Source: Allobaculum mucilyticum (GTDB lineage Bacteria > Bacillota_I > Bacilli_A > Erysipelotrichales > Erysipelotrichaceae). Taken from it: a DNA stretch of 64,000 bases. Location of the stretch: contig NZ_CP078089.1 of assembly GCF_022701195.1 (NCBI RefSeq), forward strand, positions 1,426,001 through 1,490,000, read 5' to 3'. Under the pieces are notes generated by a model. The model searched no databases, was not told where the DNA came from, and saw only the letters and a list, made by a program, of their open reading frames with translations. A program made the translations under genes and the position numbers. Shown piece after piece: positions 1 to 64,000 of this stretch; position 1 is the stretch's first letter; every line of letters begins with the position of its first letter.

Positions 1-3000
1 GTCCTGATCTTTATTGCGGCTTACTGCAATGACGGAACTATCCTTCCAGACAAAGCCAGCGGACCAGAATTTGTATGTCGTATTGGTATGACGCCAGACT
101 AGGCCAGCCTTGTCGACAAGTTCTGTTTCGTCCTGATCTTTGTATTTCGAAGTAAAGCCGTTGGCGAAATGGTTGTTGGTTGCTTTCGGACCGGAACCGA
201 ATTCATCGCCTTTTAAGAACGGCTGTTCTCTTTCAGAAGCGGCCTGGATCAGCAGATACAGATACTTCTGTTCGCCGTTTTCCTTGAGATTGACGCCCTT
301 GTTGAATGTGATATTCAGTTTCTGATCGCCATCAAGTGCAGTCGAATAGTAAGAAGAATCGAGCCGCTGACCATTTGCGCCCAGCGTGCTGAGCAGCTGA
401 TCATAGGTGATCTTGGCATAGCCGCTCGAGCCGGCATTGATCTGCTCAAGGTTTTTGCCAAACAGCTCGCCGGCTTTGTATGCGCCGATCAGCGAATCTT
501 CATAGAGAATCTGACCTGTTCCGCCGGATACAACGCCTTCTGAACTGCCGGAACTTACGCCGCTGTCTTTGATGATGTCGGTGAAGGTCATCTGCTCAGG
601 GATCGAGCTGGCATCAATCTGAACCAGCCAGATGACACGGCCGTTTTCCCATTTCGTGCCTTTGTCCTGTTCCTGTTCAAGAACCATGACACCGGCTTTT
701 TTCGCGCCAAGATGAGATTCGCCGCTCTGTGTAACCGTAACGGAGGACTTCATGCTTACATTGCGAATTTCACCGGCGACACCAAAGGTGTAGTCTGCCA
801 TGACGTCATTTTTGACCAGAACCGGAATGAGCAGTTCATCCGCATTAACCGGTTTTGTGTAGTAGGCCAGACGGTAAGCATAGTAAGGTGCTTCGCTTTT
901 TGCATGATCCGAAACAGCCGCATAGTTCTGCGGGGTAAAGCTGAATTCTGTTGCATCTTCCGGTGCCTTGATAAAGAACGTGCGTACCGGAGAAGCCGTA
1001 TCGGAATAGACAAAACCGTCATTAGGCATGACGTCGACACGGATGTAGCCGGTGTATGCCATATGAAGGTTGTCTGTTTTTCCGTTTTCCGAAAGCTGGT
1101 CACTCATTGTGGCGGAATCCACATTAATCAGACCGCCCTGGTTTGTGGTCACTGTATAGGCAACTGCGCCTCTTGGAACCGTAAATGAAGATGTACCTGC
1201 AGCTGCAGAACCGTCAGCATTATAGATGGCGTATGCGCCAGCCATGGAAATCTCTGTATCGGACTGAACGGTACTGCCGGTTGTTTTGTGCAGCAGTTTT
1301 GCCTGGCTCATCTGCATGAAGGAGTAGTTCGAGCCTTTTTCAAAGCTGTAGCCCTGACCATTATCATTTTCGGTAATTCGACGGGTGCAGGCATAGTTGC
1401 CAAGCTGGACATCTTCCCGTCCATCCGCCGCAAGAGCCAGGAAGAGTTCCTGATCAATGACGATGGAATACTTCAGCGTTTTTGACTGACCCGGCAGGAA
1501 GTCGCCCAGGAAGAAACGGTAGCCTTTCTTCTTCCGGTTATTGCCGATTTCACTGTCGTTGCGGATTTCCTGCATGCCGCGATCTGTTGTTCCGTTGCTG
1601 CCTGTAAATTCGTTAAGCATATCGTGGATGTTCTCTTCCGACAGAACTGCACCATCCAGTTTTACGCTGTCATGATCAAGAGAAATGTATTTGAGATATT
1701 CTGCGTACCGGCTCGATGAACTGTTTGCTTCCTCATACAGGGAAAGCTCGTCATCCAGCCAGAAGTCGGCATAGGGATACGAGGAATGCTCAGAAAGAGA
1801 AACCGCGATCGTGTAGTCGATCCGCAGGTTTCCATCAGGAAGCGTCACAGGACGAGCTGCCGTTTTATTGATATTCGGTTCTGCGTTCAGAACATTAGCC
1901 ACAACATCCTGACTTTTCTTCACCGAACCGATCCAGGCGCTTGCTTCGTTCTTTGTCGTAAACTGACCGCCCTGAAGCTGATCCGTTTTTGCCTGAACCT
2001 TATATTCAATGACCAGCTGCGAATTGGCTTCCAGGGATTCGGTGTAGTACGTAAATCCGCGGGACGGGACAGAGTGGCTTACTTTGTTTTCAGAACCGAA
2101 TGAATGACTGATCGCCGCTCCGCTCTTTCCGTTGTCATAGAAGTGTGCACTGTCTGCCGTGTTGATCTGCGTTTCCGGCAGGTCATCAATCGCAGCATCT
2201 TTTCCGCCTTTGCGGATGATCAGCGAACCAGGCACGGAAGTGAATGCCCAGTGGTTTGCGGTCATTCTGTCATCTACAAAGACATTGGGGACATCGTATT
2301 CGCCGGTTGTTACGATCAGACGGTAGACATGGTAAACGCCTGTTTCGTCTTTGATCAGATTCCAGGTTTTATCGATATCAAGCGTTCCATAAATCTCTGG
2401 CTTGATATTTTCAAAATGGAATGTCTGGCTGTCTGAACCGATCGTTACAGTTTCTTCGGTTTTGCCGCTGAGGGCAACCACATCCAGGCCGCCCTGAATA
2501 AAGAATGTTCCTTCTTCAATATCGCCTGGCAGATCGTCGTAATGGATCATGTCCAGATGAACATGTCCTGCACCGTTTTCCTGACATCCATAATATTCGC
2601 CCAGAATATTCGCCCAGGTTGATTTCGGTATCGCCGCTTCCTTTGTAGAGAATCGGCGTACGGGCACTGCTCATTAAGACGAAATATGGAAGATCAAAGT
2701 AGACACGTCCACTTGCTTTTTCGATCTCGGACTTTTTCAGATCTCTGTAATTTACAGAAATTCGAACCTGATCGTCATAGTGCAGCTGAACATCATCGGT
2801 AATCGTCTCCCAGCTGTCTGTACCGGCGCGCTGATACTGGAACGTGGCGCCAGTTACATTGGGAGCAATGTTGTAATTTTTCTGGCAGGACAGAGAAGAT
2901 CCCCCTGTTTCTGCCGGTTTTACGGGTGCCGGTTTTGCTTCTTCTGCCTCGGGGGCATCCTGTTCAGAGGATTGCTCTGTGCCGCTTTCTGCTTTGGAAG

Positions 3001-3961
3001 CACGTTCAAATACCGGGTAATAGCCGTACGGCTGCGGGCTGGTCAGAACAATGCTTACAGCACTGACTGACTGATCCTGCCGGGTCACTGCATACGCCAC
3101 GTTTCCGGAAATTGATGTTACGACACCGCCATGCAATCCATCGGACAGACTGAAGAACAGAAGATCGCCCTTCTTCAATTCTGAATAGTCAGTCTGCAGC
3201 CATCCGGATGCCTTTGCCTGGGCTGCCCACTGATCCATATTTTCTGCATTGGAAAGTCTGCTCTTTGAAGCGCCGGCATAAGTGTAGACAAAACGGAGGA
3301 AATCCGTTTGCCAGTCTGCTCTGTATGGAACGCCAGCCCACTGGCCATAGCGTGTGTAGAACATTTTTACGCCAGACGGATCAGTCTGGAAGTTTTTCTC
3401 ACTCTGTCTGTAGCCAATCTGACGCAATGCAATGGCAACAGCTTTGTTGGCTCCTGAAGGAAGCGTCAGCGCATTGGCCATTACGGCTTCCCACATCGCA
3501 GCTGTTTCGATATCTGCTTTGGGATCTGCCTCTGTCTGGGAATCTTTCTGCTGTGAATTTGCTGAATCGGCGGGTTCATTTTTCTCGCCAGCATCTGTCT
3601 CTTTCGAATCATCATCAGCAACATCCGGTTTCTGTTTGTCCTGGTTTTCCGCTGTCTGATCCGAAGCAGCTGAGGATGGATCTTCTGATTTTTCCAGAGC
3701 GGATGAATCAGCTTTGGGTTCTTCTTCCGGCTGCTCTGCCGAATTCGCATTTTCATCTTCTGCAGCCGGCAGGGCCGGTTCCTGGAGAGGTGTCTCAGAC
3801 TGAACGGCTGACTGCGCCTCTTCGCTCGCATAGACAGTCTGCGGATCCTGCGCCATTGTCTGGACGACCATGGAACAGGATACGGTTACTGCCGTAAGGA
3901 CTGAGAATAACCGGCTGATCAGTCGTTTTTTCTTTGAATGATTTCTGCCATTCCCTTTCAT
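1..3961 (-). pseudogene. giant pilus-tip adhesin of cluster 1, frameshifted by a 13-bp tandem duplication; 3' end outside the window
   Basis: Cell-surface adhesin, third gene of a leftward sortase C - minor pilin - adhesin cluster. It starts at 3961 behind an AGGAG site. The protein has a signal peptide (to about residue 45), an acidic low-complexity linker (45-150), then a CHAP/NlpC-like domain (about 170-315) with the usual GYR...YTRYG...PYRADW frame. The catalytic Cys is Gln218, so peptidase activity is unlikely. The frame breaks at 2592-2617, where 13 bp are repeated in tandem; reading stops at 2516. In the shifted frame the sequence is open without a stop from there to position 1 (over 860 codons). 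With one repeat copy removed the join reads LGEYYGCQENGAGHVHLD, which aligns with LGRLYACPRENHIHIDY in the cluster 2 adhesin. That match is the strongest proof that the duplication is the lesion. No anchor signal is seen because the end lies outside the window. Confidence 0.85.
2592..2617. repeat. perfect 13-bp tandem duplication inside the adhesin gene
   Basis: Two adjacent identical copies of AATATTCGCCCAG (2592-2604 and 2605-2617). Thirteen is not a multiple of three, so the second copy shifts the reading frame of the adhesin; loss of one copy restores it. Confidence 0.95.
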
Positions 3962-3996
3962 ACGTTTCTCCTGTCTCTCGTAACTTGCGTGCTCTT

Positions 3997-4836
3997 TTAC
4001 TTCGCCGAATTCTTTCTCATTTGCCAGAAAAGAATCAGAAGTCCGCCGGCAATCAGAAACAGACCAGCGTAAATGAACAGTCCGCTGATCGAAGCAGTCG
4101 ACGCTTTATCGGATTTATCTGTCTTATCTTTTGAAGAAGTATTCGACTTGTCGGAAGAGCCTTTATCTTTCGAGGAAGCCGTCGATTTTTCTGAAGAAGA
4201 TGTACTGCTCTGGGAGCTCTTGTCCGAGCTTTCAGTCGAACTTGTACTTGAGCTTGTCGAAGAACTCTCGCTGGACTCATCAGAAGAGTCGATATCCAGA
4301 TCGAGTTCCATCTTCGGAAAAGCCGTTACATCATAGACATAGGATTTGGAAACTTCATCATATTGCGGAACGGAACAGACAAACGGATGCATCGCCCTGT
4401 ATCCGTCTGCCGGATCTTCCTGCGCCAGGAGGTAAAGACCGGGGGCAGTTTCGCCAAAATCTGCCTCTCCATCCTGTCTGATCTGAACTTTCCGTCCGGC
4501 TATTTCGTTGTTTTTTGCATACTCTGCAAGCTGCTCAGGCAGAAGTCTGCTCTGCAGATCAGAAAGATCGGCTTTGCTTCCGGCAAAGTCTGAATGAAGG
4601 ACAAACTTCGGATTTCCATCCTCATTCTTCTCGATTGTTCCCGCCTGATAAACGGTCAGCGATCCGCCGCCAATCGGCGTTCCGTCACTCTTTACGACGC
4701 TGATCGTCAGCGTCCCGTTCCGGCTAAGATCCAGATCTTCTGCAGCATCCGCAGAGATGGTAAATGACAGGACCAGTGCAAGAACCATGCCGATCCCAAG
4801 CAAGAACCTGCCTGCTCTTTCGTGTAACGCTCTCAT
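3997..4836 (-). CDS. serine-rich minor (basal-type) pilin, cluster 1
   Basis: Secreted pilus subunit of 279 residues, start at 4836 behind AAAGGAG. It has a signal peptide ending near ADAAEDL and a compact beta-rich domain (about 35-180) opening with LDLSRNGTLTISV and a DGTPIGGGSLTVYQ stretch. A long Ser/Lys/Asp linker (about 185-245) follows, then one membrane helix and the basic tail MRKNSAK. No LPxTG motif is visible before the helix, so it may stay membrane-bound or be attached by another route. The cluster 2 protein at 18553-19329 has the same layout and similar sequence. It lies 160 bp downstream of the sortase gene and 35 bp upstream of the adhesin gene, so the three are probably one transcript. 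Calling it a basal pilin is inference from layout; FctB-like ancillary pilin is equally possible. Confidence 0.75.
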   Translation of the reverse strand: MRALHERAGRFLLGIGMVLALVLSFTISADAAEDLDLSRNGTLTISVVKSDGTPIGGGSLTVYQAGTIEKNEDGNPKFVLHSDFAGSKADLSDLQSRLLPEQLAEYAKNNEIAGRKVQIRQDGEADFGETAPGLYLLAQEDPADGYRAMHPFVCSVPQYDEVSKSYVYDVTAFPKMELDLDIDSSDESSESSSTSSSTSSTESSDKSSQSSTSSSEKSTASSKDKGSSDKSNTSSKDKTDKSDKASTASISGLFIYAGLFLIAGGLLILFWQMRKNSAK

Positions 4837-5004
4837 TTCTGTTTTTCTCCTTTCTTCAGTTCTGAGAATGTTCCATGTGTTTTCTATTCCTTATATTTAT
4901 TAGCGATCTGTATGTGTGGTGAGTCTGTATCTTTCGTTCGTTTCTGGCGAAAGACTTCTTTTCATTTCTTCCGGGTTTCCTGTTTTCCAGGATCTTCTCC
5001 TGCT

Positions 5005-5886
5005 TTATGCATTCGAATTCTCTCTGGAAGAATCAGAGTTTTGCGCATGATCCTTTTTTAAACGTGCTTTTGCATGCAGATAGCGGTACATCGAAATTAC
5101 CGCTGCTGCCAAAGCCAAAATCACGCCTAGACCAGTCAGAATGGCTTTTACGGAAATGGCATGGCGAATCTGTCCCGTCGAGGCACCATCTTCAGCCCGC
5201 TCTGCATAAATAAGCAGTCGATGGGTATTGATTCCGTATGGAGTACAGGTCACCAGCGTGATCTGATCTTTTTCCGATTCAAACGGGATTTCATACAGGG
5301 CTTCTGGAAGAACTTCCTCCATGCTCTTCACCGCATAGACCATCTGCGTATCCAGAACGGAGAGGATGATCTCATCCCCTTCTTTGAGCAGATCCAGATC
5401 GGTAAACAGCTTTGCGGAAGGCAGTCCCCGATGTCCAAACAGAATGGCGTTCGTCCCCTTACCGCCAACAGGCAAAGACGAGCCTTCCATATGACCGGCT
5501 CCGCAAAGCAGGACTTCATCCGACAGGGAATGGCCGATCGGCAGATTCAGATCGATGGCTGGAATTGAAATCCAGCCCATCTCTTCCGTTCCATTCAGAC
5601 GAAGAAGACTCTGGTATTGCCTGCTTTCTTCTTTTGAAGGCAGGAAGCGATCGCTCTTTCCAATCAGTGACTGGTTATATGCCTCTGCTTCTTTTTTGAT
5701 TTCTTCGATTTTCTGCGGATTTTCCTGTTTTACGGATTCAACGGCTTTCTGGTAGTTCGCAATTGAATCGTCCGTTTTCCGCGTAAAGTGCAGGTCTGAA
5801 GCTGAAGGGTAAACAGCCAGAGTGATTCCAATCCCAACCAGCACCACAGCAAGAATCGCCGACCAGTGCTTTCTGATAAAATTCAG
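5005..5886 (-). CDS. class C (pilus-assembling) sortase, cluster 1
   Basis: Membrane transpeptidase that joins pilin subunits. Recognised from GHRGLPSAKLFTDLD (catalytic His), TLVTCTPYGINTHR (catalytic Cys and Arg), and the N-terminal and C-terminal membrane segments usual for class C. The shortest reading starts at a GTG at 5847, but that cuts into the first membrane helix. Reading upstream gives LNFIRKHWSAILAVVLVG, which aligns residue for residue with the MKFLKKQLRTILFVLILF start of the cluster 2 sortase. The first codon of that stretch is CTG at 5884-5886, five bases after GGGGAGGGG, so I place the start there. It is first in the cluster and is followed by the minor pilin and adhesin genes. 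The CTG start is inference; the family call is firm. Confidence 0.88.
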   Translation of the reverse strand: MNFIRKHWSAILAVVLVGIGITLAVYPSASDLHFTRKTDDSIANYQKAVESVKQENPQKIEEIKKEAEAYNQSLIGKSDRFLPSKEESRQYQSLLRLNGTEEMGWISIPAIDLNLPIGHSLSDEVLLCGAGHMEGSSLPVGGKGTNAILFGHRGLPSAKLFTDLDLLKEGDEIILSVLDTQMVYAVKSMEEVLPEALYEIPFESEKDQITLVTCTPYGINTHRLLIYAERAEDGASTGQIRHAISVKAILTGLGVILALAAAVISMYRYLHAKARLKKDHAQNSDSSRENSNA

Positions 5887-6511
5887 TACAACCCCTCCCC
5901 TCTTTCCGCTTTAAGCAGGCAGACCAGCTGTCTGGCTCTTGAAGAAGCTGCACAGTCGTTCAGGAATCTGATTTCTGAACAGAAAGTGAAAAATAGCTTC
6001 CGTTTGTGTTATTTAAAATCAGTAACTGTAATATTTTAATATTTTTATAATCTATATAATCTGTACTGATGGTGAAATAGTCTGTCTTTGCACATTGCGG
6101 TTCAAGCAAAAACAACTGGGAACGGAAAATTATGGATAAAACATGCGAACCGGCAAAAAAATCCCGGATGCATCTGCATCCGGGATCCGACCTGTACTGT
6201 CTCACACAGCCGCCTGCGAGGCCTGTTCTCTTTCCATATTTATATATTGCAAGGAATCTTCGCATTTTCCGAAAGAACAAATCCGGAAAAGCATAACTGT
6301 AAACAAATTACGTAAAGGTCTTAAAAAACTTTGTTCTTGCAAAATTCAGCGAATCGTTCAGTCCGTTCGAAATGGCAATTTAAAATATTAGCGTATCCGA
6401 GTCTGCTTGCATGAATCTGGACGGAAATTCGGGCATCTGTCCTGCATGTGGATTCGGACAGCACAAATCACTTTAAAAACCAATATGGAAGAGAAACAGA
6501 AAGGAAATTTA
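5887..6511. promoter_or_regulatory. divergent intergenic region between pilus cluster 1 and the glycosidase
   Basis: About 620 bp without a convincing gene. It must hold the leftward pilus promoter and the rightward glycosidase promoter. It is AT-rich near 6000-6060 and 6240-6260 and contains the hairpin at 6155-6186. I could not fix exact promoter hexamers. Confidence 0.5.
6155..6186 (-). terminator. terminator-like hairpin in the leader of pilus cluster 1
   Basis: A perfect 12-bp inverted repeat, ATCCCGGATGCA (6161-6172) and TGCATCCGGGAT (6175-6186). On the minus strand it is followed by seven T residues. No leftward gene ends here; the first leftward gene downstream is the sortase about 270 bp further on. 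It may therefore act as a leader attenuator rather than an end-of-gene terminator. Confidence 0.55.
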
Positions 6512-9500
6512 ATGAACGCAAATAAGAAAAAGATTGCGGGGAGTCTTCTTTCTCTGACGCTTGGCGTAAGTTCGCTGGGTTCTTCGACCGTCATTCTTGC
6601 CGAAGAAACTGGCAACGGTTCTGAGTTTGAAGTCACAGTCGGCGCCGGTTCACTGAGCATCGGCAACGATCTGATTTCCAGAGACTTTTCAATCACGGAC
6701 AAGAAAGTTAAGACCACCAGCGTCACCAACAAAAAGATCAACCGCACCCTGACCCCGGGCGAGGGTTCAGAAGATTTTGTGATCTCGGCCCAGACTTTTG
6801 GCAATGGTGAGCAGGAACCGGATGAGGATATCATCCAGAATCCACAGGAATCGACCGTTCCAGCAGCTCTGGATCGTACCGGATGGACTGTTACGCTGAG
6901 CAATAACCGTGGAGGCGGCTTCACCTCTTCGAATGCAGGGTATCTGATCGATGGTGACCTGAGTACATATCCGGATGACTATAAAAATGCATCCAACCCA
7001 TGGGATGTCGTCATCGATATGAAAGAAGCCAAGGAAATTGGTGCCTTCTCCGTCGATAAACGCCCTGGTTATACGGATGAAATGTATGGTATCAACGGTT
7101 CGATGGCCGGATTTGAACTGTATAAGAGCGATAACGGAACAGACTGGACAAAATTTGATGAAGGTGAGTTTACTGCTGCAGACTACAACCTTCATAAAGT
7201 CGATAACCTGTTCAACGTTGGCGACACCGTCTATTTCAGTTTTACGCAGAAACAGAGCACCCGTTATCTGAAAATCAGACAGACCTCTACTGTATGGAAT
7301 AAAGATAAAGAGGAATTCTCCACTTCTGAAATCAATGTTTATCCAACTCAGCTTGAACAGAAAGTTGTAGTGCCGACTCAGGCACTTGACCGGACAAACT
7401 GGACCGGCAGCATTACTCCGAAAAATAACGGAGCATTCACACAGGACTCCTTCAACACAATCAAAGACGGAAATCTGAATACTTATCCGGATGAAGGCGG
7501 TCCTGGACAGGGCAACCACAACGGCTTCCCAATCAATGTTGATATCAACCTTGGAAGCAAACAGGATGTATCCTCCTTCTCGCTGGACAAACGGCCAGGT
7601 GCCGGAAATCAGGTGGATGGTGTAAACGGTACAGTTGGCGCGTTCGAAGTCTTCACCAGTGAAGACGGAACCAACTGGGTTTCTGCAGGAAAAGGCGAAT
7701 TTACTGCAGCTGCCTACAACCTGCATCAGGCAAACGGTCTGTACAACGTCGGTGACACCGTTTACTGCAACCTGTACAAAAAAGTAAATACCCAGCATAT
7801 CCGCCTGCAGTTCACCGGCATGGCTATGGGTACAGCCGAAGAATTCGCAATGGCTGAAGTCAATCTGTACTCCGACGCTTATCAGGGACCGGAATACCGG
7901 ATCTTTGAAAGTACAGGCGGCGAAGACGGTACCATCAGTACAAGCGATCTGACATTTGAGAACGCCAAAAAAGACGATATCGAAAACGGCGTGAAGCTGA
8001 CCATCAGCTATGAGCCTTTCAACTTTGGCGGAACAACTTTCGACATTGATGAAATCTATGTCGCCGAAGACGGCAAAGACTACATGCGCTCGTTCCTTGA
8101 AATCAAGGCAAGCGATGATACAGCAGTGATCCGCTATATCGATCAGGATGCTTTCGTAATTCCGGAAGGTGATGCAGATACGATCTGGACTCATCCGACC
8201 AACGCCGGCGGCTTTGGATACGGCGGTCTGGATGCACACGATTCCCTGCTTGGCCAGCCAATCTATGTTGACGGCATGTTCATGGGAAGCGAATTCCCGG
8301 TTGCTGAAACGGAATACAGACCTTCCGATAAAACAACACAGGTTCGCTACTACTCCGGTAAATCCTTCTCCAAAATGAGCGATGACAACATGCTTACGAC
8401 AGACGGCAAGTTTGTCTCCTGGCAGAACGTCATCGGTGCTGCACGCGGAACCACCGTTAACGAAGTCAAAACGGACTTCTTCAACTACATTGAAGACATT
8501 GCGACTCCGACCGTATTCCGTAAACAGTACAACTCCTGGTACGACAATATGAAGAACATCACCGATACCAGTATTGAAAAATCCTTCGTCGGTGTTGAAG
8601 ACGGTCTCTCCCGCAATGGCGTAGAACCGCTGGATGCTTACGTTGTCGATGATGGCTGGAACTCCTACGCTTATCAGGAAAACCAGTTCAACTCCGAATA
8701 CGGAAGCAACCTGAACCGTACCGGATTCTGGGAAATCAACGACAAATTCCCGAACGACTTCTATACTTCGACTTCTCTTGCCAACAAGCTGCAGTCGACA
8801 TTCGGTATCTGGATCGGCCCGCGCGGCGGATACGGATCTGAAGGCAATATCGCTCACATTATTGAAGAAGCCGGAACAGGTCATTCTAAAGGCGATATCT
8901 GTATCGCTTCCCACAAGTATGTAGACAACTTCGAACGCCTCGCCAAAATGTGGCAGTCCGATTACGGCGTTGAATACTGGAAGTGGGACGGCTTTGCGAC
9001 CGGTCACTGCACCAACAAAAACCATGACCATATGGTCGGCGGCCCGAACGACATGTACTACACGTCCGATCTGTGGGAACACTGGACGGATCTGTTTGAA
9101 AACGTCCGTGCTTTCAATGCAGAGCATGGCAGACCGCTCTTCATCAACGCAACCTGCTTCGTTGAGCTCTCTCCCTGGATGCTTCAGTGGGTCAACACTG
9201 TATGGCTGCAGAACTCCGATGATACAAACGACGTAGCCGGCACAGCAGCCCGTCACATCCGCAAGATTTACTACCGTGACAACGTCTACTACAACCTGGC
9301 AAACAAATTCCAGGTGCAGTTCCCGCAGAACCACTACTACAACCATGAACCGATCTATGGTGTATCGGATAACCATGGTCAGGTAAATAACCAGGGCAAA
9401 GGTTCCAATGCAACCGATGCCGACTTCCGCCAGTACATGTTTGCCAACGCAATGCGAGGCACTCTGTTCTGGGAACTCTACTACTCTCCGTCAATTGTTA

Positions 9501-11863
9501 ACGAGGAAAAATATGAAATTACCATGGACGTCCTCGACTGGATGGAATCCAACCAGGATGTTCTGAAGACTTCCCGTCTGCATGGCGGTGCTCCAGGCAA
9601 TGCACAGGTTTACGGCTACTCTGCATGGAAAGGCCAGGAAGGCATCATCTCTGTTGTCAACCCGACTTCCTCAGAGCAGACCTATACCCTTAAACTGGAT
9701 GCCCAGGCTGGCGTTGATACTTCTGTGAAGAACCTTTCCTACATCAGCGTTCGTCCGTTCGTTTCCGGAACAAGCACTGAAACCTACAGCTACGGCGATT
9801 CCATCACCGTAACCGTTCCAGCTAACGAAATGGTGATTTACCACTTCGGATCTAAAGCTCCAGCAGCACCAAAAGCCGTTTCTGCAAAGAATACGGACAA
9901 CAATACGCTGGCAGTGAAATTTGATCAGCGCGTTACACCAGTATCGGTAACTGTTGAAGGCAAAGAAATCTCTGACTTCGTCCTCCACGATGACTACCGT
10001 ACTGTTTCGATTCCATTCTCCATCGGATCTCTGACCCGTCCAGATGTGGAAATCACACTGAAAGATGCTGCAGGCAACGAAAGCACAGTCGAACTGAGCG
10101 TTCCTGTATACCACAACGGTCTGATTCTCGACACAACAGACAAAGGTGTTCTGCCTGAAACACTGACTAAATCCTACGATGCGGATCTTGATACTTACTT
10201 CACTGAACCGACATCCAAAGTTGCTCTGAATGGAGCAAACGCACTTTCCGGCTCTCAGGATTTCTCGATCGTTATGGATCTTAATACGACCGCCACATCC
10301 AAAGCCCTGTTCAACTCCGGTGATGACGTTGCCCTGGCAATCGACGAAAACGGCTACCTCACATTCAAGGTCGGCGAACTTACGCTGAACTCTAAGGATG
10401 AACGTACTTACGTTGATGCGAAAGACACCGGCAAATTCGGTACAGATGACTACGTAGCACACCAGATTCACACTGTAAATGAAGGCAAAGTCAACGATGG
10501 TACAAACCACCGCATCGTTGCTTCCAAAGCCGCGAACGGCATGCTTAAGATTTACATCGACGGCAAGATTTACTCCTCACTTTATGACAAATCCCTGATC
10601 GGTCTCTCTCTCACCGGCGGCAACTACACCATGGGTGATACCGGCTTTACAGGCAAGATCGGTAACATTCTGATCTCTAACCGTGCGAAACCTCTGTCGG
10701 AAATCGAAGATGAAGCACCGGTAGACCCGGATACAATCTCTTCTCAGGTTCTTAGCCGTAAAGGCTGGACTGCAGAAGCCTGCTCTGGTGCAAATGCCGA
10801 TAACGGCGACTCCGATGCAAACGCTGCAATCAACGACAACCCGAACGATCGCTGGCATACCAACTACAACGGAGCGGATACCTGCACCGAAGACCACTGG
10901 ATCAAAGTTAACTTAAACACAACAGCAGAAGTTAACAAGATTGATTACAAAGGCCGCGGCAACAACAACGGCTCGATCAAAGACTACAGACTTGAACTGC
11001 TCGATGCCAATAACAATGTTGTCAAAACCTTAACCGGAACATTCACATCGACAACCGATCTGCAGAAAGTGGATGTCACCACTGATGGCAAACCTGTTTC
11101 CATCGCCGGATTCAAACTGTACTGCGTTTCTACCATCAACGGACGCGACTTCGCAGCCGCTGAAGAACTCTATGCAGAAGGACCAAACGAAGTTCTGACT
11201 GGCGATTCTCTGGCAGATGCAAAAGACGCTCTCCAGGAAGAACTCGGTGATATTGACCTCGACAACATGACCACCGATTCCAAAGAAGCCTTCGAAAAGG
11301 TTATGGATAAAGTCAATTCAGCTGACTCCATCCGCAATCAGGCATGGAACAGCCTTAAAGCAGAAGTTCTTGAAGCTGCAGATAACCTTGTCGATGCCTC
11401 CGATGTCATCAATGCACTAGGTGAGTCCAAAGAAACATATGATGCAGGAAATGAGGACGAATCCTGGACAGAAGAATCTTGGAGCGCATTCAAAAACGCT
11501 TATGAAGCAGCCCTGACAGCACGCAAGAGTGCAACGGATGCAGAAGCTGTAACTGCAGCCGCAGATGCTCTGAACGATGCGAAAGAAGCTCTTGTTCAAG
11601 TGACTGAACCTGTTGTTCTTGACTGGACACTGCTGAACCAGGCAGTTGTCAAAGGCGATGAAATCAACGCTAAACTCGCCAAGTTCAAAAACGAAGGTCT
11701 TGCAAAATCGAATTTCACCGCCAAACTTAAAGCTGCTAAAGCAGTTCAGGCTAAAGCAGATGATGCAACACAGTCCGAAATTAACGATGCAGCTAAGGCT
11801 CTTGCCAGTACAGAACTTAAACTGCGTCTTACTCCTGATCCAGAAGCGGATCTTCTGAAATAA
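6512..11863 (+). CDS. secreted multidomain GH36-like glycosidase (alpha-galactosidase / alpha-N-acetylgalactosaminidase type)
   Basis: Extracellular glycoside hydrolase of 1,783 residues. I start at ATG 6512, behind AAAGGAAA, because it begins a clean signal peptide ending at AEETG; an earlier ATG at 6407 has no such support. The order is: first part of an N-terminal beta-domain (about 30-115), two F5/8 type C sugar-binding domains (about 120-285 and 291-455), rest of the beta-domain, then a TIM barrel with VVDDGWNSY (Asp713/714) and YWKWDGF (Asp826, probable nucleophile). These motifs fit clan GH-D. A LamG-like domain (about 1203-1405), a third F5/8 type C domain (1411-1557) and three helical FIVAR-type repeats to the end follow. 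There is no LPxTG, so it is probably released or held by its repeats. It reads away from pilus cluster 1. Galacto- or GalNAc-linked host glycans are the likely substrate; exact specificity cannot be read from sequence. Confidence 0.8.
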   Translation: MNANKKKIAGSLLSLTLGVSSLGSSTVILAEETGNGSEFEVTVGAGSLSIGNDLISRDFSITDKKVKTTSVTNKKINRTLTPGEGSEDFVISAQTFGNGEQEPDEDIIQNPQESTVPAALDRTGWTVTLSNNRGGGFTSSNAGYLIDGDLSTYPDDYKNASNPWDVVIDMKEAKEIGAFSVDKRPGYTDEMYGINGSMAGFELYKSDNGTDWTKFDEGEFTAADYNLHKVDNLFNVGDTVYFSFTQKQSTRYLKIRQTSTVWNKDKEEFSTSEINVYPTQLEQKVVVPTQALDRTNWTGSITPKNNGAFTQDSFNTIKDGNLNTYPDEGGPGQGNHNGFPINVDINLGSKQDVSSFSLDKRPGAGNQVDGVNGTVGAFEVFTSEDGTNWVSAGKGEFTAAAYNLHQANGLYNVGDTVYCNLYKKVNTQHIRLQFTGMAMGTAEEFAMAEVNLYSDAYQGPEYRIFESTGGEDGTISTSDLTFENAKKDDIENGVKLTISYEPFNFGGTTFDIDEIYVAEDGKDYMRSFLEIKASDDTAVIRYIDQDAFVIPEGDADTIWTHPTNAGGFGYGGLDAHDSLLGQPIYVDGMFMGSEFPVAETEYRPSDKTTQVRYYSGKSFSKMSDDNMLTTDGKFVSWQNVIGAARGTTVNEVKTDFFNYIEDIATPTVFRKQYNSWYDNMKNITDTSIEKSFVGVEDGLSRNGVEPLDAYVVDDGWNSYAYQENQFNSEYGSNLNRTGFWEINDKFPNDFYTSTSLANKLQSTFGIWIGPRGGYGSEGNIAHIIEEAGTGHSKGDICIASHKYVDNFERLAKMWQSDYGVEYWKWDGFATGHCTNKNHDHMVGGPNDMYYTSDLWEHWTDLFENVRAFNAEHGRPLFINATCFVELSPWMLQWVNTVWLQNSDDTNDVAGTAARHIRKIYYRDNVYYNLANKFQVQFPQNHYYNHEPIYGVSDNHGQVNNQGKGSNATDADFRQYMFANAMRGTLFWELYYSPSIVNEEKYEITMDVLDWMESNQDVLKTSRLHGGAPGNAQVYGYSAWKGQEGIISVVNPTSSEQTYTLKLDAQAGVDTSVKNLSYISVRPFVSGTSTETYSYGDSITVTVPANEMVIYHFGSKAPAAPKAVSAKNTDNNTLAVKFDQRVTPVSVTVEGKEISDFVLHDDYRTVSIPFSIGSLTRPDVEITLKDAAGNESTVELSVPVYHNGLILDTTDKGVLPETLTKSYDADLDTYFTEPTSKVALNGANALSGSQDFSIVMDLNTTATSKALFNSGDDVALAIDENGYLTFKVGELTLNSKDERTYVDAKDTGKFGTDDYVAHQIHTVNEGKVNDGTNHRIVASKAANGMLKIYIDGKIYSSLYDKSLIGLSLTGGNYTMGDTGFTGKIGNILISNRAKPLSEIEDEAPVDPDTISSQVLSRKGWTAEACSGANADNGDSDANAAINDNPNDRWHTNYNGADTCTEDHWIKVNLNTTAEVNKIDYKGRGNNNGSIKDYRLELLDANNNVVKTLTGTFTSTTDLQKVDVTTDGKPVSIAGFKLYCVSTINGRDFAAAEELYAEGPNEVLTGDSLADAKDALQEELGDIDLDNMTTDSKEAFEKVMDKVNSADSIRNQAWNSLKAEVLEAADNLVDASDVINALGESKETYDAGNEDESWTEESWSAFKNAYEAALTARKSATDAEAVTAAADALNDAKEALVQVTEPVVLDWTLLNQAVVKGDEINAKLAKFKNEGLAKSNFTAKLKAAKAVQAKADDATQSEINDAAKALASTELKLRLTPDPEADLLK

Positions 11864-11930
11864 ACAAATCTGACATTTCTGTGACGGTCTTCTTTCCGAT
11901 CGTTTCACGAATCTCAGAGCACAGATGATC

Positions 11931-11964
11931 AAAGGAGCGGATCATATGAATGATCCGCTCCTTT
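11931..11964. terminator. intrinsic terminator after the glycosidase gene
   Basis: Inverted repeat AAAGGAGCGGATCAT / ATGATCCGCTCCTTT with a loop of only a few bases, ending in a short T run, about 70 bp after the glycosidase stop. Confidence 0.8.
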
Positions 11965-12102
11965 TCTGATGTTCAGACTGTCAAAAATTCCATGGTCTGC
12001 AGGGCATTTCCGTGTCCGAGATGCAGCAGAGACTGCCTGCAAACGTGCACGACCCTCCTTTGGCAGGCCTTAAAAAAAGTCACAGCAAACAAAACAGGTG
12101 AC

Positions 12103-12511
12103 CTGTAAAGACCCAGTCTGATGAAATATCATCATTTTCATCAGACAATCCGGTAACAGCTGATCTTACTCTGGTCGCAGAATGGAGCGATGACTCTGTA
12201 CAGAGGCTGCGTCTCGATAATCCAAAAAGCAGCGAACACCACTTCACAACCAGCGAGAAAGAGAAATCGTATCTTGTTGAAAAGGGATGGACCTTTGAGG
12301 GTATCGGCTGGTATTCCGCGCAAAGTAAAACAGTTCCGATCTATCGGCAGTACAGCCCGAACACGAATGCGGAAGCCACAACTACACTGCTTCAAAAAAC
12401 GAAAATGACCATCTGGTGCAGAATGGTTGGCTTGCGGAAGGCATTGCCTGTTCGGCTTCTCTGAATAAAGCATCCAAAGCAGTTGATCGACTTTCCTTTG
12501 GGATGTTGTGA
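12103..12511 (+). pseudogene. remnant of a surface protein: InlB-type repeat end plus two DUF5648-like repeats
   Basis: A decayed gene tail with no start. In frame from about 12103 it reads NPVTADLTLVAEWS, the typical close of a Listeria-Bacteroides (InlB B / Flg_new) repeat. It continues with NPKSSEHHFTTSEKEKSYLV and KGWTFEGIGWYSA, then PIYRQYSPNTNAE, which is the repeat pattern seen in DUF5648-type C-termini. The frame then slips: the next repeat, HNYTASKNENDHLVQNGW, lies in another frame, consistent with loss of one C from a CCC run near 12383. It ends at a TGA at 12509-12511. Such tails are usual on secreted Bacillota proteins that bind the cell wall. The large N-terminal part is missing, so the original function is unknown. 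Confidence 0.7.
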
Positions 12512-12550
12512 TCGAGCATCCCAATTTTCCCGAACATTTACATAAGCAGA

Positions 12551-12582
12551 GGCGATCCCATTCTGAAAAGAACGGGATCGCC
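12551..12582 (+). terminator. terminator downstream of the pseudogene remnant
   Basis: GGCGATCCCATTC and GAACGGGATCGCC form a 13-bp stem with one G-T pair and a six-base loop, followed by CCTGTGTTTTT. It still closes the remnant transcript unit. Confidence 0.75.
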
Positions 12583-12756
12583 CCTGTGTTTTTCATTGTT
12601 AGCTTCTACGTCTCACGCCGTAATAAAACCTTCATCCGCGGAAACCTGGCTCTCTGCAGCACTTTGCCATCAGAAGCAAACGTCCCCGGCCTGGTGTTTG
12701 GGCCAAGTCGGGGACTGTGTTGTCTGATTCTGTCTGCGAGAATGCATTCAGTACAA

Positions 12757-13404
12757 TCAGTGTTTTGAGTTTTTGAGTCGCTGGATCAGTGCAAGACATG
12801 CGGCACTGAGCACAATAGCGCTTCCTCCAGCATAGAAGAGAGATACTCCCGATCCTCCCGTTTCAGGAAGAGCATAAATCGGGTGGTTCGTCACTTCAAA
12901 GACTACATTCCGCTCACTCTGAGGTGTGTTATCACTAGGCAGCGTATAACTGACACCGTTTCCTTCTTCCGGATAGATCACTTCGAAAAGCTGATCTGTT
13001 CCGGACTGTGTCCAGTACTTGCTGCAGGGGTTGCCATCTTCGCCAAGCTCGTAGACGTAATATGGCTTATCCCTGATCTCCAGGTTATCAATGACAGCAT
13101 CCTTTGTTGTCTGACCGGAATCTCCAGCTTCCTGCTCAGAGACAGTAATTGTAACTTTCTTCAGCGGCTTCTGATTTGGATTAGCAGAATCATACGCCGT
13201 GTCATATACACCGAAGGTGTAAGTGCCCGGAAGCAGACCTCTGGTACCGAATGATTTACGGATCGTAATCGAGAATACCGGCTTCTTATTTGTGAAAGTC
13301 AGATAGAGAATCTTATCCGCACCCAGCTCTGAGATGTTAATTTTTCCATCTTTTGGACGGTTATCTTCATGCGGGAAGCTTTGGCTGTTCTTATAGATAT
13401 AGAA
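12757..13404 (-). pseudogene. cut-off C-terminal part of the cluster 2 adhesin, carrying the LPETG anchor
   Basis: This is the direct in-frame continuation of the adhesin gene beyond its TAA at 13405-13407. It starts FYIYKNSQSFP and stays open for 215 codons to the TGA at 12757. It contains a beta-sandwich region, then ALPETGGSG (LPETG at 12856-12870), a membrane helix and the basic tail QRLKNSKH. Everything expected of the C-terminus of a sortase-anchored adhesin is intact. Only an internal ATG at 12981 could restart translation, with no signal peptide, so separate use is unlikely. Without this tail the upstream protein has no sorting signal. Confidence 0.88.
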
Positions 13405-16400
13405 TTACTGTGCAGGCTCGATCGAGCTTCGATCATACCCGGCAGGTACTTCTGTTTCTTCCACTTTATACCAGGTGTCCTTATCCAGCCTATTACTGGA
13501 AGATCCGTTCAGGATAATCTGCCCAGAAGCATTTGTAGTTACTGTGAAGGATCCACTTCCTTTTGCTGCGAAATTACCGTTATCTACCGTACCTGGAGTA
13601 AAAGTGAACTTAGCTCCGGCAAGACCTTGCGTTGCATTATTCGCGTCTACTTTTTTGAGCGTTACATTTGGAGCAATATCAACACTCGATGAAGTACCGC
13701 CAATTGTATTGGTTGCCCACTTCGTGAATTCATACTCTGGTGCACTCTTGTCATAGCCTAACCATGTACAGCTGTTAGTGATGGCGAATTCACTTTCTCC
13801 TGGAGGAACCTGGAGAGAAGCAGAATAAGTAATGTGAATATGTTTCTGATCTGGAAGATTTCGAATCAGAACAATACCTTCTTCTTTGCGGAACTCCACC
13901 GTAAAGTCGGTATAGGGAGCCTCATCCGCTGTGATCTTTATGGTATCCGGAATGATTTGAATGACATTCGGATCATAAGTATCCTTCAAATCAATTGTAT
14001 CTGCAATCTCAAGCAGATCCAGTCTGTTCTTGTTCAGATCAATGAAATACTCGATCGTCGATTTTCCTGAAAGTGAAGTGGTGTTATCGATCAGCGTTGT
14101 TGATCCTTTGGTCATCGAATCCGGCAGTTTGGTATTCTTTGTGACTTCATCAACGCCAATTCGATTCTGATCATGGTAAAGGTCAACATGGTTCACAATC
14201 TCAATTGGAGAATCCGAAGCAATTGCTTCATCCCACTCTACATTCAGTTTTGAGACCAGATGAACTGTGAATTGCTGGTTGGATTTTACGTTGCTGACAA
14301 TAATCGTTACTTTCTGACCTTCGATGGTAATGCTGTCGATGGTCGGCTGATCATCACCAGTCTCAGCCAGGAAAGCTGCTACAAAACTAGAATTCTCGGA
14401 AATCGTATCTACGATTTTGAAAGTACCAGAATAAGGGGAATTGGATTTGGTATCTCCACCCTGCCTGTTTACAAGAAGTGTCCAGTCATCATAGATCTCA
14501 TGATTCGACAGTTCACCGCTGGTAATTTTTTCATCCAGGGTTGGCTTCAGACTTGCCTTAAACAATGGAAGAACGGTATTCAGATCCGAATTATCCAGCT
14601 TCTTAAAATCTCCATTCTGATAGGCAAAACGGCTTCTTGCTTCTTTGTGAATCGTGTAGTAGGAACGGAAACCATAGTCAGCTTCTGCCAGTTTCTTGGT
14701 TTCATTTCCCTGAATGGTTGAGAAGCCATTTCCGGTAGAAATATTTGCCTGATCGCGAATCCAGATCAGGTCTGGCTGGGCACCACTAGACGTGAATGCA
14801 TTTTCACCTGGCGTGGACTGAAGCAGAATATAAAGCTTCTGTTTCTCCCCGTTTTCATCGACTAGTGAGTAATTCTCTTTAAACTGAATATTGACGGTTC
14901 TGTTATCTGCAGCGTAGGAGACAGAATACAGATCTTCGTTGATCCGAGTCGTCTGACTATTTAGAACCGTTAAAAAGTCCTGATAGGTATAGGAAGGCAA
15001 CCTGCCTGCTGGATAATTTATTGAGGTCTGACTCGTATCTCCATTCATTCCTTGAGTGCCATCAAATGGAAAATTAAGTACTCCCCTGTACAGCCCAATC
15101 ACCGATTCCCCAGGTACATAATGGGTGAAATACTTGTTGCCATCTAACTCAGTCTGATTGGTGAGCGTATCTGAAAGAGTTGAGTCTTTACTGATCGTGG
15201 ATCCGCTGACTTCAACCAGCCAGATCTGCCGTCCTGCTTTCCAGGTGCCATTGGCTTCATGATCTTTCTGAGTACTCAGATAGGAGACACCGCGTTTTAC
15301 TGCACTCAGTTCTTCGCCTGTAACAATCAGATGGGAAACTTGAATATGCTGATTCACTGGAACGTACCCGTCTCCGATACCTACGCCGACCGAACTATTC
15401 AGTTCATTGGTCAGCAAAAGGTTATCTGCTCCATCTTTAGCACAGACATAGTAGACTAGTTCATAGCTCAAAGCGTGTTTGGGGTTTGCATTATTCTTTA
15501 TAGTCTCAATCGAGGACTGATACTTCTCAAGGTCAAGATTGAAATTCGGCTGATCCTCCGGAAGCTTGAACCAGATCGTACCAATTGCTACTTTTCCAGG
15601 CTCCTGTCTGCCGTCATAGACTTTCAAAGCCGCATAACCTGTATACATGAACTGATCAGAAATAGATCCGCTGACGGAAAGTTTGTCTGTGAGAGATGCT
15701 GATCCAATATTTGCTTTTCCATCTTCATTGATTTTTACCGAGTACTGTACAGAATTGCGGGGGATGTTGAACGAGGTTACATTCGTCAGGTTTCCAGCTC
15801 CATCGTAGACGTCGCCGGTCATATCCACCGGTGTATCTTCTGTCAACATTTCGCCTTTGGCTTTTTTGACAATCTCTGACTTCTGAATATTCTCAGTAAC
15901 AGTTCCAGAGTGAGGACCAGAATCGCTATAGGTAGTACCTGTATATGCCAGGTTGATATATGTCAGCTGTTCCTTGCTCTCTGTGGCCATTTTCACCATC
16001 AGTTCCCGATCAATTTTAATCTGACATTTAATGAAGTAGCGCTCTCCTCGCGACATTGTTGTAGGGGCTGGAATCTGGTATTCGCGTTTTGTTCCGTTTT
16101 CCTTATCTTCATATTTAATCGTACTAATTGGGATATCGGTATAATTCTGGTCATCTGACGAAGACTCACATTTCACCATTGAAACATAAGACAAGTATCC
16201 AGATTGCAATGCACCACCAGCCACCTGAAAATTCATATAGTCTGTGACTACACCGACAGGCCAGTCATCTGCGTTGTTGGCACCAGCCGTTACGCTGAGT
16301 TTATAAGTCAGGTAGAGGTTTCCATCATCATCTGTTCTTGTTTCTTCACTAAGGTTGGACTTACCTACGGTAAGCGTACTTTGCAGGGTATCATCTTCCC

Positions 16401-18408
16401 AGTCATAGCCTTTGTCCCCACTGGTTCCAAAATGAATCCGTGAATCATTTCGAATGTGCTGAGAACCTGTATTTAAAGAGCCTTTCTTATACTTGGCGAT
16501 ATAGGTCAGTTTGTACTGCGTATTGGGCTGCAGCGTTCCAAGATAAAATCCTGCACGCGGAGCCGGAGAACCTTCAACCTCATGCGTTGCGTTCCCATTC
16601 GGATTCGTAACTGGGGTGTAGTTAAGCATCAGAGGTGTGTCTGAACCCTTCTGATCCAGGACATAGTGGTACTGGCTGGCTGGAATTTCAGTCGGAGCTC
16701 CATTACTGGCGACAGAGTAGAAATGAATATCTTCGTATGGTGTAAAGCCTTCTTTGAAGTCAGCACTCCATGACGTGTAGGTGTCTCCCCACCAGTCATC
16801 GACAATTGTGTCTGGGCAAATATGGTCATCCGTCACGAAACTGATCTGGTAGCTAATGATTGTGTTGCCGTCTTCATCATAGGAATAGTTCTCATGATTT
16901 CCGCCTTCTGGATTTTTTGCTTTTTTGAAACTATGAACTGTAGCATCGTCATAACTTGAGCTTGTATCAAACTTGAAGGTGTATGTTTGGTCGCCAATCT
17001 TGTATTCCTGGTTCGGGTTATTCCAGATTTCTTCGCGGTTAGTTAAAAGTGAATATTCAAATTCGCCTTCTTTAATATCTAATCCACCCAGTTCCTGATA
17101 GTTGCTGTAATCAATATGGATATGATTCTCACGTGGACATGCATACAGTCTTCCAAGCTCAATCGTTTTAGTCGTTCCATCCGTATTTTTAATAGTATGC
17201 ATCAGGGGTGTTCCTTCCTGAGCCATGTTGGAATGAAGGAATGAAGGAATGGAATAGTAGAATGTGTGGTTACTATCAACGATTGTCTTATTCGCTAGGT
17301 TCTCGTAATTCACAGTCATTTTGAACTCGACGTTCATTTTGTAAATTGTTCCATTATCACCTGGCTGTATTTCTGTCCATTCAGTAGGCGTGTTCCCTGA
17401 GTTTGCAGGATAGCGGTAAAAAAACTTTGCGGCTGTAGGATGCTCTTTATAATTTCCTGACTCCGGATTGCCTTCTGGGTTGGATTCTGGGAATTTTGCT
17501 GTTGGACAGTCTGCAGACTGTTCAACTGTCTGATCTCCCGCTGTTGGCTGTACGTTTGCAGCTTGCGGAGCGTAATTTACAGCTGCTGGTTCTGCCAGTT
17601 CGGGTACTTTATCAGAAGAACTTTCTGAAGATGGCTGTGCAGATTCTTCTGCTTCCGTCTTCTGTTCCGGCTGGCTGTCTAATAACACTCGAATCGTTCC
17701 ATAAACATCGGCATGTTTTACAGACTTTGAAACAATCGTTCTGTTTTCTGCTTCAACGACTTCAAGCGTACTTTCTTCAGATGCTGTAACAATTACACCA
17801 TTCAGAGCGCCATTATCTTCAATAAAAGCAAGATCGCCGACAGATGCTTCAGATGCCTGTTTGAGCAGACCTCCCTCTACGAGCGGTGTCATCCACTCGG
17901 AAATACTTTTTCCGTAAAAACTGCTTACATCAGCTCCGGCATAGCTGTAGACGAATCGGAGGAAACTCTCCTGAATATCTGTCTGATATGGGTTGTGTTC
18001 CCAGGCGCCATAGCGGGAGTAATAGGCTTCTGTTCCATCTTCAAGAACCTTGAAATTGCTTTTGCTCTGACTTTTTCCAATCTGAGTCTGAGCAATCTTC
18101 GCAGCTTTGGCTGGAGATGAAGCTTCTGAAAGAATGTCCGCAAAATCTGCTGTCCAGACAGATTCGTCTTCCAGATCCGCTTCTGGATTCGACTCACACT
18201 GTCTGGTATGGGTATGCTCCGGAATCGGGCAGTTTTCTTCGCAGTTTTCGCTGTGAATGTGTTCTTCCATTCCGCAGTACATCTGTGGTTTTGCGAGTGC
18301 TGTAGCAGGAAGAATCAGAGCGTATGCGGTGGCCAGAACCGTCAGGACCGTCAGCGCTCTGAGCAGAATTGGGTGTTTTTTCTTAAAGAACTGTTTCGTT
18401 CCGAACAT
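13405..18408 (-). CDS. giant pilus-tip adhesin of cluster 2, ended early by an in-frame TAA
   Basis: Surface adhesin, 1,667 residues to the premature stop (1,883 codons with the tail). The ATG at 18408 is preferred over 18414 because only it has a proper spacing to GGAG. After a signal peptide (LPATALA), residues about 45-75 carry a paired motif C-G-x-E-H-x-H-x(3)-C and C-x(4)-H-x-H-x(3)-C, which looks like a metal site. A CHAP-like domain follows (about 100-250); the catalytic Cys position is Gln and the His position is Asn. Then come many beta-sandwich domains and a Cna_B/SpaA-type domain near 1570-1660 ending in KVEETEVPAGYD. The TAA directly follows EPAQ and lies inside that domain, so the last strand is lost as well as the LPETG anchor. 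It is the last gene of the pilus cluster. Confidence 0.85.
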   Translation of the reverse strand: MFGTKQFFKKKHPILLRALTVLTVLATAYALILPATALAKPQMYCGMEEHIHSENCEENCPIPEHTHTRQCESNPEADLEDESVWTADFADILSEASSPAKAAKIAQTQIGKSQSKSNFKVLEDGTEAYYSRYGAWEHNPYQTDIQESFLRFVYSYAGADVSSFYGKSISEWMTPLVEGGLLKQASEASVGDLAFIEDNGALNGVIVTASEESTLEVVEAENRTIVSKSVKHADVYGTIRVLLDSQPEQKTEAEESAQPSSESSSDKVPELAEPAAVNYAPQAANVQPTAGDQTVEQSADCPTAKFPESNPEGNPESGNYKEHPTAAKFFYRYPANSGNTPTEWTEIQPGDNGTIYKMNVEFKMTVNYENLANKTIVDSNHTFYYSIPSFLHSNMAQEGTPLMHTIKNTDGTTKTIELGRLYACPRENHIHIDYSNYQELGGLDIKEGEFEYSLLTNREEIWNNPNQEYKIGDQTYTFKFDTSSSYDDATVHSFKKAKNPEGGNHENYSYDEDGNTIISYQISFVTDDHICPDTIVDDWWGDTYTSWSADFKEGFTPYEDIHFYSVASNGAPTEIPASQYHYVLDQKGSDTPLMLNYTPVTNPNGNATHEVEGSPAPRAGFYLGTLQPNTQYKLTYIAKYKKGSLNTGSQHIRNDSRIHFGTSGDKGYDWEDDTLQSTLTVGKSNLSEETRTDDDGNLYLTYKLSVTAGANNADDWPVGVVTDYMNFQVAGGALQSGYLSYVSMVKCESSSDDQNYTDIPISTIKYEDKENGTKREYQIPAPTTMSRGERYFIKCQIKIDRELMVKMATESKEQLTYINLAYTGTTYSDSGPHSGTVTENIQKSEIVKKAKGEMLTEDTPVDMTGDVYDGAGNLTNVTSFNIPRNSVQYSVKINEDGKANIGSASLTDKLSVSGSISDQFMYTGYAALKVYDGRQEPGKVAIGTIWFKLPEDQPNFNLDLEKYQSSIETIKNNANPKHALSYELVYYVCAKDGADNLLLTNELNSSVGVGIGDGYVPVNQHIQVSHLIVTGEELSAVKRGVSYLSTQKDHEANGTWKAGRQIWLVEVSGSTISKDSTLSDTLTNQTELDGNKYFTHYVPGESVIGLYRGVLNFPFDGTQGMNGDTSQTSINYPAGRLPSYTYQDFLTVLNSQTTRINEDLYSVSYAADNRTVNIQFKENYSLVDENGEKQKLYILLQSTPGENAFTSSGAQPDLIWIRDQANISTGNGFSTIQGNETKKLAEADYGFRSYYTIHKEARSRFAYQNGDFKKLDNSDLNTVLPLFKASLKPTLDEKITSGELSNHEIYDDWTLLVNRQGGDTKSNSPYSGTFKIVDTISENSSFVAAFLAETGDDQPTIDSITIEGQKVTIIVSNVKSNQQFTVHLVSKLNVEWDEAIASDSPIEIVNHVDLYHDQNRIGVDEVTKNTKLPDSMTKGSTTLIDNTTSLSGKSTIEYFIDLNKNRLDLLEIADTIDLKDTYDPNVIQIIPDTIKITADEAPYTDFTVEFRKEEGIVLIRNLPDQKHIHITYSASLQVPPGESEFAITNSCTWLGYDKSAPEYEFTKWATNTIGGTSSSVDIAPNVTLKKVDANNATQGLAGAKFTFTPGTVDNGNFAAKGSGSFTVTTNASGQIILNGSSSNRLDKDTWYKVEETEVPAGYDRSSIEPAQ

Positions 18409-18552
18409 ACGCATTCTCCATTCTATTTTTCTCTTATTTGCATTTCGTTCCGATGAAAATACCGGATCTATTCTTCTTAGCAGGACTCACGAGGTTCGCC
18501 TGTTTCCCGGAGCTATTCCTGCTGTTTTTAATTTATGAATCGTCAGATACTG

Positions 18553-19329
18553 CTACTGCTTTGAGTCTTCTCGTCGGTTGAGGATAAACAGCATGAGAAG
18601 CAGCATGCAGGAAATCAGAAACAGACCTCTGAACAGAGCGAGTCCAGTTTCCTCAGCAGTAGAAGGTTTTTTGGTTGAACTTGATGAAGAGTTCTTCGAA
18701 GAAGATTTGGAAGAGCTCTTGGACTCAGACTCGCTTGAGGATTCCGACTTGCTCGTAGACGTCGAAGTTGAAGACTCTGATGATGAAGATTCAGACGATG
18801 AAGCATCTTCAATATCTGTATCCATTTTTGGCAGAGCCTCTACGCTGTAGTTGTAGACTTTGTTCTCTTCATCGTAATTAGGAACAGAAATCAGAAATGA
18901 CTGAATCGCTTTATATTTCGGAGCCGGCTCTTCCTGTACAACGAGATACAGACCAAGCGGGCGGTCTCCGAAACTGGCAATTCCGTCTTTACCAACAGTC
19001 ATCTTTGATCCAGGTACTTTGTTCTTCTTTACGAAGTCTTCGAGATAGCTGATCACATTCCGGTTCTGCGGATCAGAAAGATCTGCATTGGTCGGAGCAA
19101 ATGTATCGTTCAGCTTGAACTGAGGATTGTTTTCTTCGTCGAGAACAATATCGGCAACCGGATAAATCGTCAGACTGCCTCCTGAGATGGGAGTTCCATC
19201 CTTCTTGCAGATCGTCAATTGCAAAGAACCTGTTCTGCTTAAATCAATCTGTTCTTCTGCTCTGACCGTGAGCGGAAACATCAGAATCAGGGTTAAGAAA
19301 ATTCCCAACAGTTTTTTAAAGCGAGTCAT
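18553..19329 (-). CDS. serine-rich minor (basal-type) pilin, cluster 2
   Basis: Secreted pilus subunit of 258 residues, start at 19329 behind AAAGGAG. It has a signal peptide ending near VRAEEQ, a domain opening IDLSRTGSLQLTICKKDG and closing with a YSVEALPKMD strand (about 25-175), a Ser/Glu/Lys-rich linker (about 180-225), one membrane helix and the tail NRREDSKQ. No LPxTG is present. It overlaps the sortase gene by 14 bp, so translation is probably coupled. The cluster 1 protein at 3997-4836 is a clear relative. Between its stop and the adhesin start there are about 140 bp. Role as base or ancillary pilin is inferred from position and the retained membrane helix. Confidence 0.75.
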   Translation of the reverse strand: MTRFKKLLGIFLTLILMFPLTVRAEEQIDLSRTGSLQLTICKKDGTPISGGSLTIYPVADIVLDEENNPQFKLNDTFAPTNADLSDPQNRNVISYLEDFVKKNKVPGSKMTVGKDGIASFGDRPLGLYLVVQEEPAPKYKAIQSFLISVPNYDEENKVYNYSVEALPKMDTDIEDASSSESSSSESSTSTSTSKSESSSESESKSSSKSSSKNSSSSSTKKPSTAEETGLALFRGLFLISCMLLLMLFILNRREDSKQ

Positions 19330-20164
19330 TGGATTCTCCTTTCTTTGCTCTTGGCTTTCTCGTTCGAATCAGAAGCACAATCAGCAGTACGCCGATAATT
19401 GCTCCGCCAATCCAGAGAGCGACAATTTTTTCATCAATCACTCTTGCTTCAGTATCTAAAGACCATTCTTCAAGGTTTTCTACCCGATGGCCTGTAATGA
19501 GAATTCGATGCGTATTAATTCCATATGGTGTACAGGTAACGAGAGTTGCCTGATCCTTTGCCGGATCAATCGCAAGCTGATCAAGCTCGGCAGGAAGTAC
19601 GATCCGGATAGAATCAATCTGATAAGTCAGCTTCTCGTTCAGTACGCTTAAAACAAAATAATCGCCCTCTACAAGCTGATCGAGATCGGTAAACAGCTTT
19701 GCGGATGGCAGTCCCCGGTGACCTGTAATCACCGTATGTGTTCCGATTCCGCCAATCGGAAGCGAAGTCCCTTCAAGATGACCGGCTCCAGCTGCAAGAA
19801 CATCCTCAGACGTTCCGTGGTAAATCGGAAGATTTACTTTGATCGAAGGAATAGAGATCGATCCCATGACCGATGAATCTCCAACCTTCAGCAGTTCGTT
19901 ATATTCAGCACTCTGTTCCGGCGTCGGATGATATCGGTCCGGCCGGGTCAGAAGATCCGTATTATAGGCAGCCGCCTTCTGACGGATCGCTTCAAGATCT
20001 TCCGTGTTCGTTTCCTCAATGATCTGTTCGTAGTTTGCTACCGCATGAGATCCCAGCGTTGTATTCCACCAGTTCGCAAAACTTGGATACGCCAGAAGCC
20101 CCAGACCCGTAAACAGAATCAGAACAAACAGAATCGTTCGCAGCTGTTTCTTCAAAAACTTCAA
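19316..20164 (-). CDS. class C (pilus-assembling) sortase, cluster 2
   Basis: Membrane transpeptidase of 282 residues. It has an N-terminal membrane helix, GHLEGTSLPIGG, TGHRGLPSAKLFTDLD with the catalytic His, TLVTCTPYGINTHR with the catalytic Cys and Arg, and a C-terminal helix followed by RTRKPRAKKGE. The start is a TTG at 20164 behind AGGAGGAG; no ATG fits. The usual DPF/DPW lid motif before the catalytic domain is not obvious (DRYHPTPEQ stands there). Upstream, between the backbone pilin and this gene, lie three 9-bp repeats and a hairpin. It probably polymerises the LPETG backbone pilin encoded next to it. Confidence 0.92.
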   Translation of the reverse strand: MKFLKKQLRTILFVLILFTGLGLLAYPSFANWWNTTLGSHAVANYEQIIEETNTEDLEAIRQKAAAYNTDLLTRPDRYHPTPEQSAEYNELLKVGDSSVMGSISIPSIKVNLPIYHGTSEDVLAAGAGHLEGTSLPIGGIGTHTVITGHRGLPSAKLFTDLDQLVEGDYFVLSVLNEKLTYQIDSIRIVLPAELDQLAIDPAKDQATLVTCTPYGINTHRILITGHRVENLEEWSLDTEARVIDEKIVALWIGGAIIGVLLIVLLIRTRKPRAKKGESNDSL

Positions 20165-20189
20165 ACTCGTCTCCTCCTCTTTTATGGAG

Positions 20190-20216
20190 AACCTGGAAAA
20201 CCTGGAAAACCTGGAA
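20190..20216. repeat. three tandem copies of a 9-bp unit in the sortase leader
   Basis: AACCTGGAA at 20190-20198, 20199-20207 and 20208-20216, all identical. The array sits just upstream of the sortase ribosome site on the minus strand, outside any gene. Confidence 0.9.
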
Positions 20217-20242
20217 AATTTCTTTTCCGGGCTTTCCAGGCC

Positions 20243-20260
20243 CAGGGAGCCAGGCTCCCT
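20243..20260 (-). promoter_or_regulatory. hairpin between the backbone pilin and sortase genes
   Basis: CAGGGAGC, loop CAG, GCTCCCTG. It lies 23 bp after the pilin stop and has no T run, so it looks like an mRNA-stabilising or partial-termination element rather than a full terminator. Confidence 0.45.
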
Positions 20261-20282
20261 GAATCCTGTGAGTTACAGAAGA

Positions 20283-21926
20283 CTAGTCTTCTTCTTTCTT
20301 AGCTTTTTTGGTTGCTGCAAGAGCAATTACTGCACCAGCTGCAAGAATTCCGCCAGCTGCATAGAAGATCGTTGTTCCCATGCCGCCAGTTTCTGGCAGG
20401 TTGGAAGCTTTCGAGTTCACTACCGTAATGCCTTTTTTACTTTCATCATTATCGATTTTGATTACAGCCGCTGCTTGAGCATCCGAATTCTCTTTGTGTT
20501 CGGCAGTGATGGTGAACTTGGTATCTGCTGCTTTGCTGTATCCTTCAGGAACCTTAGTTTCAGTCAGGACATATGTACCTGCGTCCAGACCGGTCATCGT
20601 AAACTGACCAAGAGTACCCGTTGCTTCACTCGATTTAATCTCAGTTGCCTTATCAATAGAGTCAACCCATCCTGCGAATTTGTTGTCGCTGTCGAAGGTG
20701 GCATATGCTGCTGGGTTGTCACCCTGTGCTTCTTTATAGAGTTTAAAACCGGCTCCACCAAGACTTTCACCAAGGTTGTTTACCTTTGTGTTTTCAAGTG
20801 TGTACATAAAAACGTAAACATGATCTTCAGCGGTTGTGCCTGTGCCCTCAGCATTCGGATTGTTGGAATACTCGAGATAGACCTTGTTGTTGTTCTGCTT
20901 ATTCTCGGCATCAAATCCGTTTCCAACAGCAGCATTCGCATTCAGCTTAGCGTTATAAGTAACAACAACTTCGATTTTGTCTTTGTCCTGAGGATCCGTA
21001 AGATGCTGCTTGAGATCTGCAATCGTAACAGTCATCTTGCGTTCGCTATCCGGTGTTCCAACAACTGCATTTGTGATTGTTTTTGGGTGTTCATAATCTC
21101 CGTTAATTACTAATTCAACTTTCGGAGTCACCGCAGTATCGTAATCAATACCAGCAGACCATTCGTCATTCAGAACGAGTTTATATGTTTCATAAGCCTT
21201 GATATCGCTGCACTGATTAATAGTTGCTGTCAGTTTGCACTGGAACGACTCTCCAATTGCATAGTCTGCAGTCTCGCCCCAGCCAGCGCCAATTACATTT
21301 GAACCGTCTGGGCCATCATGATCATCATTGTCATAGATGGACTTATCAACTTTCGGTTTAGCATTCTTTGGCTTAATATCGATCGGAGTATTGTTATGTA
21401 CCTGCAGAATGCTTAATCCATATACGTCATAATCGTCAAGATTGTTTGTCGTATCTTTGATCAGGTAGTAACCGTAGCCAAGATTAGTCGTTTCCTGGGA
21501 AATAACGGTTCCAGTACCAGACACGTTCTCTGCAAAAATCTTGGCAAGTTCGCGTGCTCCTTCACTGTCTTCATCAAGGCCGAGCTCACTAATTGCGTTA
21601 GCAATAATGTCTGCCTTTGGCGTCTCTTCAGTAAGTTTTGCTTTGATAGGAGCAAGTGGCGAAGTGTCTGCAACACCTTTGAGTGCTGCGATAATAGCTG
21701 CCTGATTGTCTACATTTACGTTATCGCCCCATTTAATATCAGCGATTTTGTCGCCTACCAACGTACCTTTGAACACCTGATAAGCCGTAAAAGTATGACC
21801 CTCTTCAAATCCCGAGACAGTTACGGCTGTCGCCGAGATAGGCATAGCGTTCATCATTGTTCCTACGCTTCCAAGAACTGTCGAAAGCGCAAGAGCCGAT
21901 GAAATAAAGAATTTTCTGGATTTCAT
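20283..21926 (-). CDS. LPETG-anchored backbone (major) pilin
   Basis: Main pilus shaft subunit of 547 residues, start at 21926 behind AAAGGAAAG. It has a signal peptide to about residue 33. An N-terminal domain with TFTAYQVFKG is followed by DIKPKNAKPKVDKSI, where the lysines are candidates for the pilin-motif lysine joined by sortase. A middle domain follows, then a SpaA/Cna_B-type C-terminal domain with GLDAGTYVLTETKVPEGY (E-box glutamate for an isopeptide bond). The end is NLPETGGMG (LPETG 510-514), a membrane helix and KKAKKEED. Signal peptidase and sortase genes flank it. It is the only LPETG backbone pilin in the window; cluster 1 may keep its own outside. Confidence 0.92.
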   Translation of the reverse strand: MKSRKFFISSALALSTVLGSVGTMMNAMPISATAVTVSGFEEGHTFTAYQVFKGTLVGDKIADIKWGDNVNVDNQAAIIAALKGVADTSPLAPIKAKLTEETPKADIIANAISELGLDEDSEGARELAKIFAENVSGTGTVISQETTNLGYGYYLIKDTTNNLDDYDVYGLSILQVHNNTPIDIKPKNAKPKVDKSIYDNDDHDGPDGSNVIGAGWGETADYAIGESFQCKLTATINQCSDIKAYETYKLVLNDEWSAGIDYDTAVTPKVELVINGDYEHPKTITNAVVGTPDSERKMTVTIADLKQHLTDPQDKDKIEVVVTYNAKLNANAAVGNGFDAENKQNNNKVYLEYSNNPNAEGTGTTAEDHVYVFMYTLENTKVNNLGESLGGAGFKLYKEAQGDNPAAYATFDSDNKFAGWVDSIDKATEIKSSEATGTLGQFTMTGLDAGTYVLTETKVPEGYSKAADTKFTITAEHKENSDAQAAAVIKIDNDESKKGITVVNSKASNLPETGGMGTTIFYAAGGILAAGAVIALAATKKAKKEED

Positions 21927-22296
21927 TGTTTCTTTCCTTTCTGATTTTTCTCTTTTTCAGGTGATGATTCGACTCAAACCTAAGCTGCTGATCTCTTGCA
22001 GTAAAGACGGACAAATGAATGTTCTGAAAAAGAAATAGTGTAGGGTCGGTTCGAATCGGAATCGTTCGCTCTGGTGTATCACGAGTCATTTGTCTGGATT
22101 CTGCTTGTTTATCCCTTCTTTCAGGCAGATGTCTGCCTCGTGTTTATGAATAAAGCGGTTCTGCCTGCCCAGGCAAGAGACCTTTACTGCCGAAAATAAG
22201 CTGAAGCTTTCTGACCTGTTCAGTCTGCTGTGATCATAAGAGAGCTGAACGGTTGAATTGGCGAGAGGGGAGATTCTATTGGCTGAAACTGTGTGT
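21927..22296 (-). promoter_or_regulatory. 370-bp leader between signal peptidase and backbone pilin
   Basis: No gene recognised. The gap is long for a compact operon, so the pilin probably has its own promoter here. I could not assign hexamers or a terminator with confidence. Confidence 0.35.
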
Positions 22297-22902
22297 TCAG
22301 TCTGCGCCGGTAGTTCCCGGGTTTGGCCAAAGGCGGAAGACAAGTTTTCCGACGATGTCTTCTTTGGCGATCGGGCCGATTTCTGAGTTTCGAGAGTCCT
22401 TGGAGACGCTTCGGTGATCTCCCATCACAAACCAGCGTCCTTCGGGGACCTGATAGGGAAATTCGATATCCGGATTTCCATAGGCTTTTTCCTGAAGATA
22501 GGGTTCGTCTATTTCTTCGCCATTGACGTAGACGGTTCCGTCTTCTCGCAGATCAATCCAGTCGCCCGGGCCTGCCATGACGCGTTTGACGAGGATTTTG
22601 TTGTTGTAGTAGAACGCGACGACATCGCCCGTTTCAAACTGACTGTTTTTGACGGCGGCGACGATATCGCCTTCCTGAAGTGTGGGGGCCATGCTTGGTC
22701 CGTAGATTTCCAGCACGGGCATCCAGAGCATGGAGATCAGGACTGCTACAGCTGCAGCGGTGATCAGGGTTGCGAGGATGCTTTTCAGGGATTTCCAGTA
22801 TCGTTTTCTGTATCTGACCCGTTCGATTTCTGACTGGATTTCAGAAATGGAGGGCATGGTGTGATCAGACGTCTGTGTCTTCGTCCTGGGCTTTTCGCTC
22901 AT
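22297..22902 (-). CDS. lepB: signal peptidase I of the pilus cluster
   Basis: Membrane serine protease of 201 residues that removes signal peptides, here probably serving the pilins. An acidic/basic N-terminal tail is followed by one membrane helix (about 42-64). YGPSMAPTL gives the catalytic Ser70 and VKRVMAGPGD the general-base Lys106. The conserved boxes GDVVAFYY and MGDHRSVSKDSR are also present. Its start overlaps the end of the preceding coiled-coil gene by 38 bp, so the two are translated as a pair. Bacillota pilus loci often carry a dedicated signal peptidase; that it prefers pilus substrates is inference. Confidence 0.92.
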   Translation of the reverse strand: MSEKPRTKTQTSDHTMPSISEIQSEIERVRYRKRYWKSLKSILATLITAAAVAVLISMLWMPVLEIYGPSMAPTLQEGDIVAAVKNSQFETGDVVAFYYNNKILVKRVMAGPGDWIDLREDGTVYVNGEEIDEPYLQEKAYGNPDIEFPYQVPEGRWFVMGDHRSVSKDSRNSEIGPIAKEDIVGKLVFRLWPNPGTTGAD

Positions 22903-23152
22903 AGTCGATATTCCTTTGTCTGATGTTGTCTAAATAGATGGTGACGGCTTCGTCAGCAGCACGGAAGACGCCGGAAAGTCTTAGTGAAGCTTCTGAAAGT
23001 GACTGGCAGTCTGCCTGCTCAAGCTGTCTGGATTCGAGCTGTGCTTTCAGTTCTTCGTTTTCTTTACGGAGCTTCTGGTTTTCTTCTCTTGATTCAAGAA
23101 GGAGTTCGAGCAGTTCGAGCCTGGACTTCTTCTGCAGCGTTTTTTTCTTCAT
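22865..23152 (-). CDS. small coiled-coil protein at the head of the pilus cluster
   Basis: A 95-residue cytoplasmic protein with no signal peptide. Residues about 8-50 (LELLELLLESREENQKL onward) form a strongly charged heptad-like coiled coil; the second half (LSGVFRAADEAVTIYLDNI) looks helical. Proteins of this type recur beside signal peptidases in Bacillota pilus loci, sometimes under misleading names. No enzymatic motif is seen. It overlaps the signal peptidase gene by 38 bp and is probably first in the transcript. Function unknown; a scaffold or regulator for secretion is speculation. Confidence 0.7.
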   Translation of the reverse strand: MKKKTLQKKSRLELLELLLESREENQKLRKENEELKAQLESRQLEQADCQSLSEASLRLSGVFRAADEAVTIYLDNIRQRNIDYERKAQDEDTDV

Positions 23153-23410
23153 GAAACAAATATTCCTCTTAAACCAGAATCAGACGTTTTTTCTTTGCGG
23201 TCTTTCTGACCTTTTTTGCTTGGCTTCCTGCAATGTCATTAAGTTAAAGTCGTAAACCTCGCTGAAGTTCCTGAACCAGAGGAGTAGAAGGATTGTTCTA
23301 AGAAGAGGAAGCACGACGAAAAGGGTAATTTTTTCGTGTTTAAAAAAATCACCCTGTCGTTAATTAGTGCTTTATCAAGCTGTTCTACCTATTTCTTTGC
23401 TTTTTCCTTT

Positions 23411-24715
23411 TTACCTTCGCGGTCGATCAGGGCGAACAGATTCTGTCTTTCGTTCCAGAAGTTTAATAAGCCCTGCTCCGGTATAGGTTCCTTCATTCCA
23501 GAAGAACGATCGAGTTGCAGCCATAAGAAAGGTAAAGTCGATTTTTCGTTCCGTCTTCCGTTTCACAGCCCGTTCCAGCCGAAGGCGAGTCTTCTTCCTT
23601 TTTTCGACGTGATTACGGATTCTCGAATTCATGTTGTAAATGGTCATCTTGGCGTACACCTCTCCAATGACCACTTCTTTCTTTCTGCCGTGAATATGTT
23701 CCAGGCCCAGCTCTCTTTTGAGATCTCTGAAACTGATTTCGATCTGCCAGCGCAGCCGGTAGATTTTCTTCAGATCATCCGTGCTGAAGGAATCAGCAGA
23801 GAGGTTGGTAAAGAGTGTAATAAAGGACTCTTTTTCCCCGCATTTAACCTTAAATCTGACTGCTCTTCCATGGAGGGGCAGCTCCGTTACACCGTTTGAA
23901 AACTCAGGGTGTTTTGGATAAGACGAAATGTACTTGTATGTATCCCAGTTCTCCTTAACCTTCTTATTGTTCCTGGAAGTTAAAGTTACATCAAACGGAA
24001 TGTCATACTCTTCGGTTTCCGGTGTGGGATAGTGCTTCAGAATACTGGTTGCGGAGGATTCATCTTTGATTCGAATGACGAAGTGTTTTCCGGATTGATC
24101 GAGCCGGTGAAATGTCATGAGGCATTCGTATCCTCTGTCACAGGTGTAGATAACGTTCGGATCTTCGACCCGCTCTGCCAGATCAAGGAAAGCAGAGTCT
24201 TCATTCTTCTCGGAGCCGGGCTGCAGTACCATATCGACGCAGGTGTGATTCAAGACATCGTAAAGCATGTTGGCATGGAAGTAATGGCGCTTTCCGCCTT
24301 TCTTGGACCCTCCATAAGTCGATAAATCGTTACCGTCAGGCGAGACGCGCAGTTCCGATCCGTCCACGGCCAGAAGCCTGTAACTTTTGAAACGCTCGGT
24401 ATCAAGATAGCGGAATCCCTGGTTCATTCTGTTGAAAACACCGATATATAGAGACGATTTGATTTTCTGTCTTGCCTGGGAGATAGCGGATAAAGAAGCT
24501 GAAGACAGAGACGGATGAAGCTGTGGGAGTGAAGCACTGATTGACCGGGTATCTGCCCGATAGGAAATAGAGATAACAGGTAACAGGTTCAGATTTCTGT
24601 TTCTGGAGAAATCCGTTTGGGGATTAGAAAAAATTTCAGGTTTACAGATTTCAGCCGCTATTGCGCGGTTAAAAGATCTTCTGAATTTATCGCATAGATT
24701 ACTGGTGTCAGACAT
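23411..24715 (-). CDS. IS4-family transposase
   Basis: DDE transposase of 434 residues. The DDE domain begins at LLAVDGSELRVS (first Asp), continues with YTCDRGYECL (second Asp) and has the YREK signature YRLRWQIEISFRDLKRELGL typical of IS4. Length is normal for the family and no frameshift is seen, so the element may be active. The N-terminal 90 residues are a DNA-binding region of the usual size. Confidence 0.92.
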   Translation of the reverse strand: MSDTSNLCDKFRRSFNRAIAAEICKPEIFSNPQTDFSRNRNLNLLPVISISYRADTRSISASLPQLHPSLSSASLSAISQARQKIKSSLYIGVFNRMNQGFRYLDTERFKSYRLLAVDGSELRVSPDGNDLSTYGGSKKGGKRHYFHANMLYDVLNHTCVDMVLQPGSEKNEDSAFLDLAERVEDPNVIYTCDRGYECLMTFHRLDQSGKHFVIRIKDESSATSILKHYPTPETEEYDIPFDVTLTSRNNKKVKENWDTYKYISSYPKHPEFSNGVTELPLHGRAVRFKVKCGEKESFITLFTNLSADSFSTDDLKKIYRLRWQIEISFRDLKRELGLEHIHGRKKEVVIGEVYAKMTIYNMNSRIRNHVEKRKKTRLRLERAVKRKTERKIDFTFLMAATRSFFWNEGTYTGAGLIKLLERKTESVRPDRPRR

Positions 24716-24816
24716 AGGTGATTTTTCCTTTCATCACCTGACTGGCCGCTACGCGGCCGCACGGCGGGGTGAAAAAAACAACCTTTAGAACCAACAAAAT
24801 CAATTTATGCAAAATA

Positions 24817-24851
24817 AAAACCAGTTTTTACGATTAGCAAAAACTGGTTTT
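24817..24851. terminator. hairpin with flanking A and T runs near the right end of the IS4 element
   Basis: AAAACCAGTTTTT and AAAAACTGGTTTT form a 13-bp stem with a nine-base loop. It can stop transcription in either direction and probably shields the transposase from outside reading. Confidence 0.65.
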
Positions 24852-24884
24852 ATAAGCCTTGGAAAAAAGAGGACCTCTTCTTAG

Positions 24885-25750
24885 TGCGATTGGAGATCCT
24901 CGTTCGAAATTAACTTAATGACATTGGGCTTCCTGATCTCGACTGTTTCGTCTTTCACTGTCTGCAGTTCAGATTGGCATTCAGTGTTCAGAAGCGGATG
25001 GATGCAGTCTGTCTGGGGATATGAATTATTGGAGTTGGATATATAAAACTGAAGGAAGACGAATGGAGCCAGGCTTTGCCCTTTTTGTCTGGCTTGATAT
25101 TCTGTCGCTTCAGGAGCATGGGAGAGATGCAGGACTTCAGGCATCTTCTCTTTTTTGCCTTACTGTTTCCTGCTGTCTTCTGGACCGGAAAGGTTAGGGT
25201 TATGGATGTGTGATGCGAAGCAGGATACTGCTCATCGCATCGGTTTTCTTTATTGAACGGATTTATTTGCATTGCATATTGAGCAAATTTATCTCGGATA
25301 TCAACAGGATAAAACGCTTTCCTGCATAAGGCCATTCATTTTTAGCTTTCCTATTGAACATGTTGAAAAACAGTACGTTTTTCATCAACTGTTCGATGTA
25401 CTAATACTCACTGAACTGACACTGTTTTTGCCTTTTGCTTTTAAAGCATGTGCAGGATATCTCAAAGAGATACGAATTTTATGCAAATTGGCAACATTTG
25501 TTCGCTTGGATATTCGCTGCTCTTTTCATTTTGAAAACGGCTGCCGCGCTTGCTGAAAGCGCGGCAGCCGTTTTTCTTTTCCTGTTTTTTGTCTATGCTT
25601 CTGTCTTTGTTTCTGTCTCTAGGCGGTTTCTGGATGAGTATCTTTGCTGGTCAAACCATGATCAGGCGTGTTTGGATGCATTTTTTAGCAGGCAATCGGG
25701 TTCTGCCCATCAATTCCCGCAACCGATGAGGAAGACCTTATAATTAAGTC
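24885..25750. other. region without a recognised gene, 866 bp
   Basis: Between the IS4 element and the 1,293-residue gene. Short frames exist, for example 24881-25144 on the minus strand, but none has a ribosome site or a recognisable sequence. A strong terminator sits at 25534-25574 although no rightward gene ends before it. TTGAAC at about 25254 and CATATT 16 bp later resemble a promoter, so a transcript of about 290 nt is possible. Confidence 0.5.
25534..25574 (+). terminator. strong intrinsic terminator with no gene in front of it
   Basis: AAAACGGCTGCCGCGCT and AGCGCGGCAGCCGTTTT form a 17-bp perfect stem with a seven-base loop, followed by more T residues. Confidence 0.85.
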
Positions 25751-28700
25751 ATGACTTTTACGACGACACTGAAACTTCAGTCTGCGCAGCCGATGGATTC
25801 GCCTGCGCATTACAGAAAGCTCGTCGATCTGGTCCGACAGGGTAAACCGGATCTGATCTGGACGGGCGAAGACTTGATCGAGGATCTTCAGGCCGAACCG
25901 AAGCATCTGCACAGGGCGCTCAGTGCTGATCTCTCTTCGACGGATCTGATGGAGCAGTCTGTTTCCATCCATTTTTCCCGCCAGGAGACAAGCTGCCTTG
26001 AGAATGGGGACGGCTACCCGGATGAAATCATGTACTGCAGTCCGTCCGGGGTTGTGTTTCTTCCTCTGGAGGAAACGCAGATCAAAGAGAACGATGCGCT
26101 GATGGCGTTTTTGCTGGTGACGGTTTGCGCTAATGGCATGGCCGATCATCTTTCGGCTGATTTTGATAATGAAATGATCATCTGCTGGGACGGAGAACCG
26201 TTCTTTCAGTACCGTCCCTGTGTGACGAGTGCGGGAATCGCCTGTCCGGTTGAAATGGTGTATGCAGTCCGCAATCAGTTTGCCCAGCAGCGTGAAGAAC
26301 TGGAAAACTTTGAGCGGCAGAGGGCAACCCGGGCGGCTGCTCTGTTTGATCTCTACGGTATGAACCCGGTTTCCATGCATACGGGCAAGGAAAGCGGACG
26401 GTTCTATCAGATGCTTTGCAAGGATCCGGAATGGCTGCGGGCTGAAAGCCAGGCCCATGAACTGAGCAAAGAAATGTGGACTGCCGGTTTTGATGTGGCT
26501 TCGCTTGATGTCATGAATCCGCTGATGCTTTCTGGCTGGATGGATGGTCTGATTTTTGCGCTCGAGCACGCCATGGATGACTGCGAAGGCTTTGGAAAAG
26601 CGTTCACGCAGCTTCTTGCCGGCGAAATGGATGCCGCAAAATCAACTGCGGATCAGTATCTGGAAAATGATTCGTTTGCACCCTCGAATACGGTTTCGAT
26701 GGAATGGCTGTATCTGCGCTGGCTGATTCTTCAGGCCAAAGGCGGCTATACGCCGGCACAGTTTGATGTGCATGGCTATCACGTGCTCGATGAGATGAAT
26801 GCGGGCTTTGATCCTTCCTCACTGGAGGGAGAATCGCTGCGGATGAAGATGCTTCATTCGGTTCTTCGTACCCTGTGTTCGATGGGATCTTCTGCTTATG
26901 GCTCTTTGCTGGAGCTGATTCTTCTTCCTTATATAAATATGTGGCCGGATGTACAGGCTGAATCTCTGGATAACCTGCTCATGTATTTCTGCGGCGTGTT
27001 TGATATCCCGGATCCGGATGATCCGGAATACGACATTCTTCCCGAGGGAATGACGTCGGCTCTGATGCGTGAGATATCTGTGCATCTGGTCGAAAAGCTT
27101 GAAGGCGTGGATGATCTTTCGACGATTGAGCCGTTCCTGTTATACGGCGCTTTAAGCGGTGCATTCTCGTTTGTACCTTCATCCTGCTACGATTCTCTGG
27201 TTGCTTTAACAAACCGGGTTTTCACGGATCTGCTGGATGAAAACCGTCTGGAACATGCGCTTTCAACAACTGAGCTTTCGACGCTCTGCGCGCTGATCGA
27301 CAAACTGATCCGTCCGGATCTTATCGGTATTGATACGCCCCGGCCTGTTCATCATACCATCATGATCTGGCTTGAAGAATATGCCGGCCGTCATGGCATG
27401 TATTCCCCTCTGCTGCTGCGGGCATTTATGGTGTTCTACTCCATTCTGGAAATGAATACCGCACCTGTGGATGAGCTGGTCCGCTGGTTCATTGCGGTGG
27501 ATGAGGGAGTTCATCAGAATCCGAATGTTTTTGAATCGCTGGGTCTGAAGGCTGAACAGTCGCTGCTGGATCAGATTTCTCTGGCCGGTACGGTCAGCTG
27601 GGAACATGATCCGTATATTCGCTTTTTTAACCTGCTGCGCATGCTGGCAGTTTGCATCGATCCGGAAGAATTCGGTGAATTTGATGCCGCCATCTCCGAT
27701 TCGCTTGTAACTGCCGCAAACTGCGATGCATCTTCTGTTGCTGCTCCGGCCTATGAGCGGATGATGGCCTACCTTGAAGATGAATCAGGCGAAGCATCCG
27801 GTCTTGTCCCGGAAGTCTGGGAAGAAACCAGACAGCGGGAAAAGGTCCGTGTTCAGCTGTATACCGCTAAAGGGCTGATGGCTGAAGCGCCGTCTGAGGC
27901 GATTGAACTGATTGTCAGCATTATCGAACAGCTTCCGGAACTGGTTTCAGACTCCATCGAGCATCTGCGCTTTGATACAGACTGCTGGATTTCTCTTGGA
28001 CGGCTTCTGTTTTTATGCGAATCCGGTCCGCTTGCCTGCCATGCTCTTGAACAGGCTGCTTCAGGGCTTGCCCAGGCAAGAGAGTTGTATCCGGACGATC
28101 CCTCTTTTGATGCGCTTTTAACAGAAGAGCTGACTTTAATGACCGGCGTCAAACGGGTTATGCGCGAGCCGGAAGCCAGTGCTGTAGCAGCCAGAGAACA
28201 GCTGCAGAATCTGACGGATCCGCTTGAAACGCCGGGAGCTTTTGCGATTTTCATCGATTCCAATCTGTCGATCTTCTCGGCATCCTCTGCGAAAAAACGC
28301 GTTTCTCTTGGAAAACGGATGCTTCAGATCCTGCATAAAGTCCCGTCTTCCTATCTGCAGATTCCTTCCATCGCTTCTCAGGCAGCCAGACTGATTCATA
28401 TGGCGTGCCTTTCTGCCAGGGATCTTGGCGATGACGAGACGATTCTCAGTTTCTCCAATCAGCTTCTTGATCTGTTCAAAGATACGCCGGAATCAAACGG
28501 CGCCATGATCCGCACCGATGCCATCGAACGCAAGATGACGGCTCTGATGCGTCTGGAACGCTATGAACAGGCCTTTGAGACTTCTCAGGAAGTCATGCAG
28601 GATCTTTTCGAGGGCAAAGGCAAAAAACAGGATGATAATTTCTTCATGAAATACATGGCGGATGACTTTGTCCTGCTTCATATGGCGATGACCATTATGG

Positions 28701-29632
28701 GCATGAGCGGTCAGGAACTGGGCGCACCGGATGAAACGATCCACAAACTGAACGAATCAATTTTCCACAAGTTCCCCTGGAAATCCTGGACCTCTGCTAT
28801 GAGCGATGACCAGTATGGCGCGATCAGCTTCCTGTTTGAGCACCCCGATGCGGACTGGGCTTCTCTGGAAGCTGCCTGCTTTGAACCGGGCAACTCATCC
28901 AACTGGAAAGAAGATTTCCTTGAGCTGACTCTGCTTGTTCACCAGATCCAGGAACTCAGTTCTGTAAGGGATCTTCGCCACTTTGCCAGTCAGATTCTGC
29001 GGGCACAGTCGCTCTGCCAGTCGCTTGAGCTCAAGCGCAACGTATCGCTTGAGAAACTGAAGCTGTCTTTGCAGATCTTTGCCGGGTGCGCGGATGAGGA
29101 TGATTTGCCCGAATATATTCTGGGGGATTCCGGAAAACTTCTGGATTTTCTGGAAAGCCATCCGGCATTCTCAATGGACGATGCGTATTTCCGCTATCTT
29201 CATTTCTTCCTCTCCTATCAGGCCATGGTAGCGGCACTCGATGTCGGCGACAACATCTTCTTTACCCAGCAGCTTGAACTGCTTGATCGTGAATGGGCAA
29301 AATGCGAGGACCGCTCGGATTCCACGCTTGTCTGCCGGAGCGGTCTGATCTTCCTCAAAGCCCGCTATGTGCTGCAGCGTCTGATTCCGATCCGCCAGCT
29401 GAGCCGCTCACAGGAGCAGCTCGAAGAATGCCTGGCTATTTTCAAGGACATTGACGGATTCCCGGCCAATTATGATCTGATCATTCTCGACATCATGCTG
29501 TATTTCATGAGCGAAGAGGTGACATCCAAAGGCCGCGTCTCCTCAAACCTGCGTGCATTTATCCGTAAATTCCGTGCGCAGCTTCACGATTTTCTGATCA
29601 AAGACCATGTCCGCTTTGAAGTCATCGATTAA
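25751..29632 (+). CDS. 1,293-residue cytoplasmic protein of unknown family, probably helical repeats
   Basis: I do not recognise this protein. It has no signal peptide and no membrane segment. The first 200 residues look mixed alpha/beta (for example GVVFLPLEETQI and NEMIICWDGEPFFQY). From about residue 200 to the end it is almost wholly helical and acidic, with Leu/Ala-rich amphipathic helices of about 20-30 residues, as in TPR or other solenoid proteins. No Walker, DDE, nuclease or methylase motif is visible. The reading frame is intact over 3.9 kb, and codon use looks like its neighbours. The ribosome site before ATG 25751 is weak. It stands alone, between an IS element and a thioredoxin gene, and ends in its own terminator. 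Confidence 0.8.
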   Translation: MTFTTTLKLQSAQPMDSPAHYRKLVDLVRQGKPDLIWTGEDLIEDLQAEPKHLHRALSADLSSTDLMEQSVSIHFSRQETSCLENGDGYPDEIMYCSPSGVVFLPLEETQIKENDALMAFLLVTVCANGMADHLSADFDNEMIICWDGEPFFQYRPCVTSAGIACPVEMVYAVRNQFAQQREELENFERQRATRAAALFDLYGMNPVSMHTGKESGRFYQMLCKDPEWLRAESQAHELSKEMWTAGFDVASLDVMNPLMLSGWMDGLIFALEHAMDDCEGFGKAFTQLLAGEMDAAKSTADQYLENDSFAPSNTVSMEWLYLRWLILQAKGGYTPAQFDVHGYHVLDEMNAGFDPSSLEGESLRMKMLHSVLRTLCSMGSSAYGSLLELILLPYINMWPDVQAESLDNLLMYFCGVFDIPDPDDPEYDILPEGMTSALMREISVHLVEKLEGVDDLSTIEPFLLYGALSGAFSFVPSSCYDSLVALTNRVFTDLLDENRLEHALSTTELSTLCALIDKLIRPDLIGIDTPRPVHHTIMIWLEEYAGRHGMYSPLLLRAFMVFYSILEMNTAPVDELVRWFIAVDEGVHQNPNVFESLGLKAEQSLLDQISLAGTVSWEHDPYIRFFNLLRMLAVCIDPEEFGEFDAAISDSLVTAANCDASSVAAPAYERMMAYLEDESGEASGLVPEVWEETRQREKVRVQLYTAKGLMAEAPSEAIELIVSIIEQLPELVSDSIEHLRFDTDCWISLGRLLFLCESGPLACHALEQAASGLAQARELYPDDPSFDALLTEELTLMTGVKRVMREPEASAVAAREQLQNLTDPLETPGAFAIFIDSNLSIFSASSAKKRVSLGKRMLQILHKVPSSYLQIPSIASQAARLIHMACLSARDLGDDETILSFSNQLLDLFKDTPESNGAMIRTDAIERKMTALMRLERYEQAFETSQEVMQDLFEGKGKKQDDNFFMKYMADDFVLLHMAMTIMGMSGQELGAPDETIHKLNESIFHKFPWKSWTSAMSDDQYGAISFLFEHPDADWASLEAACFEPGNSSNWKEDFLELTLLVHQIQELSSVRDLRHFASQILRAQSLCQSLELKRNVSLEKLKLSLQIFAGCADEDDLPEYILGDSGKLLDFLESHPAFSMDDAYFRYLHFFLSYQAMVAALDVGDNIFFTQQLELLDREWAKCEDRSDSTLVCRSGLIFLKARYVLQRLIPIRQLSRSQEQLEECLAIFKDIDGFPANYDLIILDIMLYFMSEEVTSKGRVSSNLRAFIRKFRAQLHDFLIKDHVRFEVID

Positions 29633-29666
29633 CGCACTGGATCTCTGCTTTTCAACAAACAATTTT

Positions 29667-29688
29667 CCCCGGCTGCCTGCAGCCGGGG
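29667..29688 (+). terminator. terminator of the 1,293-residue gene
   Basis: CCCCGGCTG, loop CCTG, CAGCCGGGG, followed by a T-rich stretch, 35 bp after the stop codon. Confidence 0.8.
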
Positions 29689-29865
29689 ATTTCTGTTTTC
29701 TATCTGTGTCTGTTTCTTCTGTTTCGTTGTATTTCGATCCTGCACTCTCTGCTTCGAGCAGAAAAAACTCCCGGATTTTCCGGAAGTTCATTTCAGTTCA
29801 GTTCAAATCGAATTTTGCCGTTATATACGGCTTTTTCAAATACGGGGGAAAACAGAGAAAACTTT

Positions 29866-30195
29866 TTAATTGCGGGAGAGCGATTCGTTTACAAAATCAA
29901 ATACGCCCTGCTCATCGCGTTCGCCGGCGCTTTCAGTAACGGCGGATCCGTTGTTAAAGAATACAAGTGTAGGAATCGATTCAACGCCATATTCATTGGC
30001 AATCTGTTCAAATGTATCGATTTCGGTCTGGGCAACATAGATGCCTTCTTCATTCAGTTTTGCGGAAGCAGCGTTCAGGACTGGGTAAAATGCTTTGCAG
30101 TGCGGGCACCAGCTTGCGTAAAACTCCATGAGCACTTTGGAATGTCCGTCGATTACAGACTGGAAGTCTTCATTGCTTGTGATCTGATGAATCAT
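29866..30195 (-). CDS. thioredoxin-like protein with a WCPHC active site
   Basis: Small cytoplasmic thiol-disulfide carrier of 109 residues. It has the thioredoxin fold pattern: MEFYASWCPHCKAFYPVL with both cysteines, a middle strand and helix, and SIPTLVFF with the cis-proline. The CPHC spacing pair is the DsbA-like dipeptide rather than the CGPC of classical thioredoxin, which usually makes the protein more oxidising. No signal peptide is present. It lies 270 bp downstream of the aldehyde dehydrogenase gene. It is one of three thioredoxins here; trxB at 58117-59037 could reduce them. Confidence 0.9.
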   Translation of the reverse strand: MIHQITSNEDFQSVIDGHSKVLMEFYASWCPHCKAFYPVLNAASAKLNEEGIYVAQTEIDTFEQIANEYGVESIPTLVFFNNGSAVTESAGERDEQGVFDFVNESLSRN

Positions 30196-30466
30196 TGGAA
30201 TGACCTTCTTTCTGTTTCAAGTATCCTACGAAAACAGGGATTTTCTGAACGAATTGACCGCCCAGGAAATCCCTGAAATAAGGCTGAAAAACAGAAAAGA
30301 ACTCTTCGGTATTTATTGGATAAAGCAGTATGTTTTTCCGGATGAAATCAATGTTTTCTGTTTGTTTTTCAATGGTTTTTACAATTTGTCTGAGTATCTG
30401 ACTCGACAGAATCGGCAGAATCTGGCTCTTTTTGGGATCAGTCATTCTGCCTTCTTTGTTCGAGGT

Positions 30467-31837
30467 CTAGCCAAGCAGTCTGCGGATGACTTTTGCCATC
30501 CATGGCCTGCGATCGTTATAGCGGAATGGCAGGTCGAGAATGCGGCAGTCCGGTTTTACGGCAATGCTTTTGATGTGGGTAAAGGTCTCAAAGCCCCAGC
30601 GGCCATGATACTGTCCCATACCGCTTGCTCCCATTCCTCCAAAAGGAACCCAGTCGCTGGCCAGCTGAATGATCGTGTCATTGATGCATCCGCCGCCAAA
30701 GGGCTGGATCTTTTTGACATATTCCTGATGCAGACGGTTTCTGGAAAACAGATAGAACGCCAGCGGAGTCGGACGGTCCTGGATCGTTTCCATCAGCGTG
30801 CGGAAATCGGAATATTTCAGTACCGGCAGAAGCGGTCCGAAGATTTCATCCTGCATGATCGGATCATCCCAGGACACATCGCCAAGGACAGTCGGTTCGA
30901 TCTGCAGCGTCGGCCCGGAAGCACGTCCGCCAAAGATGACCTTGTCCGGATTGACCAGTCCTAACAGCCGTTCATAATGCGCCGGGGTAATGATCTTGCC
31001 GATTTCTTCGGGATCGGGATACTGTCTGCGGATCTCATGACCAAGTGCAGCCATGAAATCGTCATAGACCGATTCATGTACGACACAGTAATCCGGTGCA
31101 ACACAGGTCTGTCCGGCATTGAGGAACTTGCCAAATACAATCCGTCTGGCAGCCATTGCCAGATTGGCACTTTCATCGACAACCACCGGTGATTTTCCGC
31201 CAAGTTCAAGCGTGATCGGCGTCAGATTTTTCGCCGCTGCTTCCATGACAATCGTTCCGAGCTTTTTGCCGCCGGTAAAGAAAATGGAATCAAACTTCTG
31301 CTCGAGAAGTTCTTCAATTTCTTCATGTCCTTCTGTATAGACAGAGACATACTCCGGATCAAACACCGTTTCGATGATTTCCCTGATGACTTTGGATGTC
31401 GCAACAGCTGCATGTCCGGTTTTCAGGACAACGGTATTGCCGGCTGCCAGTGCTTCAACAAGCGGAACCATCGCCAGATAGAACGGATAGTTCCAGGGTG
31501 CCATGATCAGAACGGTTCCATACGGAATCCGCACGGTTTCATAGAGTGCGGGAAACTGGCTGAGGGGAACGGGATGCTGGTGAATGCCGGCATAGACTTT
31601 CATATGACGCATCTGATGATTAATCGCCTCAAGAACCAGACCGATTTCACTCATGTACGCTTCATCGGCGCCTTTGCCTAAATCTTCATATAATGCCGCT
31701 TCAATATCTTTGGTGCGGTTGATGATTTCGCCTTTGAGCAGCCTCAGCTGGCTTTTTCGAAACGCGAGATCGAGCGTCTTGCCGCTGCGAAACAGTCTGT
31801 TCTGCGCCTGAACGCATTCTGGAATCGAACTGGTCAT
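30467..31837 (-). CDS. aldehyde dehydrogenase, class 3 type
   Basis: NAD(P)-dependent oxidation of aldehydes to acids, 456 residues from the ATG at 31837, which has AAGGAG at the right distance; a longer frame to 31879 has no ribosome site. Conserved parts are APWNYPFYLAMVPL (substrate/cofactor region), FFTGGKKLGTIVMEAA, TLELGGKSP with the general-base Glu, and GKFLNAGQTCVAPDY with the catalytic Cys. PFGGMGASGMGQYHG closes the enzyme. The short length and lack of an N-terminal extension fit ALDH class 3, which acts on medium-chain and aromatic aldehydes. It appears to be a single gene; the next gene is a thioredoxin. Confidence 0.93.
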   Translation of the reverse strand: MTSSIPECVQAQNRLFRSGKTLDLAFRKSQLRLLKGEIINRTKDIEAALYEDLGKGADEAYMSEIGLVLEAINHQMRHMKVYAGIHQHPVPLSQFPALYETVRIPYGTVLIMAPWNYPFYLAMVPLVEALAAGNTVVLKTGHAAVATSKVIREIIETVFDPEYVSVYTEGHEEIEELLEQKFDSIFFTGGKKLGTIVMEAAAKNLTPITLELGGKSPVVVDESANLAMAARRIVFGKFLNAGQTCVAPDYCVVHESVYDDFMAALGHEIRRQYPDPEEIGKIITPAHYERLLGLVNPDKVIFGGRASGPTLQIEPTVLGDVSWDDPIMQDEIFGPLLPVLKYSDFRTLMETIQDRPTPLAFYLFSRNRLHQEYVKKIQPFGGGCINDTIIQLASDWVPFGGMGASGMGQYHGRWGFETFTHIKSIAVKPDCRILDLPFRYNDRRPWMAKVIRRLLG

Positions 31838-32042
31838 GCACTTCTCCTTATCCAGCAGAGCTCTTCTGTACTCTGCCATCTACTTATCTTTCTGCTTTCT
31901 GACTTCTTTTTGAATCTGTGTACTTTATTCTTCTGTGTTTCTGTTCTTTCTGCTCTCTGTTCTTTGACTCGAAAAAAACAGATCCTGCTTTAATGATAGT
32001 CCTGTCTGCATTCCCGGAAAGGCTCAGTTCCAGAAAATGATT

Positions 32043-32393
32043 TCATGCCGGATCGGAGGCAGTCTGCAGGCGGCTTAATGCGGTATCGATCAGCCGGCAG
32101 AGTGTCTCTTCATCCCGGTATCCGGAAATCTGGAAGACTTTCTTCTGCTGGAAGAAGAAAATCAGCGTTGGCAGCGATTCAGTATCATACCGGTCTGCAA
32201 GTTCTGGCAATGCATCAATGTCGACAGAGACAAACTGAATCTTTCCCTCATAGTGTTCAGAAACCTGTTCGAGTACCGGTTTAATCATCTGACACGGTCC
32301 GCACCAGGAACCAAAGAAATCTGCCAGAACCATTGGATGGTCCTTAAGCACTTCATCAAACTGGCTGGCCTGAGAGAGTTCAAAAACAGCCAT
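32043..32393 (-). CDS. thioredoxin with a WCGPC active site
   Basis: Cytoplasmic disulfide reductase of 116 residues from the ATG at 32393, preceded by GGAGG; upstream in-frame Met codons lack this. ADFFGSWCGPCQMIKPVLEQV holds the redox pair and ESLPTLIFFFQQ the cis-proline. Sequence FSRYDTESLPT and a Val/Asp strand (QFVSVDIDALPELADRY) are standard. The terminator of the upstream permease gene separates it from that gene, so it probably has its own promoter. Confidence 0.92.
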   Translation of the reverse strand: MAVFELSQASQFDEVLKDHPMVLADFFGSWCGPCQMIKPVLEQVSEHYEGKIQFVSVDIDALPELADRYDTESLPTLIFFFQQKKVFQISGYRDEETLCRLIDTALSRLQTASDPA

Positions 32394-32428
32394 GGCGATC
32401 ACCTCCATTTTCTTCAGTCTAAAGCGCA

Positions 32429-32465
32429 AAGAAGCTGCGGGCAGATTCGATGCCCGCAGCTTCTT
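32429..32465 (-). terminator. terminator of the AI-2E family gene
   Basis: AAGAAGCTGCGGGCA and TGCCCGCAGCTTCTT form a 15-bp perfect stem with a seven-base loop between two leftward genes. Confidence 0.8.
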
Positions 32466-32579
32466 TTATGTACTGGTATCTGCCGGCTGTCTGCCGGTGA
32501 TTTATTCGATGATATTTAATTCGACAGAACGGCTCAGTCGGTATCGCGTTTTGCGATTCATCCATTTTGATCTGAGAAT

Positions 32580-34109
32580 TTATTTCTTTTCTGCCGGATT
32601 GTTGGCAGCAGGTACGTCCTTTTCGATCGGATCCGGATGGTCATCACCAGAATTTCCTGAAGAGACACTGCTCTTTGCTCCACTGTATCGAAGGGCAACC
32701 GTTCCTGCGGACGCGTTTCCATCGACTTTGCATGCCGGGCGGTCATCTTCTTCAATCAGAAGCAGATCATCAAGACGGGTGCGCAGTTCATCGTCCGCCT
32801 GAATCATGGCTTCGATTTCTTCGCTTTCCAGCTCTCTTCCGCCCTGCGCACTGCTTTCGCCGGTACGTTCCATAGATGCACGAAGCTGTTCCATTTCGGA
32901 GCGGACGTTATGAACGAAGCCTTTGCTTTTGGCGGAGCTTTCGTTTTCATTTTTCTGATTCTGCTTCCGTTCGTTTTCCTGTTCACGGCGCCGTTTGACT
33001 TCCGCAAGATCGATTTTAAGAATCTTGTACACCGAAGCCATCAGAGGTACGCCAAGAATCATGCCCATTACGCCAAAGAGCGTACCGCCGATGACGATCG
33101 TCATCATGACATAGATGCCTGGAAGGCCGACTTTGTTTCCGATAACTCTTGGGAAGAAAACGTTGGATTCGATCTGCTGAATGACGCAGAGGAAAACCAG
33201 GAAGATCAGGCACTTGGTCGGAGAAATGGTAAAGATGATGAATGCACCGATGCCGCCGCCGATAAAGGCACCGACCATCGGGATCATGTTAATTACGCCG
33301 ACCAGAATGCCGATCATCGTCGCATACGGCAGCTGAAGAATCCACATGCCGATAATGCACATCGTCGAAAGAATCAGCGCTTCTATACACTCGCCGGCGA
33401 TGAAGGATTTAAAGGACTGGTTGAGGATGCGAAGGTCGCGGGTGATGTGGCTTCTCTGCCGCTGACCGACATAGAGATCGAGCCAGGTATAGTAGCCCTG
33501 TACAAACCGTTCTTTTTCAGCAAGGACATACGCCGCAAAGACGATCACAACAAACGAGTTGACGAAGAAGCCGACAAACGAAGTCATCAGGTTCATGGTG
33601 TTGTCCATGATGTTGCTTGTACCGGTTCCCTTGGTCAGAAAGCTGAGAATCATCTGGAACATCTGTTCCCAGTCAATGTGGTTCGAGGCAAATTTCTCGG
33701 CAACGGACGGATAATTTTTAAACAGCCGCTGGAGAAGCCCGTCGACTTCATTCAAGTAGGTCGGCGCTTCGCTTGTCAGCATTTTAATCGCACTGACCAG
33801 GTTCGGGATAATGATCGACAGGATCAGAATGATCAAAGCAAACATGATCACAAAAGAAGTCAGGATCGCGAGTGTTCTTGCATGCTTGCGCACGTAATCT
33901 TTATCGGATTTGAGATACTTCTTTTCCGCCGGCTCCATGATCAGGTTCAGGATGAAGGCCAGAGCCGCACCGCCGACCAGAGAAGAGACGGAGCGCACCA
34001 GCATGTTCACGCCGGAAACAACATAGGAAAAATTGGTAATAAACAGAATGACACACACGATGATGATGCCCATCATCCATAGCGTTCTGTATTTCTTAAA
34101 CAGCTTCAT
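32580..34109 (-). CDS. AI-2E family membrane protein with a long charged C-terminal tail
   Basis: Integral membrane protein of 509 residues. About eight helices are visible in residues 10-370, with the family pattern LILSTMCIIGMWILQLPYA, a GVINMIPMVGAFIGGGIGA region and FPRVIGNKVGLPGI near the end of the membrane part. Members export small molecules or exchange ions; substrates are mostly unknown, and the AI-2 name should not be taken literally. From about residue 375 the tail is cytoplasmic, rich in Glu/Lys/Gln and acidic, over 120 residues longer than many relatives. Single gene, start at 34109 behind AAAGGGG. Confidence 0.88.
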   Translation of the reverse strand: MKLFKKYRTLWMMGIIIVCVILFITNFSYVVSGVNMLVRSVSSLVGGAALAFILNLIMEPAEKKYLKSDKDYVRKHARTLAILTSFVIMFALIILILSIIIPNLVSAIKMLTSEAPTYLNEVDGLLQRLFKNYPSVAEKFASNHIDWEQMFQMILSFLTKGTGTSNIMDNTMNLMTSFVGFFVNSFVVIVFAAYVLAEKERFVQGYYTWLDLYVGQRQRSHITRDLRILNQSFKSFIAGECIEALILSTMCIIGMWILQLPYATMIGILVGVINMIPMVGAFIGGGIGAFIIFTISPTKCLIFLVFLCVIQQIESNVFFPRVIGNKVGLPGIYVMMTIVIGGTLFGVMGMILGVPLMASVYKILKIDLAEVKRRREQENERKQNQKNENESSAKSKGFVHNVRSEMEQLRASMERTGESSAQGGRELESEEIEAMIQADDELRTRLDDLLLIEEDDRPACKVDGNASAGTVALRYSGAKSSVSSGNSGDDHPDPIEKDVPAANNPAEKK

Positions 34110-34572
34110 GCTCTTCCCCTTTCAGAGTCCAGATCATCTGACAAAGCGCAGTTTTCTGCCAGATGAAAGGCAATTCTGGCTGGCCGTGCAGACAGTCTGC
34201 CTGTACGAAGATCCGATCCTGCAGCAGACTTTCATCCTGCAGGATCAGCTGTATTCGTATTTCGAATTCTGTGTTTCTGATTCTGTACTTTTATATTCTT
34301 TGTTTTTCTGGCTGACACCAGGTCTGCTTTTTTAAGCGGATGGCGAACAGTCGAATCGCATTTATTTCTGTCTCTGATCTTACCGGGACTGGATAAATCA
34401 GAATATAAACCCATTCATTCTGCAATGAACAGGCTTTCATATTGAATATCTTCTGGCACATTGACTTGAATACAGAACCGGACTGGATTGCAGGCTGGTG
34501 ATCAGGCATTCTGGTTCCATGCGCTTTTTTTCAGCCTGTCTTTTCGGTCTGTATGTTTCGTTAAGATCCTGG
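34110..34572. other. 463-bp intergenic region, nothing recognised
   Basis: T-rich spacer between two leftward genes. Short frames on both strands lack ribosome sites and recognisable sequence. A CTGCAG/CTGCAGGATCAG stretch near 34211-34250 is mildly repetitive. Confidence 0.4.
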
Positions 34573-34743
34573 CTAGACGGACATGGCCTGGCGCAGAAAA
34601 ATGATGCCTGCGACCAGAAGAACGGTACCGATTGCCAGCAGCCACAGGCTGCCCTGAAACATGGCTGCCATTGAGAGGGCGCAGCCGCCAAACAGAAGGA
34701 TAAAGCTGATCCAGAAATTGGCTTTTTGACTGAGGTTTTTCAT
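34573..34743 (-). CDS. 56-residue two-helix membrane protein
   Basis: Reading starts at ATG 34743, seven bases after AAAGGA, and ends at TAG 34573. The protein begins MKNLSQKANFWISF, has two membrane helices (about 11-29 and 33-50, joined by FQGS) and ends RQAMSV. Composition, ribosome site and helix pattern support a real gene even though it is very short. No family recognised. It lies leftward, divergent from the lysozyme-like gene at 34994. Confidence 0.6.
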   Translation of the reverse strand: MKNLSQKANFWISFILLFGGCALSMAAMFQGSLWLLAIGTVLLVAGIIFLRQAMSV

Positions 34744-34993
34744 CGTCCAATCCTTTCCATTTCGATCATCATATCATTCACGCCGCCCTTTCCCTGCCCA
34801 TGTTGCCGGGATTTAGCCGGAACTGCAGGATTTCTGTCGGGATGACTTTGATTCCGGATTGGATGGGTATATAACACTTCCAGAAAAGTGCAGAGATTTT
34901 TCTTCTCTATTGTCTTTCCCTTATTCCGAAGAAATTTCTCTTACATTTTTCCTTCATAGTTACCCTGAATACTGAAAAAAGGAGGGTATGTCC

Positions 34994-35599
34994 ATGGCGA
35001 ATCCGCCGCACACAAAACGCAGACGATCCGCCCGCAAAAAGGACCGTCCTTCTGCTCTGCTCTTATGCGGACTGCTCATTTTCTCGATCTGCTGTTCCGT
35101 ATTTGTGCTTGTCCGTCCGAAAAAGACGGAAAAATCAAAAGATGAAATCATTGCCCTGGTCGAGTATTATGCCGCCCAGGAAAACATTTCCGATCATATC
35201 AATGAACTGAAGGCCATCGTTTCGGTGGAGTCGAACTGGGAAAGCGTCGATGTCTTCCAGTCGAGTGAATCGCTCGGCCTTCCGCCTAATTCCCTGTCCA
35301 CCGTCGAATCCGTCCGGCAGGGGGTCAGCTATTACGCCTCACTGCTTGAGCGGGCTGAGGAACTCGGCGTCGATCAGGATGCCGTCTTTCAGGCCTATAA
35401 CTACGGCAGCGGCTATCTCGACTATGTCGCCGCTCATGGCAAAAAGCATACCCGCGAACTGGCGGAAGCTTTCTCAAAGGAGTATTCCAACGGCGTCATC
35501 GTCGCGTATCCAAATCCCGTTGCCATATCCGCAAACGGAGGATGGCGCTATCAGTACGGAAACATGTTCTATGTCGATCTGATTCATCAGATTCTCTAA
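34994..35599 (+). CDS. membrane-anchored lysozyme-like (muramidase/transglycosylase) protein
   Basis: Cell-wall hydrolase-type protein of 201 residues. I choose ATG 34994 over 34988 because GGAGG lies eight bases before it and only two before the other. A basic N-terminus and one membrane helix (about 24-42) are followed by the lysozyme-like domain of the CwlT/PF13702 type. IVSVESNWESVDVFQSSESL contains the catalytic Glu, and LGLPPNSLSTVESVRQGVSYY, AYNYGSGYLDYVA and the ELAEAFSKEY helix follow the family order. It lacks the NlpC/P60 partner domain found in CwlT. It may make openings in the wall for surface structures; that is inference. Its own terminator follows. Confidence 0.88.
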   Translation: MANPPHTKRRRSARKKDRPSALLLCGLLIFSICCSVFVLVRPKKTEKSKDEIIALVEYYAAQENISDHINELKAIVSVESNWESVDVFQSSESLGLPPNSLSTVESVRQGVSYYASLLERAEELGVDQDAVFQAYNYGSGYLDYVAAHGKKHTRELAEAFSKEYSNGVIVAYPNPVAISANGGWRYQYGNMFYVDLIHQIL

Positions 35600-35614
35600 G
35601 TCAGTCGATCAAAG

Positions 35615-35638
35615 AACCCGGTCTTTGCGGACCGGGTT
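35615..35638 (+). terminator. terminator of the lysozyme-like gene
   Basis: AACCCGGTC and GACCGGGTT form a nine-base stem with a six-base loop, then TTCTTG. Confidence 0.8.
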
Positions 35639-35755
35639 TTCTTGTGGTCTTCTTCTCTTATGTTCAGCTTTACAAAAATAAAAACGGGGGAAATCATCCC
35701 TCGTTTTTTTGTCCGTCCCCAGCAGAACGGATCAGAATCTGCTTTCTGGTGTGTA

Positions 35756-36079
35756 CTACTTCGCCTGAGCGGCTTCGATGAATTTCATCAGGCCGTTTTC
35801 ATCCATGTAGCCAGCTGTGGCCAGTACAGGCTTGCCTTCTTTGAAGAAAACAAGTGTAGGTACAGACTGAACCTTGAATGCGCCTGCGATTTCCGGGTTC
35901 TTGTCGATATCGCACTGAGCGACGACAACTTTGCCCTCGAGCTTGTCAGAAACAGTTTCGAGTACGGGGTGCAGCATTTTGCATGGACCGCACCATGTTG
36001 CGAAGAAGTCAACGAGAACTTCCGGATGTTTGCCTACGATTTCCTTGTAAGTATCGACAGAATCAATATGACGAATCAT
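35756..36079 (-). CDS. trxA: thioredoxin
   Basis: Classical cytoplasmic thioredoxin of 107 residues. ATG 36079 follows GGAGGT by eight bases; a TTG six bases earlier is unlikely. LVDFFATWCGPCKMLHPVL holds the CGPC redox pair, VVVAQCDIDKNPEIAGAF the central strand, and SVPTLVFFKEGKP the cis-proline. Of the three thioredoxins in the window this is closest to the housekeeping type. It would be reduced by the thioredoxin reductase encoded at 58117-59037. Confidence 0.94.
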   Translation of the reverse strand: MIRHIDSVDTYKEIVGKHPEVLVDFFATWCGPCKMLHPVLETVSDKLEGKVVVAQCDIDKNPEIAGAFKVQSVPTLVFFKEGKPVLATAGYMDENGLMKFIEAAQAK

Positions 36080-36326
36080 GTTCAATTACCTCCGGTGTCA
36101 TTAAGACATTAGTTGCAGAACAGGGGATTCCCTGTCTGTTTCTATTATACGATCAGTCCGTTTTTCAGCCCGTTTTATGGCCCGCACACTCAAAGGAAGT
36201 ATGAAAGACTGTTCACTGCAGAAAGAAAAAGCAGACAGAAGTCACAATGGGCTTCTGTCTGCATAATTTGAAAGATTATTGTACGAGTCAAAATGACGGA
36301 AACGGAAACAGATCCAGGATCCCGGA

Positions 36327-38267
36327 TTATTCGACAGGAACCTGTCCGGCATCTGCACCCGGATCAAATGTGTTTCCCGGATCGACAGGAACTTCTTCGC
36401 CAAAGGATCCGCCTGTTCCATCCTGTCCCGGATCATAGGGGATATCCTCAATCGGCTCTGTGCCTGAATAGCCTGGATCCTGAACAGGTGTCTGCTGGTT
36501 TCCGGCATTTGGATCATAGTTGCCATAGCCGTAGCCGTATGGATCATACGGAACCGGCTCCTGATCAGGGGCTTCGCTTTCGTTCTGGTTTTTCTGGGAA
36601 CCGGTCGAATAGCTGGTATCTGTCGATGGTTCAGGAATTTCCGGTTTTCTTCCGCGGATGACGTCTTCAATCAGCTCGTGCGCGGTCTGTACGTTGCTTT
36701 CGTAAACCAGCGTGACATAGGCATTGGTTCCCAGCGCTGCACAGAATTCGGTTGAGCTGTCGCCAGCCAGTGCATAGCTCTGGATGTTCCAGCTTGGGAA
36801 GGAGCTCACTTCCAGACGGATCAGTTCACGGATCTGCTCAGAAGGCATGTTCGTGGTAAACGCGGTAGAAAGAGCACGCAGGAAAGCCGGATAGCTGAAG
36901 AGCATGGACGGGTTGAGCATCGATTTGAGGATGGCTTTCATGACAATCTGCTGATTTTTAATTCGCTGGTTGTCGCCGTCCTGATAGGCATGACGTTCTC
37001 TGGCAAACGCAAGAGCACGCTCGCCATCGAGATGGTTGACGCCCTCATGTACGCCTTCAGTGCCGTTGGCATAGAACGTTTCAACTTCCAGTCCCGGTTC
37101 AACTTCAACATCGATGCCGCCGATCGCATCAACGACGTTGATCAGCGAGCTGAAGTTGACCTGAACGGTGTAATTGATATCGATATCCAGGAAGTCTTCA
37201 ATCGAAGACTCGGTTGTTCCGATGCCGTAAATACCTGAATGGGTCAGCTTGTCCATCTGACCAGCGGCATAGCCGCAGGCCTGCGCATTTTTCTTGCAGG
37301 AGAAGCTCATATAGGCATCACGCGGAATGGAGACGAGCAGGACTTCATGCGTCTGCGGGTTCACCGCTGCGAGCATGTTTACGTCCGCTCTGGATTTTGG
37401 ATTGAGCGTTCCGTAGCTGTCTGATCCGGAGATCATGACCACAAACGGATCCTTGGTGATGTCATCCACTTCATCCGGTTCATTGCGGACGTCTTCAGGG
37501 ATGTCTTCATAATAGATATACTGATCTACCGTATCGGTAAAGGTAGTCAGCGCATTGTACTGGTTCACATCATCGGCTGCTTCAAGCAGATCGGCATGAT
37601 ACTGCTCCGGCAGAATGATGGCATCAACGACGTTGTCATAGAGAGCCGTAACCAGGGTAAACTGATCGGCATACTCAACCGTCTCGGCATCTTTCATGCC
37701 GGAATTTTCAAGCTGTCTGAGCGCATTTTCAGTTCCTTCGGGATCAAGCGCCTGAACGGTACCGATCTTCTTGCCGGACAGATCTGCAGGCGAATGGATC
37801 TCTGAAACCTTCATGGCATAGGTTGTGACTGTAACAGCCATTTTTTCAGAAAGAGCTGCGGCTTCATTAGCAATCGCATCATTGGTTCCATCATCTTCAT
37901 TGCTGCCATTGCCGTTAGATCCGGAATGAGACGGCCGTCTGGACAGACCGATCGCTGAAAAGAAATCAGAAGTCGCCTGGATATAGTAGCCGCCCACGCC
38001 AAGTCCTGCACTAAGGGCCGCACAGAGAATCATGATCAGCACGCGCTTCCATGTATCTGTTCTGCGGCGGAACATGCCCCAGATCAGGCAGAGAATCAGG
38101 ATCAGAATCAGGCCGCCGGCGACAAGAATCTGCGCATCGCTGAAAATCTGCACTGCCCAGGCTTCATAGAGCAGGTAGGCAAAGACAGCCAACAGAGCAA
38201 TCGTAAGAATCCATGCAGTGACTTTGACCGGTGTCGAAAGTCTCTGTCTTCTTTTTGGATGCCTCAT
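36327..38267 (-). CDS. LytR-CpsA-Psr family protein with an N-terminal solute-binding-like domain
   Basis: Enzyme family that attaches anionic polymers or polysaccharides to peptidoglycan, 646 residues, outside face of the membrane. Three membrane helices lie in the first 100 residues. Residues about 140-265 (SPADLSGKKIGTVQALD and NVVDAIILPEQYH) resemble a periplasmic-binding-protein fold; this occurs in some LCP proteins of Bacillota. The LCP domain (about 275-510) has SRADVNMLAAVNPQTHEVLL, SIPRDAYMSF with the phosphate-binding Arg, and HLDGERALAFARERH. The last 90 residues are Pro/Gly/Asp/Tyr-rich and look disordered. GGAGG precedes ATG 38267. Single gene. Confidence 0.92.
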   Translation of the reverse strand: MRHPKRRQRLSTPVKVTAWILTIALLAVFAYLLYEAWAVQIFSDAQILVAGGLILILILCLIWGMFRRRTDTWKRVLIMILCAALSAGLGVGGYYIQATSDFFSAIGLSRRPSHSGSNGNGSNEDDGTNDAIANEAAALSEKMAVTVTTYAMKVSEIHSPADLSGKKIGTVQALDPEGTENALRQLENSGMKDAETVEYADQFTLVTALYDNVVDAIILPEQYHADLLEAADDVNQYNALTTFTDTVDQYIYYEDIPEDVRNEPDEVDDITKDPFVVMISGSDSYGTLNPKSRADVNMLAAVNPQTHEVLLVSIPRDAYMSFSCKKNAQACGYAAGQMDKLTHSGIYGIGTTESSIEDFLDIDINYTVQVNFSSLINVVDAIGGIDVEVEPGLEVETFYANGTEGVHEGVNHLDGERALAFARERHAYQDGDNQRIKNQQIVMKAILKSMLNPSMLFSYPAFLRALSTAFTTNMPSEQIRELIRLEVSSFPSWNIQSYALAGDSSTEFCAALGTNAYVTLVYESNVQTAHELIEDVIRGRKPEIPEPSTDTSYSTGSQKNQNESEAPDQEPVPYDPYGYGYGNYDPNAGNQQTPVQDPGYSGTEPIEDIPYDPGQDGTGGSFGEEVPVDPGNTFDPGADAGQVPVE

Positions 38268-38773
38268 ACAGTTTCCTCCAGTTCAAAAAACATTCGTGAA
38301 CGATTGTAACATACAAAAATATGAAAAATACCGGTACTCAAAGCGGAAAGGCCGTGGAACAATCCCTCAGTCCATCTTTTTTTCACAGCTCTGGGCAATT
38401 CGCGTGCAGATCCCTATTTTTTTGATATCAGTCACAAACTGTCAAAGAAATCACGCAATTGAACTTCTTCTTTTCGTCGAAAAGAAGAAGTCTTTTTTCA
38501 GGCAGTATGAGTAATATCGATCGGTTTCCGGTCGAATTTTCTGTCAGTCTTTCTATCCATAGCAGACTTCTGTAAAAGGAAATGAAAAGCGGCGTCCGGT
38601 TGGTATGACCAGCCAGGGCGCAGCTTGCTTTGTGTTCAGTGCTTTCTTCTTTTCTATATTCTTCTTTTCTCTGCTCTCTTATCTCTTGTCTTCATGATTC
38701 AGCATAAGGAGATGCGGGCAGAAACCGGATCAGCAGAGCGAAGGGCTCTGTGATGATCAGGGATCCCGGCTGA
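38268..38773. other. 506-bp intergenic region with a terminator-like hairpin
   Basis: No gene seen. ACTTCTTCTTTT and AAAAGAAGAAGT at 38463-38491 form a hairpin followed on the plus strand by CTTTTTT. No rightward gene leads into it, so it either ends the leftward gene at 38774 from its opposite strand or closes a small unannotated rightward transcript. Confidence 0.45.
38303..38311 (-). promoter_or_regulatory. extended -10 promoter of the LCP gene
   Basis: On the minus strand TGTTACAAT matches an extended -10 element (TGnTAnAAT), 36 bp before the ATG. The -35 region is weak, as is usual with an extended -10. Confidence 0.5.
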
Positions 38774-39199
38774 TCAGACGGATGCTGCGCCGATCACCGA
38801 CTGGGCAATCTCCCAGATTTCCTTTACGGAAAGAATGATGCGCAGAGAGTACAGCGAAAACTCGAGGCAGCAGGCACCCGCAAGATTCATAACAATTCCG
38901 CAGCAGGCCAGAGCCAGAAACAGAATCTTTCCGGTTTTTGAGACGGAAGGAAGAAACAGTCCGACAATCAGAAGCGCTTCAAAGGCTGCCAGTGCAAGGA
39001 TGGCAAGAAGCAGCCACACGTTCAGCACGGTTTTGAATGTGACCAGCAGCTCATAGATCAGAAAAAACAGGGAAAGAGCGAGCAGTACGGTCAGAATGAT
39101 GGAACCGGCAAGCATCGCCGCTGAATTCTTATTATTCGGAGCAGCCGGGGCATGCGGAGCATAGCCGCCCGGGTTATAGCCTGAATTGGGTGAATACAT
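38774..39199 (-). CDS. four-helix membrane protein with a Pro/Tyr/Gly-rich N-terminus
   Basis: 141 residues, start at 39199 behind CAGGAGG. The N-terminal 27 residues (MYSPNSGYNPGGYAPHAPAA) are typical of small Bacillota membrane proteins with a disordered PGY-rich head. Four membrane helices follow at about 28-50, 58-82, 88-112 and 115-130. No catalytic residues or known family are visible. It stands alone between the glycerol kinase and LCP genes. Function unknown. Confidence 0.65.
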   Translation of the reverse strand: MYSPNSGYNPGGYAPHAPAAPNNKNSAAMLAGSIILTVLLALSLFFLIYELLVTFKTVLNVWLLLAILALAAFEALLIVGLFLPSVSKTGKILFLALACCGIVMNLAGACCLEFSLYSLRIILSVKEIWEIAQSVIGAASV

Positions 39200-39332
39200 G
39201 ATTGTGTCCTCCTGTCTGAATGATTCGGATACTGTTTCAGAATAGCACCGTCAGGAAGACGCATCGATGCTAAAAAGAAATCCGGCACTCTTTTTTCAGA
39301 AAGCAGTATTTTATGCGCAGGTTCTGTCCGTT

Positions 39333-40838
39333 TTATTCCGTTCCTTCCGGATGGAATGTGCGGCAGGCATGCAAAGCGCTCTTCCAATTTTTGTATTCGC
39401 GCTCCATTTCCTGTTCATTGCGCTGCGGCAGAAACCGGCGCTCCACTTCAATTTTCAGATCATCCGGTGTCCAGAATCCGCAGGCCAGTCCGGCAAGAAA
39501 TGCGGCGCCAAGGGCGGTCAGCTCATTGATCTGGTAGCGGTCCACTTCAATCTGGCAAAGATCCGCCTGCATCTGCAGCAGGAAATTATTTGCGGCTGCA
39601 CCGCCGTCGACTTTCAGAATGCCGATTGGAATTCCCGAGTCTGCCTCCATGGCATCAAGAACATCTCTGGACTGAAAAGCCATGCTCTCCAGTGCAGCCC
39701 GGGCAAGTTCATTGCGGCCTGTACCAAATGTCAGACCGAAAATTGAAGCTCTTGCTTTTTCATCCCATTCCGGGGCGCCAAGTCCGACAAAAGCCGGAAC
39801 AATATAGACGCCGCCGGTGCTTTTTGCTTTAAGTGCCATCTCTTCAGTCTGGGAAACCGCATCAAAGAGATGCAGTTTATCGCGCATCCATTTGAGCAGC
39901 GATCCGGAAACGAAGATTGAACCTTCCAGCGCGTAAGTAACTTCATCGCCGATTTTCCAGGCAATGGTGGAAAGAAGGCCGTGCTTTGAACGGACGATTT
40001 CATCGCCGGTGTTCATCAGCAGGAATCCGCCGGTTCCATAGGTGTTTTTCGCCATGCCTTTTTCCAGACACAGCTGACCGAACAGGGCAGCCTGCTGGTC
40101 GCCGGCCATGGCACAGAGCGGAACTCTGGCACCAAAGAAGGCATGCGGCGATGTCGTTCCGCTGACCTGCGAAGTCGAAACGATTTCCGGGAGGATGGAG
40201 CGCGGAATATTCATCCGCTCAAGCAATTCATCATCCCAGCAGACATGTTCAATATCGCAGAGCATCGTACGGGACGCGTTGGATGCATCGGTAATATGGA
40301 GTGCGCCGCCGCTGAGGTTCCAGACCAGCCAGGTATCCATATTTCCAAAGAGAAGATCGCCCCGTTCCGCTTTTTTGCGGGCGCCGGGGACATGTTCAAG
40401 AATCCAGGCGATTTTGGATGCAGAGAAATACGGGTCGATGCGCAGACCGGTTTTCTGACGCACGATCGGTTCAAGTCCTTCCGCTTTCCAGCGATCGCAG
40501 ATCTCTGTGGTCTGTCTGGACTGCCAGACGATGGCTTTGTACACCGGCAGGCCGGTCCGGCGATCCCAGAGAACCGTCGTTTCACGCTGGTTGGAAATGC
40601 CGATTCCGGCAATCCGTTCCGGTTCAACGGCAGCCCGGTTGATGACTTCCGCCAGTACATTCAGTGTGTCGTACCAGATCTCCATGGCATCCTGCTCAAC
40701 CCAGCCGCTGCGGGGATACTCGACCGATCCCTCCTTCTGCGCACTGGCTGCAATCTTCCGGTCATGATCAAAAAGAATGGCTCTTGTGGATGTCGTTCCA
40801 TGATCAATTGCCAGAATATAGTCTTTTCTGTCCGTCAT
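39333..40838 (-). CDS. glpK: glycerol kinase
   Basis: Phosphorylates glycerol to glycerol-3-phosphate with ATP; cytoplasmic, 501 residues, normal length. FGGY-family marks are clear: AIDHGTTSTRAILFDHD (ATP), GISNQRETTVLWDRRTG (glycerol site), YGTGGFLLMNTG, and KVDGGAAANNFLLQMQADL. AAGGAGAAG precedes the ATG at 40838. No glpF or glpO lies next to it. In Bacillota GlpK is often activated by HPr-His phosphorylation; the HPr kinase gene lies at 59865. Confidence 0.97.
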   Translation of the reverse strand: MTDRKDYILAIDHGTTSTRAILFDHDRKIAASAQKEGSVEYPRSGWVEQDAMEIWYDTLNVLAEVINRAAVEPERIAGIGISNQRETTVLWDRRTGLPVYKAIVWQSRQTTEICDRWKAEGLEPIVRQKTGLRIDPYFSASKIAWILEHVPGARKKAERGDLLFGNMDTWLVWNLSGGALHITDASNASRTMLCDIEHVCWDDELLERMNIPRSILPEIVSTSQVSGTTSPHAFFGARVPLCAMAGDQQAALFGQLCLEKGMAKNTYGTGGFLLMNTGDEIVRSKHGLLSTIAWKIGDEVTYALEGSIFVSGSLLKWMRDKLHLFDAVSQTEEMALKAKSTGGVYIVPAFVGLGAPEWDEKARASIFGLTFGTGRNELARAALESMAFQSRDVLDAMEADSGIPIGILKVDGGAAANNFLLQMQADLCQIEVDRYQINELTALGAAFLAGLACGFWTPDDLKIEVERRFLPQRNEQEMEREYKNWKSALHACRTFHPEGTE

Positions 40839-41023
40839 CGTCTTCTCCTTCTGTTGGTATCCGGGCTGCTTTTTTCAGCCCGCCGGCTTATTTTCTATGA
40901 CTTGCCGACATGAATCTGCTTCTTTGATTGTAACCAGATTCCTGGCTGTACAGAACCGGGAATCGTCTGCATCAGATTCCGTTCTGTTTGCATTCTGTTC
41001 AGGGCTGTGTCTGTCTGAGGTGT

Positions 41024-41329
41024 CTATTCTTCCAGCGTTTCCAGCAGAAAGCTGACTGGCCGGAAGCCGTCTGAACAGGAAACCATCGCGGTTCCTGGCT
41101 TTTTCATCCATGCCCCGTAAAGACGTTCTGCTCCATGGCTCAGTGCAAAGACATATGGATAGAGATCGTTCCAGGCAGAGGGGCAGAAGCCTTCCGGACA
41201 GGCAGCTTCATGGCTGATCCAGCTCTGCCCGATCTTTACGCAGCATGGATTTTCCTGGGGCAGTTCAAACTGTTCCATCAGTTCAGTGTGGACGGCTCTT
41301 ACCATCGCGGTAATCTTTATATCCTTCAT
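41024..41329 (-). CDS. TIGR04076-type small protein
   Basis: 101 residues, cytoplasmic. It has the family layout: an opening strand (DIKITAMVRAVH), CCVKIGQSW, then CPEGFCPSAWNDLYPYVFAL and PGTAMVSCSDGFRPVSFLLE. The conserved cysteines suggest a metal or redox site, but the family has no assigned function. The ribosome site before ATG 41329 is weak but present (AGAGAAG). Single gene. Confidence 0.75.
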   Translation of the reverse strand: MKDIKITAMVRAVHTELMEQFELPQENPCCVKIGQSWISHEAACPEGFCPSAWNDLYPYVFALSHGAERLYGAWMKKPGTAMVSCSDGFRPVSFLLETLEE

Positions 41330-41399
41330 AATTCTTCTCTTTCTGTTCCTGGCGTCTTATTTTCTGCGCTTTATTTCTCTGTGCTTCAGTTTCTTCGCT

Positions 41400-41615
41400 T
41401 TAATCTTTTCGTTTCACTTTCACGACAACAGCGCCGACTGCACAGATCAGCGCCGGAAGCAGAAATTCAAGGGCCCGGGCTGCCAGAAGCACCCAGAATG
41501 GCAATGGATCAGCAGACGTATAGCTGCTGGCATCGGCTGTGATCGCAATCAGAAAGCCAAGCGTGCAGCATCCTGCTGCAATCAGAAGCAGCGTTGTGCT
41601 TTTCCATTTTCCCAT
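41400..41615 (-). CDS. small two-helix membrane protein
   Basis: 71 residues, start at 41615 close behind AAAGG. Two membrane helices (about 6-26 and 40-66) are separated by a short outside loop, with basic ends MGKWKS and KVKRKD that place both termini inside. No family recognised. It lies directly upstream of the TIGR04076-type gene in the same direction and may share its transcript. Confidence 0.55.
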   Translation of the reverse strand: MGKWKSTTLLLIAAGCCTLGFLIAITADASSYTSADPLPFWVLLAARALEFLLPALICAVGAVVVKVKRKD

Positions 41616-41819
41616 TACCTTTCACCTGCCCTTTCTGCCCTGCGCCCCGCTTTCACACGGAGCTTTTCTGGTCGATTTCTGTTTCTATTGTGCACGCAGA
41701 AATCGATATTTTTGTACTTCACTGTCTGCAATGAAAATTCTGAACAGTTCTGGCGTCCTGCCCTGCTACTCTTGAAAAAGAAAAAGCGACTGTCTGAAAT
41801 GGGCGTGGAGAGAAGACAA

Positions 41820-42395
41820 ATGACTGAACAGAAACTGATCGATCCGGCTGTAGATAAGAATGAAGATAAAAATATAGAAAAGAACACGCTTGAGATGGAG
41901 CGTGCCAGAGAAGCGGATCTGGAGCAGATCTGCACGTTTTATCAGCGTGTCATTGCAGATCTTGAACGCCGGACGAACTACCCGCTCTGGACCTGGGGCG
42001 TTCATCCCTCTGCACCAATGCTCAAAGAAGCTCTGGAAAGAAATGAGCTGATGCTTCTTAAAGAAAACGGACAGATGATTGCCTGTGCCATGATCAATCC
42101 GGAACTTGAAGGCGAAGAGCAGATTGACTGGAACGGCAGTTCTCCACTCTGTATTCACCTGCTGGCTATTGATCCAGCCCTTGGAAAAAGAGGACTGGGT
42201 GCACAGTTTGTTTCCATGCTTGTCGAGTGGATCCGGCATCAGGGAGCAGATTCCATCCGGCTGAATCTGATAGAAGGAAACCTTCCGGCAAGACATGTCT
42301 ATGCACAGAACGGATTTATCTCGAAAGGGCACATCACGATTCTTCTTGATGATGAGGGCGAACTGCCTTTTGAAATGATGGAGCTCATCCTCTGA
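41820..42395 (+). CDS. GNAT-family N-acetyltransferase
   Basis: 191 residues from ATG 41820, behind GGAGAGAAG; the frame is open further upstream but that part has no ribosome site and is not protein-like. The GNAT fold is clear: READLEQICTFYQRVI (alpha1), LLAIDPALGKRGLGAQFVSML with the acetyl-CoA loop R/Q-x-x-G-x-G/A, LNLIEGNLPARHVYAQNGF and a final strand. An unusual 30-residue acidic leader precedes the domain. Substrate unknown. It reads rightward, 87 bp before the VTT-domain gene. Confidence 0.85.
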   Translation: MTEQKLIDPAVDKNEDKNIEKNTLEMERAREADLEQICTFYQRVIADLERRTNYPLWTWGVHPSAPMLKEALERNELMLLKENGQMIACAMINPELEGEEQIDWNGSSPLCIHLLAIDPALGKRGLGAQFVSMLVEWIRHQGADSIRLNLIEGNLPARHVYAQNGFISKGHITILLDDEGELPFEMMELIL

Positions 42396-42482
42396 TCCGT
42401 TCATCCCCCCCAGATTTAGCTGTCTGTCTATTTGGACAGGCAGAGAGGGCGAAAAATTTGAACCATCTACTAAAATGGAGGC

Positions 42483-43238
42483 ATGAAACCAGATGTCTCC
42501 GATTCTTCTAACCGCCAGACTCCGTCTGCTTCTGCCGGTGAAAAACAGACGACCGATGCCGAAAAAGCTGCCAGTCAGAGTTCTTCTGCTACAACGTCAG
42601 CAGCCGCCACAGCGAAAACAGCCGATGAATCTGCTCTGAAAAAGGGAGACGCCGTTCGAAAACGCAATCAGATCATCTCGATTGTCTGCGGCATCCTGTT
42701 TTTCGTATTCCTGATCTGGGCGCTTCGCTCAGGTGCCTTTTCGGATACCGACAAGATTCAGAAAATGATTGAACAGGCCGGCGTATTCGGTCCGATTCTG
42801 TTCATTGCGGTGAGTGTCTTTACATCCTATATTCCGATTATCCCTATGGGTTCGATGGGCTCCATCGGCATCGTGCTCTTCGGCCCACTGATGGCGTTCT
42901 TCTACAACACGCTCACATCCTATATCAACTGCATTCTCGCCTTCTGGCTTGCCCGCCATTATGGAACGAAAATGATTTACCAGATTGCCTCGCCTCAGAC
43001 GGTGCAGAAATATGAAAACATGCTCACTCGAAGCAAACGCTTTGAGCTGGTTTTCTTCATCTGGATGATGATGCCGGTTTCGCCTGACCTTCTGCTGTGC
43101 ATGCTTGCCGGGCTGTCTTCCATGAAAGTCTCGCACTTCCTTTTTATCATTCTCATCAGCCGTCCGTTCTCTTCCTGGTGCTATTCCACCGGACTGCTGA
43201 AAGTCTTCACATGGATCAGAAATGCTCTTCACCTCTAG
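42483..43238 (+). CDS. TVP38/TMEM64 (VTT-domain) membrane protein
   Basis: 251 residues. The first 60 are a disordered Ser/Thr/Ala-rich cytoplasmic head. The membrane part (about 62-250) contains FVSVFTSYIPIIPMGSMGS-like re-entrant loop residues (residues about 110-130), a central FWLARHYG with the family Gly, and MMPVSPDLLLCMLAGLS, the second conserved loop. DedA/VTT proteins scramble lipids or support undecaprenyl-phosphate recycling and membrane homeostasis. GGAGG lies only one base before the ATG at 42483, so the true start may be slightly different. Confidence 0.85.
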   Translation: MKPDVSDSSNRQTPSASAGEKQTTDAEKAASQSSSATTSAAATAKTADESALKKGDAVRKRNQIISIVCGILFFVFLIWALRSGAFSDTDKIQKMIEQAGVFGPILFIAVSVFTSYIPIIPMGSMGSIGIVLFGPLMAFFYNTLTSYINCILAFWLARHYGTKMIYQIASPQTVQKYENMLTRSKRFELVFFIWMMMPVSPDLLLCMLAGLSSMKVSHFLFIILISRPFSSWCYSTGLLKVFTWIRNALHL

Positions 43239-43270
43239 GTGAGGGGCATTTTTTCAGGTCTGCGCAAAAA

Positions 43271-43310
43271 ATCCCCGGTTTCTGTTCTGTCTTGCAGAGA
43301 AACCGGGGAT
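43271..43310. terminator. bidirectional terminator between converging genes
   Basis: ATCCCCGGTTTCT and AGAAACCGGGGAT form a 13-bp perfect stem. It closes the VTT-domain gene from the left and the sirtuin gene from the right. Confidence 0.8.
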
Positions 43311-43338
43311 TAGCTGTATGGCTGGAAAACCATCCTGT

Positions 43339-44225
43339 TTACCTTTCCTGATCTTTCTTTACATCTTCCTTTAATTCTTCTAATGCGTCGGCGATATTTT
43401 CACGGATGCAGATCGACTGGCTGCTGATTTCTTCAGGAACATAAGTATCCGAATTATTGATGCAGGCATATACGGCGTTTGGGTTCTGTGCTGTCATCTG
43501 CCAGAACGGATATTTGATAATCCCCGGCGTATTGGCACCGACACCAAGTTCGAGAAACAGAATTTTCTTTCCTTTATGCGCTCTGACAAATTCCTTATAC
43601 CGGTCTGATACCGGTCTGCCGCTGCATACCATCCGGCATCCTGTACAAAGGTATCGTCACAGCGCAGGTTCATCGTCATCGGTTTGCCGCAGACGGGGCA
43701 TTTAGGAATCAGATCCGATGGGATTTTCATGCCCTTCTGCTCTTTGACCATCTTCCGGACGATTTCTTCATTGTCATACGTCTTTTCATGGCAGGGCGTG
43801 GAGCACTGAAACAGGCCATAATCGCCCTGGGTATAGAACAGTCTCTTTTTATCAAAACCGGCAAGCTGAAACTGATGATCCACGTTTGTAGTCAGCACAA
43901 AATAATCTTTGTCTTTTACAAGATCGAGAAGATCGGTATATGGCTTTCCCGGAACTGTGTCATAGCGGTTGACCAGAATCTGTCTCGACCACCAGGCCCA
44001 GAACTCTTCCAGGGAATCGTAGGGGTAGAAGCCGCCGGAATACATATCGGTAATGCCGTACTTCTGATGAAAGTCCGAGAAATACTTCTCGAAACGCTCC
44101 CCATCATAGGTCAGTCCGGCAGCCGTCGACATGCCCGCTCCGACCCCGATCAGAATGGCATCAGCTTTTTCGAATTCATCTTTCAGTCTTTCGATCTGTT
44201 TCGAGCAGCTTTCTGTAGATGTCAT
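43339..44225 (-). pseudogene. class M sirtuin (SirTM), frameshifted by an 11-bp tandem duplication
   Basis: SirTM-type protein ADP-ribosyltransferase, NAD-dependent, normally paired with a macrodomain hydrolase. From ATG 44225 the first part has ILIGVGAGMSTAAGLTYDG (NAD loop) and FVLTTNVDHQFQLAGF, where TTNVD replaces the TQNID of deacetylase sirtuins as in SirTM. CPVCGKPMTMNLRCDDTF is the cysteine region. At 43597-43618 eleven bases are repeated and the frame shifts; this reading would stop at 43494. The remaining part, KKILFLELGVGANTPGIIKY and the C-terminus to 43339, is intact in the other frame. Removing one copy gives WYAAADRYKEFVRAHKGK, the expected junction. The start overlaps the end of the macrodomain gene by 50 bp. 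Confidence 0.88.
43597..43618. repeat. perfect 11-bp tandem duplication inside the sirtuin gene
   Basis: ATACCGGTCTG occurs at 43597-43607 and again at 43608-43618. The extra 11 bases cause the frameshift; loss of one copy restores the protein. Confidence 0.95.
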
Positions 44226-44970
44226 AGTCCTCTTCCTTGAACACATTAAAAATCACCTCGATTTTGCTTGAAGTCTGCTTTCTGTATTCCTTTACGGTAT
44301 TCACCGCGATTTCTGCTGCTTCCTTATGGGGAAAGCGGAATTCTCCTGTCGAGATGCAGCAGAATGCCAGACTTTTCAGTCCATGCTGGTCAGCCAGCTC
44401 AAGACAGGATCTGTAGCAGTCGGCAAGCTGGTCGCGGTCTTTCTGTGTAACAGCCCGGCCAACGATTGGTCCGACAGTATGCAGAACATACCGGCTTGGC
44501 AGATTGTAGGCCGGCGTAATTTTCGCCGTGCCTGTTTCTTCTTCGTGACCCTGTCTGTCCATCAGCTTTGCGCAATCCAGGCGAAGCTGAACGCCCGCAT
44601 AGGTGTGAATCGCATTATCAATCCACTTGTGATTGGGGTAAAAGCAGCCAAGCATCTGACTGTTTGCGGCATTCACAATTCCATCGCACTCCAGGGTGGT
44701 TATATCTCCCTTCCACAGATACAGCCCATCCTGTACTGGCTTCAGATCCGAAAGGTGCGTAATGCCTTTCTCGTGCAGTTCATCCTGTAAATACGCATTC
44801 TGCACGGCCAGAAAATCCTGGGAGACAGGCCAGGGCAGGCGGACATTGAACAGAGCACGAAGGAGCTCTTTCTGTTCCTGTTCGTTTTCTGGAATTTTTA
44901 TATCTGAATACTCCGGCTATTCGTTTAACAGCGCCAAGATTAAGTATTGTCTTCGTTCATCCTGTGTCAT
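44176..44970 (-). pseudogene. macrodomain protein-ADP-ribose hydrolase, interrupted by an in-frame TAG at codon 18
   Basis: Zinc-type macrodomain enzyme that removes ADP-ribose from protein, partner of SirTM. The natural start is ATG 44970 (MTQDERRQYLI) behind AGAGGTG, six bases after the preceding gene. Codon 18 is TAG (44917-44919) where relatives have Gln in LLNEQPEY; a C-to-T change of CAG explains it. Beyond the stop the frame is intact: PENEQEQKELLRALFNVR, DITTLECDGIVNAANSQMLGC, CFYPNHKWIDNAIH with the metal-binding Cys/His, LHTVGPIVG and FCCISTGEFRFP. A GTG at 44805 could restart translation and give 209 residues that keep the macrodomain but lack the N-terminal helices. Whether that form is made is unknown. 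Confidence 0.85.
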
Positions 44971-44976
44971 CGCTTA

Positions 44977-45588
44977 TCACCTCTGTATAACAGCTTCTGC
45001 CGGGCAGACTTCCATGCAGTTTCCGCAGTGCAGACAGTGCTCCTGCTCGATCACTGCAGGAATTCTGGAAAAATCGATGCACTGCTGAGGGCAGACCGTT
45101 CTGCAAAGCTGGCAGCCGGTGCAGGCTTGGATAATTTCATATCCTTCTGGCGGAATATGTTCTCCTCCGATCGAAAAAGATGCCCGATCAATCGGCCTTT
45201 TCGAAAGGTCAAAATATTCACCGGTACCCTCATACAGCCGAAATACGGTAAGTGCCTGGCGGGAGAGATCGGTCGGATAAATCTCATACATATAGGGATT
45301 CTTTTCAAGAAGGCGCTTGAGAGGTTCCTGTCCAAGTTCCTCTGTTTTTCCGCGGACAGACACCGTTTTGCTCGAAAGCGTATCGCTTCCTTTTAATCCG
45401 GTCATGGCTGCATAGCCGCTTTGCTTTAAGCGCGTATATAAGTCCTTGCCTCTGGCGGTCAGAAAATAGATTCCTTTTTCATCCCAGTCCATCAGATCGA
45501 CTGCACAGGTCATCGGCAGTCCGTTCTCATCAGCAGTCGCCATAACGACTGTGTGGATTTCTTCAACCAGAAATCTGAGATAGTTCAT
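44977..45588 (-). CDS. PNPOx-fold flavoprotein fused to a two-cluster ferredoxin domain
   Basis: 203 residues from ATG 45588, behind GAGGAGGA; an earlier frame start at 45621 lacks a site. The N-terminal 130 residues have the pyridoxamine-phosphate-oxidase split-barrel pattern (FLVEEIHTVVMATADENGLP, YFLTARGKDLYTRLKQSGY), which binds FMN or F420-like cofactors. The C-terminus has two 4Fe-4S motifs, CTGCQLCRTVCPQQC and CLHCGNCMEVCP. Together this suggests an electron-transfer or small reductase role. It lies six bases before the macrodomain gene, so the three genes form one leftward operon. A link between redox state and ADP-ribosylation is inference from position. Confidence 0.88.
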   Translation of the reverse strand: MNYLRFLVEEIHTVVMATADENGLPMTCAVDLMDWDEKGIYFLTARGKDLYTRLKQSGYAAMTGLKGSDTLSSKTVSVRGKTEELGQEPLKRLLEKNPYMYEIYPTDLSRQALTVFRLYEGTGEYFDLSKRPIDRASFSIGGEHIPPEGYEIIQACTGCQLCRTVCPQQCIDFSRIPAVIEQEHCLHCGNCMEVCPAEAVIQR

Positions 45589-45618
45589 GATCTGATCCTC
45601 CTCTCTTACAAAACGATA

Positions 45619-45653
45619 CACAGCATCACAGCTGAACCGGCTGTGATGCTGTG
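45619..45653 (-). terminator. terminator of the SnoaL-like gene
   Basis: CACAGCATCACAGC and GCTGTGATGCTGTG form a 14-bp perfect stem with a seven-base loop, then ATCGTTTTG on the minus strand. It lies ten bases after the SnoaL-like stop. Confidence 0.7.
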
Positions 45654-45662
45654 GTTATGTCC

Positions 45663-46436
45663 TCAGAATTTTCCGTTGTCGTTTTTCCAGGAAGATCTTT
45701 CCGGGATTGTTTCCATAACGTCCCATTGTTCAGCAATTTTGCCGTTCTGGACACGCCACAGATCATAGCAGGCAGTCGATTTGCACCCAAATGTTCCTTC
45801 GCTCATTGCGAGAACGAAATTGCCCTGAGCAAGAACCATATGAACCTTGTCGTAGATCATCTGTACATTCTGGGCGGCAAGGGCTTCAAGTGCGGCGCCA
45901 AGGCCCGACAGACCATCGGCGATTCCGGTGTTGTGCTGAATGTATGTATCTCCGTCAAAATACTCCGGCGTTTTTTCTGGGTGATGTCCTTCCATGACGT
46001 CATACAGGAAGTTTTCGACAAGCTTCCGGTTTGCTTCGGTTCTGTCGAGATCTTCCGCTTCTGTCGGGCCGTCGATCTGGGTGTGACCAGACGGATTTGG
46101 TCCGGCAAGGGGTGCCAGGTTGTCCCAGTGTTCGATGATCTTTCCGTCTTTATCAAAACGGAAAATATCAAATGCCACCTGCTCGCCTGTTCCTGCAAAG
46201 TTGTAAACACTCTGCAGGAACACTTTGTCTCCATCCTCAAAGGCACGGATGTTTCTGACTGTTGTCTTTACAGGAGCTGCAGCCAGACCTGCCACAGAAT
46301 CGACGAAAGCTTTCCGTCCGGTGCCATAGGCCAGGTTATGCTGGGTGTATCCTTCTGCAAGCAGATTTTCCGCTTTTGCCATGTCGCCGCTGGCAAACGT
46401 GCCGATGAGTTCAAGTGCTTTCTGAATGTCTGTCAT
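45663..46436 (-). CDS. tandem SnoaL-like (NTF2-fold) protein
   Basis: 257 residues from ATG 46436, eight bases after AAGGAG; upstream Met codons lack support. Two SnoaL-like domains follow one another: about 1-120 (YTQHNLAYGTGRKAFVDS, VAFDIFRFDKDGKIIEHWD) and about 140-257 (YIQHNTGIADGLSGLGAAL, CYDLWRVQNGKIAEQWDV). The repeated QHN and final EHWD/EQWD motifs show an internal duplication. Such proteins are commonly induced by reactive aldehydes or quinones under HxlR or other regulators; exact substrate unknown. It is divergent from the HxlR gene at 46723 with an inverted repeat between. Confidence 0.85.
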   Translation of the reverse strand: MTDIQKALELIGTFASGDMAKAENLLAEGYTQHNLAYGTGRKAFVDSVAGLAAAPVKTTVRNIRAFEDGDKVFLQSVYNFAGTGEQVAFDIFRFDKDGKIIEHWDNLAPLAGPNPSGHTQIDGPTEAEDLDRTEANRKLVENFLYDVMEGHHPEKTPEYFDGDTYIQHNTGIADGLSGLGAALEALAAQNVQMIYDKVHMVLAQGNFVLAMSEGTFGCKSTACYDLWRVQNGKIAEQWDVMETIPERSSWKNDNGKF

Positions 46437-46530
46437 TTCTGTATTCTCCTTCATACAATGATCGAAATGATGCAATGAGCCAGGCAGCGGCCGTCCTGTC
46501 CAGCTCACACTCAGATCATAGGATCTCTAA

Positions 46531-46582
46531 GTATCCAAAAGGAAGTACGCACAATAAAGTGCTATAGCATCCTTTCGGATAC
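46531..46582. promoter_or_regulatory. probable HxlR operator between the SnoaL-like and HxlR genes
   Basis: GTATCCAAAAGGA (46531-46543) and TCCTTTCGGATAC (46570-46582) are inverted copies differing at one position. The left half lies between weak TTCCTT and TATGAT hexamers of a leftward promoter for the SnoaL-like gene. Position and symmetry fit an operator for the adjacent HxlR protein. Confidence 0.6.
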
Positions 46583-46722
46583 TATTGCATAGATACAGCA
46601 CATACAGATGATAAAAAATTAATAGATCCGGTTTCTATTCGATAGAAAGAATCTTTTTATTCCCTGCATAATAAAAAGGAGTAAAGTATCTCTGCGAAAC
46701 TTATGAACTGGAGATAACTGGA

Positions 46723-47058
46723 ATGAGTAAAAAAATGACTGCAGAAGAACTCCCTGCCTGCCCTGTGGAAACGACCCTTACCCTCATCGGCAATAAATGG
46801 AAAGTGCTGATCCTTCGCGATCTGCTTCCTGGTACAAAGCGGTTTGGAGAGCTGAAAAAATCTGTCGGCGGCATATCCCAGAAGGTTCTTACCGCACAGC
46901 TTCGCTCCATGGAAGAAAGCGGACTGCTGACGCGCAAGGTTTATGCGGAAGTCCCGCCAAGAGTCGAGTATTCTCTGACAGAACTCGGCCAGAGTCTGCA
47001 GCCCGTCCTGGATGCCATGTACAGCTGGGGCGAAAACTATAAGGCTTCACTGAAATAA
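46723..47058 (+). CDS. HxlR-family winged-helix regulator
   Basis: Dimeric DNA-binding regulator of 111 residues, ATG 46723 behind TGGAG. It has the HxlR marks: ACPVETTLTLIGNKWKVLIL with the family Cys near the N-terminus, RFGELKKSVGGISQKVLTAQL (recognition helix) and PPRVEYSLTELGQSL (wing). The N-terminal Cys is often the sensor residue for reactive electrophiles or disulfide stress in this family. Its likely target is the divergent SnoaL-like gene, through the inverted repeat at 46531-46582. Confidence 0.93.
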   Translation: MSKKMTAEELPACPVETTLTLIGNKWKVLILRDLLPGTKRFGELKKSVGGISQKVLTAQLRSMEESGLLTRKVYAEVPPRVEYSLTELGQSLQPVLDAMYSWGENYKASLK

Positions 47059-47400
47059 AACGTCCGCAATCATCCCTCTGTCCGGGGCAGCCAGAAAGCA
47101 GAACAGGTGTACAGTTCACATCACCAGAACTGTTAACATATATTTCGCCCGGATGGGGATGCTTCGTTTCATTGGGGATGGTCAGATGAAAAACGAGCAG
47201 AAATCCGGATATTTCAGCTACGAAACATCCAGAAAGAACAAAGGCGATATCTTCTGTATTTAAAGAAGATATCGCCTTTGTTTGCTCTAAAAGACTGTCA
47301 AAGTTCAGAAGAAGCCGTGCTGATCCGGCATGTTTGTGCCGTTTACAGACAGTCAGATCCGAAGGAATGCCTTCACCTGAATTTCCCTCTTTTCGAAAAC
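47059..47400. other. 342-bp intergenic region with a strong terminator
   Basis: No gene seen. CAAAGGCGATATCTTC (47239-47254) and GAAGATATCGCCTTTG (47265-47280) form a 16-bp perfect stem with a ten-base loop between converging genes. It can serve both directions. Confidence 0.7.
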
Positions 47401-47676
47401 TCAGCAGTCGATCCATTCCATTTCTTCCTGCGCTTCCCAGAAGTTTCTTCCATCCCAGATCGGGGCTTTGAGAAAGTCGTCAACCGGGAACGAATCTTCC
47501 CCGGCCTTCTGCCAGATATAGTCTTCAGCAGGCGGATCCCAGCGGTCCAGGAGCAGAAACGGCTTTTCATCGATCGTCAGTCCCTGAATGAAATACTTTT
47601 TCCCTCTGTACAGGAAGACCTGTTCTAAGCCGTAATACAGATCATCGACAAATTCGTTCACATTACCGCCCCGCAT
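47401..47676 (-). CDS. small acidic hypothetical protein
   Basis: 91 residues, start at 47676 behind AAAGGAG. Rich in Trp, Phe, Tyr, Asp and Glu, with strand-like stretches QVFLYRGKKYFIQGLTI and KPFLLLDRWDP, then a helix-rich acidic end (RNFWEAQEEMEWIDC). No signal peptide or membrane part. The pattern resembles small proteins of toxin-immunity or uncharacterised DUF type, but I cannot name a family. Single gene, leftward. Confidence 0.65.
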   Translation of the reverse strand: MRGGNVNEFVDDLYYGLEQVFLYRGKKYFIQGLTIDEKPFLLLDRWDPPAEDYIWQKAGEDSFPVDDFLKAPIWDGRNFWEAQEEMEWIDC

Positions 47677-47839
47677 CTTATGGAACTCCTTTCGTATTTC
47701 TTCTGTTTCTTCTGTTTTTTCATTATTTATCAGTATTACTAATTCAGATTATTGTCCGATCTTTCTGAAACCGCGGTTTCGATCCAGTTACCGTCATCCG
47801 ACTCCTTTCATCATTCTCTGTGTCCTGGCAAAGAGCGCT

Positions 47840-49123
47840 TCAGTCTTTTACGCCTTCGATGAAGACTTTTTCGCTTCCCTTTTTATTGCGGATCCAGGTC
47901 AGGGAAAGGCAAAGGATGCCAGTTAAGGAGGCAATCGCCATTACCCACTGCGGAGAAACGAGATCGCCCAGAAATCCGAAAATCAGAACCATAATTCCAG
48001 TCATCACATAAAACAGAATGAACTGGAAACTGTTGATTCTTCCTCGCATCTCATCCGGGATATACGCCTGTATAGCCGCTGTCCGGACGGTATACGTTGT
48101 CGATCCAAGAGCACCGACCATAAAGCGGTTGACCAGCATTAGCGGATAGGAGGTCAGCAGAAGAATTCCATCGAGAATATTGTAGGTCAGCAGGGCAAAG
48201 ACACTGAATCGATAGCAGGTTTTCGCTTTCATATGGAACAGATACTGCCGTCCGCTGCCCAGCATTCTGCCAAGGCATTCCGCAACCGAGAAGAAAGAAT
48301 ACATGATCGCATTAAATCCTGGTGTGATAGAGAAAAAGGCGATCAGTGACGGAGCACATGCATTGGTAAGTCCGCTGCTTACTGCGGAATAAGAGAACAT
48401 GGACAAAAGACCTGATTCCTGTCTGAGATATTCAAAGGTCTCGGCAAGATCGGATTTCCACGCTTTAAAGCTGAACCCTTTCTTTTCAGATGAGCGGTTC
48501 TGCACGACACGGATCTGGGCATCCAGCAATGCTGCAATTAAGGACAGAACGCCCTGAGCAAGCAGCAGTGCAGGAATACCGACCGCATTCATTACAACGC
48601 CGGCCACCGGCATCATGATGACATTCAGAGTCGGATAAACCAGGGCGCTGACCGCATAGCTTTTCTGCTCGCTTCCCGGCGTCATGGTCATTGGAGCCAC
48701 CGCATCATAGGCCAGTTCGTCAAGACAGGCAGCACAGCCAAGAATAATGGAGTACAGAAGGTAGGCGGTATAGGAGAATTCCCAGAAACAGAGCCATATG
48801 CCAAGGATCAGATACAGAATTCCGTTGGCAAAATCAGAAAAAACCAGAACTTTGCTTCTTGAAAACCGGTCGAGAATTGGACCGGCAAGCAGAGGCAGAA
48901 AGAAGGACGGGATCAGCCGGCCCAGCAAAATCAGTGCAGAGAGAAAGACCGATTCTGTTTCATAGAAGACCAGAAAGGAGAGAGCATAGCCGGCCGCAAT
49001 CCCTCCAGCAGCGCCGCAGACCGTTGCCGAGATCAGGAAAGTGAAGTTTCTGTTCCAGACCTGAACTGAGGAACGGGATGAAGAGTCATCAGGCGTTTTA
49101 GTTTGATCAGTGTTGTTTTTCAT
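47840..49123 (-). CDS. major facilitator superfamily permease
   Basis: 427 residues with twelve membrane helices. The loop between helices 2 and 3 reads GPILDRFSRSKVLVFSD, a variant of the MFS motif GxxxDRxxR; IPDEMRGRINSF in the second half is typical of the MFS_3/enterobactin-exporter-like group, whose members export drugs or siderophores. The start codon at 49123 has no ribosome site: TATACT lies only six bases upstream, so the message may begin at or near the ATG. An inverted repeat overlaps the promoter. Confidence 0.9.
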   Translation of the reverse strand: MKNNTDQTKTPDDSSSRSSVQVWNRNFTFLISATVCGAAGGIAAGYALSFLVFYETESVFLSALILLGRLIPSFFLPLLAGPILDRFSRSKVLVFSDFANGILYLILGIWLCFWEFSYTAYLLYSIILGCAACLDELAYDAVAPMTMTPGSEQKSYAVSALVYPTLNVIMMPVAGVVMNAVGIPALLLAQGVLSLIAALLDAQIRVVQNRSSEKKGFSFKAWKSDLAETFEYLRQESGLLSMFSYSAVSSGLTNACAPSLIAFFSITPGFNAIMYSFFSVAECLGRMLGSGRQYLFHMKAKTCYRFSVFALLTYNILDGILLLTSYPLMLVNRFMVGALGSTTYTVRTAAIQAYIPDEMRGRINSFQFILFYVMTGIMVLIFGFLGDLVSPQWVMAIASLTGILCLSLTWIRNKKGSEKVFIEGVKD

Positions 49124-49147
49124 GTTTGCAGTATAAGTAATCTCCCA

Positions 49148-49169
49148 AACCGGTTAAAGAACCGGTTTA
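49148..49169. promoter_or_regulatory. palindromic operator over the MFS promoter
   Basis: AAACCGGTT, four-base spacer, AACCGGTTT. On the minus strand it overlaps a weak -35 (TTTAAC) that is 17 bp from TATACT. No regulator gene lies next to it. Confidence 0.6.
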
Positions 49170-49239
49170 AAAAAAATGAATCATGATAGATTTAAGCTGC
49201 TTTTTTACAGATATGCACAGAAATATCTGTCTGTTACGG

Positions 49240-49512
49240 CTACCGTCTGGGTTTATACCGCTTATGATCATGAACAATCAGAACCAGAGCAGAAAATCCG
49301 CAGATAAACGCCGGAATCAGAAACAGCGCTGCCCGGTAAACTACAATCGCAAACCAGGCAGCTTCCATCTTGGAAGGTTCAGTACTTTCCAGGCTCTTTG
49401 CAATTAAGGCGGCATTTTCCTGAAAGCTGTGGTAATCGTTAAAGAGGACGACCGCAAAAACAATCACAAAAAGAATGCTGACAGAAAGCAGAATTTTCTG
49501 AAAACGGGACAT
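49240..49512 (-). CDS. two-helix membrane protein, 90 residues
   Basis: The start is ATG 49512, eight bases after GGAG; the frame is open further upstream but that part is not supported. It has a first membrane helix (about 7-24), an outside loop with NDYHSFQENAALIAKSLE, a second helix (about 56-80) and the basic end HDHKRYKPRR. No family recognised. Layout resembles the small protein at 41400-41615, with both ends inside. Single leftward gene. Confidence 0.6.
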   Translation of the reverse strand: MSRFQKILLSVSILFVIVFAVVLFNDYHSFQENAALIAKSLESTEPSKMEAAWFAIVVYRAALFLIPAFICGFSALVLIVHDHKRYKPRR

Positions 49513-49615
49513 AAAGCACTCCTTTCTGTATTGATTATTCATGAAATCAGTTGAACAAGTTGAAGAAAATACAGATTCATCTGATTTATGTCCTGTCACG
49601 GCAAAAAAGCCAAAC

Positions 49616-49640
49616 AAAAACCGGCAGAGTTTCCTGCCGG
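49616..49640 (-). terminator. terminator of the sugar acetyltransferase gene
   Basis: CCGGCAG and CTGCCGG arms with an A/T-rich loop, followed by TTTTTG on the minus strand. Confidence 0.75.
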
Positions 49641-49717
49641 AATAGTGATGCTTCAGTCTGGAATCGCCTTTACAGCACATGCTCTTTTTGGTCAAAAACC
49701 GGATGAGATACATGCTG

Positions 49718-50332
49718 CTATCTGAATTCATTCCAGTCGATTTTTTCGTTTTTAAAATAGTAAATATCGTCCTTTTCGCCGATCGGACGAACGACCCGGG
49801 CCGGAGTTCCGTAAGCAACTACGTTAGCCGGAATGTCATGCGAAACCAGGCTTCCTGCACCAATGACCGAATTATCACCAATAGTAACACCTGGAAGGAT
49901 AACGACTCCTGCACCAATCCAGACATTCTTTCCGAATCGGGCCGGCCTGCTGAACTGATACTGTTTCTGTCTCAGTTCCGGCTGTATCGGATGACCAGTT
50001 GTGATGATGGTGACATTGGGACCGAAGATCGTATTGTCTCCAACATAAATATGCGTATCGTCCACGCAGGTCAGATTGAAATTGGCGTAGACGTTTTTGC
50101 CAAAATGAATGAAGCAGCCGCCAAAATTGCAGTGAAGAGGCGGTTCAACATAGCTGCCTTCCCCAAATTCCGCAAACATCTCTTTGAGCAGAGTCTCGCG
50201 CTCCTCAATTCTGGATGGCGGCAGCTGATTAAATTCAAACTGTTTCTCCAGGCAGGATTTCTGCAGCAGAGCGATTTCTTCATCTGTGGGCAGATACAGT
50301 TTTCCAGAAAGCTGTTTATCGAGTTCTTTCAT
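49718..50332 (-). CDS. maltose/galactoside-type sugar O-acetyltransferase
   Basis: 204 residues. Transfers acetyl from acetyl-CoA to a sugar hydroxyl. An N-terminal helical cap (PPSRIEERETLLKEMFAEFG) is followed by a left-handed beta-helix made of hexapeptide repeats. HCNFGGCFIHFGKNVYANFN, TIITTGHPIQPELR with the catalytic His, and GAGVVILPGVTIGDNSVIGAG are standard for the Maa/LacA group. GAGGTG precedes the ATG at 50332. Trimeric by analogy. Function in sugar detoxification is the usual assumption; the acceptor is not readable. Confidence 0.93.
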   Translation of the reverse strand: MKELDKQLSGKLYLPTDEEIALLQKSCLEKQFEFNQLPPSRIEERETLLKEMFAEFGEGSYVEPPLHCNFGGCFIHFGKNVYANFNLTCVDDTHIYVGDNTIFGPNVTIITTGHPIQPELRQKQYQFSRPARFGKNVWIGAGVVILPGVTIGDNSVIGAGSLVSHDIPANVVAYGTPARVVRPIGEKDDIYYFKNEKIDWNEFR

Positions 50333-50512
50333 ACTTACACCTCGCTCTTATTTTAAGAGAATCGCAGCTGTATTTCCTGACTCTGACCAGCACTTGTTAC
50401 CTGGATAAATCCTGAAGCATCTGGATTTACCGGGAAATCCGCAGCTCTTAACTGTACCCGTTCAAAGAGTCATGAATCGCACATAAATCGCACATTAGAT
50501 ATAAACAAAAAA

Positions 50513-50533
50513 CCGATAGGCCTTACCTATCGG
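50513..50533 (-). terminator. terminator of tRNA-Leu
   Basis: CCGATAGG and CCTATCGG arms with a five-base loop, followed by TTTTTTG on the minus strand, 15 bp after the tRNA end. Confidence 0.8.
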
Positions 50534-50547
50534 GTTAATTTACGAAA

Positions 50548-50631
50548 TGGTGCGGACGATGCGATTCGAACGCACACGGGTCGCCCCACTGCCGCCTGAA
50601 GACAGCGTGTCTGCCATTTCACCACGTCCGC
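50548..50631 (-). tRNA. tRNA-Leu(CAG)
   Basis: 84 bases with the CCA end encoded. The acceptor stem GCGGACG/CGTCCGC pairs fully. The anticodon stem CTGTC/GGCAG encloses the loop TTCAGGC, giving anticodon CAG (Leu, CUG codons). A long variable arm with GGGGCGACCC marks class II. The T loop is GTTCGAATC. Confidence 0.95.
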
Positions 50632-50778
50632 AATTGTTATTTCTGCGCTTCGTTCAGCGCTTAATCATTCTAACAGACACCTTGGCAGAATGTAAACTGA
50701 AATTGCAGATAAATTATTAACATTCTCTAAACAAAATCAATGGCATGAAACAGAGATCCGGCAGACGGGAAATATCTT

Positions 50779-51705
50779 TCAGGAATGCGATGGAAGGTGG
50801 ACGCGACGGCTGCTTACATTGCGGTGAAGAACAGTCTGGCGATGGGCAGACTTATTTCGCAGATTCCGGGAAGCATCACGATCCGGCTTTTCTGATTTGG
50901 AAGCCGCAGAAGATCTGGTGACAGAGTGTGCAATATCTTCCGACTGTGTATGAAGATCCTGAAGCACTTCACTGGTTCTTTGCTGGATGATGCCTGACTG
51001 TCCATGAAACGGTTCTACGCTCAGATCCACCACCTGTTCTCCGGTCTGTCTTTGCACTGACGAGTTCAGATGAGCTTTTTCTTTGGACTGGCTGAGAAGA
51101 ACTGCCATATGATGGTCTGTTTTTCTGCGGTTGAGTACAGCGAAGAGGACTGCGGCAATGATCGAATACAACATGATCGGAGCATACCAGGTCAGTCCCG
51201 GGAAAATGCCGATGATCGCAATCAGGATAGCCTGGCGCATCGTCTTCTTAATCTCATCCAGATAACATTCAAGCTGCTCATCACCCTGATTGGCCCGCAG
51301 CAGACAGTCATACATCCAGTACGTGGAAAAGCTGACCGCAAGGAACTGAAAGCTGAATATTGTCTGGATCAGCGGCGAATAGAAATATTCGGAACTGAGC
51401 GATGTTACATAGGGTACAAACGAACACAGAAACAACATGACCAGCGTCGATACGATGACGGAGTTATCGACCTTTTCGACCATCGCAAATACGTTGTTGA
51501 ACGTCGACCACATCGAACCCAGCCAGAAAAAAGCCAGCGCATAGGAAAAGAAGCCTTCGCGCAGATCCCAGAACGACAGAACATCGGGTGAAGCCGGTGC
51601 CTTCAGTCCAAGAACGAGGATCGTCATTTCAATCGACAGAATGGCATCCATGAAGGAAACCACCCTGTTTTTCTTCGTATACATCACGCTTCCCTGTCTT
51701 TTCAT
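50779..51705 (-). CDS. TMEM175-like potassium channel-type membrane protein with a long polar tail
   Basis: 308 residues. RVVSFMDAILSIEMTILVLGL is the first helix of the TMEM175 (DUF1211) family, whose pore motif is R-x(3)-FSD; here FMD stands in place of FSD. About six helices lie in residues 17-195. The last 110 residues are polar, Ser/Arg/Gln-rich and probably disordered, an unusual extension. Start at 51705 is chosen with moderate confidence; a second ATG at 51684 is possible. Bacterial members are tetrameric K+ channels; the altered motif makes function less sure. Confidence 0.75.
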   Translation of the reverse strand: MKRQGSVMYTKKNRVVSFMDAILSIEMTILVLGLKAPASPDVLSFWDLREGFFSYALAFFWLGSMWSTFNNVFAMVEKVDNSVIVSTLVMLFLCSFVPYVTSLSSEYFYSPLIQTIFSFQFLAVSFSTYWMYDCLLRANQGDEQLECYLDEIKKTMRQAILIAIIGIFPGLTWYAPIMLYSIIAAVLFAVLNRRKTDHHMAVLLSQSKEKAHLNSSVQRQTGEQVVDLSVEPFHGQSGIIQQRTSEVLQDLHTQSEDIAHSVTRSSAASKSEKPDRDASRNLRNKSAHRQTVLHRNVSSRRVHLPSHS

Positions 51706-52043
51706 TCCGCATGTCCCCTTTCATTCTGGAATTCTTCGTGAAGCGATCGTTCAGTCTGTACAGACTAGATACATCATTCGACCTGCCGGCACAGCTTTGC
51801 GGCAGTTCAGTCTGGATCAGTGCCAGGATCCGGCCCCTTTTCCGGAATCCTGACTTTTCTGTTTTTATCTTATCCGGATTGTATTATTCCCAATATTCAT
51901 TTGATCACTCTTTCTATGCACGTTATTACGCCCGGAATGAGCAGCGCTTCTTCTGGGTTCTTCCTGATTTGAGGCAGTGCGTCAAAAAAACCGGAATATT
52001 TCTCTTCCGGCTTTTCATTCATCTGTATTCATTTATTTTTGCT
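51706..52043. other. 338-bp intergenic region with the PurD-like gene terminator
   Basis: No gene seen. CCGGAA and TTCCGG arms at 51991-52010, then seven T residues on the minus strand (51984-51990), close the PurD-like gene. Confidence 0.65.
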
Positions 52044-53285
52044 TCAGTTTTCCGCGGGCAGATCCGATCCGATATCTGTACGGTACATCAGATCATCGCA
52101 ATGGATATCCGAGAGGGATTCCTGTGCTTTTCCGGCTGCTTCTGCAAGCGAATCGCCAAGACGGGTAACGACAAGAATGCGTCCGCCGTCGGTAACGAGC
52201 TCTCCGTCTTTGAGAGCTGCATGATTATAGTTGATGATTCCTTCAAAATCCTCATCAATATCAATCGGTGCGCCATGAGTTTCTTTTTCCGGATATTCTT
52301 TTCCGGCCATCACAACGGAAACCGCAATTTTATCTCTCCAGTCGAGATCGACCGGCTTGCCGGCTTTGAGATCTTCCCAGGCTTTAACGAGATCGCAGTC
52401 GAGCAGCTGGAAGTAGGCAACTGCACCTGTTTCGGACAAGCCGGCTTTCAGATTGACACAGACAAGTCCGTGATCGGTCAGAACAAATTCACCAGTCAGC
52501 AGGCCGTTGTAGTTGATGCCCTGTTTCTGGATTTCCTTGAAGAACGGAACAAGGACGCGGTCAACTGCTTCTTTTGCATGTTCCTGACTGATTGTTCCTT
52601 TGGCACTGCAGATTGCACCCATGCCTTTTGCCTGCGGATCGTCTTCGTGTTCATAGACGCCGCGCAGAACAATATAAGGCAGAAGAGGTACAGTTTTTGC
52701 CTTGTAGACCAGAACCGGCAGGTTGAACCGGCGGCCTTCTTCAAATTCAGAAACCATGACCCGGGTTTTGCCTCCGGAGAACCAGTCTTCGAAAAGATCC
52801 ATGGCTTCCTCTTCGTTATACGGAATCGCAAAGCGCATTTTGCCTTCGACTTCTTTTAATACATACGGGCAGGGATAATGAGCAACAAAATCTTCTGCTT
52901 CCTGCAGGCTGTTAAGCATGCGGAAATCCGCTACCGGAATCGCATGGTCCTGCATGATCTTTGCCCAGCCGGGTTTATCATCCACGACTGCGCAGGCTTT
53001 TGCATCTGGTGCCAGTACATTCCAGCCCCGGCTGCGGAGCTGGTCGGCCATACCGTCCCGGATCAGATGCTCATCGGCGATAATGATCAGATCGGGTTCA
53101 ATAGCAGCTGCAGTACCGAAAATGTCCGAAGGATCGTAGTTTTCAGGAAGATCTTCGACAGACTGTTCAAACTGCCGTGTGCCGGGATTGCCTGGCAGAA
53201 CCAGAACTTCATGCATGCCGCGGTGTTCAAGAAGAGAAGCAAGAGCCTGCTCCTTGGCATTCTCTCCAATAATAATGACTTTCAT
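52044..53285 (-). CDS. divergent PurD-like ATP-grasp protein
   Basis: 413 residues, resembling phosphoribosylamine-glycine ligase from end to end: MKVIIIGENAKEQALASLL, VLPGNPGTRQF, DLIIIADEHLIRDGMADQL, MVSEFEEGRRFNL, KGMGAIC and a C-terminal GGRILVVTRLGDSLAEA. Yet key places differ. The lysine-rich segment has DDKPGWAKIMQDHAIP instead of GSK-A-F-K, the AAGKGV loop reads EVEGKMRFA, and NARFGDPETQ, which holds metal-binding residues, reads NLKAGLSETGAV. No purine genes lie nearby. It may be an altered-function paralogue rather than the housekeeping enzyme. A normal ribosome site (GAGGA) precedes ATG 53285. Confidence 0.75.
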   Translation of the reverse strand: MKVIIIGENAKEQALASLLEHRGMHEVLVLPGNPGTRQFEQSVEDLPENYDPSDIFGTAAAIEPDLIIIADEHLIRDGMADQLRSRGWNVLAPDAKACAVVDDKPGWAKIMQDHAIPVADFRMLNSLQEAEDFVAHYPCPYVLKEVEGKMRFAIPYNEEEAMDLFEDWFSGGKTRVMVSEFEEGRRFNLPVLVYKAKTVPLLPYIVLRGVYEHEDDPQAKGMGAICSAKGTISQEHAKEAVDRVLVPFFKEIQKQGINYNGLLTGEFVLTDHGLVCVNLKAGLSETGAVAYFQLLDCDLVKAWEDLKAGKPVDLDWRDKIAVSVVMAGKEYPEKETHGAPIDIDEDFEGIINYNHAALKDGELVTDGGRILVVTRLGDSLAEAAGKAQESLSDIHCDDLMYRTDIGSDLPAEN

Positions 53286-53934
53286 AAACCATCCTCATTG
53301 CAGGCGAAACCGCCTTCTGTTTCCTAATGATAACATGACCTGCAAATCCCTAATCCTCTCAGACCAACTCCCCATCGGGTTTGTCCGTTTTTTTGAATCG
53401 TTGTGCGCTATTTCGCGGCGGTCTGTTTTTTCGAACCCTTCCTGGGTACTTCTTTCTGGCTGTTCATGCGTCTTTTTCTGGCACTCTTTCTGCCTGTGAC
53501 AGACACATTTTCATCCGGAACGCTGCCGAATTTCACTCTCTTATCCGGATTCTCTGGCAGTCTTTGCGGTCTCATTCATCTTCTGCATGAGTGGGGATGG
53601 TGAAGGGATGATGGAAGGTGTGTCAGAGGGGCAGTCTGATCAGGAAAACACCTGGAAAGCGCCGGATTTCATTTTCCGGTTTATCCGCTTCATACTCATG
53701 GAAGCAGCGTTTTTTGCGGTTTCATATGATCAGCCCGGACTTTACAGGTTCTTTGCACAAAGGCGGGCAGAGGATTAGAAAAAATTAAGATGTCCTGTCT
53801 GTGAATCCCTATGCTTTTTGGTACATTGTAAAAGCGCATCTGCACCATTCGTTTTTTTACCCTTCCCGCACGGCAGACAGAGCTGCGTTCTGTCCGTCTG
53901 CGAAATTCCATAACAGAAAGGAGGAATCTGAACT
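53286..53934. other. 649-bp intergenic region, nothing recognised
   Basis: Divergent spacer between the PurD-like gene and the deacetylase gene. It is T-rich at first and must hold both promoters. Several short frames on the plus strand are without ribosome sites or recognisable sequence. Confidence 0.4.
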
Positions 53935-55386
53935 ATGTCCGATTCCGCTGTACATACCCCCACACACCCAAAGTCGAACCTCCCGAAGAAAAAGAAGAAG
54001 CTTCGGATTGGACGAATCGTTCTGCTGCTGGTCATTCTGGCAGCCGTGATTGGCGGCGGCTGGTTTCTCTATAAGACACTGAACCCGATTACCCTTGTCT
54101 CCGACACCTACGTAGCCCAGTACGGACAGCCCTTTGACTCGAAAGCCAACCTGGCTGATGTCTTCATGGACTCCAAAGACCGGGTCGTCTTTGAAGGCGA
54201 TGTGGATACCTCCGTTGTCTCCACAACACAGTGCCTGTACCGCTATAAAGGAAAAGAGTATCCCTTTACCGTCTCCGTGCGCGATACGGAAGGTCCGCAA
54301 CTTGAAGTTCAGGATGTAACGATTTCGACCAACGAAAACCTTACCCCGGAAAACTTCGTCGTCTCTGTCGCCGATCCGTCCAACTACACGCTGAAAATCG
54401 CCGGCGATGATCCCGACGGCAAGCCTGGAACCTATACGATCCAGGTTATGGCCCGTGACAACTACGACAACACGACCATCAAGACCGCAACACTGACCCG
54501 CTATGCCGATACCGAAGCACCGGAGATCGAAAACTTCTCCGACAAGCTGACTCTTCTGCAGGGTAACGACTATCCGACTTCTTCCATCGTTCTCAAGGAC
54601 GATTACGACCCTTCGCCAAACCTTTACATCAGCACCGAACACCTGAATACGACCGAACCCGGTCAGTATCCGGTTTCCATGACCACAACTGACCGGTCGG
54701 GCAACTCGCGAACCTACGAGCAGACTGTTACGGTTGAAGCCAATCCGGATTACGGCAAGAAGTTCATCTATCTGACCTTCGATGACGGTCCTTCTGAAGT
54801 TACGCCCCGCATTCTCGATACGCTGAGTGCCAACGGTGTTACCGCGACCTTCTTTGTCACCGGTGCCTATCCCGACTACTACGGTCTGATGAAAGATATC
54901 TTGGATCAGGGCAGCGAGATTGCTCTGCATACCTATTCACATAACTACTCGGAACTGTATTCGAGCGAAGATGCCTACTTTGAAGACCTGCAGGCGATCA
55001 GCGATCTGGTCAAAAAGGAAACCGGCTATACCGCTCATGTCATCCGCTTCCCTGGCGGATCGTCCAACTCCGTTTCAGCGCAGTATTCACAGGGCATCAT
55101 GAGCAAGCTGGTCAATGAAGTCGAAGACCGCGGCTATGCTTATTTCGACTGGAACAGCGATTCCGGCGATGCTTCCGGCAACAATGTCGATCCGCAGATC
55201 ATTATCGAAAAATCCTGCAGTTCCATCGGTTCCGACAACGTTGTCATTCTGATGCATGACGCTCCTGCCAAATCAACCACTGCCGATGCGCTCGATACCA
55301 TCATCAAACGCTACAAAGAAGCAGGCTATGAGTTCCGCAACCTGAGCGTGGACACGCCGCCTGTTCATCACACCGTCACCAACTGA
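53935..55386 (+). CDS. membrane-anchored polysaccharide deacetylase (PgdA/NodB type)
   Basis: Removes acetyl groups from cell-wall or surface sugars, 483 residues. A basic N-terminus with one membrane helix (about 27-48) is followed by two or three beta-sandwich domains (about 55-275) with TDRSGNSRTYEQTVTVE. The NodB domain (about 280-470) has YLTFDDGPSEVTPRIL (catalytic Asp-Asp), ALHTYSHNYS (metal His pair), IRFPGGSSNSV, DWNSDSGDAS and VVILMHDA, all five motifs intact. AAAGGAGG precedes the ATG at 53935. Such enzymes give lysozyme resistance when they act on peptidoglycan; the substrate here is inferred. Confidence 0.93.
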   Translation: MSDSAVHTPTHPKSNLPKKKKKLRIGRIVLLLVILAAVIGGGWFLYKTLNPITLVSDTYVAQYGQPFDSKANLADVFMDSKDRVVFEGDVDTSVVSTTQCLYRYKGKEYPFTVSVRDTEGPQLEVQDVTISTNENLTPENFVVSVADPSNYTLKIAGDDPDGKPGTYTIQVMARDNYDNTTIKTATLTRYADTEAPEIENFSDKLTLLQGNDYPTSSIVLKDDYDPSPNLYISTEHLNTTEPGQYPVSMTTTDRSGNSRTYEQTVTVEANPDYGKKFIYLTFDDGPSEVTPRILDTLSANGVTATFFVTGAYPDYYGLMKDILDQGSEIALHTYSHNYSELYSSEDAYFEDLQAISDLVKKETGYTAHVIRFPGGSSNSVSAQYSQGIMSKLVNEVEDRGYAYFDWNSDSGDASGNNVDPQIIIEKSCSSIGSDNVVILMHDAPAKSTTADALDTIIKRYKEAGYEFRNLSVDTPPVHHTVTN

Positions 55387-55444
55387 TGCCTGAAGGAAGA
55401 TTTACCTTCGTTCCAATCTTCAGTTATTCTGATCTGACGCTTTG

Positions 55445-55476
55445 CGCCGGATTCAGCTTTCCTGCTGAATCCGGCG
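55445..55476 (+). terminator. terminator of the deacetylase gene
   Basis: CGCCGGATTCAGC and GCTGAATCCGGCG form a 13-bp perfect stem with a six-base loop, followed by seven T residues. Confidence 0.9.
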
Positions 55477-55617
55477 TTTTTTTCAGCCAGAAACAGAGGA
55501 GGAGATCCAGGAAGAGAAAGGACAATCTAAAATTTCTTGAGGTGGGCACAGACCTATAAAGTTTTCTGAGGTGCGAACCTCAAGAGACTAAGGCGACCTT
55601 TAAAGCTTCGTGAGGCT

Positions 55618-55697
55618 GGGGGGGGGAGGTGTCAGCTGAAGTGGGGCATTAGACATAGCTCGGACCATGCCCCCTGGAAGCTGACACCTCCCCCCCT
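55618..55697. repeat. long hairpin in the left leader of the ISL3 element
   Basis: GGGGGGAGGTGTCAGCT (55621-55637) is perfectly complementary to 55679-55695; a second stem GGGGCAT/ATGCCCC lies inside. Nine G residues stand at the base. No coding function is seen. Confidence 0.85.
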
Positions 55698-55856
55698 ATC
55701 CATTTTCTTGAGGTTTTCGCCTCTCTGAGACTTATGGGTATTGAAAGAGCTTTCCGCACGAAATACAGTTAGGAGTAACAAAGCGTAAAAAAAGGACGAA
55801 ACCCCATTTGAAGTTGGCCACTCAAAAGGTTTCGTCCTGCCCAGAAAGGCATCTAT

Positions 55857-56408
55857 ATGATAACAATCGGACATCCCCTTAACAACGATCTCCTTAAGAA
55901 TACAGATTCGGATCCGACTGCTATCCAACATCACCTTCAGTCTGAATACAACCAGGACTACGATCATTTTATGGCTGGTCATCCTGTCTGCCCTGATTGC
56001 GGACATCGGCTGTACCGCCATGACACATGCAACCGAAGTGTTAAGATCCAATCGGCACAAACCGTAGTAAGCCTCACTATCCACCGAGTCCATTGCCCAC
56101 ATTGCGGCAGAACCCATCGTGTTCTGCCGCTTTTCGTCATTCCCAGCTTCCAGATCTGCAGCGACACCGCTGCTGAAATCATTCAGCTTCACAACAGTGG
56201 AAAGCCAGTTTCCAAGCAGTCCAACGGACTGGTTGATGCATCGACGGCCTACCGCTTTCTAAACCAGATGAAGAAGCGCTTTTCTGCCGTTCTTAAACGA
56301 CTGCGCACTTTCAACGATCTATTCACATGTTCCGCAGTAAAAATCGGTCCTTACCTGATGATTTCTCCTGGATTTCTGCATTTTTCGATTTTTCAACCTA
56401 TAACGTGA
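55857..56408 (+). CDS. zinc-finger accessory protein of the ISL3 element (DUF6431-like)
   Basis: 183 residues. A zinc ribbon is visible as CPDCGHRLYRHDTC and CPHCGRTHRVLP, followed by a helical region with a likely helix-turn-helix (residues about 100-150, GKPVSKQSNGLVDASTAYRF). Proteins of this type accompany some ISL3 transposases and resemble their N-terminal DNA-binding half without the catalytic domain. The final 25 residues look less conserved, and truncation by a small lesion cannot be excluded. It lies 51 bp before the transposase gene. Probably binds the element ends or regulates transposition; that role is inference. Confidence 0.7.
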   Translation: MITIGHPLNNDLLKNTDSDPTAIQHHLQSEYNQDYDHFMAGHPVCPDCGHRLYRHDTCNRSVKIQSAQTVVSLTIHRVHCPHCGRTHRVLPLFVIPSFQICSDTAAEIIQLHNSGKPVSKQSNGLVDASTAYRFLNQMKKRFSAVLKRLRTFNDLFTCSAVKIGPYLMISPGFLHFSIFQPIT

Positions 56409-56459
56409 CGCGTCATTTCTCCTCCTATGAGAATCTGCCATCACTAAGGAGGAAGGACT

Positions 56460-57911
56460 ATGCGCAAGAAGGCAGAAACCCGTAATGTACCGATAACTTC
56501 TCTCGAAAATTCCGTTCTTGAGCTCTATGGACTAGATCAGAACGCCGTCGAGAGTCTTTCGTCTACCAATCTGGGTGATTTAGTCATTATCAACGTCACT
56601 TTAAAACCGGATTATCCACCCTGTCCAAGATGCGGACATGAGCATCCGAATGTCTGTAACTACGTGGACAAAACAATAACTCATTCAATTCTTCATAACT
56701 GCCGCTGTCAGATTAACTATCATGCCCGCCGCTATAAATGTCCGGTATGTAATCGTACCTGGTATGAATTTAATCCCTTCGTTTTCAAGAAGCAGAGGAT
56801 CTCGGTCTCTACTGTCGTATGCGTCCTCGAGGAAATGAGAGACCCAGCCGTAACATTTACATCAGTTGCCAAGCGCTATAATCTCTCGCCTACGACTGTT
56901 CAGCACATCTTCGACGATCATGTCCAGATCCCCAAAGCGACGACGCTTCCCCGCGTGCTGCAGCTTGACGAGACTTATTCCTTTAAGTCGGGAACCTCAG
57001 TCTATGTATGCATGCTTCTGGACTACGACACACAGACCGCTGTTGATCTGCTTCCCAGCCGGAAAAAGCAGGATCTTATCGACTTCTTCAGCAGTTTCCC
57101 GCTGGAAGAGAGACAAAAAGTTCGGTTTATTGCAGCGGATATGTACGAGACTTACAGGGTTGTCTGTAAAAAGTTCTTTCCAGACGCGATCTATGCCTGT
57201 GACAGGTTCCATGTGATGCAGGAATTCAACAGGCGACTGACTGAGGTCCGCATCCGGACGATGAAAGGCACCCTGAAAGGGTCCGATGAATATTACCTTC
57301 TGAAACACCAGAATCACCTTCTCGGAATTAAGCCCAATGCAAAAAAGAGGATTAAAAATCCAGATCCATATTCGAAGAAGAAGAAAGATATTTGGGTAGA
57401 CGTATTTGATCCGAACGGTGAACGCACCTACAATGCCCACTTCAAGACGTGGTTAAACGAGTATGAGCTCCGTGAGCTTCTGCTGAGTATCAGCGATGAT
57501 CTTACGGAAGCCTATGAAATGCGAAATACCCTGAGCGAGTTCTTTAGAAATGGAACAAAGGTGGATGCCGCCGATCGGCTGCAGGTCATTCTCGCAGATC
57601 TTAACCGGTCCCAGGTTAAGGAACTTAACGCATTCGGACAGACTGTAGTCAACTGGTTCAGGGAGATCGTTAATTCTTTCGAGATCGTCAAGACGGAGTA
57701 CGTCGTTGACAAGAAGAACGGAAAAGCTCGAAGGAAGGATCACCGGCTGACTTCTTCTATGATCGAAAATCGAAACAAACTCGTGAAACAGATCAAGAAC
57801 AACGCGAATGGATACACGAACTGGAAGCGATTCAGAAATCGCGTCCTGTACGTATTGAATCGGCCAGCCTTTAGATTGGAGCCGTTCGAGAAAGAAGACA
57901 AGGGAAAGTAA
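56460..57911 (+). CDS. ISL3-family transposase
   Basis: 483 residues, intact. CPRCGHEHPNVC and CPVCNRTW form the N-terminal zinc finger, then a helix-turn-helix (FTSVAKRYNLSPTTVQHIF). The DDE domain has VLQLDETYSFKSGTSVY (first Asp), FIAADMYETYRVVCKKFFP (second Asp), ACDRFHVMQEFNRRL and, near the end, SSMIENRNKLVKQIKN containing the Glu. AAGGAGGAAGG precedes the ATG at 56460. Full length for the family and bounded by intact ends, so probably mobile. Confidence 0.95.
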   Translation: MRKKAETRNVPITSLENSVLELYGLDQNAVESLSSTNLGDLVIINVTLKPDYPPCPRCGHEHPNVCNYVDKTITHSILHNCRCQINYHARRYKCPVCNRTWYEFNPFVFKKQRISVSTVVCVLEEMRDPAVTFTSVAKRYNLSPTTVQHIFDDHVQIPKATTLPRVLQLDETYSFKSGTSVYVCMLLDYDTQTAVDLLPSRKKQDLIDFFSSFPLEERQKVRFIAADMYETYRVVCKKFFPDAIYACDRFHVMQEFNRRLTEVRIRTMKGTLKGSDEYYLLKHQNHLLGIKPNAKKRIKNPDPYSKKKKDIWVDVFDPNGERTYNAHFKTWLNEYELRELLLSISDDLTEAYEMRNTLSEFFRNGTKVDAADRLQVILADLNRSQVKELNAFGQTVVNWFREIVNSFEIVKTEYVVDKKNGKARRKDHRLTSSMIENRNKLVKQIKNNANGYTNWKRFRNRVLYVLNRPAFRLEPFEKEDKGK

Positions 57912-58116
57912 TGACAGTCCAGGTTCCCCTTTAAACAAAAATGAGGTTTTGAAACCTCAAGCTTTTGAAAAGCTCGTAGGTATCAAAACCTCAACAAAAT
58001 TTAGAGCGCCAGAGAAAGAAGATGGCGAAAACGAGAAAAGAAAAAACGCCCGGATCGCGGGCGTTGATTTTCATAGCTGTGGAGCAGAGCCAGTCTGTCC
58101 GGTTTTGCTTATCGAC

Positions 58117-59037
58117 TTAAAGGTCTGTGACAAAGTGGAAGGCTTCATCAGCTGCTGTAGCACCGTCGCCGCAGGCAGTGACGATCTGACGGAGATCCTT
58201 ATCGATCGCATCGCCGCAGGCTAAAATGCCAGGAACAGCTGTGCGCATCCGGCGGTCTGCTTCAATGTAGCCTTTGTCATTGAGGATGCCAAGATCCTTT
58301 ACAAATTCAGTTTCCGGAATCTGCCCGATGAACGGGAAAATACCGTCGCATTTGATGGTCGAGTCAAGATCATCTTCGAGATCGTGGATGACAAGACCAG
58401 TGACTTTTCCGTCTTCCATCAGGATTTTCTTCGGAACCGCATGACGGATGACTTCGATTTTGTCGTTTTCAAGCACTTCGCGCTGTGCTTTTTCCGATGC
58501 ACGGAAGACGTCACGGCGAATGATGATCGTAACGCGGGAAGCAAAACGGGTCAGGAACTGTGCTTCTTCAAGAGCGGAGTTTCCGCCGCCGATGACAACA
58601 ACTTCCTTGTTGCGGAAGAATGCTGCATCGCAGACGGCGCAGAAGCTTTCGCCATGACCGATGGCTTCCTGCTCGCCTTCAATGCCGAGCAGTCTTTCCT
58701 TGGCGCCTGTTGCGATAATTACGGATCCTGCATTGAGGATGGTTCCGTCTTTCAGGACGACCTGACGGTTCTTATTGACGCTTTCCACTTCGCCGAACAT
58801 GAACTCGGCACCGAAGGATACCGACTGTTCGTACATCTGCATTGCCAGATCCGGTCCGGAAATGGAAGGAACGCCTGGATAGTTGTCCACCATATAGGTT
58901 TTCAGAAGCTTTCCGCCTGGAGCGGTTCCGTCGATCATGACGGTTCTCAGACCGGCGCGGGATGCGTAAAGAGCAGCCGTCATGCCGGCAGGACCTGCAC
59001 CGATGATTACTGTTTCATAGTTTTTTTCTTCTGCCAT
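58117..59037 (-). CDS. trxB: thioredoxin reductase
   Basis: FAD enzyme that reduces thioredoxin with NADPH, 306 residues from ATG 59037, which overlaps the end of the phosphatase region (stop at 59039). VIIGAGPAGMTAALYASRAG binds FAD, CAVCDAAFF holds the redox cysteines 133 and 136, VVVIGGGNSALEEAQFL and RRDVFRASEKAQ bind NADPH, and ACGDAIDKDLRQIVTACGDG closes the FAD site. It is third in an hprK-ppaX-trxB string. Three thioredoxins at 29866, 32043 and 35756 are possible partners. Confidence 0.95.
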   Translation of the reverse strand: MAEEKNYETVIIGAGPAGMTAALYASRAGLRTVMIDGTAPGGKLLKTYMVDNYPGVPSISGPDLAMQMYEQSVSFGAEFMFGEVESVNKNRQVVLKDGTILNAGSVIIATGAKERLLGIEGEQEAIGHGESFCAVCDAAFFRNKEVVVIGGGNSALEEAQFLTRFASRVTIIIRRDVFRASEKAQREVLENDKIEVIRHAVPKKILMEDGKVTGLVIHDLEDDLDSTIKCDGIFPFIGQIPETEFVKDLGILNDKGYIEADRRMRTAVPGILACGDAIDKDLRQIVTACGDGATAADEAFHFVTDL

Positions 59038-59038
59038 G

Positions 59039-59722
59039 TTATTCAATCTCCCTGAGAAGGCCCGGAAGATCACGGAGATCTTCTATAAGATAGCGGGTGC
59101 CTTCTGCGAGCAAGGCTTTTTTCTGCGTGCTGTCTAAAGTATAGCCGATCGGAATAAAACGGGCCGCCTTTGCCGCCTGCACATCTGCAGCGTTGTCCCC
59201 TGCATAGACAACTTTCTTCCCTTCATAGCCCAGTTCTTTTGCTGCAAAGAGCAGACCGGCCGGATCAGGCTTGCAGGCAGGCTGATCTTCCCTGGCAAAG
59301 ACCGCATCAAAATACGGATCTAGATGGCAGATTTCCATGCCAAGCAGTACGGGATGGCGGCGCTTATTGGAGACGATTGCCATCGTATAGCCTTCGTCTT
59401 TGAGCTGTTGAATTACTTCAAGCGCATGCGGCATTTCCTTAAGCAGCGTGTAGTGAAGATCGAGATTGATCTTCTGATACAGATCGATCACTTCCTCGAT
59501 GCGATCCGGCTCAAAGTAGCGCAGGAACGTTTTCTCGAGTGTCGGTCCGAAAAAAGAGTAGAGCTCTTCATCGGAAAGGGCATAGTCCGGCAGTTCATGC
59601 GCAAACACCTGCCGGAAGGTTTCAAAAACCATGGCCTGCGAATCGATCAGCGTTCCGTCCAGATCGAAAAGAAGCAACGGAAGCTTCTCGTTTCTTTCTG
59701 ATGTATCGGGCTTTGTGTTCAT
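59039..59722 (-). CDS. ppaX: HAD-family pyrophosphatase, PpaX type
   Basis: 227 residues from ATG 59722, which follows AAGGAGAGA; an earlier frame to 59788 lacks a site. HAD motifs: LLFDLDGTLIDSQAM (nucleophile Asp), IVSNKRRHPV (Ser/Thr), CKPDPAGLLFAAKEL (Lys) and VYAGDNAADVQAA (metal Asp). In Bacillota PpaX hydrolyses the pyrophosphate set free when HPrK dephosphorylates P-Ser-HPr by phosphorolysis, and the genes are often adjacent, as here. That context is the reason for the specific name; the domain alone shows only a HAD phosphatase. Confidence 0.85.
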   Translation of the reverse strand: MNTKPDTSERNEKLPLLLFDLDGTLIDSQAMVFETFRQVFAHELPDYALSDEELYSFFGPTLEKTFLRYFEPDRIEEVIDLYQKINLDLHYTLLKEMPHALEVIQQLKDEGYTMAIVSNKRRHPVLLGMEICHLDPYFDAVFAREDQPACKPDPAGLLFAAKELGYEGKKVVYAGDNAADVQAAKAARFIPIGYTLDSTQKKALLAEGTRYLIEDLRDLPGLLREIE

Positions 59723-59864
59723 CCTGTCTCTCCTTCTGTGTGTTTTTCCTGTTTTACCACAGGATGGGTGCAGACAAAAGGACGGCATTGCCGTCCTGCG
59801 TTTTCATCTTTGTATGTAAATGAGTGAGTGTGTAAATCTGTGAATCCGTCTGCTGGCGAGATGG

Positions 59865-60812
59865 TTACTGCTGTTCTTCTTCCAGGCGGTTTCTCTCGAT
59901 TTCCTGCAGAACGAGTTCTTCGAACACTTTTGCGGAATCGAAACCGTCCTGCTGCAGAAGATAGTTGGTTACTGCAGTTTCGATGACCGTCGCCATGGGG
60001 CGGCCGTATGTTACGGGAATGACCATCTTGCGTACCGGAATGCCAAGGTAGGTATCGTACTGTTTGTCTTCAATGCCGATCCGGTCGTAGCTGACTTTCG
60101 GATCGTAGGCTTCCAGAACGATTTCGAAGCTGATTTCGGCGGAATTGGCAACGGATGTAATGCCGTAGAGACGTTTGACATCGATGATCCCTACGCCGCG
60201 CAGTTCCATGAATCCGGCAATGACCTGATGCGTCTTGCCGATCAGGCTGTTGTGAATCCGGTAGATATCGACCCGATCATCCGCAACAAGCTGATGACCG
60301 CGCTTGACCAGATCCAGAACGATTTCGCTTTTGCCTGTTCCGCTTGGACCGGTAATCAGCACGCCGACACCGTAAATCCGCACCAGTTCGCCATGGAGCA
60401 GCGTGGCGGGTGCGAGCAGTTCATCGAGATAGTTGGTCACGTTGACGACCACCTGGCTCGTTTTGGTTTTCGTTTCAAATACCGGGAAATCTTTGCGGTC
60501 GGCGATTTCCCGCAGGATCGGCGGGCAGGCATGGCTTCCCGTCAGAATGATGCAGGGGGTGTCGTTGTGCGTAATGAACTCAAACACGCGGCGCTGCGAA
60601 ATTTCATCCATCTCATCGGTAATGTAGCGGTATTCCTTGCCGCCGATAACAATCAGGCGCTTGGTCTGTGAATGGGAAAGATAGCCGGCCAGTTCAAGAC
60701 CCGGACGGTTGATGTCCGGCAGCGTAATTTCGCGCTCAAGCGATTTCCGTGTTCCGGCGACCTGTTCCCATTCAAATTTCTGTTCAAGATCCCGGACCGT
60801 TGCTTTGATCAT
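59865..60812 (-). CDS. hprK: HPr kinase/phosphorylase
   Basis: Sensor enzyme of carbon catabolite repression, 315 residues. It phosphorylates HPr at Ser46 with ATP or PPi and reverses this with phosphate. The N-terminal domain (1-130) is followed by VLITGPSGTGKSEIVLDL (P-loop 155-162), LVADDRVDIYRI, the HPrK signature MELRGVGIIDVKRLYG, and a C-terminal capping helix ending in an acidic tail. AAAGGGGAAG precedes ATG 60812. Next genes are ppaX and trxB in the same direction, 142 bp and then overlapping, so one transcript is likely. Confidence 0.97.
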   Translation of the reverse strand: MIKATVRDLEQKFEWEQVAGTRKSLEREITLPDINRPGLELAGYLSHSQTKRLIVIGGKEYRYITDEMDEISQRRVFEFITHNDTPCIILTGSHACPPILREIADRKDFPVFETKTKTSQVVVNVTNYLDELLAPATLLHGELVRIYGVGVLITGPSGTGKSEIVLDLVKRGHQLVADDRVDIYRIHNSLIGKTHQVIAGFMELRGVGIIDVKRLYGITSVANSAEISFEIVLEAYDPKVSYDRIGIEDKQYDTYLGIPVRKMVIPVTYGRPMATVIETAVTNYLLQQDGFDSAKVFEELVLQEIERNRLEEEQQ

Positions 60813-61286
60813 AGGCTCTTCCCCTTTCTGTATTTCTTTTCTGTATTTCTGTGCAGATGCTTTCCGTTAAGAGTATCTTCAGCTGTTTTGAATGGCGCAA
60901 AGCTTTCCATGCCTGAATTCTTTTATGCTGTTGCATAAGCTTGCACGCTGCCGCTGATCCATTTCTTAAAAAGCTGTATCTATTCAACCACGGAAGTCGA
61001 CAAATCCAATTGAACAAATTATATGTCAGGTATGTTTAGCCAAATTCAATACAAAAAAACTGAAAGTGTGTGAAAGCGGTACCACAAAAGAACAGCCATA
61101 ACGGACAGGCAACCCTGACAGAATACAGGAAAACTGGAAAAGCATGCAGTCTGAATGACTCATTTGCCACCATTCGCAATGTTCTCTTCTTTGATGCAAG
61201 AAAAAGGCAGAACAGAAAACGGTTCTGCTCTGCCTGAATGATGACTTGTAGAAAACTGAAAAAGAAATTCAGACCGCTCTTCCGGC
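60813..61286. other. 474-bp intergenic region with the uvrA terminator
   Basis: AGGCAGAACAG (61205-61215) and CTGCTCTGCCT (61225-61235) pair with one wobble and are followed by T residues on the minus strand, 50 bp after the uvrA stop. The rest, AT-rich and without a gene, must carry the hprK promoter. Confidence 0.65.
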
Positions 61287-64000
61287 TTACCTGGCGGAAG
61301 CTGCAGGAACTGCTGCAGGATCGGCTGACTCTCTGGGTGTTCCGCCGGTGAGCAGCGGTTTGAGGTACTGTCCGGTAAAGCTTTCCGGGCAGGCTGCAAT
61401 CTGCTCTGGCGTGCCCTGGGCAACGATCATGCCGCCGCCGGCTCCGCCTTCCGGACCAAGGTCGAGAATGAAGTCCGCATTTTTGATGACATCGAGGTTG
61501 TGCTCGATGACGATGACGGTGTTGCCCTGATCGACCAGGCGCTGGAGCACTTCGATCAGCTTGCGCACGTCAGTGGAATGCAGACCGGTCGTCGGTTCAT
61601 CGAGAACAAAGACCGTTTTTCCTGTCGACTTTTTCTGCAGTTCGCTGGCCAGCTTGACACGCTGTGCCTCGCCGCCAGAAAGCGTAGTCGCCGACTGGCC
61701 GAGCTTGATGTAGGACAGACCGACATCCGCAAGCGTCTGCAGCTTGTGGCGGATCCGGGAGACTTCAGAGAAGAACTCAATGCCCTCTTCAACAGTCATT
61801 TCCAGAACATCGGAAATCGTTTTGTCCTTGTATTTTACCTGGAGTGTTTCTTCGTTATAGCGCTTGCCGTGGCAGACATCGCAGTCAACATAAACGTCCG
61901 GCAGGAAGTGCATGGAAATCTTGCGCGTACCATCGCCCTGGCAGGCTTCGCAGCGTCCGCCTTTGACGTTGAAGGAGAAGTGCGACTTGGTAAAGCCGAG
62001 CAGTTTGGCTTCGCGGGTCTGTGCAAACAGATCGCGGATATCGTCAAAGACGCCGACATAGGTTGCCGGGTTGGATCTTGGGGTACGGCCGATCGGTTCC
62101 TGCGAAATCTCGATCAGCTTGTCGATCTCTTCAAGACCTTCAATGCCTTTGGCAAGACCTGGTTTCGTACGAACTTTTCCAAGGTGATGCTGGATGCCGC
62201 GGGTCAGAACTTCGGTAACCAGAGACGATTTGCCCGATCCCGAAACGCCGGTAACGACTGTAAGCGTGTTGAGCGGGAACTTTGCAGTGACGTGCTTCAG
62301 GTTGTTCTGGTACGCATCGACTACAGTCAGCGCCTTGCCATTGCCTTTGCGGCGTTCTGCCGGATAGGGCGTAAATTCCTTGCCGGAGAGGAAGCGTCCG
62401 GTAATGGAAGCATCATTGGCCATGATTTCTTCCGGTGTTCCGGCTGCAACAACCTGGCCGCCGTGAATGCCGGCACCCGGTCCGATATCGACGATATAGT
62501 CGCTGGCACGCATGGTGTCTTCATCGTGTTCAACAACGATCAGCGTGTTGCCAAGATCGCGCATTTCTTTTAAAGAATTGATCAGACGGTCATTGTCGCG
62601 CTGATGCAGACCGATGGATGGTTCATCGAGAACGTACATGACACCGGTCAGCTTCGATCCAATCTGGGTGGCCAGACGGATTCGCTGGCTTTCACCGCCG
62701 GAAAGCGTTGAAGCCAGACGGTCAAGCGTCAGATACGTCAGGCCGACGTTTTTCAGGAAGACCAGACGCGAACGGATTTCTTTAAGACCGAGTTCTGCAA
62801 TCCGGCGCTGGGCGTCGGTCAGCTGCAGGCCGTCGATAAAATCGATGGCTTCAACTACGGACATCTGCGTCCATTCATAGATGTTCTTGCCACCGATGCG
62901 TACCGCCAGAACCTGGTCATTCAGACGTGCGCCGTGGCAGGTCGGGCAGACGGCTTCGCCAAGGAAGGATTCATACCAGTCTCTCGACCATGCAGAACCG
63001 GTTTCGAGATAACGTCGTTCGATCAGATCGGCGACGCCTTCAATTTCTTCGTGGTACTGGCGCTCAAGACCTTTGCTGTTGACGATCGTAAATTCGATCG
63101 GCTCTTTTGAGCCGTGCAGAACGATATCGAGTTCTTTTTTCGTCAGCTTTCCTACCGGCTTGTTCATATCGATGTTGTAGAACGAGCAGAGCGCTTCAAA
63201 ACGCTGCCATTCCTGGTTGGAAGTGCCGGCGATGTTTTTGTAGTAGGCGATGCCGCCTTCGTTGAGCGATTTCTTTTTGTCCGGGATCAGCAGGTCAAGG
63301 TCGACTTTCTGAATGACACCGATACCTTTGCACTCCGGGCAGGCGCCCATCGGCGCGTTGAAGGAGAACAGACGCGGTTCAAGTTTTGGAACTGTAAAGC
63401 CGCAGACTTTGCAGGCGTAGTTGGACGAAAAGAGCATGGTCGTTTCCGGTGTCATGACTTCCGCCATGCCGTCACCGATCTTCAGAGCGGTCGAGAGCGA
63501 ATCGTAGTAGCGGCTGCGGCTGTTCGATTTGATGATGCGGTCAACGACGACTTCAATGGTGTGTTTTTTATTCTTTTCAAGCGGTTCAAGCTCTTCGAGC
63601 ATGCGGATTTCACCGTCAACCCGTACGCGCATGAAGCCGTCTTTCATGAGTTTGGCAAACGTGTCTTTAAACGTGCCTTTTTTCTCTCTGGCAATCGGAG
63701 CCAGGATGGTGGTGCGGGTGCCATCCGGCAGTTCCATGACCTGGTCGACCATTTCCGTTACCGTCTGTCCGGCAATCGGTTCGCCGTGTTCAGGACAGTA
63801 CGGAACACCGATGCGGGCGTAGATCAGACGCAGGTAGTCATAGATTTCTGTAACCGTTCCGACGGTTGAACGGGGGTTATGAGACGTTGTTTTCTGATCG
63901 ATGGCAATCGAAGGCGACAGACCGTCGATCGAATCGACATCCGGCTTTTCCGAGTTGCCTAAAAACTGTCTGGCATAGGAGGAAAGCGACTCCATGTAGC
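61287..64000 (-). CDS. uvrA: excinuclease ABC subunit A, N-terminal end outside the window
   Basis: DNA damage recognition ATPase of nucleotide excision repair. About 904 residues are seen; roughly the first 40 with the first Walker A lie outside. Visible parts: SSYARQFLGNSEKPDVDSID, the insertion zinc finger CKVCGFTVPKLEPRLFSF...CPEC, the first ABC signature TLSGGESQRIRLATQI, second Walker A GVSGSGKSSLV, second zinc module CEACQGDGTRKISMHFLPD...CDVC, second signature TLSGGEAQRVKLASEL and FVLDEPTTGLH. Frame is intact. The C-terminal 20 residues are Ala/Pro-rich, usual for this protein. A terminator follows. Confidence 0.98.
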   Translation of the reverse strand, partial: YMESLSSYARQFLGNSEKPDVDSIDGLSPSIAIDQKTTSHNPRSTVGTVTEIYDYLRLIYARIGVPYCPEHGEPIAGQTVTEMVDQVMELPDGTRTTILAPIAREKKGTFKDTFAKLMKDGFMRVRVDGEIRMLEELEPLEKNKKHTIEVVVDRIIKSNSRSRYYDSLSTALKIGDGMAEVMTPETTMLFSSNYACKVCGFTVPKLEPRLFSFNAPMGACPECKGIGVIQKVDLDLLIPDKKKSLNEGGIAYYKNIAGTSNQEWQRFEALCSFYNIDMNKPVGKLTKKELDIVLHGSKEPIEFTIVNSKGLERQYHEEIEGVADLIERRYLETGSAWSRDWYESFLGEAVCPTCHGARLNDQVLAVRIGGKNIYEWTQMSVVEAIDFIDGLQLTDAQRRIAELGLKEIRSRLVFLKNVGLTYLTLDRLASTLSGGESQRIRLATQIGSKLTGVMYVLDEPSIGLHQRDNDRLINSLKEMRDLGNTLIVVEHDEDTMRASDYIVDIGPGAGIHGGQVVAAGTPEEIMANDASITGRFLSGKEFTPYPAERRKGNGKALTVVDAYQNNLKHVTAKFPLNTLTVVTGVSGSGKSSLVTEVLTRGIQHHLGKVRTKPGLAKGIEGLEEIDKLIEISQEPIGRTPRSNPATYVGVFDDIRDLFAQTREAKLLGFTKSHFSFNVKGGRCEACQGDGTRKISMHFLPDVYVDCDVCHGKRYNEETLQVKYKDKTISDVLEMTVEEGIEFFSEVSRIRHKLQTLADVGLSYIKLGQSATTLSGGEAQRVKLASELQKKSTGKTVFVLDEPTTGLHSTDVRKLIEVLQRLVDQGNTVIVIEHNLDVIKNADFILDLGPEGGAGGGMIVAQGTPEQIAACPESFTGQYLKPLLTGGTPRESADPAAVPAASAR

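What the first reader, a model, noticed from the sequence alone, without database searches (positions are those of the whole stretch)
2592..2617. 13-bp perfect tandem duplication switches off a giant pilus adhesin
AATATTCGCCCAG is present twice without a gap. The second copy shifts the frame, and the protein ends 25 codons later. Beyond it more than 860 codons stay open to the window edge, so the lesion is recent or reversible. Removing one copy restores a stretch that aligns with the sister adhesin of cluster 2. A perfect tandem repeat can be lost or gained by replication slippage, which would make this an on/off switch for pilus-tip adhesion.
Basis: partly seen in the sequence, partly recalled or inferred. 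Interest (0 to 1): 0.85.

Follow-up and report, generated by a model that had tools for sequence, protein, structure and literature searches.

The report
Pilus adhesin gene broken by duplication
In a gut bacterium of the genus Allobaculum, a giant surface-protein gene is cut in two by a small repeated stretch of DNA; the same kind of accident breaks unrelated genes in this genome, so it looks like a recent random mutation that might sometimes revert, not a purpose-built switch.

Summary
AATATTCGCCCAG stands twice without a gap at 2592-2617, inside a minus-strand gene. It shifts the frame and the first product ends at 481 aa. The rest stays open far past the window, 1,955 codons in all, to an LPRTG cell-wall anchor. 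The two pieces match consecutive parts of the sister adhesin, and an Allobaculum MAG carries a distant homolog in one frame across this place.

The 'on/off switch for pilus-tip adhesion' is not shown. Against it: two copies only; no repeat at the matching place in three homologs; no long homopolymers nearby; perfect tandem duplications also break a SirTM gene, an alpha-glucosidase-type gene and a zinc-ribbon gene. The sister adhesin has an in-frame stop before its own LPETG anchor. Cluster 1 has no backbone pilin beside it.

Best reading: a recent spontaneous slippage duplication that inactivates the gene and could revert at low rate. Reads or other strains, which I could not see, would decide. 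A sequencing or assembly error is possible but not favoured.

The parts
2592..2617 (-). Perfect 13-bp tandem duplication, two copies, no gap, no extra matching base at either end
2516..3961 (-). First piece of the adhesin gene as it stands: 481-aa ORF with a signal-like N terminus (by eye) and a weak CHAP-like match (E 0.0086, below the curated cut-off)
1..2591 (-). Downstream piece, open past the window edge to L004:10722 (1,955 codons beyond the repeat in all): SpaA and DUF5979 matches, LPRTG anchor
3997..4836 (-). 279-aa protein with Ser-rich stalk and C-terminal membrane segment (accessory or base subunit by position; inference)
5005..5847 (-). Class C (pilin-type) sortase of cluster 1
   Evidence: Sortase 6.8e-26; class_C_sortase 221.3 bits, cut-off 160
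13405..18414 (-). Sister adhesin of cluster 2, 1669 aa up to an in-frame stop
12757..13404 (-). Tail of the sister adhesin after the in-frame stop: 215 open codons with an LPETG anchor; Allobaculum sp. Allo2 is open at the place of the stop
   Evidence: (1 TAA inside the SpaA match)
20283..21926 (-). Backbone pilin of cluster 2
   Evidence: (GramPos_pilinBB, SpaA, Gram_pos_anchor)
19316..20164 (-). Class C sortase of cluster 2
43597..43618 (-). Second frame-breaking perfect tandem duplication (11 bp) in the window, inside a SirTM-type Sir2 gene; both pieces match PDB 5a3a

Best explanation
A recent, spontaneous slippage duplication has inactivated an LPXTG-anchored giant adhesin in this Allobaculum strain. 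Shown: the repeat, the frame break, the open downstream frame with the anchor, homologs in one frame elsewhere. Inferred: while the gene was copied, the new strand's end (CCAG) mispaired 13 bases back at CCAT and the segment was copied twice; this fits the exact repeat boundaries, including one mismatched base. The ribosome would now make a 481-aa protein with a signal-like N terminus and no wall anchor, which would be lost to the medium; the downstream frame has no evident ribosome site at its first start and no signal sequence, so it should be silent or stay inside the cell. Loss of one copy by slippage is possible at a low rate, so the lesion is potentially reversible, but nothing marks the site as an evolved switch. 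It is one of several tandem-duplication lesions in a genome rich in insertion sequences.
For: Exact repeat and frame break. Downstream frame intact to LPRTG. Neutral bound of about 1.6% substitutions per site. Imperfect CCAT/CCAG repeat 13 bases apart (family D4). AGGAG before the ATG at 3961, none before the GTG at 2667. Perfect tandems also break a SirTM gene (11 bp), an alpha-glucosidase-type gene (74 bp, L129; both pieces match PF00128, at profile 1-141 and 118-446) and a zinc-ribbon membrane protein gene (11 bp, L145; frame evidence only). Of the 30 perfect tandems of period 10 or more in 1.264 Mb, 18 have a period that is not a multiple of 3; 5 of the 18 show the frame-switch signature (I judge one, 60825-60850, to be intergenic), against 208 of 3000 random positions. 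Within 120 bases either side of the matching place, the MAG homolog has no perfect tandem of period 6-39; the sister has one of 8 bp, 73-94 bases away, and Allo2 one of 6 bp, about 45 bases away.
Against: No second strain of this species was available, so recency and direction rest on distant homologs (25-28% identity), one of them the paralog in the same genome. Few counts: 4 accepted breaks in 1.264 Mb of G000, 1 candidate in 0.4 Mb of G001, 0 in 0.8 Mb of G036, G040 and G049 together; no significance test was run. Weak AGGA/AGGG-like runs lie farther upstream of the next in-frame starts (ATG 2550, GTG 2481), so a start inside the downstream piece is not excluded. Expression was not seen.
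Confidence: 0.68

Rival explanations
1. Reversible on/off switch: cells alternate between one and two copies often enough that surface adhesion is phase-variable.
For: Perfect repeat in a surface adhesin; slippage switches of sortase pili are known in a gut commensal (Bifidobacterium breve, PMC9187656, abstract and outline), and reversible sequence duplications are reported for pneumococcal capsule genes (passages in PMC4243769 and PMC4022640).
Against: Two copies only; no repeat at this place in three homologs; no run of 8 A/T or 7 G/C in window 1-24800 or in L004:10700-14000; same lesion type in unrelated genes; PMC4022640 expects a 9-bp insertion to revert at no more than about 1e-5 (passage); in Staphylococcus aureus one agrA duplication mutant gave no revertants, although a duplication-plus-inversion mutant did (PMC6686034, passages); the sister adhesin is also interrupted, by a stop codon that is not a repeat.
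Confidence: 0.18
2. Sequencing or assembly error: the duplication is in the consensus but not in the cell.
For: Estimated completeness is 92.5% for a one-contig genome, and the related one-contig Allo2 genome (58%) has its homolog split over several frames, so genus records can be faulty. No reads were available.
Against: An exact 13-bp copy is not a usual indel error (general knowledge). A 1818-aa ORF nearby is intact (6407-11863). Of 20 further window ORFs that I chose for Pfam, 16 had a hit, and in 15 of these the best hit spans most of its profile (MFS_1 is matched in two stretches); 4 had none.
Confidence: 0.11
3. Scar of a transposon that left, its two target-site copies staying side by side.
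For: IS elements abound (95 matching pieces to one IS query), and the repeat has no extra matching base.
Against: Among 28 copies of the IS4-like group with both ends recognised in the loci held, target duplications are 9 bp in 17, 10 bp in 2 and absent in 9; the ISL3-like element makes about 8 bp (3 copies read by eye). A third element of about 1.9 kb was not resolved, and other families in the genome were not surveyed.
Confidence: 0.02
4. Programmed recoding or a genuine two-gene arrangement that still yields a full or anchored product.
For: The two frames overlap by about 150 bases.
Against: The sister and the MAG homolog have this region in one frame; no SD-like site before the GTG at 2667; no slippery run in the repeat by eye.
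Confidence: 0.01

Closest known systems
Spontaneous reversible duplications in pneumococcal capsule genes (Waite et al. 2001, 2003; not read, seen only as cited in passages of PMC4243769 and PMC4022640)
   Same: Short duplication inside an ORF, gene lost, potentially reversible
   Different: There loss and reversal were studied experimentally (as cited); here one state in one genome, and in an LPXTG adhesin
Bifidobacterium breve sortase-pilus G-tract slippage (PMC9187656, abstract and outline)
   Same: Sortase-dependent surface structure of a gut commensal turned off by a length change inside a gene
   Different: A homopolymer G-tract; no such tract is present here
Streptococcus gallolyticus Pil1 GCAGA-repeat phase variation (PMC3894217, abstract and outline)
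   Same: Pilus expression linked to repeat copy number
   Different: Repeats are in a leader peptide and act by attenuation; here the repeat is inside the structural gene

Membership tests
Phase-variable (contingency) locus by slipped-strand mispairing | Repeat whose copy number sets the reading frame | tested here: met
Phase-variable (contingency) locus by slipped-strand mispairing | Repeat tract present in both states (multi-copy, hypermutable) | tested here: not met
   Two copies only; 0 of 3 homologs (sister, Allo2, MAG) has a tandem repeat at the junction; the nearest are an 8-bp repeat 73-94 bases away in the sister and a 6-bp one about 45 bases away in Allo2. Indirect: no one-copy allele of this gene itself was seen
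Phase-variable (contingency) locus by slipped-strand mispairing | Both states seen in a population, high-frequency reversal | not testable with these tools
   No reads, no second strain (1 of 5 genus genomes, its own); metagenome scans capped at 0; downstream piece not found in genome contigs (six peptide patterns; the tool may leave out very near records)
Phase-variable (contingency) locus by slipped-strand mispairing | Lesion type concentrated in surface genes | tested here: not met
   Of 4 accepted cases in 1.264 Mb, 1 is an adhesin; the others are SirTM, an alpha-glucosidase-type enzyme and a zinc-ribbon membrane protein; small numbers
Sortase-dependent pilus cluster (cluster 1) | Class C sortase | tested here: met
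Sortase-dependent pilus cluster (cluster 1) | Backbone pilin in the cluster | tested here: not met
   None next to it in ORF lists; no SpaA match in the genome scan between the adhesin and cluster 2; present in cluster 2
Sortase-dependent pilus cluster (cluster 1) | LPXTG-type anchor on the adhesin | tested here: met
   On the separated downstream piece
Target-site scar of an excised IS | Duplication length equal to a resident element's target duplication | tested here: not met
   9-10 bp (28 copies, 19 with a target duplication) and about 8 bp (3 copies by eye); one further element unresolved

The most novel reading that the evidence does not exclude
In Allobaculum, perfect short tandem duplications arise often enough that many genes, surface adhesins and metabolic enzymes alike, sit in a potentially reversible 'off' state in any one cell line, giving a genome-wide, sequence-independent form of phase variation.
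Probability: 0.1. Interest if true: 0.65.

Novelty: new member of a known kind. Interest (0 to 1): 0.3.

Why it matters
If both lengths coexist in the gut, it would be a clean case of reversible tandem-duplication silencing in a gut commensal genus and a simple marker to count in metagenomes. If not, it still shows that both giant adhesins of this window are interrupted before their wall anchors, which warns against predicting adhesion from gene presence.

Tried and rejected
IS-excision scar: tested by measuring target duplications of the IS4-like group and, by eye, of an ISL3-like element, and rejected; a third element of about 1.9 kb was not resolved. Same-species allele comparison: no second genome of the species in the genus set (1 of 5 genomes, its own) and nothing in genome contigs with the downstream piece. 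Contingency tracts: none of the searched kinds except one TC run of 10 bases at 10603, outside the pilus genes. Promoter scan around the gene: 3 found against a mean of 4.4 in shuffles, uninformative. Structure of the 481-aa piece without an alignment: mean pLDDT 39.3, not used, no fold search made. PDB sequence search of both adhesin pieces: 0 hits each. Pfam found no family in the 250-aa SirTM ORF; the assignment rests. An excess of 9-bp tandems (10 seen, 3.9 expected in 400 kb) was not pursued. Literature searches; in the rows listed (for example 12 of 1,701, 10 of 16, 12 of 2,471) I saw no title on Allobaculum pili or their phase variation.

Full report
WHAT IS THERE. The 13-bp unit AATATTCGCCCAG stands twice in a row at 2592-2617, exactly as reported. 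The window is G000:C1:1426001-1490000 of a one-contig genome of 3,144,153 bases. So the genus is Allobaculum (Erysipelotrichaceae); the species was not identified.

THE GENE. It lies on the minus strand. The first ORF, 3961->2516, gives 481 aa; AGGAG precedes its ATG. The frame is lost at the repeat and ends 24 codons on. The other frame runs 863 codons to the window edge and on to L004:10722, 1,955 codons in all, ending in LPRTG, a membrane segment and basic residues. It carries SpaA (37.9 bits) and DUF5979 (27.8 bits), both over their cut-offs, and an LPXTG anchor. A weak CHAP match in the first piece (E 0.0086) is below the curated cut-off.

HOMOLOGS. The pieces, searched apart, match consecutive parts of the sister adhesin: 72-406 (28%) and 420-1200 (25%). 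Among 59 related genomes, 6 have a match to the first piece and 4 to the downstream piece, the own genome included. In the family, 16 of 272 genomes have a match to the sister, own genome included (only two candidates per genome were scored there). The MAG homolog is one ORF of 1,640 aa across this place with a VPPETGG end. At the junction itself none of the sister, Allo2 and the MAG homolog has a tandem repeat; within 120 bases either side the sister has an 8-bp one (17230-17251, 73-94 bases away) and Allo2 a 6-bp one about 45 bases away.

THE SISTER IS BROKEN TOO. The sister ORF ends at an in-frame stop at 13405-13407, and the same frame then runs 215 codons to the end of an LPETG anchor. 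The genome scan reports the stop inside its SpaA domain. Allo2 is open at this place. So both giant adhesins of this window are interrupted before their wall anchor, by two different lesions.

HOW UNUSUAL IS THE REPEAT. Perfect tandems of period 10 or more: 6 in the first 400 kb sample against 0.4 expected from shuffles; 27 rows in the full 1.2 Mb sample plus 3 in the window (two pairs of rows overlap). Of these 30, 18 have a period that is not a multiple of 3, and 5 of the 18 show a frame-switch signature; 208 of 3000 random positions do. I discount one of the five (60825-60850), which lies just upstream of a complete HPr kinase gene. The accepted four: this adhesin; a SirTM-type gene beside a macro-domain gene (11 bp; both pieces match PDB 5a3a, E 6.7e-57 and 4.7e-15; macro domain); an alpha-glucosidase-type gene (74 bp; both pieces match PF00128); a zinc-ribbon membrane protein (11 bp; frame evidence only, no shared family). 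Other genomes: 16 tandems and 1 candidate break in 400 kb of G001; 2 and 0 in 400 kb of G036; 1 and 0 in 200 kb of G040; 4 and 0 in 200 kb of G049. These numbers are too small to claim an excess of breaks over other genomes, and no test was run.

HOW IT AROSE. The perfect repeat has no additional matching base at either side (the same holds for 15 of the 30 rows), but CCA(T) and CCA(G) lie 13 bases apart (D4), which is what slippage with one mismatched end base would use (inference). The transposon-scar idea was tested because IS elements abound (95 matching pieces). Among 28 copies of the IS4-like group with both ends recognised in the loci held, the target duplication is 9 bp in 17, 10 bp in 2 and absent in 9; copies whose ends did not match the pattern were not counted. 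An ISL3-like element (transposase at 56460-57911) makes about 8 bp (three copies by eye). Neither fits 13 or 11.

HOW OLD. With 3.2% of possible substitutions in the downstream frame creating a stop, none in 5,868 bases bounds neutral divergence since the lesion at about 1.6% (95%). For the sister's tail the same bound is 12.6% (638 of its 645 bases used), hence uninformative.

SWITCH OR MUTATION. A switch needs both states. This could not be looked for: no reads, no other strain. Features of evolved contingency loci are missing: no long homopolymers, two copies only. A passage in PMC4022640 expects a 9-bp insertion to revert at no more than about 1e-5, citing Waite et al.; 13 bp may differ. 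In PMC6686034 (passages) one agrA duplication mutant gave no revertants while a duplication-plus-inversion mutant did. Thus 'reversible in principle' is fair, 'on/off switch' is not shown. For cluster 1 the pilus role is also inferred: class C sortase yes, backbone pilin beside it no.

SEQUENCE ERROR. Completeness of 92.5% for one contig and the broken frames of Allo2 counsel care. Against general noise: an intact 1,818-aa ORF, and in 15 of the 16 ORFs with a Pfam hit, out of 20 chosen, the best hit spans most of its profile.

VERDICT. A true observation with an over-reaching interpretation: most likely an ordinary, recent, potentially revertible duplication mutation of a kind known from pneumococcal capsule genes.

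Noticed in passing
13405-13407 and 12757-13404 (-): Sister adhesin carries an in-frame stop before its LPETG anchor; both giant adhesins of the window are interrupted before their anchors.
   Followed up: yes
43597-43618 (-): 11-bp perfect tandem duplication breaks a SirTM-type Sir2 gene beside a macro-domain gene.
   Followed up: yes
60825-60850: Another 13-bp perfect tandem duplication, just upstream of an HPr kinase gene.
   Followed up: no
L129:10558-10707: 74-bp perfect tandem duplication breaks an alpha-amylase-family (PF00128) glucosidase-type gene.
   Followed up: partly
L145:11753-11775: 11-bp perfect tandem duplication breaks a zinc-ribbon membrane protein gene (frame evidence only).
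   Followed up: partly
23231-24926 and 55517-58010: IS4-like (target duplications 9-10 bp) and ISL3-like (about 8 bp) elements, with many similar copies in the genome.
   Followed up: partly
17230-17251 (-): 8-bp repeat, 2.75 copies, inside the sister adhesin's coding frame; a change of one copy would shift the frame.
   Followed up: no
L060-L079 (400 kb sample): 9-bp perfect tandems are 10 against 3.9 expected from shuffles; 9 bp is also the commonest target duplication of the IS4-like group here.
   Followed up: no
3299-3316 (-): The CHAP-like segment (DWQTDF) seems to lack the catalytic cysteine expected from a recalled CHAP motif, so it may be a non-catalytic fold; recalled motif, not tested.
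   Followed up: no
12130-12480 (+): By eye, a decayed fragment resembling the C-terminal repeats of the ORF at L004:1850-2737.
   Followed up: no
L114:8004-13618: The Allo2 (NZ_CP078088.1) homolog is split over several frames in a genome of 58% estimated completeness, possibly sequencing errors.
   Followed up: partly
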